Origin: a virus
Strand: one strand, 5' to 3'
Virus record (IMG/VR): IMGVR_UViG_3300007760_000054
Span: 1 to 34,092 of that record
Length of the DNA stretch: 34,092 bases
Shown piece after piece: positions 1-34,092 of the stretch. A program made the position numbers and the translations under genes. Position 1 is the stretch's first letter; each line of letters opens with the position of its first letter. The notes beneath the pieces are model-generated. The model did not search any database. It was given only the letters and a program-made list of their open reading frames with translations, and had not been told where the DNA came from.

Positions 1-1626
1 AATAGAGGTGAAAAACAAATAGATGATTCAGAAAAAACTGGTGCATTAGATAAAGCAACTGGTGATGGAGGAATCGGACAAGCAAAAAAATTATGGGATA
101 CTGGGCTAAACTTCTTTAATAGAGGTGAAAAACAAATAGATGATTCAGAAAAAACTGGAGTAACAGCCAAAAATATTGGATCAAAATTAAAAGGTTTCAT
201 ATTAGGAAAAATTGGAGGAAAAACAGAAGCTCCTCCCGCAGAAGGAGCTGTAGATCAAATTCTAAACAAAGATGGAGGAGTAATAAGCGGAATACAAGAT
301 AAAGTATCTGGAAAAGTAAGTGCTATAACAGAAAAATTTAGTGGAATTAAAGACTTCTTTAGTAAAATTAAAGATTGGTTCTCTGGCGGTATATTAAAAG
401 TTTTTGAAGCGATTGGTTCTGTAATGAAAGCTGTAGGAAAAGGAATAGCTTCCTTTTTATCAGGAATTGGACGAGGAATAGCAGGATTTGTTAAAGGATT
501 AGCCCAAGCAGCTCCAGCTTTAATAGGAGCAGCTCCTGTTCTTGCTGTGATCACAGCAGCAATCATAGGACTAGGTGTAGCATTAAGAATAGCCGCACCT
601 GCTTTTGAAGCATTTGCAAATATAATTAAAGCATTTGGAACAGCTATAGCTGTAATTATAGGAGCTTTAGCTCAAGGAATTAAAACTGTATTAGGTGGAA
701 TAGGAGAATTCTTAGAAGTTTTAGCATCATTCAAAGTAACTCAAATGGTTAAAATTGTAGCATTTATCTTTGCACTAGGACCTGCCTTTATAGCATTAGG
801 TATTTCTTTAACTGCCTTTGGACTTGCATCTCTAATTGCTTTACCAGCAATGACCAGACTAGGAAAAATTCTAACAGCAGTAGCAAAAATAACTGAAGGT
901 GGAAAAATATCACAGAAGTTTAACGCTGTTGGTGCCGGAATGTTAAAAATGTCTGTTGATATTAAAAAGGCAGCTAAAGAATTAAAAAGCGGTGAAACTA
1001 AAAAAGCAATAAAAGTAATCAACGAAATAATGAACGCATTTGGTGGTGGTCAGAAAAGGGGTGGATTTATGGGACTATTCGGTAAGAAAAAGAGTTCCAT
1101 GCCAAAAACATTTGAAATACCATCAATCAAAATGGGAAGTATAACGGCTGCTAGTCTTCACTTACAATCAGCTATTGTAGCTCCAATTGGACCTGAACAA
1201 GAAAAGAAATTAATGGATCAAGAAACATTAGGTAGAGTACATTTATCTGATAGTACATTAAGTACACTAAAAAATTATACAATGGCTTACGTATGGGATC
1301 CACTTAAAAGAATTGCATTAGCAACAGAAAGTCTATTATTACCTATAGAACAATTAGCATATCCTTCAGCACCAGTAGTAGTTCCTCCAACAGCATTGAA
1401 TATGGATTACGGAACTCCGCAGACAGCCACGCAATTAGAAACTGCAAGAATAGAAAAGGAAACGGCTCAAATGGAACTAAGAACAATGAGTCATATGGAA
1501 GGCTCAAATCAAACTGCTATCAATGCACCAACAGCTAATGTGCAAAACAATACTACGTATCAATCTGTTAAACCTTCTGTAAGAGATGATAGAAGAATGA
1601 GAACCATGTCTATAGTAGGAAGTTAA
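1..1626 (+). CDS. Tape-measure-like phage structural protein, 3' part (runs off left edge)
   Basis: The frame is open from base 1 to the stop at 1624-1626, so this is the C-terminal ~541 residues of a larger protein and the ATG at 424 is internal. The visible part starts with two copies of a 14-residue segment (NRGEKQIDDSEKTG) 39 residues apart. It continues with Gly/Lys-rich amphipathic stretches, then long Ala/Ile/Leu-rich hydrophobic segments (roughly residues 165-290) and a polar C-terminus. Alternating hydrophobic and amphipathic repeats are typical of tape-measure or internal tail proteins, but no specific family was recognised. It is followed after 1 nt by the next gene, so the two are probably co-translated. 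Being structural is inference from composition and from its strand, opposite to the replication genes. Confidence 0.6.
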   Translation, partial: NRGEKQIDDSEKTGALDKATGDGGIGQAKKLWDTGLNFFNRGEKQIDDSEKTGVTAKNIGSKLKGFILGKIGGKTEAPPAEGAVDQILNKDGGVISGIQDKVSGKVSAITEKFSGIKDFFSKIKDWFSGGILKVFEAIGSVMKAVGKGIASFLSGIGRGIAGFVKGLAQAAPALIGAAPVLAVITAAIIGLGVALRIAAPAFEAFANIIKAFGTAIAVIIGALAQGIKTVLGGIGEFLEVLASFKVTQMVKIVAFIFALGPAFIALGISLTAFGLASLIALPAMTRLGKILTAVAKITEGGKISQKFNAVGAGMLKMSVDIKKAAKELKSGETKKAIKVINEIMNAFGGGQKRGGFMGLFGKKKSSMPKTFEIPSIKMGSITAASLHLQSAIVAPIGPEQEKKLMDQETLGRVHLSDSTLSTLKNYTMAYVWDPLKRIALATESLLLPIEQLAYPSAPVVVPPTALNMDYGTPQTATQLETARIEKETAQMELRTMSHMEGSNQTAINAPTANVQNNTTYQSVKPSVRDDRRMRTMSIVGS

Positions 1627-1627
1627 T

Positions 1628-2068
1628 ATGAGTTTAAATGATAGAGACAGACATGATTTAGAAGATATAGTAGATTCAGACCATGAAATGATTCTCCTTT
1701 TAAAAAAGGAGATAGAAGATTTATCATCACAATTAACAGAATCTAAAAGTGATCATCATGATACATCAGAACAACTAGCTATACACGAAAAACTATCAGC
1801 ACAGCATGGCTTATTAAAACACATATTTTTTGGTGTAGTATTATTAGTAATGTGTATGTGGACTTTAGTATTTGTCGGATGGGCTACAGGTCAGGAAGCA
1901 ATAGAAAGAGAAATGGCATTTTTTGAAAGAATAATTCTTGTGTTTATTGGTATTGTTGGAGGAGCAGTAAGCAGTTTTTTTGATGTCAGAAACTTTACCA
2001 TTAACACCAATAAAAATGGCAATAATATTAATAATGGTAATAACAAAAAAACAGCAGACACAGATTAA
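1628..2068 (+). CDS. Small coiled-coil, two-helix membrane protein
   Basis: 146 residues. An acidic N-terminal part (about residues 15-55) looks coiled-coil. Two predicted membrane helices follow, at about 66-87 and 101-118, and then an Asn-rich tail. It starts 2 nt after the stop of the tape-measure-like gene and is the last plus-strand gene before a hairpin. No family was recognised. Two short helices plus a charged domain would suit a holin or membrane anchor, but nothing specific shows this. Confidence 0.6.
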   Translation: MSLNDRDRHDLEDIVDSDHEMILLLKKEIEDLSSQLTESKSDHHDTSEQLAIHEKLSAQHGLLKHIFFGVVLLVMCMWTLVFVGWATGQEAIEREMAFFERIILVFIGIVGGAVSSFFDVRNFTINTNKNGNNINNGNNKKTADTD

Positions 2069-2120
2069 AAAAAAACGGCATAGAAGGTAAGGTGCTACCT
2101 TACTACAAATCTATGCCGTT
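2067..2120 (-). terminator. Strong hairpin terminator between convergent transcription units
   Basis: An 11-bp outer stem (2074-2084 with 2110-2120, AACGGCATAGA) encloses a second 6-bp stem (GTAAGG/CCTTAC). Read on the minus strand it is followed by a run of nine T, so it is a rho-independent terminator for the gp33-gp59-gp32 unit. On the plus strand there is no T-run after it, but the stem may still stop or protect the structural transcript. Confidence 0.85.
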
Positions 2121-2212
2121 CAGAATAGAGACCCTCTGAGGACTGTTTTCCCAATGAAATAATTCTATGAACGAATCATAGGTTAATCATCGGATTGCTC
2201 TACTCAATGTCT

Positions 2213-3133
2213 TTATTGATTATCTTCCGCTAAACGTGCAAAATAATCCATCTTTTCTTCTCCTGCATCAGTATCAATATTTAATTCAGGAGTTTCTACT
2301 TTTTCTTCTATTCGACCAAACTTAGTACTAGGAGATTCCAAAACTACTTCTTCTTGTAAATCTGTATCATTATCTTCTACTGTACCAATATCCTTTGACT
2401 GTCCTAATGCTCTAGCTAACGAAACTTGTAACTCCTCATAAGTTTTAAATTTCTCATCAGAAAGAAATTCTTCTAACTTATATTGCTGTTTCCATACTTC
2501 CTCTAATTCAGAATCAGTACCAAACAGTGGCTTTCGTTCATCAAATTCAGAACGATCATAATTTGGCCATCCATCAACTTTACGAATTTTGAGTTTAAGG
2601 TCGGCGCCTTCCCACAAATCAAACGGATTAAAAGCTACTTCATCCTTAAATTCAGGATTCATAGCTTCGGAAAGTTTATCATAAATCTTCTTACCATAAC
2701 GATAAAGCATAACTTTACCTTCATTCTGCGGATTAGACGGATCATGAACAACATATATGTTGGAAACATGACGTAATCTACGTTTCTGTTTACGAGCTAT
2801 ATCTTTATCAGATTCAACACCCGAATTCCACAATGAAGTATTAAATTCACATGCCGGACATTTTTTATTGATAGATGTCAAACAATTCTCAATAAACCAA
2901 CCGCCAGAACCTTGAAACCCGTGATCCCAATATTTAATCCAAGGAACTGTCTCTCCTTCAGATTGTGGAAGAAAACGAACTACAGCAAATCCGTTACCAC
3001 CTTTATCTCTTTCAGGATACCAGAATCTATCATCCTGAAATGATTGTGTTTCATTTTGTGAACTTTCAACTGCCTTACGAACTGTATCCATCATAGATTT
3101 ACGATCTTTCTTCATATTTGCAAATGTAGACAT
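2213..3133 (-). CDS. 32: Single-stranded DNA-binding protein gp32
   Basis: 306 residues, the usual length for the T4 gp32 family. It coats ssDNA during phage replication, recombination and repair. The T4-type zinc site is present as His71, Cys84, Cys92 and Cys95 (C-P-A-C at 92-95). It is followed by the conserved run of the core around VHDPSNPQNEGKV and YRYGKKI. The Lys-rich N-terminus (KKDRK) corresponds to the cooperativity domain, and the last ~20 residues form the acidic tail used to recruit partners. It lies 4 nt downstream of gp59 and is the last gene before the terminator at 2067-2120. Identification is firm. Confidence 0.95.
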   Translation of the reverse strand: MSTFANMKKDRKSMMDTVRKAVESSQNETQSFQDDRFWYPERDKGGNGFAVVRFLPQSEGETVPWIKYWDHGFQGSGGWFIENCLTSINKKCPACEFNTSLWNSGVESDKDIARKQKRRLRHVSNIYVVHDPSNPQNEGKVMLYRYGKKIYDKLSEAMNPEFKDEVAFNPFDLWEGADLKLKIRKVDGWPNYDRSEFDERKPLFGTDSELEEVWKQQYKLEEFLSDEKFKTYEELQVSLARALGQSKDIGTVEDNDTDLQEEVVLESPSTKFGRIEEKVETPELNIDTDAGEEKMDYFARLAEDNQ

Positions 3134-3137
3134 AGTA

Positions 3138-3737
3138 TTACCTCAATATTTCTAATATTTTTTCTTTATATTGTTTAATATTACCAAAATCTATAAAATG
3201 ACTATATCGAATTAATAAATTATAGATTTCAGGCCAGACATATTCGTCTTTAATAAAATTTCTCCAGTCCTCTAAATAATTGGTTAATCGATCCAAGATA
3301 AGCATTGTTTCTAACGAAAAATCACCCTTTAAATGATTTTTCAATAAAATAGGATGCTTTCCATCTTCGACTACAAAAAAAGAATTAAACGAGTTATCAG
3401 AATCTACCAAACCCTGAACTTCATTCACAACATGATAGGATAATCGTTCTAACTTTGCTTTCCAATTAGAATAAACTGAAAAACCTTCTTCTTGATTAAT
3501 AACTGCACCATCTTGTTGACCATAAACAAAATTAGAAACAAAATAACCCAATAACTGATCAGGTGAATATGATTCTGACAGTTTCTCAAAATAATAACGA
3601 TCCTTCCGCTTAGTCAATGCTTCAGGACTAACCTTAACACCACCCTTCGCTTTCACATAATTAAATTTTTTATCGGAAAAATGCAATTTCACACCAAGAT
3701 ACATTCTATAAACTTGTATTGGTTGTGTTTTAATCAT
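3138..3737 (-). CDS. 59: Replicative helicase loader gp59
   Basis: 199 residues (T4 gp59 is about 217). In T4 this protein loads the gp41 helicase onto gp32-coated forks. The N-terminal YRMYLGVKLHF..K and the following YFEKLSESYSPDQLLGYFVSNF segments resemble gp59 of T4-like phages. Its ATG overlaps the gp33 stop as ATGA, and it is followed 4 nt later by gp32, the conserved T4 order 33-59-32. The call rests on sequence pattern plus synteny. Confidence 0.88.
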   Translation of the reverse strand: MIKTQPIQVYRMYLGVKLHFSDKKFNYVKAKGGVKVSPEALTKRKDRYYFEKLSESYSPDQLLGYFVSNFVYGQQDGAVINQEEGFSVYSNWKAKLERLSYHVVNEVQGLVDSDNSFNSFFVVEDGKHPILLKNHLKGDFSLETMLILDRLTNYLEDWRNFIKDEYVWPEIYNLLIRYSHFIDFGNIKQYKEKILEILR

Positions 3738-3970
3738 ACCGGTAATGTATTTACTTTATTAGATAAAAAATTTCGTTCTCGGGCTTCCAACTCCAATTTA
3801 GCTTTCAATGTATTATCAATTAATTTTTTTAAAATATTGTAATCAATTTCATGTTCATCACAATAAAACATTACTGCATCTATATATGAAGTATCTTCTT
3901 CCTGCACTAATTGTTCTATCTCCATACTAAATGTTTCCTTGTTATTAAATAAGGAAGCTATTTCATTCAT
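3734..3970 (-). CDS. 33: Late-promoter transcription accessory protein gp33
   Basis: 78 residues, shorter than T4 gp33 (112) but typical for marine T4-like relatives. In T4, gp33 links RNA polymerase to the sliding clamp and works with sigma gp55 at late promoters. The core pattern (EIEQLVQ, SYIDAV, YCDEHEID, then an amphipathic helix rich in K/E/L) matches the gp33 family. It is the first gene of the 33-59-32 unit, with a strong promoter 24-53 nt upstream. RBS is AGAGGGAAT just before the ATG. Confidence 0.85.
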   Translation of the reverse strand: MNEIASLFNNKETFSMEIEQLVQEEDTSYIDAVMFYCDEHEIDYNILKKLIDNTLKAKLELEARERNFLSNKVNTLPV

Positions 3971-3985
3971 ATTCCCTCTTTGATT

Positions 3986-4023
3986 ATGGGTATATTATAA
4001 CATATAATATACCCATTTGTCAA
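3986..4023 (-). promoter_or_regulatory. Extended -10 sigma70 promoter with a perfect 31-nt palindrome, for gp33-59-32
   Basis: On the minus strand: TTGACA (4023-4018), 18-nt spacer, TATAAT (3999-3994) preceded by TGT, so an extended -10. A perfect inverted repeat, 14 + 3 + 14 nt (3986-4016), covers the -10 and most of the spacer. The promoter shares AGCC/AACC-TTGACA and ATGTTATAATAT with three other sites (8905-8933, 11937-11966, 17713-17742). The palindrome may be a repressor operator; that is inference. Confidence 0.85.
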
Positions 4024-4030
4024 GGTTAAT

Positions 4031-4366
4031 TTAAAAATCGTGAGATGTATCAACTGATAAGCTAAGACCACCAAGTCCGCCCACATCATAACCACTACGA
4101 CCATTATCACCATTACTAACAAAAGCATTAAATTTCTCAGCAACTTCTAGTATTTCTTCTGCTGTAGGTGCACCTGCTTGTTCAGGTAAAGGATGTGTTT
4201 CAGCATATGCTCCACTAGATCCTTTTTCCCAATCTGCAACCTGTGCCGCCCAAATATTATCCAACTCTTGTTGTTTTTGACCATATTGAAATTCCAATAG
4301 GTCTTTAGCTTGTTTAATCAATTCCAAACGAATTTGATATGGTGTAGAACTTCCTGTATAACTCAT
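4031..4366 (-). CDS. Conserved small phage protein of unknown function
   Basis: 111 residues. The N-terminal half (SSTPYQIRLELIKQAKDLL onward) is helical and the C-terminus is Gly/Ser-rich (GGLGGLSLSVD). RBS GGAGAATATATT precedes the ATG. It sits directly upstream of the gp33 promoter. Proteins beginning like this accompany gp33 in other T4-like marine phages as far as I recall, but I cannot give a function. T4 has the DNA-binding dsbA near this place; resemblance is not visible. Confidence 0.7.
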   Translation of the reverse strand: MSYTGSSTPYQIRLELIKQAKDLLEFQYGQKQQELDNIWAAQVADWEKGSSGAYAETHPLPEQAGAPTAEEILEVAEKFNAFVSNGDNGRSGYDVGGLGGLSLSVDTSHDF

Positions 4367-4393
4367 AATATATTCTCCTATGTGTGTGTGTAA

Positions 4394-5023
4394 TTATTGC
4401 CGTCTTCCTCGACGACCTCCTCGGGATCCACTACCCCGTTGAGCCCTAAATTCTTCTATCATCTTCTGACGATCTTCTGGAGAAGCATTTTGCCATTGGT
4501 TTCTCATACCGGAGACATTTTGATTCGATCTAGAACCTCCTCTAGACCTTCTTCTCTGAACAGATCGTTGATTTTGTCCAATAGTTTCTGATTGACCACT
4601 TTCTGAACCCGAAGTTTGTACTCCAGATCCTTGATTTCCTTTTCTAGTCGTTCTACTTTTTTTTCCAGTTGTCCCTGATAGGAAAACCATCCTACTTGAC
4701 TCATAATTTTCTCCATTTTTCATAATTATTTTATTAGATTTAATTGAAAGAATTTCTATTTGATTAATCAAATCACCTTTACGAACTATTCGTAATCTAT
4801 TTCTCTGATTACGAATAATAGCATAGGTATAATCATCCTTAGTATCAATTGTAGCTACTAAATAAAATTTTGGAGTATTATCTGGTCTAGTCCAACCTAA
4901 TGGACGAAAGAGATTATTATCTGTTATAACATTATAGTAATCTCTATCATCACTATATACAAAAGAACAACAAAAGAAAAACAAACTACTTAAAATAATC
5001 TTTCCATTCTTCCATTTCTTCAC
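4394..5023 (-). CDS. Secreted GspC/PilP-like protein with basic low-complexity tail
   Basis: 209 residues from a GTG start at 5023 with GGGAATGGC upstream; a longer in-frame ATG at 5092 would bury the signal sequence. The start gives KKWKNGK plus a hydrophobic run (IILSSLFFFCCSFVYS), a signal peptide. Next comes a domain with NNLFRPLGW, FYLVATI, AIIRNQ and RKGDLI, the pattern of the periplasmic homology-region domain of GspC/PilP secretion proteins. The last ~90 residues are Ser/Gly/Arg/Gln-rich and include SPEDRQKMIEEFRAQRG. A second gene is nested in this tail in another frame. Periplasmic location is inferred; its role in a phage is unknown. Confidence 0.65.
   Translation of the reverse strand: MKKWKNGKIILSSLFFFCCSFVYSDDRDYYNVITDNNLFRPLGWTRPDNTPKFYLVATIDTKDDYTYAIIRNQRNRLRIVRKGDLINQIEILSIKSNKIIMKNGENYESSRMVFLSGTTGKKSRTTRKGNQGSGVQTSGSESGQSETIGQNQRSVQRRRSRGGSRSNQNVSGMRNQWQNASPEDRQKMIEEFRAQRGSGSRGGRRGRRQ
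4504..4704 (-). CDS. Nested coiled-coil small protein
   Basis: 66 residues (start MSQVGWFSYQGQ), wholly inside the tail of the GspC/PilP-like gene in a different frame. Almost all of residues 12-50 is a heptad-type coiled coil (LEKKVERLEKEIKDLEYKL). A good RBS (GGAGAAAATT) lies just before the ATG at 4704. The heptad quality and RBS argue for a real gene; the low-complexity host frame makes an accidental ORF possible. Confidence 0.5.
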   Translation of the reverse strand: MSQVGWFSYQGQLEKKVERLEKEIKDLEYKLRVQKVVNQKLLDKINDLFREEGLEEVLDRIKMSPV

Positions 5024-5159
5024 GCCATTCCCTTTTTTCCTGGCTCCTATTATACTTTCTTTTTTGTGTTTCCACCTGCTCTTCAGGTGCAATAGGATGT
5101 CTTATATTTTTTTTCTTACCTGATTTAATCTCTTTGAATTTCTGTCTACGTTTCTTCAT
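4986..5159 (-). CDS. Small highly charged basic protein
   Basis: 57 residues from the ATG at 5159, just after the tRNA-Thr 3' end; an in-frame ATG inside the tRNA is not credible. Composition is dominated by Lys, Arg and Glu (KKRRQKFKEIKSGKKKN at the start, a Glu/Trp-rich end). It overlaps the start of the GspC/PilP-like gene by 38 nt. No family recognised; nucleic-acid binding is only a guess from charge. Confidence 0.5.
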   Translation of the reverse strand: MKKRRQKFKEIKSGKKKNIRHPIAPEEQVETQKRKYNRSQEKREWREEMEEWKDYFK

Positions 5160-5164
5160 GATTG

Positions 5165-5229
<65 letters not shown>

Positions 5230-5239
<10 letters not shown>

Positions 5240-5940
5240 TCATGTATCTCCTTAAATATTTTTCTAGTTTCTGTTAATAATTCTATATAATCATTTCGAT
5301 TACGAACCCATGCTTTAGATTCATAACTAATATCATCTTTTTTAGAAACCATCAACACTACAATTCTATTTATAATGTTTCCTGTCATTTCTTCCCACAT
5401 TAAACTATAACCAGTAGCTTGACAAAAATAATCTTCAATCCAATCAGTTTTTTTCATTCTTCTTGCAGTCTTAAAATCAATTATAGAAGGAATTCCTTGA
5501 AATTCACCTATACAATCAACCCTTCCTGCCATTTTATACTGATCAGAATAAAGAGCAAGTTCTAAACCATCTATATTATCAATTTGATCCAAATATGGTT
5601 GTAAGTCATAAAACATAGAAACAACATCTGGATTGATAGGAGGCCTTTTAAAGAGAAAAAAACTATTATCCCGTATTTCATTATTCAAATACATTTCAGC
5701 TACATCATGCAATGCACTACCACGCTGGCCAGCAACATAAGTAATGGAATTAGCCTTCTCTAATCCTTCTTTCTTACGCCATCTTTCTAAACCTTCTTTC
5801 TTTCCAGGAAACTCTGATAAAACTGTTGTAATTGAAGGATAATAAACGCCATCCTTTCCGTAATAGCGTTTATTATCCTTTTCAATAACATCTAAAGGAA
5901 AAAAATTATATTTTACATCCTTATGATTAAATACTTTCAT
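5230..5940 (-). CDS. PD-(D/E)XK exonuclease, RecB/Cas4-like
   Basis: 236 residues. Motifs in order: RGSALHDV (His78), GRVDCIG (Asp142), IIDFKT (Asp155, Lys157) and QATGY (Gln174-Tyr178). This H...D...DxK...QxxxY set defines the RecB-family nuclease fold, so a metal-dependent DNA exonuclease in phage recombination or host DNA breakdown is likely. It starts immediately after the protease stop (ATG at 5940) and its TAG stop lies within the tRNA-Thr gene. Confidence 0.85.
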
Positions 5941-6819
5941 CTAATCTTTACGCTTACCACCTGCCTTTTCTGTTCCAGGCAAATCGCCTTCTTGACCTAA
6001 TAACAATGATTTTAAAGATTCTTTACGACGACTTTCACGGCGTTCTAAACCTTCTGCATAAGTATCATTATCATCATACAAAAATTGCATTTCTTGATGC
6101 TCAAAAAACTCATACAATCTAGCCGGTTGCGTACAAAAACCCATCCATGTCATAACATCAATTCCAAATCCAAGTTGAATAGTCGAAATACGAGATGCCA
6201 GACCTAAAAGATTTCCTGATTTACCACTAAAAACACCACCACCAGAATTACCAAATACTGATGGAGCATTATACATCATATAATCCTTTTCCTCAATATC
6301 TTCTTTTAGGTATGTTAACGTTCCCGGGTTAGCAAAAGGATCATGTAACAAACTACATCCACTTGTCCATACCGGATCAAATAATCGCAAATTTGTAATA
6401 TCATCCTTCGAAATAACTTGAGACACATATTCCATAGGCTTTGTATTGTGCAATTTGACAGCCGCCAAATCATGCCCTTTATCATAAGCAATAACATCTG
6501 CCCTAGTTGAATTAGCAGAAAGGAGTTCCGAACCTTCATATTCAAATACCTCCACAACTACTTCTTTCATTATATCTTTCTTTACTTCACGTTTAAGCAA
6601 AGAATCCCACTCATTTTTCACTGTAATTGCGTCTGCAATAACGTGTTCGCAAGTTAAAGCGATATTAATAAATTTCCCTTCATTCTCAGGATCAGGTTCA
6701 CTATAAATAACTACACCTGAACCTCCAGCTTTCTCACACCTAACACGAACCACAGGATATAAAATTTGTTCATGCAATTGCTCCTGCGTCAATAAACTCT
6801 GTGTTCCATTATTACTCAT
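5941..6819 (-). CDS. Trypsin-like serine protease (chymotrypsin fold)
   Basis: 292 residues. The catalytic triad is visible: His59 in LTCEHV, Asp117 in GHDLAAVKL and Ser192 in FGNSGGGVF, with the beta-strand GSGVVIYS before it. This is the S1/DegP-like protease layout without a PDZ domain. There is no signal peptide, so it would act in the cytoplasm or in the virion. A charged C-terminal tail (about 245-292) ends in KRKD. It starts 2 nt after the endolysin gene. Possible targets are phage prohead proteins or host proteins; not determinable here. Confidence 0.85.
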   Translation of the reverse strand: MSNNGTQSLLTQEQLHEQILYPVVRVRCEKAGGSGVVIYSEPDPENEGKFINIALTCEHVIADAITVKNEWDSLLKREVKKDIMKEVVVEVFEYEGSELLSANSTRADVIAYDKGHDLAAVKLHNTKPMEYVSQVISKDDITNLRLFDPVWTSGCSLLHDPFANPGTLTYLKEDIEEKDYMMYNAPSVFGNSGGGVFSGKSGNLLGLASRISTIQLGFGIDVMTWMGFCTQPARLYEFFEHQEMQFLYDDNDTYAEGLERRESRRKESLKSLLLGQEGDLPGTEKAGGKRKD

Positions 6820-6820
6820 A

Positions 6821-7411
6821 CTATAGCTCCTTTAATTCTTTAATAATTTGTTTAAGACGATCTACCTCATCTTGCAATTCACTCTTTACAAAATAGAATA
6901 CACGATTAAATACCCACCCACGCAAAAATTTATTTTGAGAAGTCCTATCAGCATACTTTGATCCATTAAAACATAAATTAGCATAGAACATAGTACGTTC
7001 CAATAAAACATCTTCCCTAGAAACATTATTAGCGGCACGAATAGTATTAGGTCCAATTAAACCATCAACTGTTATTTCTGCATTTCTATTATTTGCGGCC
7101 TGTTGTAAAATTTTTACCGCATTTCGCTGGCCATGATTAACAACCATATCAAAATATACTTCTCTAAGATCCTCATTAAGCTGTTCGGCCCTAGAAGGAT
7201 CCCAAAAATCTTGTTTATAACAACCCTTCGCATCTTCAACACTCATATCCTTAATTTCATCTTTAGAAGCTTTTCGTCCTAGATACTGTGAATAAGATGC
7301 CTGAGTTACACCAAAATTAGTAGCTCCCCCTTTGTCGTCAGGATCGTCTACATACCCGCCTTCGTGTTTTAATACTACTTCTATTATTTCGTCGAATGTC
7401 GTTTTTCCCAT
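6821..7411 (-). CDS. Endolysin, GH108 N-acetylmuramidase with PG-binding C-terminus
   Basis: 196 residues from the ATG at 7411 (RBS AAAGGTGA; the GTG at 7423 overlaps that RBS). The N-terminal VLKHEGGYVDDPDDKGG contains the catalytic Glu17 of the GH108 family and is followed by TNFGVT. The C-terminal ITVDGLIGPNTIRAAN and RGWVFNRV match the peptidoglycan-binding part that usually follows this domain. No signal peptide or anchor, so release would need a holin. It should cleave murein at the end of infection. Confidence 0.92.
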   Translation of the reverse strand: MGKTTFDEIIEVVLKHEGGYVDDPDDKGGATNFGVTQASYSQYLGRKASKDEIKDMSVEDAKGCYKQDFWDPSRAEQLNEDLREVYFDMVVNHGQRNAVKILQQAANNRNAEITVDGLIGPNTIRAANNVSREDVLLERTMFYANLCFNGSKYADRTSQNKFLRGWVFNRVFYFVKSELQDEVDRLKQIIKELKEL

Positions 7412-7511
7412 TATTATTATCACCTTTTATAGATTCATCCACAGGTTCAATGGCCTTAATTTTATAAGGCCATGTATGTATTAATTTATAAACTGCCTCA
7501 CTAATTCGCAT
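7338..7511 (-). CDS. Possible small protein overlapping the endolysin start
   Basis: 57 residues (MRISEAVYKLIHTWPYKIKAIEP...), ATG at 7511 ten nt after the flagellin-like stop, running 74 nt into the endolysin gene in another frame and ending in a very Arg-rich stretch. The first 40 residues lie in otherwise non-coding DNA and look protein-like. RBS is weak. Only moderate support. Confidence 0.35.
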   Translation of the reverse strand: MRISEAVYKLIHTWPYKIKAIEPVDESIKGDNNNGKNDIRRNNRSSIKTRRRVCRRS

Positions 7512-7520
7512 TATTATTTA

Positions 7521-8351
7521 TTAACCGCCCAACAACTGTAAAACAGAAGCAGAAAGTTGTTGTGCTTGAGCCATTAATGCAATAGCTGTTTGTTGTTCAA
7601 TTCTATAACTAGTCAATTTAGCCATCTCTGATGCTTCATCAAAATCATTAATAGTGGCAATAGATTCTTCATTAATACCAATCATACGTTCCATATGAGA
7701 AATAGTAAAATCGAATCTTTCAATTTTAGCCAACTGATTAGATCTCTCACCCTCTAATGATGCAAGAGCAGTTTCCAATCTTGTTACTGCATCTTCAGCA
7801 TCAGCAACAGTATCCAATTTAGCTACAGCTACTGCCTGATTATTATCATCAGTATAAGCACCAAGCTTTAATCCTTCTAATGTAAGATCACCTAATTCAA
7901 CACTAACTGTCTGATCAGTATTAACACCATCAATAACAAAACTTTTAGTTCCAAAAGAACCATCAATCAATTCTGTTCCATCATATTCTGTATTCTGTGC
8001 AACATAATCAATTTCAGCAGACAATTCATTATACTCATCCATCAAAGCTAAACGTTGGGATGCTGTTAATTGATCGTCTTGTGCCTCAGTAGCAACCTCT
8101 TTCATTTTAAGAACAACAGCAGTAATAGAATCTGTTCCTACAAGAGCAGACTCCAACAAATCTTGATTCTGTTTAACTACTTTATGTGCTGTCTGTAACG
8201 TATGAATAGTATTATTAATTCTACCCATTTTAATTTTATCAGCCGATCCAATATCAGCCGTTCCAGATGCCAGCCTTGACATCGTTTCTTCAACCATTTT
8301 TGTGGCTTCTTGATAACGTCCTAAAGTTTTTTGTGTAATTCCTGATAACAT
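7521..8351 (-). CDS. Flagellin-like protein
   Basis: 276 residues from the ATG at 8351 with RBS CGGAGAATTGT. It has the two-ended flagellin layout. The N-terminal helices contain MSRLASGTADIGSADKIK (compare RLSSG..I.SA.D), a middle helix with MKEVATEAQDD and the QNTEYDGTELIDG turn. The C-terminus has ERFDFTISHMERMI, NDFDEASEMAKLTSYRIEQQ and AQAQQLSASVLQLLGG. The variable middle (about 140-185) is short. The first ~15 residues of a normal flagellin N-terminus are missing. A flagellin on a phage genome is unusual; it could be virion-borne, a decoy or co-assembling subunit, or a captured host gene. Confidence 0.85.
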   Translation of the reverse strand: MLSGITQKTLGRYQEATKMVEETMSRLASGTADIGSADKIKMGRINNTIHTLQTAHKVVKQNQDLLESALVGTDSITAVVLKMKEVATEAQDDQLTASQRLALMDEYNELSAEIDYVAQNTEYDGTELIDGSFGTKSFVIDGVNTDQTVSVELGDLTLEGLKLGAYTDDNNQAVAVAKLDTVADAEDAVTRLETALASLEGERSNQLAKIERFDFTISHMERMIGINEESIATINDFDEASEMAKLTSYRIEQQTAIALMAQAQQLSASVLQLLGG

Positions 8352-8387
8352 ACAATTCTCCGCTTTCATAATTTAAAAAATTATGTA

Positions 8388-8594
8388 TTATGCTTTAACG
8401 TCTAAAGTGGCTCCAATCTTTGACACATCTTGTGAAATATTGGAAGCAACACTAACATCGTGTTTTTCTCTTTCATGAGTAGCCAACTCAGTTCTAACAT
8501 GAGCCCTAGATGCCATATTAGACATGAGAACTTGTTGTTCTTTTGACCTATCAAACGTTCTAGCTATCTCTGGCGATGAAGAATGAATCTTCAT
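8388..8594 (-). CDS. Small protein upstream of the flagellin-like gene
   Basis: 68 residues, polar, helical, His/Glu-rich, ending SKIGATLDVKA. RBS AGGAGGATATC precedes the ATG. It shares a transcript with the flagellin-like gene 37 nt downstream. The C-terminal IGATLDVKA faintly recalls the end of YjfB-type putative motility proteins, but this is too short to rely on. Confidence 0.65.
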   Translation of the reverse strand: MKIHSSSPEIARTFDRSKEQQVLMSNMASRAHVRTELATHEREKHDVSVASNISQDVSKIGATLDVKA

Positions 8595-8603
8595 GATATC
8601 CTC

Positions 8604-8954
8604 CTAATTAATTAAGTCATGTATTTTAGTTACCCTGTATAAATGTAATGTATTAATATTTCTAAAATTTTCTGGCAAACAATATTCTATTTTTGTATAA
8701 GGATCAACATAATGACCATGTTTACAATCTTTGTGTGGATCAGCAGGTATAATTATTTCTGAACCATCAACAGATGTTAAAACATCATCAACCCGAACTT
8801 CATATGCCTTCCATTTAAGTTTTCCTGTACCTCTCTCCCCATCATCTTTTGTTATTCCCCAAGTCCATCCATATTCAAATCCTTCAGAACATCCAATTGT
8901 ACATATTATAACATATATAGCCCCAATTGTCAAGGCTATTTTCAAAGGTATCAT
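8604..8954 (-). CDS. Putative lipoprotein
   Basis: 116 residues. The start is a signal sequence (MIPLKIALTIGAIYVIICTIGC) with Cys22 in a lipobox-like TIGC. The mature part has two further Cys and the segments VDPYTKIEYCLPENF and LHLYRVTKIHD. The ATG overlaps the stop of the FmdB-like gene (ATGA). A full sigma70 promoter (8905-8933) lies inside its signal-peptide codons. Function not recognised; outer-membrane or periplasmic location inferred. Confidence 0.7.
   Translation of the reverse strand: MIPLKIALTIGAIYVIICTIGCSEGFEYGWTWGITKDDGERGTGKLKWKAYEVRVDDVLTSVDGSEIIIPADPHKDCKHGHYVDPYTKIEYCLPENFRNINTLHLYRVTKIHDLIN
8905..8933 (-). promoter_or_regulatory. Extended -10 sigma70 promoter inside the lipoprotein gene
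   Basis: TTGACA (8933-8928), 17-nt spacer, TGT-TATAAT (8910-8905). It shares AGCCTTGACA and ATGTTATAATAT with the promoters at 3994-4023, 11937-11966 and 17713-17742. A transcript from here would start within the lipoprotein coding region, with no in-frame start left for that gene, so its natural targets are the 68-residue gene and the flagellin-like gene. Confidence 0.75.
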
Positions 8955-9238
8955 TCTGTGATATTATGACCATAGGTAGAATTACCTAATATATCGCCTC
9001 CCACTGGTTTCACATTTTCATGTATTTGTCTTAATCTATTTTGAAAACCTGCATCTGGTTTTCTAATTCCTAATGTTACAGGATCGCCTATAGCAGGCGA
9101 TCCCATCACTAGAACAATATCTCCAGAAGAACCACAATCAGGACAAGGATTATACCTAGGAACATTTCTAGCATCTATACTTTGTTGTTCCTCCCAACTA
9201 TGATTACATTCTTTACATTTATAATCGTAATATGGCAT
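8951..9238 (-). CDS. FmdB-family zinc-ribbon protein
   Basis: 95 residues. The N-terminus MPYYDYKCKECNHSWEEQQ followed by CPDCG is the FmdB-type zinc ribbon (CxxC...CxxC; Cys8, Cys11, Cys32, Cys35). The C-terminal half lists GDPVTLGIRKPDAGFQNRL. These small domains are found in many phages, with nucleic-acid or regulatory roles proposed. It overlaps the Hsp20 stop by 1 nt. A second FmdB-like gene is at 33636-33857. Confidence 0.8.
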   Translation of the reverse strand: MPYYDYKCKECNHSWEEQQSIDARNVPRYNPCPDCGSSGDIVLVMGSPAIGDPVTLGIRKPDAGFQNRLRQIHENVKPVGGDILGNSTYGHNITE

Positions 9239-9693
9239 TAGTCTTCCACCAAAAGTTGTCTTCCTGTTGAAATCGAGATTTCCTTTGGCTTCTTTTCTTC
9301 AGGAATTAACTTTTCCAATGATATACTTAGTATACCATCAGTCAAATCAGCACTATTAACTATAATACTATCAGCAACAGTCCATGTCCTATCGAACTGA
9401 CGTTCAGCAATACCTCTATGTAAAAAAGAAACATCATCAGAATTGCCTGACTGATCTCCTCTAACAGTTAGCGTATTACGTTCTGGTTCATGTGATACTG
9501 TAATTTGCTCCGAACTAAACCCAGCTACGGCCAATTCAATAGTATAGTTATAATCATCATGTTTGATAAGATTATAGGGTGGATAACTCTGTGGTCGAGT
9601 TTCAGTGATTTTATCCATCGTATCCCATAGTGTTTCAAAACCTACGAAAAATGGAAAATTATTTTGTCGAAATTGTTGTATTGTAGTTGTCAT
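9238..9693 (-). CDS. Small heat-shock protein Hsp20 (IbpA-like)
   Basis: 151 residues with a full alpha-crystallin domain. The N-terminal FVGFETLWDTMDKI and YPPYNLIKHDDYNYTIELAVAGF are typical of IbpA and of Hsp20 genes carried by T4-like marine phages. The end contains ISLEKLIPEEKKPKEI, with the I-x-I-type motif as ISIS. Such chaperones hold unfolding proteins, perhaps during capsid assembly. RBS AAGGAG lies in a small hairpin (9702-9718). A late-type promoter is 64 nt upstream. Confidence 0.93.
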   Translation of the reverse strand: MTTTIQQFRQNNFPFFVGFETLWDTMDKITETRPQSYPPYNLIKHDDYNYTIELAVAGFSSEQITVSHEPERNTLTVRGDQSGNSDDVSFLHRGIAERQFDRTWTVADSIIVNSADLTDGILSISLEKLIPEEKKPKEISISTGRQLLVED

Positions 9694-9701
9694 CGTTCTA
9701 T

Positions 9702-9718
9702 CTCCTTAAATAAGCAAG
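9702..9718 (-). promoter_or_regulatory. Possible ROSE-like RNA thermometer at the Hsp20 RBS
   Basis: In the minus-strand RNA, CUUGCUU (9718-9712) can pair with the Shine-Dalgarno AAGGAG (9707-9702) across an AUUU loop, leaving one bulged G (9715). The UUGCU strand with a G facing the SD is the hallmark of ROSE thermometers upstream of Hsp20 genes. The pairing is visible in the sequence; temperature control is inference. Confidence 0.45.
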
Positions 9719-9732
9719 ATTAATTTTTATAT

Positions 9733-9753
9733 GTGCGATCTTTCGACTCGCAC
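9733..9753 (-). other. 5'-UTR hairpin upstream of hsp20
   Basis: GTGCGA pairs with TCGCAC around a 9-nt loop. It lies just downstream of the TATAAATA box, so it would be at the 5' end of the hsp20 transcript, where it could protect the mRNA or form the first hairpin of a thermometer. It is not followed by a T-run on the minus strand, so a terminator is less likely. Confidence 0.5.
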
Positions 9754-9756
9754 TAT

Positions 9757-9764
9757 TATTTATA
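9757..9764 (-). promoter_or_regulatory. T4-like late promoter box TATAAATA
   Basis: A perfect TATAAATA on the minus strand, overlapping the TAA stop of the upstream nuclease-like gene and 64 nt before hsp20. T4-family late promoters are this single box, read by gp55 with gp33 and the clamp; gp33 is encoded in this window. Confidence 0.55.
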
Positions 9765-10221
9765 CTTGTGAATTACTTAAACTTTCAAAATGTTTGCAAA
9801 TTACCGTACTTGTTACTTTCTTAATTAAATTCATCTTACTGATAGGATATAACAACATATCTCTACCATCAGCAGTACGAAACTCTCTAACTTCCCTATC
9901 AAGGGCTTGATATATATTAACTGTTTCATTTACATCATATTTGTTACTATAAGGTATCTCAACAAATATCAATATATCCACATTAGTACATTTTTCATAC
10001 TGACTGGTATTAATAGCCATACAATTTTGGGTAATGACAGGAATCTGTGTTTTTACTTCACACGTTCTTCCATCAATTAACATATCCTTTAAAGGATCCC
10101 AATAATCTTCTGACAATTCTACTATATATCCCATACGTTCATAAATCGCCTTTACTAGTTTCTCTCCTTCAAAACCCAACTGTAACATTTTCTTTTCATT
10201 TCTCAATCTCTGGTCAAACAT
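9760..10221 (-). CDS. Putative PD-(D/E)XK nuclease-fold protein
   Basis: 153 residues. Pattern: GFEGEKLVKAIYERMGY (Glu20 on a helix), then KDMLIDGRTCEVKTQ, with Asp46 and Glu55-x-Lys57 as the E-V-K core of PD-(D/E)XK nucleases. The rest is unremarkable alpha/beta. It may cut or process DNA, or be a catalytically adapted member. It overlaps the next upstream gene by one base. Confidence 0.6.
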   Translation of the reverse strand: MFDQRLRNEKKMLQLGFEGEKLVKAIYERMGYIVELSEDYWDPLKDMLIDGRTCEVKTQIPVITQNCMAINTSQYEKCTNVDILIFVEIPYSNKYDVNETVNIYQALDREVREFRTADGRDMLLYPISKMNLIKKVTSTVICKHFESLSNSQV

Positions 10222-11225
10222 TACTTAAACACTCCCACTATAATATGATTCTTATTCAATCTACCATTATTAGTATTCTCTTTACGTTTTAAATCTCTCC
10301 ATGTTTTATTCATTGCTCTTTTTCCTAAACCAGATAATCCGGGAATAAATTTTCTTTGAATTTTCTTATTGGTGGAAGTCTTTTCCTTAAAATTCTTAAT
10401 AGAACTTCCTTCTAATTTCAGTCCATCATGATCGGCAGTCCTATATACAATTAATAAATTATACTTTTCATGAATGATCCAAGCCTCTTTAGCACCATTA
10501 ATCTTTGTTGGATCCTGACTGACTAATTGCAATTCATCACAAGATTCCATATAATTAACCTTAGCTAGACGCTTCTTCTTACCAGGTTTAGCAATCTTTT
10601 TAAGAGTCCTAGTATTAGTGAGATAATTCCCACAACCATCCAATATAGAGTCAAGATACTTAATATAACTGTTTCGATTACGCTTTCCAAGATAGGCATA
10701 TGCTTCCTTCAACTGTTCATCAGAATCAATCTGCTCCAATTCATCCCTCATTTCAGTAAAATGTTTTACCAATTTACGAACTTCACCTGGCGGAACCTTT
10801 TCCTTTTCCAGATATTCATAAGTATCAAAAGTAACATCTTTAAGTTTATATCCTCCATTAATAAACTGATCTATAGAATGTTCAATATCTCCACCATACG
10901 TTTTCTTGACAGGTACTTTAATAACTTCAGGTAACTTAGGAGTTATATCCCAAATAGCCTTCTTTATGCGATTATGCAATTCGTCTTCATTCTCATAACA
11001 CTGTATATCAACACCATCCAAAACAAGTTTTGCAGCCCAAGCATATTCTCTAGGTATCATATCATCTGCAACACTATGAGTCAAATATCCTAAAACTTGT
11101 TTTTCGTCTGTAGACTCAAAATACTGTTTTAAATATTTTCGGGCTTCAATAGAAGTTCCATCAAATTTCTGAATTGCCCGCATTAATTGCCCGTGATCTT
11201 CAATAATTTCCATATAACATCCCAT
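10221..11225 (-). CDS. Phage protein of unknown function (334 aa)
   Basis: 334 residues, or 330 from the second ATG at 11213, which has GGGATG upstream; the start is uncertain. Charged, mostly helical N-terminal two-thirds, with a Lys/Arg-rich C-terminal part (about 270-320) that includes KKIQRKFIPGLSGLGKRAMNKTWRDLKRK. The C-terminal charge suggests nucleic-acid contact. No family recognised. A hairpin terminator lies in the gap just upstream. Confidence 0.8.
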   Translation of the reverse strand: MGCYMEIIEDHGQLMRAIQKFDGTSIEARKYLKQYFESTDEKQVLGYLTHSVADDMIPREYAWAAKLVLDGVDIQCYENEDELHNRIKKAIWDITPKLPEVIKVPVKKTYGGDIEHSIDQFINGGYKLKDVTFDTYEYLEKEKVPPGEVRKLVKHFTEMRDELEQIDSDEQLKEAYAYLGKRNRNSYIKYLDSILDGCGNYLTNTRTLKKIAKPGKKKRLAKVNYMESCDELQLVSQDPTKINGAKEAWIIHEKYNLLIVYRTADHDGLKLEGSSIKNFKEKTSTNKKIQRKFIPGLSGLGKRAMNKTWRDLKRKENTNNGRLNKNHIIVGVFK

Positions 11226-11258
11226 TCTATCATCATTACTAATACCAATATAAAGAAT

Positions 11259-11284
11259 ATAGCTGATCCAATAAGATCAGCTAT
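11259..11284 (-). terminator. Hairpin terminator after the 204-aa gene
   Basis: A perfect 9-bp stem ATAGCTGAT/ATCAGCTAT with an 8-nt loop, followed on the minus strand by the T-rich ATTCTTTATATT. It lies 8 nt after the stop of the 11292-11906 gene, in the gap before the next gene. The T-run is interrupted, so termination may be partial. Confidence 0.7.
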
Positions 11285-11291
11285 AATTTTA

Positions 11292-11906
11292 TCATCTAGT
11301 GGTTGTTTCATATAACCGACCAAGTCCATTTCCTTCTAGTTTTGCTTCTCTATTTTTCTTCTCCATGATATCCTTATGTTTTTTACACCAAGGTTTAAAC
11401 AATGGTCTATTTTTATTAAATCTGCTCTTACCGTAATTATCGTGCATTACATTATTATCACATCCATGATATCCACAAACATCAATAATAACCATAGGCA
11501 ACTCTAACATAACATTTTCATTATACCACTGCATCTTAATAATAGCATCTATAATATCCGTATCAATTTCATCAATTGGAAGAAGATTAGTAGCTCTACA
11601 ATTCACAAGTAATCGCATCCTATTCACAAGCATCTTAGCTTTCAGTATTTCCTCTTCCCTATTATGAAGATTCGTGGAGCTAACATTAGTTATCAGAGGA
11701 TCCATAAGCCTTCTCTTGAAATTCCGCATAACTGGCCCGTCACGACATAAACCATACATATAGGTATCTATCCTAGTATCTATACCAGGAACAACACCAG
11801 AAAATAAATCCCAAAAAAGAGGACTATAATCTGTTTCCTTATCTATTCGATCTACTTTATTATTAACATGTGTACAAACCATATGCTTCTTGTCTCGAAG
11901 CGCCAT
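11292..11906 (-). CDS. Unknown protein with C-terminal Cys/His cluster
   Basis: 204 residues. N-terminal two-thirds helical and basic (MRNFKRRLMDPL). The C-terminal third has CGYHGCDNN, a His, then WCKKHK, a plausible zinc-binding set (Cys-x4-Cys...Cys-x2-His). First gene after the promoter at 11937-11966 and followed by a terminator, so it is transcribed as a single-gene unit. RBS AGGAGACTTCAAT precedes the ATG. No family recognised. Confidence 0.75.
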   Translation of the reverse strand: MALRDKKHMVCTHVNNKVDRIDKETDYSPLFWDLFSGVVPGIDTRIDTYMYGLCRDGPVMRNFKRRLMDPLITNVSSTNLHNREEEILKAKMLVNRMRLLVNCRATNLLPIDEIDTDIIDAIIKMQWYNENVMLELPMVIIDVCGYHGCDNNVMHDNYGKSRFNKNRPLFKPWCKKHKDIMEKKNREAKLEGNGLGRLYETTTR

Positions 11907-11936
11907 ATTGAAGTCTCCTATTCATTAGTATAACAT

Positions 11937-11966
11937 ATTATAACATATCCAAATGGCAGCTGTCAA
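11937..11966 (-). promoter_or_regulatory. Extended -10 sigma70 promoter for the 204-aa gene
   Basis: TTGACA (11966-11961), 18-nt spacer, TGT-TATAAT (11942-11937), with AGCC before the -35 and ATAT after the -10. Start codon about 31 nt downstream. Same class as the sites at 3994, 8905 and 17713. Confidence 0.88.
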
Positions 11967-11972
11967 GGCTAA

Positions 11973-12182
11973 TTATGATATATTATTCTGAATAAAATTC
12001 AGAATTTTATATTTCCGAAAAATACCTTCAACTATAGAAACTATGCTATTATATTCAAGTACCTCGTTCTTATCATAAAAATGTTTCTCTGCCTGACCCG
12101 ACGGTTGTTTCCATTTCATAATTGCTCTGACCATATCATTAACTAATATATTAGTTTTCTTATATGTAAGCCTATCGTTCAT
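11973..12182 (-). CDS. Small protein, unknown
   Basis: 69 residues, Lys/Asn-rich and helical (AIMKWKQPSGQAEKHFYDKNE). Its ATG overlaps the stop of the ligase-domain gene (ATGA), and the Shine-Dalgarno GGGAGGGGGG lies in that gene's last codons, so translation is coupled. A 41-nt promoter-like element lies about 205 nt upstream within the ligase-domain gene. Confidence 0.65.
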   Translation of the reverse strand: MNDRLTYKKTNILVNDMVRAIMKWKQPSGQAEKHFYDKNEVLEYNSIVSIVEGIFRKYKILNFIQNNIS

Positions 12183-12763
12183 TTCAAATCCCCCCTCCCT
12201 ACTCGTTCAGTAGGTGATTCACTTTGTTTGAATTCCGGAAATTGTTTTTCTAATTCTTCCAATCTCTTTAACTTCATATCAAAATCATAATCAGAAATCT
12301 CAGGATCATTATCCTCATAATACTTCTTCTCATGATATTCCAATTCATCAACTAGACTATTTATTTCAGCAAACGCTTGTGCGGCTGTTATACTATTATT
12401 ATCGACAGCTTTCTTAGAAACTTTAACTTTTTTTACAGGTTTTGTAAAATTATTTTTCTCATTATCCTTCTTTACCTCTTCTAAAGAAGGAGGATCAATT
12501 ATATTCCATCTCTTTCTAGCAAAATCTTCATCAAAATACTCCAATGCACTTTGACATAAAGTATTATTAGTAGTACGAAATTTCTCTGGAAGTTCTTGAA
12601 ACATATAATCATGCCGAAGAACATCGGAAAGATTGGCGTACCAATCTCTCCAAAGATCCACATAATACATTGAACGAGCATAAGACGTATCAATACCAGA
12701 AATTAAAGGTTCATTCTCTAAAGTAGCCTTTTGACCTCGTTTATAAATTTCTTCAAGCTCCAC
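12179..12763 (-). CDS. Protein with orphan NAD+-dependent DNA ligase Ia domain
   Basis: 194 residues from a GTG start with strong RBS GGAGGTAGCAA. Residues ~1-95 are an unrecognised helical domain (LWRDWYANLSDVLRHDYMF). A Lys-rich linker follows. Residues ~133-189 match domain Ia of LigA: YHEKKYYEDNDPEISDYDFD, then LKRLEELEKQFPEF and SPTERVG. In LigA this domain grips the NMN half of NAD+. The nucleotidyltransferase, OB and BRCT parts are absent, because the frame ends right after the SPTERVG motif. It may bind NAD+, work with a ligase core encoded elsewhere, or be a remnant. Confidence 0.75.
   Translation of the reverse strand: MELEEIYKRGQKATLENEPLISGIDTSYARSMYYVDLWRDWYANLSDVLRHDYMFQELPEKFRTTNNTLCQSALEYFDEDFARKRWNIIDPPSLEEVKKDNEKNNFTKPVKKVKVSKKAVDNNSITAAQAFAEINSLVDELEYHEKKYYEDNDPEISDYDFDMKLKRLEELEKQFPEFKQSESPTERVGRGDLK
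12387..12427 (-). promoter_or_regulatory. 41-nt promoter-like element (copy 1), inside a CDS
   Basis: A diverged copy (GTCGATAATAATAGTAT... with TTTC upstream at the usual distance) of the element described at 17081-17121. It lies within the coding sequence of the ligase-domain protein, at the codons for KKVKVSKKAVDNNSI. Could serve the 69-residue gene downstream, or be a chance likeness. Confidence 0.4.
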
Positions 12764-13028
12764 TTGCTACCTCCAATATTGAAGTGGTAACAGTACATTT
12801 TGTCAATCTATCTTTACGAAAAGATCTCCAATCTTTCTTCTCTAAATCCCATACTGTAATACTTTCTTTAGTTGAATTATTATAATCATCTGCTAACACT
12901 TCCATCTCCTCTGTAAATGGATTCAATGTGCAAGTCATCTTTCTTTGACTTCCATCTGCCTTTATAAATTCTATATTACAAATACTATTTTCCAACAATC
13001 TAACCAATTCTGCATACGTAGCACTCAA
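12753..13028 (-). CDS. Small beta-rich protein, DUF2693-like
   Basis: 91 residues from a TTG at 13028 that has AAGGAGG 8 nt upstream; the ATG pair at 13052 lies before this RBS and inside the previous gene. The pattern IEFIKADGSQRKMTCTLNP and ITVWDLEKKDWRSFRKDRL resembles the small SH3-like proteins of T4-type phages classed as DUF2693. Function unknown; its stop is 8 nt inside the next gene. Confidence 0.6.
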   Translation of the reverse strand: MSATYAELVRLLENSICNIEFIKADGSQRKMTCTLNPFTEEMEVLADDYNNSTKESITVWDLEKKDWRSFRKDRLTKCTVTTSILEVASGA

Positions 13029-13041
13029 AATATCTACCTCC

Positions 13042-13239
13042 TTATTCATCATAAGTATAAATTACCTCAGCACAACTCGGACATTCCATTACAATTTCTT
13101 CTACTTGCTCCAAATACGACACATCAAAACCAATATGAAAACCACAATCATCACACTTATGAATTTCCATCATTGTTCCTGTAACTTCTTCATATCCTTC
13201 ACGTTCAGGAACCGCCTCCACATCACATACATATGACAT
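13042..13239 (-). CDS. Small zinc-ribbon protein
   Basis: 65 residues, acidic, with CDDC (about 29-32) and CPSC (about 53-56), a classic two-knuckle zinc ribbon. The N-terminus is a short extension with one extra Cys. ATG overlaps the TAA of the VWA gene (TAATG), so it is translationally coupled to it. Confidence 0.7.
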   Translation of the reverse strand: MSYVCDVEAVPEREGYEEVTGTMMEIHKCDDCGFHIGFDVSYLEQVEEIVMECPSCAEVIYTYDE

Positions 13240-15746
13240 TAATAATTCTCCTTTGAAATATAATCAATAAATTTAGTTAAAAATACACGACTCTGTAATT
13301 TGGCTTTACTATGTTTCTTAAATGCTGTGGTCAATCGTCTTTTTGATTCTCCTTTCAAATCATCATCTAAACCACCTGTTTCCAATTCTAAATCAGACCC
13401 ACCTGATAGAACAAAGAATATATCATATCCAGCATGTTCCTCATTAACTAAGTATTTAGACTTTCTAAAATCCTTCATCATTTCATCATATTTTTCAACA
13501 TGCCCATGGTCACGCCTTGAAAAGAAATGAGTTGAAACAGCATTTCTAACATTATATTTACCATTCGCAACGAAAAATCCAACAACATTAACTCTTGGTA
13601 TATTTCCTAATGATCTAATTAAAGAATTAGTCATATTATTATGCTCCGTGCTATACCAGCTAGTTCTATAAACACCTTGACGATCAGAACTAGGAGAAAT
13701 ATATTCAGTGGTATTAGAATATGGATCTTTCAACCTCACATTGACATTAGAATGACAAAAATTTGCAATCTTAGCATCAACATATAGTTTTTCTCTATAA
13801 TATTCCTTTGTCTCATCCGAATCATCATACTGTACATACCCAGAATATCCAATATCAGAAGCATTATGAGCAATTTCATCATCCTCAGTAATTTTGAGAA
13901 TAGAAGTTGCTGAATCACCATCTGTCAAAAGAATCACATTGATAATGGTACTTCTATTATCCTTTCGATACCTCTCCAAATAATCTTTCATTATAATCAA
14001 TGAATCATTAAGAGGTGTACCACACAAAGACCAGTCAGTAGGCACTAAATGTCTTGCATATCCATAATTCAATTCTATACCATAAGCACTCTCTAATCCT
14101 CCATAACTAAATCCATTAGACATAGCATAAAAATATGTCATTGATCTTTCCAATTCTTTGGTAGTCATTCGGGAAGAAAACATATTACGCATAACAAAAT
14201 AGTCCACGTATAAATCATCTACCTCATAATCTTTCTGCTGTAATGGCTTTATAACATCACGATACGCCCCTGGATTATCACTAAAACAATAAACTTCAAA
14301 TGGTATATTAACTTTTTTACAAAATAATACCAATGTCATAGCTTGATGAATAGTGTTACTAATACTAGCATCCATAGATCCAGACCAATCAATTACAAGT
14401 ATCATCGCATGATCTTTACCATCAGGTAAAATTGTAATCCTACGAAATATATCTTCATTATATCGGTATTGGTGAATCTTATTAGTATTCAAAGTACCTG
14501 TTTTGTTAACAGATGCCCTAGCATACTGATCGGCAGATTTTTTCATTTCAAATTCTTTAGCCATAAAATTGACAGAAGAATTAACAGACTTTTTCCAAGA
14601 TTTATAACCATCAACCAAAGCCTGATTATATTGTTCTTTTGAAATGTCATTATCCATCAACGCTCTAACAAACCATTTATCCGTATAAATCTTTTCGTGA
14701 TAATACTCATCCAGATTCGATAAAACGGATGAATAATTCTCTATATACCTATTAGAATCCACCTTAGGGATATTAACAACCATATCTGGTAACATAGTCG
14801 GATCATAACTAGATTCTATAAAATCATCCATAGCATCTTGTGTATCAGACTTAAATTGGTCTTCTAAGTTATTTCTATTTCCTCTACCTCCGACTTTGGA
14901 GTTGTATTTTTTAGATTCCTTTCCCTTTTCATCCTCCATCTCTTGTTTGCCACTTCCTGATTTCTCAGATTGTGTAGACTCTCTAGTATCATCTCCATCA
15001 CGTTCTCTGTCACCATCAGTCCCATCCGAATCGGTGGTATCTTTTTCGTCACCATCAGCAGAATCCGTTCCAGATCCCGAATTAGACTTCTGTGTCTCCT
15101 CTTCCCAGCCATTACAATCACCTCTTTCTTCCATTTGCTGTTGCATTAACATATCATCTGCCATATCAGGTACATCACCCAATACAAACTCATACAAATC
15201 TTTAACTATACCAGCCACATCTTCAAATGTCTCCACCTTTTCTATTCTATCAATCAACTGCTGTTCATCTGGACTAAACTCATATTGTGGTCCTAAAGAA
15301 CCACACTTAAAATGTATATTGATCTTATCAATCAATTTCCTATTAAGGCTTTCAGGATCACCAAACAATCCTTTCTGCAAAAAATCTTTATAGCCATTAT
15401 GAAAGTCTCTCCTTAAACCAGGAAATTTCCGTTTCATTTTCTTTTCAATCCGGGCGTCTTCCACTATATTAAACAAGGTCTTGACACGGCCTGGATGATC
15501 CGAATCAATACCATCGATCTTAGTTTGTAGATCATCCATATCTGTCGGAGTAAACAAGGCATGCCCAACTTCATGCCCTACTAGCATATCATAAACATCC
15601 TCAGGCATAGAGTCCCAAGTAGGGAGTAATAATGTACGATTTTGAACATCAAACATTGCTGTGGAGACATTTCTATGTTCCACTGTAATGTTTTCAGTAG
15701 CCAACAATCTGGCCAATACTTGTTTTTGCTCTTGAGTATACTTCAC
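13239..15746 (-). CDS. CobT-like VWA-domain protein with N-terminal HExxH motif
   Basis: 835 residues from a GTG start with AAGGAGATAAA. An N-terminal helical domain carries HEVGHALF (58-65), a zinc-protease HExxH motif. A Ser/Asp/Glu-rich linker (about 215-285) follows, and then a von Willebrand A domain with the MIDAS sequence DWSGSMDAS at about 451. A later LLTDGDSAT fits the second metal-binding segment. Proteins of this plan are annotated cobT-like or as peptidases in marine T4-like phages and pair with the adjacent AAA+ ATPase (cobS-like), as MoxR/VWA systems do. A true cobaltochelatase role is doubtful; remodelling or proteolysis is more plausible. Confidence 0.85.
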   Translation of the reverse strand: MKYTQEQKQVLARLLATENITVEHRNVSTAMFDVQNRTLLLPTWDSMPEDVYDMLVGHEVGHALFTPTDMDDLQTKIDGIDSDHPGRVKTLFNIVEDARIEKKMKRKFPGLRRDFHNGYKDFLQKGLFGDPESLNRKLIDKINIHFKCGSLGPQYEFSPDEQQLIDRIEKVETFEDVAGIVKDLYEFVLGDVPDMADDMLMQQQMEERGDCNGWEEETQKSNSGSGTDSADGDEKDTTDSDGTDGDRERDGDDTRESTQSEKSGSGKQEMEDEKGKESKKYNSKVGGRGNRNNLEDQFKSDTQDAMDDFIESSYDPTMLPDMVVNIPKVDSNRYIENYSSVLSNLDEYYHEKIYTDKWFVRALMDNDISKEQYNQALVDGYKSWKKSVNSSVNFMAKEFEMKKSADQYARASVNKTGTLNTNKIHQYRYNEDIFRRITILPDGKDHAMILVIDWSGSMDASISNTIHQAMTLVLFCKKVNIPFEVYCFSDNPGAYRDVIKPLQQKDYEVDDLYVDYFVMRNMFSSRMTTKELERSMTYFYAMSNGFSYGGLESAYGIELNYGYARHLVPTDWSLCGTPLNDSLIIMKDYLERYRKDNRSTIINVILLTDGDSATSILKITEDDEIAHNASDIGYSGYVQYDDSDETKEYYREKLYVDAKIANFCHSNVNVRLKDPYSNTTEYISPSSDRQGVYRTSWYSTEHNNMTNSLIRSLGNIPRVNVVGFFVANGKYNVRNAVSTHFFSRRDHGHVEKYDEMMKDFRKSKYLVNEEHAGYDIFFVLSGGSDLELETGGLDDDLKGESKRRLTTAFKKHSKAKLQSRVFLTKFIDYISKENY

Positions 15747-15755
15747 TTTATCTCC

Positions 15756-15815
15756 TTATGGAAGGTTCATTCCTTGGCCCATTGATATATCTTGCTTTTG
15801 TTTCGCCCGAAACAT
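15756..15815 (-). CDS. Possible 19-residue leader-type ORF
   Basis: MFRAKQKQDISMGQGMNLP, lying in the 84-nt gap between the AAA+ and VWA genes and ending just before the VWA gene's RBS. The ATG has no clear RBS. It may be a real tiny gene or a coincidence. Confidence 0.25.
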   Translation of the reverse strand: MFRAKQKQDISMGQGMNLP

Positions 15816-15821
15816 TTTTTT
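15799..15821 (+). terminator. Terminator-like hairpin on the plus strand
   Basis: TGTTTC-GCCC-GAAACA followed by seven T on the plus strand, that is, antisense to all genes here. It could stop antisense transcription. On the minus strand the same hairpin has A-run before and no T-run after. Confidence 0.45.
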
Positions 15822-15830
15822 GTCCAGATC

Positions 15831-17057
15831 TCAAAATGGTACTTCTTCAGTCTGTTCCTCTTCAACTGGCTTTTCTTCAAGTTTGGAATAAAGATCACTC
15901 AATGCGGCCTTCGTATCATCATCAAATCTTGAGATACAAACATTGATGGCCTTATCTTCCTTTCCAAATATCTTAAACGCATTAACAATATGAACAAGGC
16001 GGCGAGTTGAAATTACTTCATCAAGACCACCATCATCATAAGTTTTACGAACAATGTCAGCCCAATTAACAAGCCGATCCAAAAACTTATCATCATATTC
16101 CAACTCCTTCAATTCTAATCTTAAAATTTTCTTTTCAGTAACGGCTGTAGGATAGGACTGCTCTAACGTAATAGCGAATCTTTCAAGAAACGCCTCATTA
16201 AGAATGTTAGTTCCAATGAATTGACCATGCTCCGACCCTTTACCCTTTGTGTTAGCAGTAGCAATAACATTGAAACCAGGTTTGGGTTTAACCCACCGAT
16301 TAACTTTTTTAAGATAGACACCTGAACCCTCCAATACGGGTTGCAAACACATAATTTTATTTGATGCTAAATCAATTTCATCTAGGAGAAGTATTGCACC
16401 TCTCTCCATAGCATCTACTACTGGACCATTGTGCCAGACAGTATTGCCGTTAATCAATCTAAAACCACCAAGCAAATCATCTTCATCCGTTTCAATAGTA
16501 ATGTTAGCACGAACCAATTCTCTATTTGATCTGGCACAAGCCTGATCAACCATCAACGTTTTACCGTTACCAGAAAGACCTGTAATAAAAACAGGATAAA
16601 ATATCTCCGATTTGATTATACTAAGAATATCTTTAGAATTTCCAAATGGAACATACTTCTCAGATTTATCAGGAACTAAATTTACATCCTCTTTTGGTAT
16701 TTCCACTATTTCTGCCTGTTGTTGAGATTCTTCAACTACTTGTGGAACTATTTTTGTAGTAACTGGCATTTGTCCTTTTTTCATTGGTACAATGTTATTA
16801 TAAGTTTCTAATGGAAAATCTCCATTAATTCCTTCGACACCTTCTTTCGCTTTTAATGCTTCTGGCAATTTACCATCGATAGGTAATTTATACAAACCAG
16901 CAGATGTTCTAAATTCAGGTCTTTGAATCCAACCCGGTTTTTTAACATCATAAGTATCTGTAATAACTTGCAATTCAGCTTTGGTTAATTCATCTTTATC
17001 ATAATGACTATAAGCACATTTAACAAAGGTCATATGATTGTGATTCAAAGATTTCAT
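15831..17057 (-). CDS. AAA+ ATPase, CobS/MoxR-like
   Basis: 408 residues. Residues 1-140 form an N-terminal extension. Walker A is GLSGNGKT (160-167), Walker B ILLLDEID (222-229), sensor-1 ATANT (266-270) and an arginine finger at LERF (Arg293). The C-terminal tail is acidic (EEKPVEEEQTEEVPF). This is the CobS type known from T4-like marine phages and partners the VWA protein downstream. A 41-nt element (17081-17121) puts its start codon about 22 nt after the predicted transcription start. Confidence 0.9.
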   Translation of the reverse strand: MKSLNHNHMTFVKCAYSHYDKDELTKAELQVITDTYDVKKPGWIQRPEFRTSAGLYKLPIDGKLPEALKAKEGVEGINGDFPLETYNNIVPMKKGQMPVTTKIVPQVVEESQQQAEIVEIPKEDVNLVPDKSEKYVPFGNSKDILSIIKSEIFYPVFITGLSGNGKTLMVDQACARSNRELVRANITIETDEDDLLGGFRLINGNTVWHNGPVVDAMERGAILLLDEIDLASNKIMCLQPVLEGSGVYLKKVNRWVKPKPGFNVIATANTKGKGSEHGQFIGTNILNEAFLERFAITLEQSYPTAVTEKKILRLELKELEYDDKFLDRLVNWADIVRKTYDDGGLDEVISTRRLVHIVNAFKIFGKEDKAINVCISRFDDDTKAALSDLYSKLEEKPVEEEQTEEVPF

Positions 17058-17080
17058 TCTTAATTATTCTCCATTTAGTT

Positions 17081-17121
17081 GCTATATTATAATTATCGAC
17101 AGTTATGCCGAAAACTTTAGC
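17081..17121 (-). promoter_or_regulatory. 41-nt promoter element (copy 2) for the AAA+ gene
   Basis: Minus strand, 5' to 3': GCTAAAGTTTTCGGC, variable 6 nt, TGTCGATAAT, TATAAT, ATAGC. The -10 TATAAT and a -35-like GTTTTC are 18 nt apart. Ten copies in the window keep identical length and spacing, and seven lie 10-35 nt before a start codon. GTCGATAAT between the boxes is nearly invariant, so a dedicated activator or specialised holoenzyme is likely. Confidence 0.8.
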
Positions 17122-17122
17122 T

Positions 17123-17320
17123 TTATTTTTTATCTAAATCAATTACAGTTGAAGCGTCTAATAAGGTTAGGCTATCACGTTCCTCATTCCAATCCTCAAC
17201 CTTAACGAAATACTCAACTATTCTATCCATTGTAATTGGTTGTTCAGATTCCAAGTCATAAATAAAAGGTTCAGTATTCCTAAACTCCACCAATAAACTT
17301 TGTTTATAAATTCTAGCCAT
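17123..17320 (-). CDS. Small acidic protein, unknown
   Basis: 65 residues from the ATG at 17320 (TGATG overlap with the previous stop; RBS AAGGTGAGGG). Segments MARIYKQSLLVEFRNTEPF and DWNEERDSLTLLDASTV; probably a small alpha/beta fold. Not recognised. Confidence 0.65.
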   Translation of the reverse strand: MARIYKQSLLVEFRNTEPFIYDLESEQPITMDRIVEYFVKVEDWNEERDSLTLLDASTVIDLDKK

Positions 17321-17681
17321 CACCCTCACCTTGATTAAAAGTTTTACGCATATCTTCCTGACGACTATATTCTATAAAATCATCATAGGTCTTATTTAAT
17401 TCATCAACATAAGCCTGTTTTGAGGTTTTTTTATCTTCATTTATAATAATATCTACATTTTCCTGATTTATAACTGTTTCACCAGTTGAATCATTATCAT
17501 TAACTATATCACTCACTAAGGAATCTATAGTTTCTGTATAAGAATCAATCTTATCCACGTACTTCATTATAGAATATGTATCTGCATCATTACCTAATTC
17601 ACATAAATCAACAGCCTCAGTAGCTAATTCATAAATTTGACTAAAACAGTATTTAGCAATACCAATCTTAACATCTACCAT
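17313..17681 (-). CDS. Acidic small protein, unknown
   Basis: 122 residues from the ATG at 17681, preceded by GGAGGAGATAGTATA; the upstream in-frame ATG (17708) is too close to the predicted transcription start. Acidic and helical, rich in Asp/Glu/Thr (ELGNDADTYSIMKYVDKIDSY). First gene of the promoter at 17713-17742. Confidence 0.7.
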   Translation of the reverse strand: MVDVKIGIAKYCFSQIYELATEAVDLCELGNDADTYSIMKYVDKIDSYTETIDSLVSDIVNDNDSTGETVINQENVDIIINEDKKTSKQAYVDELNKTYDDFIEYSRQEDMRKTFNQGEGDG

Positions 17682-17712
17682 TATACTATCTCCTCCAGCG
17701 TAGGACATCTAT

Positions 17713-17742
17713 ATTATAACATTTTTAACCAGCCCCTGTCAA
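17713..17742 (-). promoter_or_regulatory. Extended -10 sigma70 promoter for the 122-aa gene
   Basis: AGCC-TTGACA (17742-17737), 18-nt spacer, TGT-TATAAT (17718-17713), ATAG after it. Same class as the sites at 3994, 8905 and 11937. Predicted start about 25 nt before the ATG. Confidence 0.88.
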
Positions 17743-17744
17743 GG

Positions 17745-17918
17745 CTAATTTCGTGGATACTTAAATCCAATCGTCTTTTTTTCCTGTAACTTCTCTACTA
17801 CTTTGGTTAATTCACCACCCCACACATCACTAGGGATAACATCCCAAAGATTAACCCCGATCGCATGGGATACTTTGGTAATTCTCCTAATAATCTTATT
17901 CCTTTTCTTAGTTTTCAT
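17745..17918 (-). CDS. Small basic protein, unknown
   Basis: 57 residues from the ATG at 17918, overlapping the previous stop. N-terminus strongly basic (MKTKKRNKIIRRITK), then a region with DVIPSDVWGGELTKVVEKL. Ends 2 nt before the next promoter's -35. Not recognised. Confidence 0.55.
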   Translation of the reverse strand: MKTKKRNKIIRRITKVSHAIGVNLWDVIPSDVWGGELTKVVEKLQEKKTIGFKYPRN

Positions 17919-18108
17919 CATCATCATCCAATTCATCTAACCAAGCTATTATGGAATCTTCAGCATCAGAACACCATTGAATTAAATCATGTGATCCAAT
18001 GATATTGGCCCATAAAAATACTAAATCCAAAAAAAACCTAACAGAATAAAGAAAAAATAATCCTGTTAAAAAGGTTATATGGAATAACAACCATTGTATA
18101 AATTTCAT
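17908..18108 (-). CDS. Small membrane protein
   Basis: 66 residues from the ATG at 18108 (ATGA overlap; RBS GGGGA). Two adjacent hydrophobic stretches (about 3-20 and 24-40) and an acidic tail ending DELDDDDEN. Not recognised. Confidence 0.55.
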   Translation of the reverse strand: MKFIQWLLFHITFLTGLFFLYSVRFFLDLVFLWANIIGSHDLIQWCSDAEDSIIAWLDELDDDDEN

Positions 18109-18263
18109 TCCCCATTTGCCCATTCCTGTAGTCGTTGAAATAACTTTTCAGCAGATTCAGGAGAAAAAATAGAATATAATCCTATCAAAGAAACACACAA
18201 AGTACCACAGATCATTCCCAATACTGCAATAAAACCTTTTATGGCATCAAATATCAATCCCAT
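18105..18263 (-). CDS. Small membrane protein
   Basis: 52 residues: MGLIFDAIKGFIAVLGMICG..., one membrane helix (about 9-33) and a short polar C-terminus. Overlaps both neighbours by a few bases, as is usual in this cluster. Not recognised. Confidence 0.55.
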   Translation of the reverse strand: MGLIFDAIKGFIAVLGMICGTLCVSLIGLYSIFSPESAEKLFQRLQEWANGE

Positions 18264-18490
18264 AAGTTATCCTCCTCATCTAAATCATAGATTATTTCAT
18301 TTATATCTATTTTTGGCGGATTTTCATCCAATTCTGCAATTTGATCCAAATCAGTAACGATGTCAATTAGATCTTCCAACATTTCTTCTAGTTTTTGGGA
18401 ATTGGTACCACTTAATTCAGTAGTAAATTCCTCTAAAATCTCTGAAATTCTAGAGGAAACCATAGTTAGGGAATCAATTAAATCGGACAT
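18254..18490 (-). CDS. Acidic helical small protein
   Basis: 78 residues from the ATG at 18490 (RBS GAGAAATAAA); the longer frame upstream overlaps the previous gene. Rich in Leu/Glu/Asp (EEMLEDLIDIVTDLDQIAEL), pI clearly low. Not recognised; acidic proteins of this kind sometimes mimic DNA, but no evidence here. Confidence 0.65.
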   Translation of the reverse strand: MSDLIDSLTMVSSRISEILEEFTTELSGTNSQKLEEMLEDLIDIVTDLDQIAELDENPPKIDINEIIYDLDEEDNLWD

Positions 18491-18491
18491 T

Positions 18492-18698
18492 TTATTTCTC
18501 CGAGTCAAAAGGTTCATCAAAATGGATTTCATATAAATCTTCAATTTCTTCATCCGACATATTTCTATAGCCTTGACAACCATCCATTAGAATGTCATAA
18601 ATATCACTCCACTGTATATTTTCATATTCGGCATCACATAACATATCCCGCATAATTTGGTATTTGGTACTGTTATCATGGACATCTGTAGTTAACAT
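18492..18698 (-). CDS. Acidic small protein, unknown
   Basis: 68 residues, Asp/Glu/Tyr-rich (NIQWSDIYDILMDGCQGYRN, then SDEEIEDLYEIHFDE). The C-terminal half resembles the C-terminus of its upstream neighbour 18692-18919 in layout (SxDEIxxLYE against SEDELYEEIE), which may mean a distant duplication. Not recognised. Confidence 0.65.
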   Translation of the reverse strand: MLTTDVHDNSTKYQIMRDMLCDAEYENIQWSDIYDILMDGCQGYRNMSDEEIEDLYEIHFDEPFDSEK

Positions 18699-18919
18699 TC
18701 TATAATCTCCTGTTGGTCAAAAATATATCCAAAGCCCCATTTTTCAATTTCTTCGTATAATTCATCTTCGGACAAAGTTTTTAGGTGTTCAAACATGGTA
18801 GATCTAAATGTTTCCAATAAATCTTTATAATCCATATTAGAAAGTAGAGCTTCCACATATTCTAATCGTAATTTATCAAGATCAATTTCCCTTTCAGTTG
18901 GAATTGCTAAATCAAACAT
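18692..18919 (-). CDS. Acidic small protein, unknown
   Basis: 75 residues (MFDLAIPTEREIDLDKLRL...). Helical, acidic, ends GFGYIFDQQEIIEC. Start codon 12 nt after promoter element copy 3, so it may be translated from a very short leader. Not recognised. Confidence 0.65.
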   Translation of the reverse strand: MFDLAIPTEREIDLDKLRLEYVEALLSNMDYKDLLETFRSTMFEHLKTLSEDELYEEIEKWGFGYIFDQQEIIEC

Positions 18920-18920
18920 C

Positions 18921-19154
18921 TTAATCTCCGCTTATATTATTATTATCGACAGTTTCATCGGAAACTTTAGTTAAATTTTGAAACTTTTTTTCGATTTCCG
19001 TTACTGAATCAACGTACGGCCTAATAGTGGAAGTTTCAAACAAATCATCAGCCATTTCCATGCCTTGAGCAATTGCTTGACTTTCAGTATCGGCACTTAC
19101 TGTAATATAACAAGGCCAAATTATTCTTACCGCATATTTTTTAAGCTCGGACAT
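18921..19154 (-). CDS. Small protein, unknown; 3' end carries a promoter element
   Basis: 77 residues. The core AVRIIWPCYITVSADTESQA suggests a small ferredoxin-like alpha/beta fold. The last ~17 codons (LTKVSDETVDNNNISGD) coincide with promoter element copy 3. Stop is 1 nt before the next gene's ATG region. Not recognised. Confidence 0.65.
   Translation of the reverse strand: MSELKKYAVRIIWPCYITVSADTESQAIAQGMEMADDLFETSTIRPYVDSVTEIEKKFQNLTKVSDETVDNNNISGD
18931..18971 (-). promoter_or_regulatory. 41-nt promoter element (copy 3), overlapping a CDS end
   Basis: Same spacing as copy 2, with -10 variant TAATAT and upstream CTAAAGTTTCCG. It lies in the last codons of 18921-19154 and just before the start of 18692-18919. 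Confidence 0.6.
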
Positions 19155-19338
19155 CTAAATTACTCCCCCACTTTTTGTCTGCTAGTGGATGACTTTTATT
19201 TTTTCTCGGATCTAAGGCATTTTTCATAGAATCTGTAACTGCCTCAACCCTTTGTACACGTTTTGCTGCCTGTACTTCCATATAGGCACGATAATAATCA
19301 TATATATCCATTGTTTGGACACCATATGTGTTAATCAT
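19141..19338 (-). CDS. Small protein, unknown
   Basis: 65 residues: MINTYGVQTMDIYDYYRAYMEVQAAKR..., helical with a basic C-terminus (DPRKNKSHPLADKKW). Overlaps both neighbours by 8-14 nt. Not recognised. Confidence 0.6.
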   Translation of the reverse strand: MINTYGVQTMDIYDYYRAYMEVQAAKRVQRVEAVTDSMKNALDPRKNKSHPLADKKWGSNLDVRA

Positions 19339-19510
19339 CTAATTTTTCCATATTATCAACTACGATTTGACATAAATCGTCCTTAAATTTTTCATATACC
19401 GTGTAGTATTCGATATTTTCGTTTAATGATTCAAAATAGGATAGAATATCTTCCTGAATCTGTTCTGAAATTTCTGCTACTGAGTATTGATATGGGATAT
19501 TAACTTTCAT
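19331..19510 (-). CDS. Small acidic protein, unknown
   Basis: 59 residues (MKVNIPYQYSVAEISEQIQE..., ending DNMEKLDD). Helical, Tyr/Glu-rich. Overlaps its neighbours by 8-11 nt in the coupled style of this cluster. Not recognised. Confidence 0.6.
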   Translation of the reverse strand: MKVNIPYQYSVAEISEQIQEDILSYFESLNENIEYYTVYEKFKDDLCQIVVDNMEKLDD

Positions 19511-19679
19511 AATAAATCCTTTTCATTTGTTTCCATAAGCTACCATCAACTATGGGTCCTGTCATAATATACAAGCCCCATATACCAAGGAAAAGAGCCG
19601 GGATATTACCCAAACTAGCCAGCACGTTAAAAATAAACGCAAGTAACGCAATGGAACCTCCTAAAAAGTATCTAAGCAT
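19500..19679 (-). CDS. Small membrane protein
   Basis: 59 residues from the ATG at 19679 (start-stop overlap with the previous gene; a start at 19694 is also possible). Two hydrophobic helices (MLRYFLGGSIALLAFIFNVL and the ALFLGIWGLYIM region) and a polar end. Not recognised. Confidence 0.5.
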   Translation of the reverse strand: MLRYFLGGSIALLAFIFNVLASLGNIPALFLGIWGLYIMTGPIVDGSLWKQMKRIYYES

Positions 19680-19821
19680 CAGTTGAATTGGCATTAGGTG
19701 AATAAATCTTTTGACATTTATTCATACCTTGCATAAAACCATTAAAATGTCCTATAGTATACGCCATTACACCTGTCGTAACTATAATAATACCCATAAT
19801 TATCATTTGTGCTATATCCAT
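19672..19821 (-). CDS. Small single-helix membrane protein
   Basis: 49 residues, MDIAQMIIMGIIIVTTGVMA helix followed by a short polar tail with one Cys. RBS GGAGGGAGAGGA in the end of the preceding gene. Not recognised. Confidence 0.55.
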   Translation of the reverse strand: MDIAQMIIMGIIIVTTGVMAYTIGHFNGFMQGMNKCQKIYSPNANSTDA

Positions 19822-19823
19822 TA

Positions 19824-19997
19824 CTATCCTCTCCCTCCACCTAGAAAATGTTCGCTAATCCACTTCACAATTTTTTCCCATGTTGTTAATTTCTTAATCG
19901 GTTTACGTTTTTTACCCCTCTGTTTCAATGTAAGACCAGTAGGCAAAGGAGCCTCATCTATTTTTTGGTCAAATGTTTTCTTTCGTACAAATTTCAC
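19824..19997 (-). CDS. Small basic protein, unknown
   Basis: 57 residues from a GTG start with RBS AGGAGG. Very basic (RKKTFDQK at the start; KQRGKKRKPIKKLTTWEKI in the middle), ending Gly-rich. Probably nucleic-acid binding by charge only. Confidence 0.55.
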   Translation of the reverse strand: MKFVRKKTFDQKIDEAPLPTGLTLKQRGKKRKPIKKLTTWEKIVKWISEHFLGGGRG

Positions 19998-20016
19998 CTT
20001 ATACCTCCTATCTTAA

Positions 20017-20232
20017 TTAAATACCAAACACATCATCCTGGCATGATTGGCAGAGGCCAGAAATTTGATATTCTTTAATTGATATATCGTCCTTAAAATC
20101 TGCTTCCACAATATCATTAGTATCGCAGGTCATACAGGAGCCAGCCATAATCGTAGCCGGTCTACTTTTCCCAAAGATTTTAGCTAATTCTAATTCCAAT
20201 TCCGATCTTTTTTGTGTAGGTACGATTCCCAT
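20017..20232 (-). CDS. Small zinc-binding protein, unknown
   Basis: 71 residues from the ATG at 20232 (GGAGG RBS). Residues 1-30 helical (KRSELELELAKIFGKSRP), then CMTC and CQSC about 25 residues apart, a likely zinc knuckle pair. Not recognised further. Confidence 0.7.
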   Translation of the reverse strand: MGIVPTQKRSELELELAKIFGKSRPATIMAGSCMTCDTNDIVEADFKDDISIKEYQISGLCQSCQDDVFGI

Positions 20233-20233
20233 C

Positions 20234-20335
20234 TTATTTTCCTCCTGTATCATGTCCATTCTTAACAATTACAACCACTGCCGCTACTGACGATACTATC
20301 CAAACCGCTATACAAACTACTATCACTGGATCCAT
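20234..20335 (-). CDS. Tiny membrane protein
   Basis: 33 residues, one membrane helix (MDPVIVVCIAVWIVSSVAAV...) and a short polar tail. TAATG overlap with the gene before it, and its own end carries the RBS of the next gene. Confidence 0.5.
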   Translation of the reverse strand: MDPVIVVCIAVWIVSSVAAVVVIVKNGHDTGGK

Positions 20336-20559
20336 TATTCTGCCTTATATCCTAAATCCGTTGCAATATCTACTATTTCTGAGGTTATAATTTCATGAAT
20401 ACCATCAAAACTATATTCCTCAGTCTTATCAACTATCGTTTTCCACTGTTCATCTGTAAAATTATACTCAAAGTAGGAATCCTTATCCCACCATAAAGCT
20501 ACAATTTCATCATTTGGTTTGTAACCATCCAAATACTTTCGTAAATCCTTAACTGTCAT
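20335..20559 (-). CDS. Small acidic protein, unknown
   Basis: 74 residues: MTVKDLRKYLDGYKPNDEIV, a pattern common in small phage proteins of this kind (KELIE.L...P.D.EV), then acidic helices. Starts one base into the previous stop. Confidence 0.65.
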   Translation of the reverse strand: MTVKDLRKYLDGYKPNDEIVALWWDKDSYFEYNFTDEQWKTIVDKTEEYSFDGIHEIITSEIVDIATDLGYKAE

Positions 20560-21305
20560 TAAGCGGCCCTCTCAATTTGTAATAATTCCCTAGAGGTATT
20601 ATACTTTTTGGCACCATGATACTTATATACCACTACCGGTACATCCGGATCCCAACATGCCCTACAATCACCACAAGAATTTTTTTGACTAGATGCCGGA
20701 CAGAAAAACCAATCCTCTTCGTCCTTCATTTTATCAAACTTTTCCGTAGTATAAGTGGTACTAGACCATTCATATTTATCAGATTTAAGGACTGTATCTT
20801 TCATGGGTGCCGATACCCGAATTATCATATTATTTGGAGGCTCTGCCACCTTTAGATAATCCTGATATATCTGATATTCTTTAGTAGGAACCCAGAAATT
20901 TATATGGGTACAAGCATATGCCACAGTGGCAATATCCATTAGCATTTTTAGTGATTGAATGTCACCACTATCAAAAAATCTAAAGAATGGTTCCTTAGCC
21001 ATCACTGTGCTTTCATGGAAAAAATGGATCATGGATTGAACCCACAGTAATGGATCTTTAATGTAGGCTTGGTGCCGACGTTCATAAGCATTTTGAGTAT
21101 TTTCCCAAATGTATGCACCACTGTCGGCATAGCACCCATGACAGGTGCTACCTTCAACGTCAATAAGTTGGGAGCCAGTGATACAATAATCAATTGGAAT
21201 TCCCCAAGACAATCCAGGCATTTTACTTGGATCACTGAATTGTCCAACATTTTCTTTACAATCTTTAATTGTAAGTTTAGCTAGGTTACCATTCGGTAGT
21301 CCCAT
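20559..21305 (-). CDS. Gp88-family cysteine protein
   Basis: 248 residues. TCHGCYAD (Cys55, Cys58), then FFRFFDSGDIQS (108-118) and THINFWVPTKE match the pattern of the phage Gp88 family (TCPxxC..CYA, FR...SGD, FW..T). A C-terminal Cys cluster (Cys202, 211, 214, 217; NSCGDCRACWDP) probably completes a metal or Fe-S site. The biochemical role of the family is not established to my knowledge. It is the largest gene of the small-gene cluster. Confidence 0.75.
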   Translation of the reverse strand: MGLPNGNLAKLTIKDCKENVGQFSDPSKMPGLSWGIPIDYCITGSQLIDVEGSTCHGCYADSGAYIWENTQNAYERRHQAYIKDPLLWVQSMIHFFHESTVMAKEPFFRFFDSGDIQSLKMLMDIATVAYACTHINFWVPTKEYQIYQDYLKVAEPPNNMIIRVSAPMKDTVLKSDKYEWSSTTYTTEKFDKMKDEEDWFFCPASSQKNSCGDCRACWDPDVPVVVYKYHGAKKYNTSRELLQIERAA

Positions 21306-21472
21306 TAAAATTCTCTCCTTAATGTTCTTAATACTATAACCATAATATCTTGATCTAAAATGTCACCACATCCAGGTGTCCATGTTCGATCATTATCATC
21401 CATCACCTGTTTAACAGAGGTGATCCAACTGCCACCTATAGCTAAACTATTCTCCACCGCCTTGACTATCAT
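21305..21472 (-). CDS. Small protein, unknown
   Basis: 55 residues from the ATG at 21472 (MIVKAVENSLAIGGSWITSV...), overlapping the end of 21447-21851 by 26 nt. A longer frame upstream merely shadows that gene. Start uncertain; the unique 3' part is otherwise unexplained coding-like DNA. Confidence 0.5.
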   Translation of the reverse strand: MIVKAVENSLAIGGSWITSVKQVMDDNDRTWTPGCGDILDQDIMVIVLRTLRREF

Positions 21473-21851
21473 CTGGCTCGGATGTGGACCCAACGTCCTC
21501 ACCATCCGCATCGGATCCGTTATCTTTTGTATCGGTGTCATTTTCCTCTTCCTCTCCACGGTGATCGGTATATATCTGAGGAACTTCAATTCCTTCAGTT
21601 TCCAGAAAATTTTCATAGGCTTCTGGATTTTCCCTAACTTGGTCATTGACCTCTTTATAATCAGCCATTTCCTGTGCCGCTATATCAGCTTCACGTTGGG
21701 CTAGGGCTTCCCGTTCTTGCTTTAGTTTAGCCACAGCGGCTTTTCTCAAACGTGATCTTACTGAAGTTTCCTTCGGTGTGTTATAACGTTTACGATTTTT
21801 AGCCTTTTCAATTTTACGTTCCCGATTCTTAATCCGTCTTAAATAACCCAT
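21447..21851 (-). CDS. Charged coiled-coil protein, unknown
   Basis: 134 residues. The N-terminal third is strongly basic (MGYLRRIKNRERKIEKAKNR), the middle is an Ala/Glu/Arg helix (KLKQEREALAQREADIAAQ), and the C-terminus is acidic and disordered (GEEEENDTDTKDNG, SQGGGE). Not recognised. Confidence 0.65.
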   Translation of the reverse strand: MGYLRRIKNRERKIEKAKNRKRYNTPKETSVRSRLRKAAVAKLKQEREALAQREADIAAQEMADYKEVNDQVRENPEAYENFLETEGIEVPQIYTDHRGEEEENDTDTKDNGSDADGEDVGSTSEPDDSQGGGE

Positions 21852-21864
21852 ATTATAATCTCCC

Positions 21865-22050
21865 CTAACTTTGTTTTTGAATAAGATTCATAACCCGCAG
21901 AATAGATCGGGCATCAGACATTTCCCGTTCTATCATTTCAGCCAGTTGTATCTGCTCATGGGCATCATCCGCATTGGGTATTTGTGTCGCCAGGTCGTCC
22001 ACAGTAGTCGTAATTCCTTCGAGTAGGTCCAGTAGTTCTTGCATTTTCAT
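21865..22050 (-). CDS. Small helical protein, unknown
   Basis: 61 residues from the ATG at 22050 (RBS AGGAGAGAA). Two helices with many Glu/Leu/Gln (LLDLLEGITTTVDDLATQI; MIEREMSDARSILRVM). Not recognised. Confidence 0.65.
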   Translation of the reverse strand: MKMQELLDLLEGITTTVDDLATQIPNADDAHEQIQLAEMIEREMSDARSILRVMNLIQKQS

Positions 22051-22057
22051 TTCTCTC

Positions 22058-22282
22058 CTAATGTTTTCCATATACTAAATTGTAATTGTAATTAAATTTG
22101 GCGGTTAACCAACTATCATAGACCGGATCATTCCATTTAAGTGGTAAAAAATCATCATCACATCCATGACTAATTTCACCATCAATTCCATGCTCTACTT
22201 TATAGATATTGCTATCTATTCCAACTATCCGATAAACTTGGTCAGAATAGGACTTGACCATTTGTCCGTTTGTAAAATTCAT
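22058..22282 (-). CDS. Small protein, unknown
   Basis: 74 residues from the ATG at 22282 (RBS AAAAAGAG); the GTG upstream lies too near promoter copy 4. A beta-strand pattern such as GQMVKSYSDQVYRIVGIDS and FLPLKWNDPVYDSW resembles small KOW/SH3-like phage proteins. Function unknown. Confidence 0.65.
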   Translation of the reverse strand: MNFTNGQMVKSYSDQVYRIVGIDSNIYKVEHGIDGEISHGCDDDFLPLKWNDPVYDSWLTAKFNYNYNLVYGKH

Positions 22283-22299
22283 ACTCTTTTTAATCACTT

Positions 22300-22340
22300 G
22301 CTATATTATAATTATCGACAGTTAAGCCGAAAACTTTAGC
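22300..22340 (-). promoter_or_regulatory. 41-nt promoter element (copy 4)
   Basis: Perfect match to copy 2 in the conserved blocks (TAAAGTTTTCGGC, TGTCGATAAT, TATAAT). Upstream of 22058-22282, with a leader of only about 20 nt. Overlaps the stop of 22336-23016. Confidence 0.8.
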
Positions 22341-23016
22341 TATATTTTCGATTTAGGAAAGCGGTAAAGGAATTGAAAATATCCTTTAATTCGGAGTATT
22401 CATTTTCTAATTCCTTATCCTTTTCCTTAAGTCTGTTAATCAGGTTAGCCCAAGTATATTGATTGATTAAAGGGGCTTTCGTTGAGCTAGGAACATACTT
22501 ATCAGTTTGGAACATTTTAGTTCCCTGAGTAGTTGGAACGTCCAAATCATTTGTTAAGGTATTACAGGATATAAAAAATGGTTCATCATATACTGCCTCG
22601 CCATTATCATCGGTAACAACCACAGCCATAACGTCAACGGTATTCAAATAGCTATGGGAATTACCAATTCCTTTTCTTTTCGATCCGGCATTGATTCTAT
22701 TTGTTAATGGAACATTTACCAAACCAGTCCCTAACAATGTAACTTGTTTAACTTGGACCTTTAAGGTATATTCGGCCATATAATCTACCATTAAATCATA
22801 TGGAAAAGATTGGTTAGTTGGTCTTGAGATTAGACAATTATTTTTAGCACAAAATTCCTCAACCCTTCTCTCACCATCATCACCTTTGGTATGGGTCAAA
22901 TTGTTATAATAACCATCAATCATTTTATCCCGTTCCGTATTTTCTGGCATTTCCTTTTCCTGTTGGTTAACGTTTGGGAATTGTAATGGCCAATGTTTAC
23001 TTTTCTGAATTGTCAT
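22336..23016 (-). CDS. Putative PD-(D/E)XK endonuclease-like protein
   Basis: 226 residues. Pattern KGDDGERRVEEFCAKN (Glu49), then FPYDLMVDYMAEYTLKVQVK (Asp74, Gln88-Val-Lys90), the layout of group-I-intron-type/PDDEXK_5 endonucleases (DL...D....QVK). C-terminal helices follow (LINRLKEKDKELENEYSEL). Promoter copy 5 lies 21-61 nt upstream. Early expression could suit host-DNA breakdown or competition; inference. Confidence 0.6.
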   Translation of the reverse strand: MTIQKSKHWPLQFPNVNQQEKEMPENTERDKMIDGYYNNLTHTKGDDGERRVEEFCAKNNCLISRPTNQSFPYDLMVDYMAEYTLKVQVKQVTLLGTGLVNVPLTNRINAGSKRKGIGNSHSYLNTVDVMAVVVTDDNGEAVYDEPFFISCNTLTNDLDVPTTQGTKMFQTDKYVPSSTKAPLINQYTWANLINRLKEKDKELENEYSELKDIFNSFTAFLNRKYS

Positions 23017-23036
23017 TTCACTAATCCCTTTTTGTT

Positions 23037-23077
23037 GCTATATTACTATTATCGACACAAACCCGGAAAACTTTAGC
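23037..23077 (-). promoter_or_regulatory. 41-nt promoter element (copy 5)
   Basis: Conserved GCTAAAGTTTTCCGG and TGTCGATAAT, but -10 is TAGTAA/AGTAAT instead of TATAAT. Upstream of 22336-23016. Confidence 0.7.
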
Positions 23078-23082
23078 ACTAA

Positions 23083-23160
23083 TTACGATTTATTTTTCGG
23101 TGAAAATAATACAATCGGTCCACCAAAAATAATTATTCCTATTCCAATTAACATCATCAT
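23083..23160 (-). CDS. Tiny hydrophobic peptide
   Basis: 25 residues, almost entirely one membrane helix (MMMLIGIGIIIFGGPIVLF) with a Lys-rich end. ATG lies 2 nt after the stop of the previous small membrane gene. Could be a real membrane peptide; short length makes this uncertain. Confidence 0.35.
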   Translation of the reverse strand: MMMLIGIGIIIFGGPIVLFSPKNKS

Positions 23161-23162
23161 TT

Positions 23163-23339
23163 CTACCATAATTTTTTTACTCCGGCTAATCTGTGAATAG
23201 TACCATCTAACAAGGCCCACCAAATTGCCATCAGTCCGGGAACGGCAAACATTATCGCCATTCCCGGTCCCATGGATCCCATCTCCATTCCACCAACGGA
23301 CCCTAATACTAGGAATCCTCCAGTTATCAATCTTATCAT
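23163..23339 (-). CDS. Small Met/Gly-rich membrane protein
   Basis: 58 residues, two hydrophobic stretches (MIRLITGGFLVLGSVGGMEM; MAIMFAVPGLMAIWWALL) with a basic end. TAATG overlap with the previous gene. Met- and Gly-rich. Not recognised. Confidence 0.55.
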   Translation of the reverse strand: MIRLITGGFLVLGSVGGMEMGSMGPGMAIMFAVPGLMAIWWALLDGTIHRLAGVKKLW

Positions 23340-23545
23340 TAACTTACGTCTCCACTGTTAAAAACTCTAACCTTATCCCAACGTTTATTATTCCAAAAAT
23401 TATCAATCAATCTATGGAAATCCATATCCGTTAGATAATGTTCCTTGGTACGTTCCGCCCTACGTTTATAAACAGCGGAACGGTTTGCATAACATAAGGT
23501 TACTTCCTGACTTCCTGATTTTGATCTAAATTTAATTTTGTTCAA
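23339..23545 (-). CDS. Small basic protein, unknown
   Basis: 68 residues from a TTG start that overlaps the stop of the clamp-motif gene (TAATTG), with GGAG upstream. Basic (SAVYKRRAERTKEHYL), then DFHRLIDNFWNNKRWDKVRV. Start codon is unusual but no better one is available. Confidence 0.55.
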   Translation of the reverse strand: MNKIKFRSKSGSQEVTLCYANRSAVYKRRAERTKEHYLTDMDFHRLIDNFWNNKRWDKVRVFNSGDVS

Positions 23546-23983
23546 TTAAAATAACTCCAATTGGGAATCATCTACTTTTGGTTCCTCAAATAGTTCCAAC
23601 TGTTTTTCAGCTTTTTTAGCATTTTTCGGCTTAGGGTTGACCGACTCACCTTTCTTGACAATTTTAAGATTAGACAAGGTCCACAATCCGCCAGCTTTTT
23701 TAGGCTTAGCCATTGCCACACGGTGTGTAATACCAGTCTCCAAACTTGTCATATATGCTTGATAATACATATCAAAGATGGCTTCCCGATCCTCAGTTAA
23801 CGGTGTAATATCTTTATTACGATTTTTGGCACCGTTAAATGTTACCCTAGCTTGGTCCAACTCAGGCGTGTTAAATCGTCCACCTTTACAGTATCCAACT
23901 TTACGTTCTACGCCGGTGAGATATGAGTAAGGTTTACCAGCATTTTTCGATCCAACTCTACTTACGCTAACTTTTAATGGCAT
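23546..23983 (-). CDS. HNH-like protein with two QLELF clamp-binding motifs
   Basis: 145 residues. The middle (about 65-108) has the HNH-endonuclease layout: MYYQAYMTSLETGITHRV, then GGLWTLSNLKIV, where active enzymes have V-D-H at 89-91 and H...N. Here those positions read VAMA, so the catalytic His and Asp are absent and activity is doubtful. The C-terminus carries QLELF twice (128-132 and 141-145, the latter being the last five residues). QLxLF is the consensus by which bacterial proteins bind the DnaN sliding clamp. Promoter copy 6 lies 32-72 nt upstream, arguing for early expression. Binding or blocking host DnaN is an inference. Confidence 0.7.
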   Translation of the reverse strand: MPLKVSVSRVGSKNAGKPYSYLTGVERKVGYCKGGRFNTPELDQARVTFNGAKNRNKDITPLTEDREAIFDMYYQAYMTSLETGITHRVAMAKPKKAGGLWTLSNLKIVKKGESVNPKPKNAKKAEKQLELFEEPKVDDSQLELF

Positions 23984-24014
23984 GTTGTAATTCTCTCCAA
24001 TTTTCTAATCACTT

Positions 24015-24055
24015 GCTATATTATAATTATCGACACAATTGCCGAAAACTTTAGC
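24015..24055 (-). promoter_or_regulatory. 41-nt promoter element (copy 6)
   Basis: Conserved block GCTAAAGTTTTCGGC, TGTCGATAAT, TATAAT, ATAGC. Upstream of the clamp-motif gene, leader about 30 nt. Confidence 0.8.
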
Positions 24056-24072
24056 TTTATTTTCAAATTATT

Positions 24073-24276
24073 TTAGAATTTTGAAAATCCTAAATCCAAG
24101 TTTAATATCGTAGATCCTTTCCAATTAAATGATTCAATCTCAATTAAATCACTTGCACAGGCGTCCCCTATTTGCATAGTAGACTCCGGATCGGCGGCTA
24201 TGTTAAACTCTACTTCCACGTTCCCATGTTCACGTTCCGCAGTTTGTAATTTTTGTATCAATTCTGAAAGTTTCAA
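24073..24276 (-). CDS. Small acidic protein, unknown
   Basis: 67 residues (MKLSELIQKLQTAEREHGNV...). The KLSELI..L...E..HG...V pattern is shared by many small phage proteins of unknown role. Promoter copy 7 lies 21-61 nt upstream. Confidence 0.65.
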   Translation of the reverse strand: MKLSELIQKLQTAEREHGNVEVEFNIAADPESTMQIGDACASDLIEIESFNWKGSTILNLDLGFSKF

Positions 24277-24296
24277 GATATTCTCCAGTGTTAGTT

Positions 24297-24337
24297 GCTA
24301 TATTATAATTATCGACAGTTAAGCCGAAAACTTTAGC
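24297..24337 (-). promoter_or_regulatory. 41-nt promoter element (copy 7)
   Basis: Conserved blocks as copy 2, including TATAAT and GCTAAAGTTTTCGGC. Upstream of 24073-24276. Confidence 0.8.
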
Positions 24338-24343
24338 TTTTTT

Positions 24344-24688
24344 TTAGCTATTATTGTAAAAATGTTTTCCTGATAGATTACTCTGATATTCTGTCAAAGT
24401 ATTATCAGATACAAAGTCCGACGTTCCCATCATCATATCGAGCCAATTTTCACTTGCTTTGATAGTCTTAAAAAATGCAAGAAAAATTTTTCCATCAAAA
24501 TCAGTAAACGAAACGTCGAACCCATGTTGGGTTTCTACTATCTCAAAATCTGTCAAGTCTAAATCAGTCTCCGAATTATCATCACGTTCCAACTCGTTAG
24601 ATTCTCCGAAAATTTTATCAAGATCTAAATTTTTTGCTAACGTTTCCAAGTCTATGCTGTTTTTCAATAAAAGTTGGTCTAATGTCAT
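24344..24688 (-). CDS. Acidic small protein, unknown
   Basis: 114 residues (MTLDQLLLKNSIDLETLAKN...). Acidic middle (ERDDNSETDLDLTDFEIVE), then a beta-like FDVSFTDFDGKIFLAFFKT. First gene after the tandem promoters at 24706-24975, so probably among the earliest made. Not recognised. Confidence 0.65.
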   Translation of the reverse strand: MTLDQLLLKNSIDLETLAKNLDLDKIFGESNELERDDNSETDLDLTDFEIVETQHGFDVSFTDFDGKIFLAFFKTIKASENWLDMMMGTSDFVSDNTLTEYQSNLSGKHFYNNS

Positions 24689-24705
24689 ACTATCTCCAAT
24701 TACTT

Positions 24706-24746
24706 GCTATATTATAATTATCGACACAATATCCAAAAACTTTAGC
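24706..24746 (-). promoter_or_regulatory. 41-nt promoter element (copy 8)
   Basis: Conserved blocks, with TTTTTGGATAT where others have TTTTCGGC. Upstream of 24344-24688 with a leader of about 15-20 nt. Confidence 0.75.
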
Positions 24747-24835
24747 TTTATTTTCAATAATCCGGAAAATAAATTTTTCAGATTTTTTGATTTTTCTGCT
24801 AGAATGTTTGGTTTGTGTTTCGATATTACTTGCGC

Positions 24836-24876
24836 CTCTACTTATAATTATCGACACAAATGCGGAAAACTTTAGC
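24836..24876 (-). promoter_or_regulatory. 41-nt promoter element (copy 9), tandem
   Basis: GCTAAAGTTTTCCGC, TGTCGATAATTATAA. Followed by AGTAGAGGCGCAAGTAATATC, also found after copy 10, so copies 9 and 10 are part of a roughly 99-bp duplication. Confidence 0.7.
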
Positions 24877-24934
24877 TTTATTTTCACTTTTTTTGAAATT
24901 AATTTTTGCATTTGTGTTTTGATATTACTTGCGC

Positions 24935-24975
24935 CTCTACTTATAATTATCGACAATTGTGGGGGAAACTTTAGC
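24935..24975 (-). promoter_or_regulatory. 41-nt promoter element (copy 10), tandem
   Basis: GCTAAAGTTTCCCCC, TTGTCGATAATTATAA. Farthest upstream of the series and adjacent to the palindromes at 24992-25031. No convincing gene lies between copies 10, 9 and 8. Confidence 0.7.
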
Positions 24976-24991
24976 TTTTTTTTGATGTTGA

Positions 24992-25031
24992 CACAAAATA
25001 ATTTTGTGGAAAAAAAATTTTGTATACAAAA
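24992..25031. repeat. Two adjacent palindromes in the gene-free region
   Basis: CACAAAATAATTTTGTG (24992-25008, 8+1+8) and TTTTGTATACAAAA (25018-25031, 7+7), separated by an A-run. Another short palindrome CCAATATTGG is at 25062-25071. They sit between the tandem promoters and the iteron array. Likely protein-binding or replication-related sites; inference. Confidence 0.6.
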
Positions 25032-25201
25032 AGTTATATCTTGATTCAGATGTATCGCTCGCCAATATTGGGAATCGGGCCCTGGTGTGTATGAAAAATA
25101 ATATTTATTAAAAGCCCTGGGGATCAGGCTTTCAGGATCTCAGTGTTTAGTTGTATGATTTTGTATACGTCTACAAATTTTTTTACAAAAAACTTCTCCG
25201 A

Positions 25202-25297
25202 GTGTATAGTAAATCATACACGTAGACACCTCCGAGTGTCTACTAAGCCGCACAGTGTCTACCATACCGCACACTGTATGAAATACCGCACACTTGA
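25202..25297. repeat. Cluster of inverted and direct repeats
   Basis: GTGTAT/ATACAC (25202-25221), GTAGACAC/GTGTCTAC with a 6-nt loop (25222-25243), ACAGTGT/ACACTGT (25252-25277). Direct repeats: TCCGAGTGT at two sites, CCGCACA at 25248, 25267 and 25286, spaced exactly 19 nt. No convincing ORF covers it. Together with the iterons downstream it looks like an origin or control region. Confidence 0.7.
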
Positions 25298-25321
25298 AAA
25301 TCGGGCGCACGTCGCCTTGAC

Positions 25322-25421
25322 TGGTATCGAGTAGTATCGCATGGTATCGAGTAGTATCGCATGGTATCGAGTAGTATCGCATGGTATCGAGTAGTATCGC
25401 ATGGTATCAGATGGTAACATA
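25322..25421. repeat. 10-bp-phased iteron array (GTATCG)
   Basis: Four perfect copies of a 20-bp unit (GTATCGAGTA + GTATCGCATG), giving eight GTATCG at exact 10-bp steps from 25324 to 25399. Two decayed units follow (GTATCA at 25404, GTAACA at 25414). One more GTATCG is at 25053. The exact helical-turn spacing puts every site on one face of the DNA, as with iterons or cooperative operators. There are no spacers, so it is not a CRISPR array. Confidence 0.85.
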
Positions 25422-25462
25422 CGGAGACCTAAAAAAAGAAAACAAGGTTTTTATTAGGTTTT

Positions 25463-25627
25463 TTAAATATTCAATTGTTGGCACAGTTGTTGTGCCATTT
25501 TGACATACTTCTCTAATTGATTATGCAAATAGATTCTCTCTGCTTTTTTCTTGGTCTGATACAACTGCATTTTGGTTCTCTCATACTTCTCTATCATGGA
25601 TAAAATTTGCTGTCTGGATACTTTCAC
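25463..25627 (-). CDS. Small helical protein, unknown
   Basis: 54 residues from a GTG that overlaps the previous stop (ATGTGA). Basic coiled-coil-like (QILSMIEKYERTKMQLYQTKKKAER, shortened here as a Lys/Gln/Tyr-rich helix), ending QQLCQQLNI. Last gene of the 25.5-34 kb unit before the iteron region. Confidence 0.55.
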   Translation of the reverse strand: MKVSRQQILSMIEKYERTKMQLYQTKKKAERIYLHNQLEKYVKMAQQLCQQLNI

Positions 25628-25803
25628 ATTAATTTATCTATTATTCCTTTGAAATCACCTTCTTTCTGTAATTCCTCTACTGTCTGTGATTTTTTCTTTC
25701 CACTAATACATGTAACAGGGGTTGTTTTACGTTGTTTTTTCTTTTTATTTTGCATTAATGCTTTTTTAGTGGCTGTAGCTACTGCTACTATTCTGGCTAT
25801 CAT
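25624..25803 (-). CDS. Small basic protein, unknown
   Basis: 59 residues: MIARIVAVATATKKALMQNK, then a Lys-rich middle, ending EGDFKGIIDKLM. ATGA overlap with the previous gene and a start-stop overlap with the next. Not recognised. Confidence 0.6.
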   Translation of the reverse strand: MIARIVAVATATKKALMQNKKKKQRKTTPVTCISGKKKSQTVEELQKEGDFKGIIDKLM

Positions 25804-25988
25804 TGTTCTAGTCTCCTTATTATTGCTGCTCGTTGTTCTTCTTGTAAAAAATGTTCATGTAATCGTTTTTTTCTTCTCATTAAAAAATCATATTTCTCTT
25901 GATAATCTTCTGTATCGTTTCTCATTAAAATATGTATTTTTTTTAATTCATTTATTGTTTCTTGTAGTAGTAACTTGACATTACTCAT
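25800..25988 (-). CDS. Small coiled-coil protein
   Basis: 62 residues, charged and helical throughout (LLLQETINELKKIHILMRND; FLMRRKKRLHEHFLQEEQR). Overlaps both neighbours. Not recognised. Confidence 0.6.
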   Translation of the reverse strand: MSNVKLLLQETINELKKIHILMRNDTEDYQEKYDFLMRRKKRLHEHFLQEEQRAAIIRRLEQ

Positions 25989-26403
25989 TAGCTATATCCT
26001 CCTTTCGATCTTTGGTAGTTTTGGACCAATAATTTTTTTTATGGACCTTGACACCATTGTGTTTTTTAGGAGTGATATGTGTTCTTCGTTTGGCATTATT
26101 ATTGAATCTATTTCGTGCTATTCCTAATTGAGGATTTCTATATTGTCTTTTTCTAGTGATTAGTTGTTTCTTATGCGTTCCTTGTCTAGGTGGAAGTAAT
26201 TCAAATCTTTTCTCCCAATAGACTTTATCTTGTCTGAGACGATGACGATTTTTCCAATTCCATTCTTCTTGACGTTGTTGTATTTCTTGTTGTGCCTCCT
26301 CTTGTAATGATTTTTCTACTAGATATTTGGGCTTTATCGCACAACCGTGATAACTGCACTGTGTTAATATTAAAAATATTAGGCCTATAATGAACTTTTT
26401 CAT
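25981..26403 (-). CDS. Basic protein with signal/lipoprotein-like N-terminus
   Basis: 140 residues. Signal sequence MKKFIIGLIFLILTQCSYHGC; Cys16 in LTQC is a non-standard lipobox (Gln at -1), so cleavage by either signal peptidase is possible. The mature part is highly basic (KNRHRLRQDKVYWEKRFELL, then many Lys/Arg/Asn/His). Likely periplasmic or outer-membrane attached. Not recognised. Confidence 0.6.
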   Translation of the reverse strand: MKKFIIGLIFLILTQCSYHGCAIKPKYLVEKSLQEEAQQEIQQRQEEWNWKNRHRLRQDKVYWEKRFELLPPRQGTHKKQLITRKRQYRNPQLGIARNRFNNNAKRRTHITPKKHNGVKVHKKNYWSKTTKDRKEDIANE

Positions 26404-26407
26404 TTTT

Positions 26408-26566
26408 TTATTCTCCTAGAATTATTAACATACCTTCATAAATTTCTTTACCTGCCACTTCATGCTTGTTTTCTTCTAATGGCTGTAGTGTGGATATTGG
26501 TTCTATTGATATTTGTTTTGTTGTACAACCACCTAATAGTAATAAAAATAGAAATAGGAATCTCAT
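26408..26566 (-). CDS. Small lipoprotein
   Basis: 52 residues: MRFLFLFLLLLGGCTTKQIS, a textbook lipobox (LGGC, Cys14), then a short periplasmic tail. ATG overlaps the previous stop. Size and layout resemble outer-membrane spanin subunits (Rz1-like), but no partner is proven. Confidence 0.65.
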   Translation of the reverse strand: MRFLFLFLLLLGGCTTKQISIEPISTLQPLEENKHEVAGKEIYEGMLIILGE

Positions 26567-26793
26567 TTTTTTAAATATTGTAAAATTGCTTTATTGACTA
26601 ATGCGGTTATATTGTCTTTGTCTTCATTAGCTAGAAATATGATTACTTGTTGATATATTTCCTCCTCTAGATTAATTAAATGCTTAGGATGCTTATGTTT
26701 TTGATTGTCAATTACGTCCCAGAGTAGGACGTATAATGCACTACCCATCATCATAAATAATGAAATCGTCACTGCCGTAAATAATTGTTCCAT
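26563..26793 (-). CDS. Small single-helix membrane protein
   Basis: 76 residues: N-terminal membrane helix (about 5-27, TAVTISLFMMMGSALYVLLW), His/Lys linker, then an acidic helix (NLEEEIYQQVIIFLANEDK) similar in style to a small ribbon-helix-helix or spanin-like soluble part. Not recognised. Confidence 0.6.
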   Translation of the reverse strand: MEQLFTAVTISLFMMMGSALYVLLWDVIDNQKHKHPKHLINLEEEIYQQVIIFLANEDKDNITALVNKAILQYLKK

Positions 26794-26795
26794 GA

Positions 26796-27041
26796 TTAAT
26801 TTTCAATTTCTCCTCTTGCCCATTTGGCACTTAATTCTTTTTGTAATTTCTCATTTGCTTGTGAGCTTTTCAATTTATTTCGTAACTTTTCGATGATTCT
26901 TTCCTGTGCCAAGACTAATTTTCTAAAATTTTCATTTTCCTCCTTGAGTGATGTTGTGACAGGATTGATTTGTTTTTCTACTCCCATTAGTTGTTGATTA
27001 AGCGTTTCATGATCTAATTCAGTGTGTTCTATTGTGTTCAT
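26796..27041 (-). CDS. Small coiled-coil protein
   Basis: 81 residues, Glu/Lys/Gln-rich helix from about 20 to 75 (LKEENENFRKLVLAQERI; KLRNKLKSSQANEKLQKEL). No signal. Overlaps the previous TAATG. Not recognised. Confidence 0.6.
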   Translation of the reverse strand: MNTIEHTELDHETLNQQLMGVEKQINPVTTSLKEENENFRKLVLAQERIIEKLRNKLKSSQANEKLQKELSAKWARGEIEN

Positions 27042-27166
27042 TATAATACCTCAATAAATTTTTTTAAAATCCATAAAGATCCTAACAAGATTCCTGTTAG
27101 GATTCCTACTAATGTTACTAATGCCGCCGTCAAATAAATATAAATTTCCGCAAATGGTCTTTTCAT
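27041..27166 (-). CDS. Tiny membrane protein
   Basis: 41 residues: MKRPFAEIYIYLTAALVTLV..., one long membrane helix and a Lys-Lys end. Start is 2 nt after the previous stop. Small hydrophobic proteins of this kind can be holins; unproven. Confidence 0.5.
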   Translation of the reverse strand: MKRPFAEIYIYLTAALVTLVGILTGILLGSLWILKKFIEVL

Positions 27167-27167
27167 A

Positions 27168-27278
27168 TTACCTTTTCCTGAAATTAGTCCAATGACTTAT
27201 CTTATCTGCTACATAGACATATCCCACTGATACAATTATAAGAAACAGAAATACCGTGATTGCTACTATCAATTTCAT
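27168..27278 (-). CDS. Tiny membrane protein
   Basis: 36 residues: MKLIVAITVFLFLIIVSVGY, one membrane helix, basic end (HWTNFRKR). ATGA overlap with the 362-residue gene upstream. Not recognised. Confidence 0.5.
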   Translation of the reverse strand: MKLIVAITVFLFLIIVSVGYVYVADKISHWTNFRKR

Positions 27279-28363
27279 GGCATAAATAAGGCAGGTCTTT
27301 TTCCCGCCTTCTCCCATGTATAGCCATCAAATAACGTATTCCATGATGCCATATCTGTGTGTGTTACTACTGGAATTCCATAACTATCAATTTCTCTTTT
27401 TAAATTTGTATTTAAGAAATCTATATGTACAGTATTCTCAGTTTTCTTTTTCAAATTTGGAAAAGGTAGTCTGGCATCAACATGAATTTTCTTAATCTTA
27501 AATCTATTCATAACACCTTCATTATAGGATCCTGCTTCTGCTTGAGTGAAGATATTAGAAAATTCTTCAAAATTGTCTTTAATGAATCTTTCCGCATTAT
27601 CAAATAAACCTTTAGTTATTTGAAATAAGGTTTTGTTGATTTCTTCATCATATGCATTAATTAAGTTAAGATGTTCATTGGATATTTCCTTATTGAGTTC
27701 CCTTTCCTCCTTTAATGTATTTTTTAAATTTAAAAGTTTTGTTCCCCACAATCGAGAGTTTCCTGCATCATCTGCGTTTTGTAATGCCCATTTTAACCGT
27801 CCATTTTTTTGCCTTTCTCCAAATTCACGTATGTCATTTGTTAAATTCTTTCCAATTATGGAGACTTCCGTATTAAAATCATCTCTTATAGTATCTAATA
27901 CCTTCTCCATACTTTCTACATATTTTTTTGTAAATCTTTTCTGTTCTTTAAAAAAAGTAAGATCCATCCAACGCATACCATCACTATCAGAAGAAGTGAA
28001 AATATCTTCCTCCCCTATCATAATCATATTTCCTTCTAACTCAACAATATAACCACCAGAGGTTTCAATTCCTTTTAACAAATAAGGAGCTTGTGCTTTA
28101 AATATTTTAGTCATTACAGAAAGGGATTTAGATGAATTTTGTAAATCAAACAATGACAACATACCAGATCCACCAGTAATATGCAATGCCTTCTTATCCG
28201 TATTGTCCTCTTTTATGCGATTAAACATCGGAGCAGAAAAAGGTAATGGAGCCTCATACTTACCACTAAGCCAAAACTCATATGGCTTAGAACGAGAATC
28301 GAGATATCCTCTAGTAGTATCAGAATAAGCCATTTCTGCTAAAAACTCATTAAACGTTTTCAT
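27275..28363 (-). CDS. Phage protein of unknown function (late promoter)
   Basis: 362 residues from the ATG at 28363 (RBS AGAGGAGATAGT); the frame extends upstream but the TATAAATA box at 28385-28392 fixes the start. Begins MKTFNEFLAEMAYSD, a pattern common at the start of T4-like phage proteins. ALHITGG, SLFDLQNSSKSLSVMTK and GGYIVELEGN resemble a widespread phage family of unknown role (FHVTS...L..LQ..KKSIST). A central coiled-coil (about 220-280) follows. No signal or membrane segment. Late expression suggests a virion or lysis-time product. Confidence 0.75.
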   Translation of the reverse strand: MKTFNEFLAEMAYSDTTRGYLDSRSKPYEFWLSGKYEAPLPFSAPMFNRIKEDNTDKKALHITGGSGMLSLFDLQNSSKSLSVMTKIFKAQAPYLLKGIETSGGYIVELEGNMIMIGEEDIFTSSDSDGMRWMDLTFFKEQKRFTKKYVESMEKVLDTIRDDFNTEVSIIGKNLTNDIREFGERQKNGRLKWALQNADDAGNSRLWGTKLLNLKNTLKEERELNKEISNEHLNLINAYDEEINKTLFQITKGLFDNAERFIKDNFEEFSNIFTQAEAGSYNEGVMNRFKIKKIHVDARLPFPNLKKKTENTVHIDFLNTNLKREIDSYGIPVVTHTDMASWNTLFDGYTWEKAGKRPALFMP

Positions 28364-28384
28364 ACTATCTCCTCTTAAAACCAA

Positions 28385-28392
28385 TATTTATA
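28385..28392 (-). promoter_or_regulatory. T4-like late promoter box TATAAATA
   Basis: Perfect TATAAATA on the minus strand, 22 nt before the ATG at 28363, as in T4-type late genes. A palindromic context means the plus strand also reads TATAAATA. Confidence 0.65.
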
Positions 28393-28396
28393 AATA

Positions 28397-28588
28397 TTAT
28401 TCTTCATCATCAGGTGTTATTTTAATATCTATGCGTCCAGGAGTACCAACTTGTATTGATTCTATTACTTTTAGCATAGCACCATACAAATCGGCTATTT
28501 GTTGAGGTTCATAATAACCGTCTTCAATATTTAATCTTACTACTGTCTTAGGATTCATTGTTTCTATTTCTAAATTAATATGTGCCAT
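28397..28588 (-). CDS. Small acidic protein, unknown
   Basis: 63 residues from the ATG at 28588 (RBS GGGAGATAAC, after the previous stop); an upstream ATG would overlap that gene. Beta-rich (HINLEIETMNPKTVVRLNIE) and acidic end (KITPDDEE). Not recognised. Confidence 0.65.
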   Translation of the reverse strand: MAHINLEIETMNPKTVVRLNIEDGYYEPQQIADLYGAMLKVIESIQVGTPGRIDIKITPDDEE

Positions 28589-28590
28589 TG

Positions 28591-28797
28591 TTATCTCCCT
28601 AAACATGCACTACCGGCATCTGCTTGAACTTTAGTACAACATAAATATTCCAATGCAACGCAACATTTGCAACAATGAATTGGATCTGGTTTTGGAATTT
28701 CTCTGAAACTTGCCATCAATACCATAAAAGCGGTTATTATTACTAATATCCACCACGTACTATATCTTTTACCAAAAAGACTAAATGAACCAATCAT
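28591..28797 (-). CDS. Small Cys-rich membrane protein
   Basis: 68 residues: one membrane helix (about 13-32, TWWILVIITAFMVLMASF), then seven Cys in a short region (HCCKCCVALEYLCC and CLG). Cys density suggests disulfides or metal in the periplasm. ATG overlaps the stop of the lipoprotein gene. Confidence 0.6.
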   Translation of the reverse strand: MIGSFSLFGKRYSTWWILVIITAFMVLMASFREIPKPDPIHCCKCCVALEYLCCTKVQADAGSACLGR

Positions 28798-29195
28798 TGT
28801 CTATCCTCAATTCTTTTCCGAATTAACCTACGATTAGATTCTTGATCCATCGTAGGATTCGTAAAAATATGTTGCTTCTTGGTTTTTTTAACAGGAGGAG
28901 GATGTACTTGGTGTGATCGGTGAATTTTCCTTAATACAGAATTAGGAATTTTACGAGGTCTTACTCTTCCGTTTTGCTCACGATATAACATATATGTATA
29001 TGGTTCATCATAATAAAATCCATCAAAACGATATAATGGATAAGGCCTATGTCTAGGAATATATACATTTACTCCGGGAGAAAGAGGATAGTCATAAAAT
29101 TCAAGAGGCTCATACTCTAATTCATAATATTGATAAGGAGTTGTAGTACAACCCAATAATAATATCAATGGTAAAATAATCCAATACAACTTCAT
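28794..29195 (-). CDS. Lipoprotein with Tyr/Pro-rich mature part
   Basis: 133 residues from the ATG at 29195 (RBS AGGAGAAATGTT). Signal MKLYWIILPLILLLGC gives a LLGC lipobox (Cys16). The mature part has many Tyr and Pro (YQYYELEYEPLEFYDYPL; RHRPYPLYRFDGFYY), then a basic C-terminus. Looks made for the outer membrane. Function unknown. Confidence 0.7.
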   Translation of the reverse strand: MKLYWIILPLILLLGCTTTPYQYYELEYEPLEFYDYPLSPGVNVYIPRHRPYPLYRFDGFYYDEPYTYMLYREQNGRVRPRKIPNSVLRKIHRSHQVHPPPVKKTKKQHIFTNPTMDQESNRRLIRKRIEDRQ

Positions 29196-29211
29196 AACAT
29201 TTCTCCTATTA

Positions 29212-29397
29212 TCAAGGTCTATTTTGTTCTGCAATTTGTCGTTTTAAATTAGTTATTTCTTCCTTCATTCTAAAATTTTCTACAACTAATTGAAATATTT
29301 TTTCCGGATTTCTACGAAAACTTTCAATCAACTGATATTTCTGTAAATTATCAAAATACCCTTTATTAATCCAATTCCTATTCGACCACTCGATCAT
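29212..29397 (-). CDS. Small coiled-coil protein
   Basis: 61 residues: MIEWSNRNWINKGYFDNLQK, then a helical region with MKEEITNLKRQIAEQ. ATGA overlap with the lipoprotein gene upstream (29394-29618). Not recognised. Confidence 0.6.
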   Translation of the reverse strand: MIEWSNRNWINKGYFDNLQKYQLIESFRRNPEKIFQLVVENFRMKEEITNLKRQIAEQNRP

Positions 29398-29618
29398 TTT
29401 TTTTCACCATCCTTACATTCTAACATTCTCTCTAATTTATTTATATATTCTTGTTTTTTCTGAATTTCATTTTTCAACTCAATCTCCTTACGTTGTCTAA
29501 ATGATAATTCTTGTTCAAATGTAGTTGCCTGCTCCTTAATTAATTTATTCTCTTGATAATCACAAGCACTGATTAAAATTAATACAATTACAATAATCAC
29601 AAATTTAATTTTACTCAT
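29394..29618 (-). CDS. Small lipoprotein with coiled coil (spanin-like)
   Basis: 74 residues. MSKIKFVIIVIVLILISAC forms a signal with lipobox ISAC (Cys19), and the mature part is a Lys/Glu coiled coil (EQELSFRQRKEIELKNEIQK). Lipoprotein plus coiled coil is the layout of outer-membrane or unimolecular spanins, but no C-terminal membrane helix is present. Function inferred weakly. Confidence 0.65.
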   Translation of the reverse strand: MSKIKFVIIVIVLILISACDYQENKLIKEQATTFEQELSFRQRKEIELKNEIQKKQEYINKLERMLECKDGEKK

Positions 29619-29639
29619 ATTTCTAATTCACCTCATCAA

Positions 29640-30401
29640 TTAATACTCTGAAATTCCTTCTTTAAACTGTTGTATGTCAATTTCCATAGATATCCAATGA
29701 TTTTCTCCTTGAAGTATCATGTAGATAAGAGGAGAATATATTGCTAGATACCAAAGCCAATATAACCAATCTTTCTTAAATCGAAGAATCAGAAAAATAA
29801 AAGAAAGACCTAAAATATGGATCCACTGATGATCCAAAATTCCTAATAACAAACTACTTAACGTACTATCATAACACCAATAATAAAATTCTATATCTCC
29901 TGCAAGTGACCTATCTAACCAAATTGCCATGTCTAAAAAAAAGATTGACCCCCACATAAAAGGAAGCCACAATTCAGTACTTTTCTTATAAAAATTCCTC
30001 AAGGATAAAAAGTGTTTATTCATATCATCACTAGAAGGAATACTAAAATACACAGAAAAAATAAACATAAAAATATATACTATATTGAAATAATGGAACG
30101 AAAGAGGAATTTCCCAATCTTCAGTGTAATCATAAATAGAATCAGTTTGACTGGCCCATGGTTCATGGGCCGTAAAAATACCATGACAAGTCAACACAAT
30201 TATAGTAAATAGATGAAAATAATACAAAGTGCAATAAAAATGTCTTTTTCTGTTTCTAATATTATTGGTAATAGTTTCTAGAACCTTAACAAGAGCTAAT
30301 CCCATCATAAGAGTACTGAAGGTTGTGGTAATACCACTATTAAATATCTCCTTCAAACCTTCAACATATTCTTCATGATAAATGTTTACATAATCACTCA
30401 T
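29640..30401 (-). CDS. Multi-pass membrane protein, unknown
   Basis: 253 residues from the ATG at 30401, directly after the previous stop; an ATG at 30422 overlapping that gene by 20 nt is the alternative (260). About six to seven membrane helices, Trp/Tyr/Phe-rich, with short loops and acidic N-terminus (MSDYVNIYHEEYVEGL). No transporter motif recognised. A phage membrane protein this large is unusual and sits next to amt and other envelope genes. Confidence 0.65.
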   Translation of the reverse strand: MSDYVNIYHEEYVEGLKEIFNSGITTTFSTLMMGLALVKVLETITNNIRNRKRHFYCTLYYFHLFTIIVLTCHGIFTAHEPWASQTDSIYDYTEDWEIPLSFHYFNIVYIFMFIFSVYFSIPSSDDMNKHFLSLRNFYKKSTELWLPFMWGSIFFLDMAIWLDRSLAGDIEFYYWCYDSTLSSLLLGILDHQWIHILGLSFIFLILRFKKDWLYWLWYLAIYSPLIYMILQGENHWISMEIDIQQFKEGISEY

Positions 30402-30402
30402 A

Positions 30403-30543
30403 TCAGTCCATCCATTTTCCATCTTTAATCAAATGCCCAAATCTGTGTTTTATAATTTCCATAATTAATCCAATAATACTATCAGCCTCATAAATTCCAC
30501 CTTCACGTAAATACAATGCATACTTAGATCCTTGAAATAACAT
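30403..30543 (-). CDS. Small protein, unknown
   Basis: 46 residues: MLFQGSKYALYLREGGIYEA, then a short helix (IIGLIMEIIKHRFGHLIK). RBS GAGGTTAATTAAT. Its stop overlaps the alternative start of the membrane-protein gene. Not recognised. Confidence 0.5.
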   Translation of the reverse strand: MLFQGSKYALYLREGGIYEADSIIGLIMEIIKHRFGHLIKDGKWMD

Positions 30544-30544
30544 A

Positions 30545-30802
30545 TTAATTAACCTCTATAAAATTTGAATTGATACAACCAGGACATCTGAATATTTTAT
30601 TATTCAAGACATCATCTACAACACGTTCTTTATTAAGTGTTCTGTCCCATCTAGGAAATTTAACTTCGATGTGTATATAACAATCACTACAATAAAATTG
30701 ATGTAATTTTCCATCTCCTCTATATATTCCCCACATGTTTGGTGCACCTTCTAATATTGCCTTATCAGGAATTATTATCTTGGTATGATTAAACATAACC
30801 AT
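30545..30802 (-). CDS. Small zinc-binding protein
   Basis: 85 residues with CSDC (about 38-41) and CPGC (about 73-76), a likely zinc ribbon. Beta-rich core (HQFYCSDCYIHIEVKFPR). Overlaps the gene upstream by 28 nt; the start is uncertain (ATG at 30796 possible). Not recognised. Confidence 0.6.
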   Translation of the reverse strand: MVMFNHTKIIIPDKAILEGAPNMWGIYRGDGKLHQFYCSDCYIHIEVKFPRWDRTLNKERVVDDVLNNKIFRCPGCINSNFIEVN

Positions 30803-31026
30803 CTACCAAAAGCCCATGTATCTTTTATCATTGTTTTAATAGAAGGAAACTGTTCTAAACGAGGATTCTGTGCATCAATTCCCCATACTGTCTCAAATCT
30901 CCACATTATATAATTAGTAGGAGGAATAGGCAAAAAGGGAAACAATTTCCACCAATTTCTCTTTCTGATCATCCATCCATATCTAACCAACATTACAAAT
31001 ATATTCAAATTAGATATTTTAGACAT
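30775..31026 (-). CDS. Small Trp-rich protein
   Basis: 83 residues: MSKISNLNIFVMLVRYGWMI, then WWKLFPFLPIPPTNYIMWRF and WAFGRWLCLI. Hydrophobic and basic, likely membrane-associated. ATG overlaps the previous stop region by 8 nt. Not recognised. Confidence 0.6.
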   Translation of the reverse strand: MSKISNLNIFVMLVRYGWMIRKRNWWKLFPFLPIPPTNYIMWRFETVWGIDAQNPRLEQFPSIKTMIKDTWAFGRWLCLIIPR

Positions 31027-31231
31027 TCATAATCTCCACACTATCTTTCACTTTAAATACTTGATAGTCCATCTCTAAATTATCAATTATCCATTGTTGA
31101 TGTCGCTTCTTAATCACGAACTGATCCTTTAACTGATTGACCAATTCTTCTGGTTCTAAATTTATATCACATGTGATATGAAAGTCTAATAACATAGACA
31201 CTTTATAATTTTTATTTCTCAATTCATCCAT
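31019..31231 (-). CDS. Small alpha/beta protein, unknown
   Basis: 70 residues: KVSMLLDFHITCDINLEPEEL, then helix LVNQLKDQFVIKKRHQQWII and a strand VFKVKDSVEI, a plausible ferredoxin-like or RHH-sized fold. RBS AGGAGAAAATATA. First gene downstream of the terminator at 31252-31277. Confidence 0.65.
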   Translation of the reverse strand: MDELRNKNYKVSMLLDFHITCDINLEPEELVNQLKDQFVIKKRHQQWIIDNLEMDYQVFKVKDSVEIMNV

Positions 31232-31251
31232 TATATTTTCTCCTATAATAT

Positions 31252-31277
31252 AAAAAACTCGGCTAAAATTAGCCGAG
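31252..31277 (-). terminator. Rho-independent terminator
   Basis: Minus strand: CTCGGCTA-ATTT-TAGCCGAG then TTTTTT. Perfect 8-bp (to 9-bp) GC-rich stem, 4-nt loop and T-run. It ends the amt-to-coiled-coil unit (34092-31307). Confidence 0.92.
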
Positions 31278-31306
31278 CCTATTTCCTGTGCCTGCTCAGG
31301 ATACTA

Positions 31307-31531
31307 TTAAACATAATGTTTATAATTTTCACTTTTTTTATTTTCTATTTTTTTTAATCTTTGGAGCAATTTATCATTTGCTTCAACTTGTTTACGTAAT
31401 TGATCTATTAATTCTTTATTTTGCCTAACCAATTTAGAATTGTCATTCCTTAACTGATCCACCTTTGCATGTAAATTTATATGTTCTCTGATAAATTGAT
31501 CAAATGAATCAGGAATTTTAGGATCAAGCAC
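31307..31531 (-). CDS. Small coiled-coil protein
   Basis: 74 residues from a GTG start (RBS AGAGGA). Charged coiled coil from about 20 to 65 (HAKVDQLRNDNSKLVRQNKE; LRKQVEANDKLLQRLKKI). Just upstream of the terminator. Not recognised. Confidence 0.6.
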   Translation of the reverse strand: MLDPKIPDSFDQFIREHINLHAKVDQLRNDNSKLVRQNKELIDQLRKQVEANDKLLQRLKKIENKKSENYKHYV

Positions 31532-31535
31532 AACT

Positions 31536-31622
31536 TTAACATCCTCTTAATGTAAATGTCCATAAAAAGAATATAAGCATTAGACCTACAGTACATATCC
31601 ACCAATAACTATCATTAATCAT
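31536..31622 (-). CDS. Tiny membrane protein
   Basis: 28 residues: MINDSYWWICTVGLMLIFFL..., one membrane helix. TAATG overlap with thyX. Confidence 0.4.
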   Translation of the reverse strand: MINDSYWWICTVGLMLIFFLWTFTLRGC

Positions 31623-32239
31623 TATTTTCTCAATGCCTCCCATGAAACAGGAAATTCTAATTTCATCAGGTCATCTATCTGATTGCCAATCTGTTGTGTT
31701 TCTAATTGCGTGTCAGGTTTACATCTTAAATTGCACACTCTAGCAAATGCCATTAATGTGCCTGACCAATACCACTCTGTCATCATTGACTGTGGTAATA
31801 TCATACGTGCTTGTTCTGGACATACTCCTTCCTCTAATAATCTCTCATAAGCACCAACCATAGTTTTACTCAACGATTCATACTCCAAACATCTCTTTTT
31901 AACAACACCAGATGATCCTTGCTTTTTATCTTCTGCACGTCCTCGCCATTCATCAGGAGTATAAATTTCTGGTGTAGTATCAACATATCTTCTACTAACC
32001 TCATTCCATATTAATCCTACTTGATGTTTGACCAATTGACGAGCAACAAAAACAGGAGCATTGATATGAAACTGTACACTACAATGACCAAAAGGTGTCC
32101 AATGATTATGTTTAGCAAGATATTTGATAAGTTTTTCATCTTGTTTAGTAAATTTAGTCTTTTTCTTTCCAAATGATACTCTGGCTGCATTAACTACAGT
32201 TAAATCAGAACCCATCTTCTCTAACATCGTTACATTCAT
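31622..32239 (-). CDS. thyX: FAD-dependent thymidylate synthase ThyX
   Basis: 205 residues. It makes dTMP from dUMP with methylene-THF and NADPH via FAD, feeding phage DNA synthesis. The ThyX signature region reads VKHQVGLIWNEVSRRYV (70-86), a K-H-Q variant of the usual R-H-R motif, with the conserved NE.S.RY intact. The start MNVTMLEKMGSDLTVVNAAR and the C-terminal RCKPDTQLETQQIG also match the family. Overlaps the tiny downstream gene as TAATG. Confidence 0.95.
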   Translation of the reverse strand: MNVTMLEKMGSDLTVVNAARVSFGKKKTKFTKQDEKLIKYLAKHNHWTPFGHCSVQFHINAPVFVARQLVKHQVGLIWNEVSRRYVDTTPEIYTPDEWRGRAEDKKQGSSGVVKKRCLEYESLSKTMVGAYERLLEEGVCPEQARMILPQSMMTEWYWSGTLMAFARVCNLRCKPDTQLETQQIGNQIDDLMKLEFPVSWEALRK

Positions 32240-32490
32240 AATTTAATATCTATTTCTCCATAACAATGAGGACAAGTTTCTCTTTCGTCCTTCATGAAAT
32301 ATCGTACTGTGAGATAAACATCTTTGTAAGAAATATTATAACCCTTACGATTCACACTATCATAAATATTTTGCACATACCATTTTAATGGCATATTACG
32401 AAAAATATCCTGATAAGTTCCTAAACATTTATGTATAACTTGCTGTTCACTGACATATCCTGCATGATGTCTTATACTATCATGATCCAT
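32236..32490 (-). CDS. Small protein with CxxC, unknown
   Basis: 84 residues: helices (SIRHHAGYVSEQQVIHKCLG), YKDVYLTVRYFMKDE and a C-terminal TCPHCYGEI. A single CPHC with an earlier Cys/His might bind zinc, or be thioredoxin-like by motif only. ATGA overlap with thyX. Confidence 0.6.
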   Translation of the reverse strand: MDHDSIRHHAGYVSEQQVIHKCLGTYQDIFRNMPLKWYVQNIYDSVNRKGYNISYKDVYLTVRYFMKDERETCPHCYGEIDIKL

Positions 32491-32834
32491 TAACGCTTTC
32501 CACCATAATATTCTACTCCATGACCTTCTTCCACTAATTGATGATTAACTGAAATAGGATTATCTCCTACAAATATTTCACCCAAACATCTACCATATTT
32601 ACCAACACCATGAGATACTAATCTTAAATCTTCAACATCTACAAGTTCAATTAATCTAACTTTAGCAGCCAAACCCAATTTCTTCTCTACTAAATCTCTA
32701 GTTCTACTTTCAGGAGCATTAATCCCGTACATCCGACAACGAACATGCTTCCAGGTATTGAATCCGAGATCAACCATAAGATCTATAGTATCACCATCAA
32801 CCACTTTAGTCACCTTTACATTATATTCATACAT
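32490..32834 (-). CDS. Thermonuclease-like (staphylococcal nuclease family) protein
   Basis: 114 residues. VVDGDTIDL (Asp13, Asp15), RCRMYGINAPES (Arg34, Glu42) and GKYGRCLGEIF (Arg82) correspond to the metal ligands and catalytic residues Asp21/Arg35/Glu43/Arg87 of staphylococcal nuclease. All are present, so it should be active on DNA or RNA. No signal peptide, so it is probably intracellular (degrading host nucleic acid). Confidence 0.9.
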   Translation of the reverse strand: MYEYNVKVTKVVDGDTIDLMVDLGFNTWKHVRCRMYGINAPESRTRDLVEKKLGLAAKVRLIELVDVEDLRLVSHGVGKYGRCLGEIFVGDNPISVNHQLVEEGHGVEYYGGKR

Positions 32835-32847
32835 GATTTATTCCTAT

Positions 32848-32910
32848 TTAATTTTGTAAAATGATTAATGCACACAAAACAAGTATGCAAATTAACTCAA
32901 AATCACTCAT
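32848..32910 (-). CDS. Tiny membrane peptide
   Basis: 20 residues (MSDFELICILVLCALIILQN), essentially one membrane helix. It overlaps the end of the 151-residue gene by 8 nt. RBS is weak. Low support because of length. Confidence 0.3.
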   Translation of the reverse strand: MSDFELICILVLCALIILQN

Positions 32911-33358
32911 CCCTTTCCCTATTAAGCTCTTGTTGTTTTTTCATATTCTCTTTCCATTTTTTACTAAACTTATTTGCCTCTCTCCTAGTTTTATCTTTCT
33001 TATCCCATAGAAAATACATTACAAAATGACCTACTATCTCAAGTATCATGGAACTAAGACCACCGCCAATGGCTCCTAATTTAGAACCATGTAAGTCCTC
33101 AGAAACGAAAAACTTACCTGCTTCCTTAATAGTTTTTATTCCTGATAAAAATAAACCAACATAACCAAGTAAAACTGCCATGCCTCCGTATTCAGCAAAT
33201 TTTGCACTCCAAGTTATCAATGCAATCACAAATAAAACAGGAGAACTCAACCAACAAATAAGAGTTGGTGGACCAAACCATATCATCCTGATTTTACCAA
33301 ATAAAGTAAATTCGCTCCACTTTTTCTCAGTAAAACGTTGAAACAAAGATAATACCAT
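32903..33358 (-). CDS. Membrane protein, unknown
   Basis: 151 residues. Hydrophobic segments at about 25-50 (MIWFGPPTLICWLSSPVLF...), 57-76 and 95-118, then a long charged C-terminal helix (TRREANKFSKKWKENMKKQQ). Three membrane helices plus charged tail would suit a holin-type or envelope protein. Not recognised. Confidence 0.6.
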   Translation of the reverse strand: MVLSLFQRFTEKKWSEFTLFGKIRMIWFGPPTLICWLSSPVLFVIALITWSAKFAEYGGMAVLLGYVGLFLSGIKTIKEAGKFFVSEDLHGSKLGAIGGGLSSMILEIVGHFVMYFLWDKKDKTRREANKFSKKWKENMKKQQELNRERDE

Positions 33359-33543
33359 TACGGTCCTTGAAATTTTGTATCTTTAACTGGAATATTAGAA
33401 TTTTCTTTATTTCGGACTCTATCAACAAGTCTCTGCAATATTACAACTTCCTTTTGCAATTTCATATATTTCATTTCTAAGTTATAATAAGCTTCTTTTA
33501 ATTCCTCATTTTCTTGTTTCACGTCTTCAATTTTTACCACCAT
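33358..33543 (-). CDS. Small coiled-coil protein
   Basis: 61 residues, coiled coil from about 5 to 48 (VKQENEELKEAYYNLEMKYM; LQKEVVILQRLVDRVRNKE). Overlaps both neighbours. Not recognised. Confidence 0.6.
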   Translation of the reverse strand: MVVKIEDVKQENEELKEAYYNLEMKYMKLQKEVVILQRLVDRVRNKENSNIPVKDTKFQGP

Positions 33544-33634
33544 TTTTAAAATCCTTTAGCATAACAAAAAGCCAAAATAGAGCATTTAAAAACCAACAAG
33601 ATATAATCACATAAGCCATAATTTTACTCCACAT
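33527..33634 (-). CDS. Tiny membrane protein
   Basis: 35 residues: MWSKIMAYVIISCWFLNALF..., one membrane helix and a basic Gly/Asn end. Starts 2 nt after the FmdB-like stop. Not recognised. Confidence 0.45.
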   Translation of the reverse strand: MWSKIMAYVIISCWFLNALFWLFVMLKDFKNGGKN

Positions 33635-33635
33635 C

Positions 33636-33857
33636 TCATTTTTTCTTTTTATAATCAGTTTCATAAAATCCTGACCCTTTAAAAATAGTATGAATTGGCT
33701 GTAATACTATTTTCACTGGCCCATTTAATGGGCCAGTTGACTCGGAATAAGGTTCTTCACAATATTGTCCACAATTCTCAATTCTAGTATCTGTTATTTT
33801 TTGTTGTATCTCTAAATGCTTTTTACATTTAAGACATCTGTAAATATAAAATGGCAT
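33636..33857 (-). CDS. FmdB-family zinc-ribbon protein (second copy)
   Basis: 73 residues. MPFYIYRCLKCKKHLEIQQ and CGQYC, and near the end IFKGSGFYETDYKKKK, the characteristic FmdB C-terminus (F.FKGSGFY.TDY). Cys8 and Cys11 with Cys29 and Cys33 would bind zinc. It is coupled to amt by a TGATG overlap, so made from the same mRNA. Compare the 95-residue relative at 8951-9238. Confidence 0.85.
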   Translation of the reverse strand: MPFYIYRCLKCKKHLEIQQKITDTRIENCGQYCEEPYSESTGPLNGPVKIVLQPIHTIFKGSGFYETDYKKKK

Positions 33858-34092
33858 CAGTTTAACGATACAGTACTATCAGTTACAGGAATTTGATAAC
33901 CAGAAACTCCATGTTCCGTTTCATCTAATCCTGCTAATTCATCTTCTTCACTCACTCTTAGTCCAATTGTATGTTTAATTAATAAAAACATAACTAAACT
34001 GAGTCCAAACGACCATACAAATGCAACAAGAACACCAATTGATTGTATTCCCAATTGTTTCCATCCTGCTTGAGAACTAAGCAATCCTATTG
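33857..34092 (-). CDS. amt: Ammonium transporter Amt, C-terminal part (runs off right edge)
   Basis: The frame is open to the window end, so this is the last ~77 residues; the apparent start at 34084 is a Leu codon inside the gene. It has the end of the last membrane helix (GVLVAFVWSFGLSLVMFLLI) and then GLRVSEEDELAGLDETEHG, the conserved cytoplasmic tail of Amt/AmtB, which in bacteria contacts GlnK. This is a nitrogen-uptake auxiliary gene in a phage context. Truncation is only by the window edge. Confidence 0.9.
   Translation of the reverse strand, partial: IGLLSSQAGWKQLGIQSIGVLVAFVWSFGLSLVMFLLIKHTIGLRVSEEDELAGLDETEHGVSGYQIPVTDSTVSLN

Follow-up and report, generated by a model that had tools for sequence, protein, structure and literature searches.

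Background

Virulent phages are usually described as depending on the housekeeping sigma factor of the host and on factors of their own. In T4, repeated strong host-polymerase promoters precede small early genes, and in the middle (MotA) promoters a TATAAT is preceded by a block peculiar to the phage. The flagellar sigma factor sigma28 (FliA) has the consensus TAAAGTTT-n11-GCCGATAA, as printed in an extract of PMC2859248. A phage-derived gene under FliA control is flxA, which an extract of PMC5493296 lists as part of the Qin prophage of Escherichia coli, and whose expression falls from 280 in the wild type to 2 without fliA. flxA is a single gene, in a defective prophage; the phage described here has a genome of lytic type and carries a whole array. 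Searches of one open-access library gave no report of sigma28-type promoter arrays in a lytic phage.

The DNA analysed (the window) comprises the 34,092 nucleotides of record IMGVR_UViG_3300007760_000054, a marine virus infecting bacteria. The record is fragmentary: a near-identical, longer contig (G001) has 52,569 bases, and at most 52.6 kb are available in all. Homologues of gp32, gp59 and gp33 mark the phage as T4-like (Table 1). Ten elements of the window are probably sigma28 (FliA)-type promoters, which would drive phage genes and would most likely be read by host RNA polymerase carrying the flagellar sigma. Their match to the switches of bacterial swimming genes suggests that the phage borrows the flagellar transcription factor of its host.

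The ten elements and their genetic context

A preliminary description had reported ten 41-nt elements with invariant spacing. All ten were found at the positions it gave, every one on the minus strand; the spacing holds throughout, and the window has no other close match. Their constant parts are TAAAGTTT and, a fixed distance away, TGTCGATAAT, and each contains TAAAGTTT-N11-GTCGATAA, both octamers being unchanged in all copies and the spacers having nine different sequences. An exact search of the window for GTCGATAAT gives ten occurrences, all on the minus strand and none forward, and its reversed-pattern control gives none. The outer blocks are less regular than had been described: GCTAAAGTTT(T/C)C at one end is exact in seven copies, the others having GCTAAAGTTTTT (24706), ACTAAAGTTTCC (18931) and GTTAAAGTTTCT (12387), and the TATAAT at the other end is exact in five, the remainder reading AGTAAT, AATAAT, AATAGT and, in two cases, TATAAG.

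A position weight matrix was built from nine copies, with that at 12387 left out. Over the window, the training copies scored 53.7-77.1 (by construction), the tenth copy 34.6 and the next match -9.2; the top score on 20 shuffles was 0.9. The longer contig carries the same ten elements with zero mismatches, and its remaining three matches have three mismatches each.

As previously stated, seven elements lie shortly before minus-strand start codons, at 11-31 nt (distances taken by hand; that for the copy at 22300 runs to the ATG at 22282 and not to the GTG at 22297 given in the gene list). None of the other three is placed as a promoter of an obvious gene. The tandem trio (24706, 24836 and 24935) was confirmed, and a 99-bp tandem repeat (24812-25005) contains two of its members.

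Table 1. Positions of the sigma28-type elements and of other features of the window
Feature	Position	Strand	Match or score	Context
gp32, gp59 and gp33 homologues (T4-like)	2213..3970	minus	phrog_224 1.5e-101, phrog_269 1.1e-46, phrog_254 7.7e-21	
Flagellin gene	7521..8369	minus	PF00669 5.8e-11, PF00700 2.6e-12	
Sigma28-type element	12387..12427	minus	34.6 with matrix untrained on it	within gene 12179-12763; most divergent copy
Sigma28-type element	17081..17121	minus		23 nt upstream of cobS-like gene 15831-17057
Sigma70-type promoter TTGACA-N18-TATAAT (contrast case)	17713..17742	minus	12/12	
Sigma28-type element	18931..18971	minus		11 nt upstream of gene 18692-18919; overlaps end of gene 18921-19154
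Sigma28-type element	22300..22340	minus		17 nt upstream of ATG 22282, gene 22058-22297
Sigma28-type element	23037..23077	minus		20 nt upstream of PD-(D/E)XK-like gene 22336-23016
Sigma28-type element	24015..24055	minus		31 nt upstream of gene 23546-23983
Sigma28-type element	24297..24337	minus		20 nt upstream of gene 24073-24276
Sigma28-type element	24706..24746	minus		17 nt upstream of gene 24344-24688
Sigma28-type element, tandem	24836..24876	minus		in 99-bp repeat; no clear gene directly behind
Sigma28-type element, tandem	24935..24975	minus		in 99-bp repeat; no clear gene directly behind

The flanking sequences AAAATAAA, on the leading side, and AGCAAGTGATTA, on the trailing side, are common to several copies, which, together with the 99-bp repeat, indicates that the likeness among copies is due in part to recent copying. 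The same features might suggest a non-promoter binding site or a mobile repeat that has recently spread through the region. We consider this highly improbable, since the divergent copies retain the octamers and lose the rest, seven copies stand in promoter position, the pattern recurs ahead of ORFs in other phage contigs, and the chance of a FliA-type match anywhere in a 41-mer is about 3e-6. Two further candidates were rejected: a repeat at the protein level (one and the same frame reads through the copies at 12387 and 18931, yet the differences between copies alter amino acids and leave the octamers untouched), and an RNA element (a search of the window with Rfam returned just a tRNA).

Correspondence with the flagellar promoter

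The elements agree with the printed sigma28 consensus (extract of PMC2859248) at 15 of 16 bases, with exact spacing, in all ten copies. The -35 TAAAGTTT and the 11-bp spacer are present in every copy, and the -10 GCCGATAA is matched at seven of its eight bases in each. The motif, which the preliminary description did not recognise, is the known one of the flagellar promoter. The E. coli sigma28 promoters (tar, tsr, fliC and others) show the same -35 and -10 octamer exactly 11 bp apart, as is evident when tar (TAAAGTTTCCCCCCTCCTTGCCGATAAC) is set beside the phage copy at 24946 (TAAAGTTTCCCCCACAATTGTCGATAAT). The phage elements differ from them in having GTC for GCC, a variant present in just 5 of 52 listed E. 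coli FliA sites, and in preceding phage genes instead of flagellar or chemotaxis genes.

A FliA matrix was built solely from 25 E. coli ChIP-seq sites. With this matrix the ten elements, at 19.0 bits each, are the top ten matches of the window, where the next-best site reaches 12.1, and the E. coli sites themselves have a median of 17.0 (range 6.0-22.8), 8 of the 25 scoring as high as the phage copies. Among 100 shuffled windows, the best match reached 19.02 once and never ten times.

The predicted promoter would consist of a -35 TAAAGTTT, an 11-bp spacer and a -10 GTCGATAA. RNA polymerase with a flagellar sigma, likeliest that of the host, would bind there and begin transcription a few bases downstream, in most copies within a ATATAGCAA stretch. 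Seven or more genes or operons on the minus strand of the phage would be expressed in this way, chiefly small genes without assigned function, plus the cobS-like gene. Searches with two genes of the array (20559-21305 and 22336-23016) retrieved this phage only.

A separate class of sigma70-type promoters

The window also contains a sigma70-type promoter (Table 1), and similar ones begin at minus-strand positions 4023, 8933 and 11966. The ten elements are of a different class: TTGACA and TATAAT hexamers 16-18 bp apart are not found in them, their best fit being 7-9 of 12. Two classes of promoter would be open to host polymerase, sigma70-type and sigma28-type, with the latter probably used in cells running their motility programme.

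The preliminary description had taken the elements for sigma70 promoters (-10 TATAAT) whose conserved blocks are bound by a dedicated activator or a modified holoenzyme. That they are promoters of an altered holoenzyme is probably right, although the motif is an already known one, that of FliA. The idea of a sigma70 -10 assisted by an activator draws on the five exact copies of TATAAT, one base behind GTCGATAAT, and on a MotA-box pattern that fits one copy at 12 of 15 places. The five copies lacking TATAAT, the poor sigma70 fit and the separate TTGACA/TATAAT promoters of the phage leave it unsupported. Moreover, in a sigma70 scan of 16500-26000 no minus-strand match employs the TATAAT of an element; the matches overlapping elements either run on the plus strand (11, 10, 9 and 9 of 12) or draw on bases of the spacer. 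The scan of this region gave 41 matches in all, which is at shuffle level (44.7). The fixed blocks, in turn, already match a known sigma28 promoter. We therefore regard sigma70 with an activator as very unlikely.

A T4 middle promoter was also rejected. The resemblance lies in a block specific to the phage 5' of a TATAAT, but a conserved MotA box is absent from the elements, the sole partial fit falling within the variable spacer of one copy.

The sigma factor likely to read the elements

No Sigma70_r2 or Sigma70_r4 domain was found in the 52.6 kb of the longer contig, and the likeliest reader of the putative sigma28-type promoters would therefore be the host's own flagellar sigma. A sigma encoded by the phage in the remainder of its genome could read the same promoters, as the record is a fragment. 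Other contigs bear on this point. From 35 site-bearing records, chosen for size or several matches (by construction, none is without a match), 19 were searched for sigma domains and some gave weak sigma-like matches: Sigma70_r4 matched in 6 of 19, above cut-off in G009 and G017, and Sigma70_r2 below cut-off in G013, G017 and G024, but above it in none. Given the latter result and the lack of both domains in the longer contig, we find a phage-encoded sigma unlikely.

Relatives and other viral contigs

In the viral sequences searched, copies of the element itself were found in this phage only. In viral contigs, its 29-nt pattern retrieved nothing and its 19-nt pattern only the near-identical phage contig IMGVR_UViG_3300007513_000054. 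One element compared by blastn with 50,697 phage records gave no match, and an element-matrix scan of a set of loci, including CobS relatives (best 80 of 598), revealed no copy beyond this phage, the maximum outside it being 14.3 versus 41-60 for genuine copies.

The general sigma28 pattern is more widespread. Among the matches listed in viral contigs, 71 of 130 were intergenic (7 of 120 for the reversed-pattern control) and 60 of 130 lay at most 100 nt before an ORF (12 of 120). Two or more sites were present at 11 of 115 loci, compared with 0 of 120 for the reversed pattern, again among matches listed; the 115 loci are fewer independent viruses, as some share a contig or are near-copies. They were drawn from L104-L219 after removal of L212 (this phage); L089 and L090, also this phage, lie outside the set. 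In phage contigs other than this one, candidate sigma28-type promoters thus gather close to the starts of genes, unlike the control. PHROGs were scanned with 20 proteins picked by length or position. Two records were rejected as phage examples: G013, in which 0 of 2 scanned proteins were matched, and G006 (30 kb, ten sites), which by eye resembles a conjugative element, although Pfam matched 0 of its 3 presumed transfer proteins.

Eight named phages, four of them flagellum-dependent, were scanned and no array was found, which weighs against the flagellar reading. T4 differs from the present phage in having zero sigma28-type sites at up to one mismatch.

It is an even question, in our judgement, whether some lytic phages place sets of genes under the host flagellar sigma and in this way tune infection to motile cells. 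Such a trait would have arisen more than once, with sigma28 promoters here occupying slots that sigma70 promoters hold in relatives, and elsewhere governing rIIA/rIIB-type genes. If so, a phage would sense the motility state of its host at the level of transcription. The motif can be scanned for, and could flag phages of motile hosts in metagenomes.

Flagellin-bearing relatives

The phage itself encodes a flagellin (Table 1), a point in favour of the flagellar reading. In the flagellin-bearing relatives the sigma28-type array was not found, which counts against it and indicates that flagellin and array are not coupled. These relatives, G037 and G044/G045 (the latter counted as one, being near-identical where compared, with the same matches 150 bases apart), have sigma70-type arrays in its place. 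As in our phage, strong host-polymerase promoters are repeated ahead of small minus-strand genes and, in G037, one stands immediately ahead of a cobS-like frame; the promoters differ in being of another sigma class (CTTGAC-N17/18-TGGTATAAT). A search for the flagellin gene in phage records gave zero matches. In genome contigs it gave a single locus, on a contig that had been sorted into an archaeal MAG, and this contig is a close relative of our phage, with 93.8-99.5% DNA identity.

Form of the elements and identity of the motif

We confirmed the presence, at the stated positions, of ten elements of fixed length (41 nt), all on the minus strand; moreover, a matrix built from nine copies recovered the tenth with a score of 34.6, the next place in the window scoring -9.2. 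The conserved blocks of the preliminary description held in part: the spacing is indeed fixed, but only seven of the ten copies show an exact match over the first 12 bases, and only five an exact TATAAT. The core that is invariant in 10/10 copies consists of TAAAGTTT, eleven bases and GTCGATAAT, and the ten occurrences of the latter in the window all lie within elements. Both octamers are identical in every copy, while nine different spacers occur among the ten and the TATAAT stretch behind the -10 is variable, an indication that constraint acts on the octamers rather than on TATAAT. Several copies have flanks in common, and copies 24836 and 24935 lie within one 99-bp tandem repeat, so recent copying accounts for part of the likeness. 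A perfect 20-bp tandem repeat (4.3 copies) is located upstream of the array.

The family had been attributed to sigma70 assisted by an activator or acting as an altered holoenzyme. The consensus printed for sigma28-dependent promoters is TAAAGTTT-n11-GCCGATAA (PMC2859248), which the elements match at 15 of 16 bases with exact spacing. An independent matrix, derived from 25 of 52 E. coli ChIP-seq sites of FliA, the flagellar sigma28 (rows with FAT >=5; PMC4203485), had no elements in its training set and gave 19.0 for each of the ten, the next place in the window reaching 12.1. Under this matrix the 25 E. coli sites score from 6.0 to 22.8 (median 17.0), eight of them as high as the elements; when the window was shuffled 100 times, top scores were 13.8 on average and 19.02 at most. 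The calculated chance of a match is about 1.2e-7 per position and 3e-6 for a 41-mer. Patterns of other classes were placed on a single copy: that of SigD, which is related to sigma28, matched at 10/12 positions, sigma70 at 9/12, sigma32 at 8/13, and sigmaE and sigma54 at 6/12 each; a MotA-box pattern matched at 12/15, within the variable spacer, and the T4 late pattern at 7/8, on the opposite strand. Counting against the match with FliA, the -10 of the elements has GTC, as do only 5/52 listed E. coli sites (PMC4203485). The identification of the motif as sigma28-type is well supported, and we infer its use by sigma28 in vivo, as well as the host and the timing.

Overall, the promoter is of a known kind and its carrier is unexpected. 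Open-access titles and abstracts, in a search limited in reach, contained no report of sigma28 promoters in a lytic phage; flxA, a prophage gene, is described as a known FliA target (PMC4203485; PMC5493296), and in pelagimyophages, according to a survey of the group, attempts to predict middle and late promoters did not succeed (PMC7029224).

Genomic setting

The window is T4-like, with homologues of gp32, gp59 and gp33, CobS-like and CobT-like (peptidase) genes and ThyX; within the cobS-like gene, 472 bases match Pelagibacter phage HTVC008M, the closest phage record, at 73.6%. Placement ahead of genes was borne out, seven elements lying 11-31 nt before start codons. Most of the genes downstream are small and unknown; also among them are the cobS-like gene and one of PD-(D/E)XK-like type, the latter with a match just above Pfam's cut-off. 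The remaining elements lie within a gene (one), across a gene end (one) or without a clear gene directly behind (two); in E. coli, 30/52 FliA sites are reported as intragenic (PMC4183435). In one gene, the second half resembles NAD-dependent DNA ligase, though solely its N-terminal stretch, and a sigma28-type element lies near the junction.

Coordinates of features in the window and in other viral records
Feature	Record	Position	Strand
41-nt elements (starts)	window	12387, 17081, 18931, 22300, 23037, 24015, 24297, 24706, 24836, 24935	minus
Sigma70-type TTGACA-N17/18-TATAAT (pattern scan)	window	4023, 8933, 11966, 17742	minus
tRNA-Thr (TGT) gene	window	5165-5239	minus
Flagellin gene	window	7521-8369	minus
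68-aa gene	window	8388-8594	minus
Gene with ligase-like half	window	12179-12763	minus
Small gene, putative paralogue of the 68-aa gene	window	19141-19338	minus
20-bp tandem repeat	window	25322-25416	
Sigma28-type sites just before RIIA-/RIIB-like genes	L294 (G003:75001-95000)	7591-11344	
Sigma28-type sites just before RIIA-/RIIB-like genes	L292 (G009:60001-78422)	10453-12920	
Ten sigma28-type sites in 4.6 kb	G006 (IMGVR_UViG_3300010392_003462)	458-5037	
FliA-like site	Chi (NC_025442)	40093-40119	
FliA-like site	iEPS5 (KC677662)	19025-19051	

Two promoter classes and the flagellin gene

The window also carries sigma70-type promoters, of which only four were counted because a one-mismatch scan of the minus strand gave 10 matches against 4 in the control; two more lie in the part of G001, a near-identical contig of 52,569 bases, beyond the window. 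The flagellin of this T4-like phage is 87% identical to that of one relative (G037) and 70% to that of a near-identical pair (G044/G045). All share the cobS-like gene and the 68-aa gene that precedes the flagellin gene; the cobT-like gene also occurs in G037 and G044. The arrays of these relatives consist of CTTGAC-N17/18-TGGTATAAT-like promoters, with 11 minus-strand matches in the entire G037 (control 2), nine in 26.9 kb of G044 and seven in 17.2 kb of G045 (control 0 for both). The sigma28-type pattern had no match in the three at up to two mismatches; at three, it gave 4, 3 and 4 (controls 0, 3 and 2), and the best FliA-matrix score was 12.4 in each examined part. Directly before the cobS-like frame, G037 has a sigma70-type promoter, whereas the window phage has a sigma28-type element.

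The phage flagellin has relatives at 13 viral loci (two being records of the window phage itself), none among phage records, and matches solved bacterial flagellins. Its presence suggests a flagellated host. No sigma28-type element lies directly before the flagellin gene, and the flagellin and the array are not tied to each other, since flagellin-bearing relatives are without the array. In this incomplete phage genome, Sigma70_r2 was not found in the records G000 or G001, nor Sigma70_r4 in G001; we favour the host's sigma28 as the reader of the elements.

The 68-aa gene and another small gene 11 kb away look like paralogues, because both match the same place in relatives (locus L270, about 3573-3779). 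A contig filed under a Pacearchaeota MAG (NZCQ01000013.1) is 93.8-99.5% identical to the window phage and retains element 12387 with one spacer change; its assignment is probably a binning error.

Sigma28-type sites in other viral contigs

In the collection viral_contigs, TAAAGTTT-N11-GYCGATAA matched at least 118 stretches and the reversed pattern at least 120. Position was compared between 115 loci of the former (window phage dropped) and 120 of the latter. Among the matches listed, the sigma28 pattern had 130, of which 71 lay mostly outside predicted ORFs and 60 preceded an ORF of >=60 aa by no more than 100 nt, with two or more matches in 11/115 loci; the corresponding numbers for the reversed pattern were 7, 12 and 0. 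At up to one mismatch, 35 hand-picked whole records had 1 to 12 sites each and none of the reversed pattern. Two of the contigs with such sites (G002 and G005) each carry a terminase, and G032 has a weak portal match. Behind two sites in G009 there is a RIIA homologue, and behind a one-mismatch site in G003 a RIIB homologue; the frame behind the neighbouring site in G003 has a start resembling that of RIIA in G009.

In G003 and in G009, a frame of 85-86 residues gives a Sigma70_r4-like match. In G024, G022 and G032, TTGAC or TTGACA occurs within the spacer of sigma28-type sites, which gives these the look of sigma28 promoters with a superimposed sigma70 -35. The dense cluster of G006 was set aside as a phage example; by eye, this record resembles a conjugative element instead.

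No array was found in T4, Chi, HTVC008M, PBS1, AR9, 7-7-1, iEPS5 or KVP40, which at up to two mismatches have 0-2 sites each against 0-1 in the control. The related Salmonella phages Chi and iEPS5 share a FliA-like site, TCAAGTTT-N11-GCCGATA, located in Chi inside gene 36.
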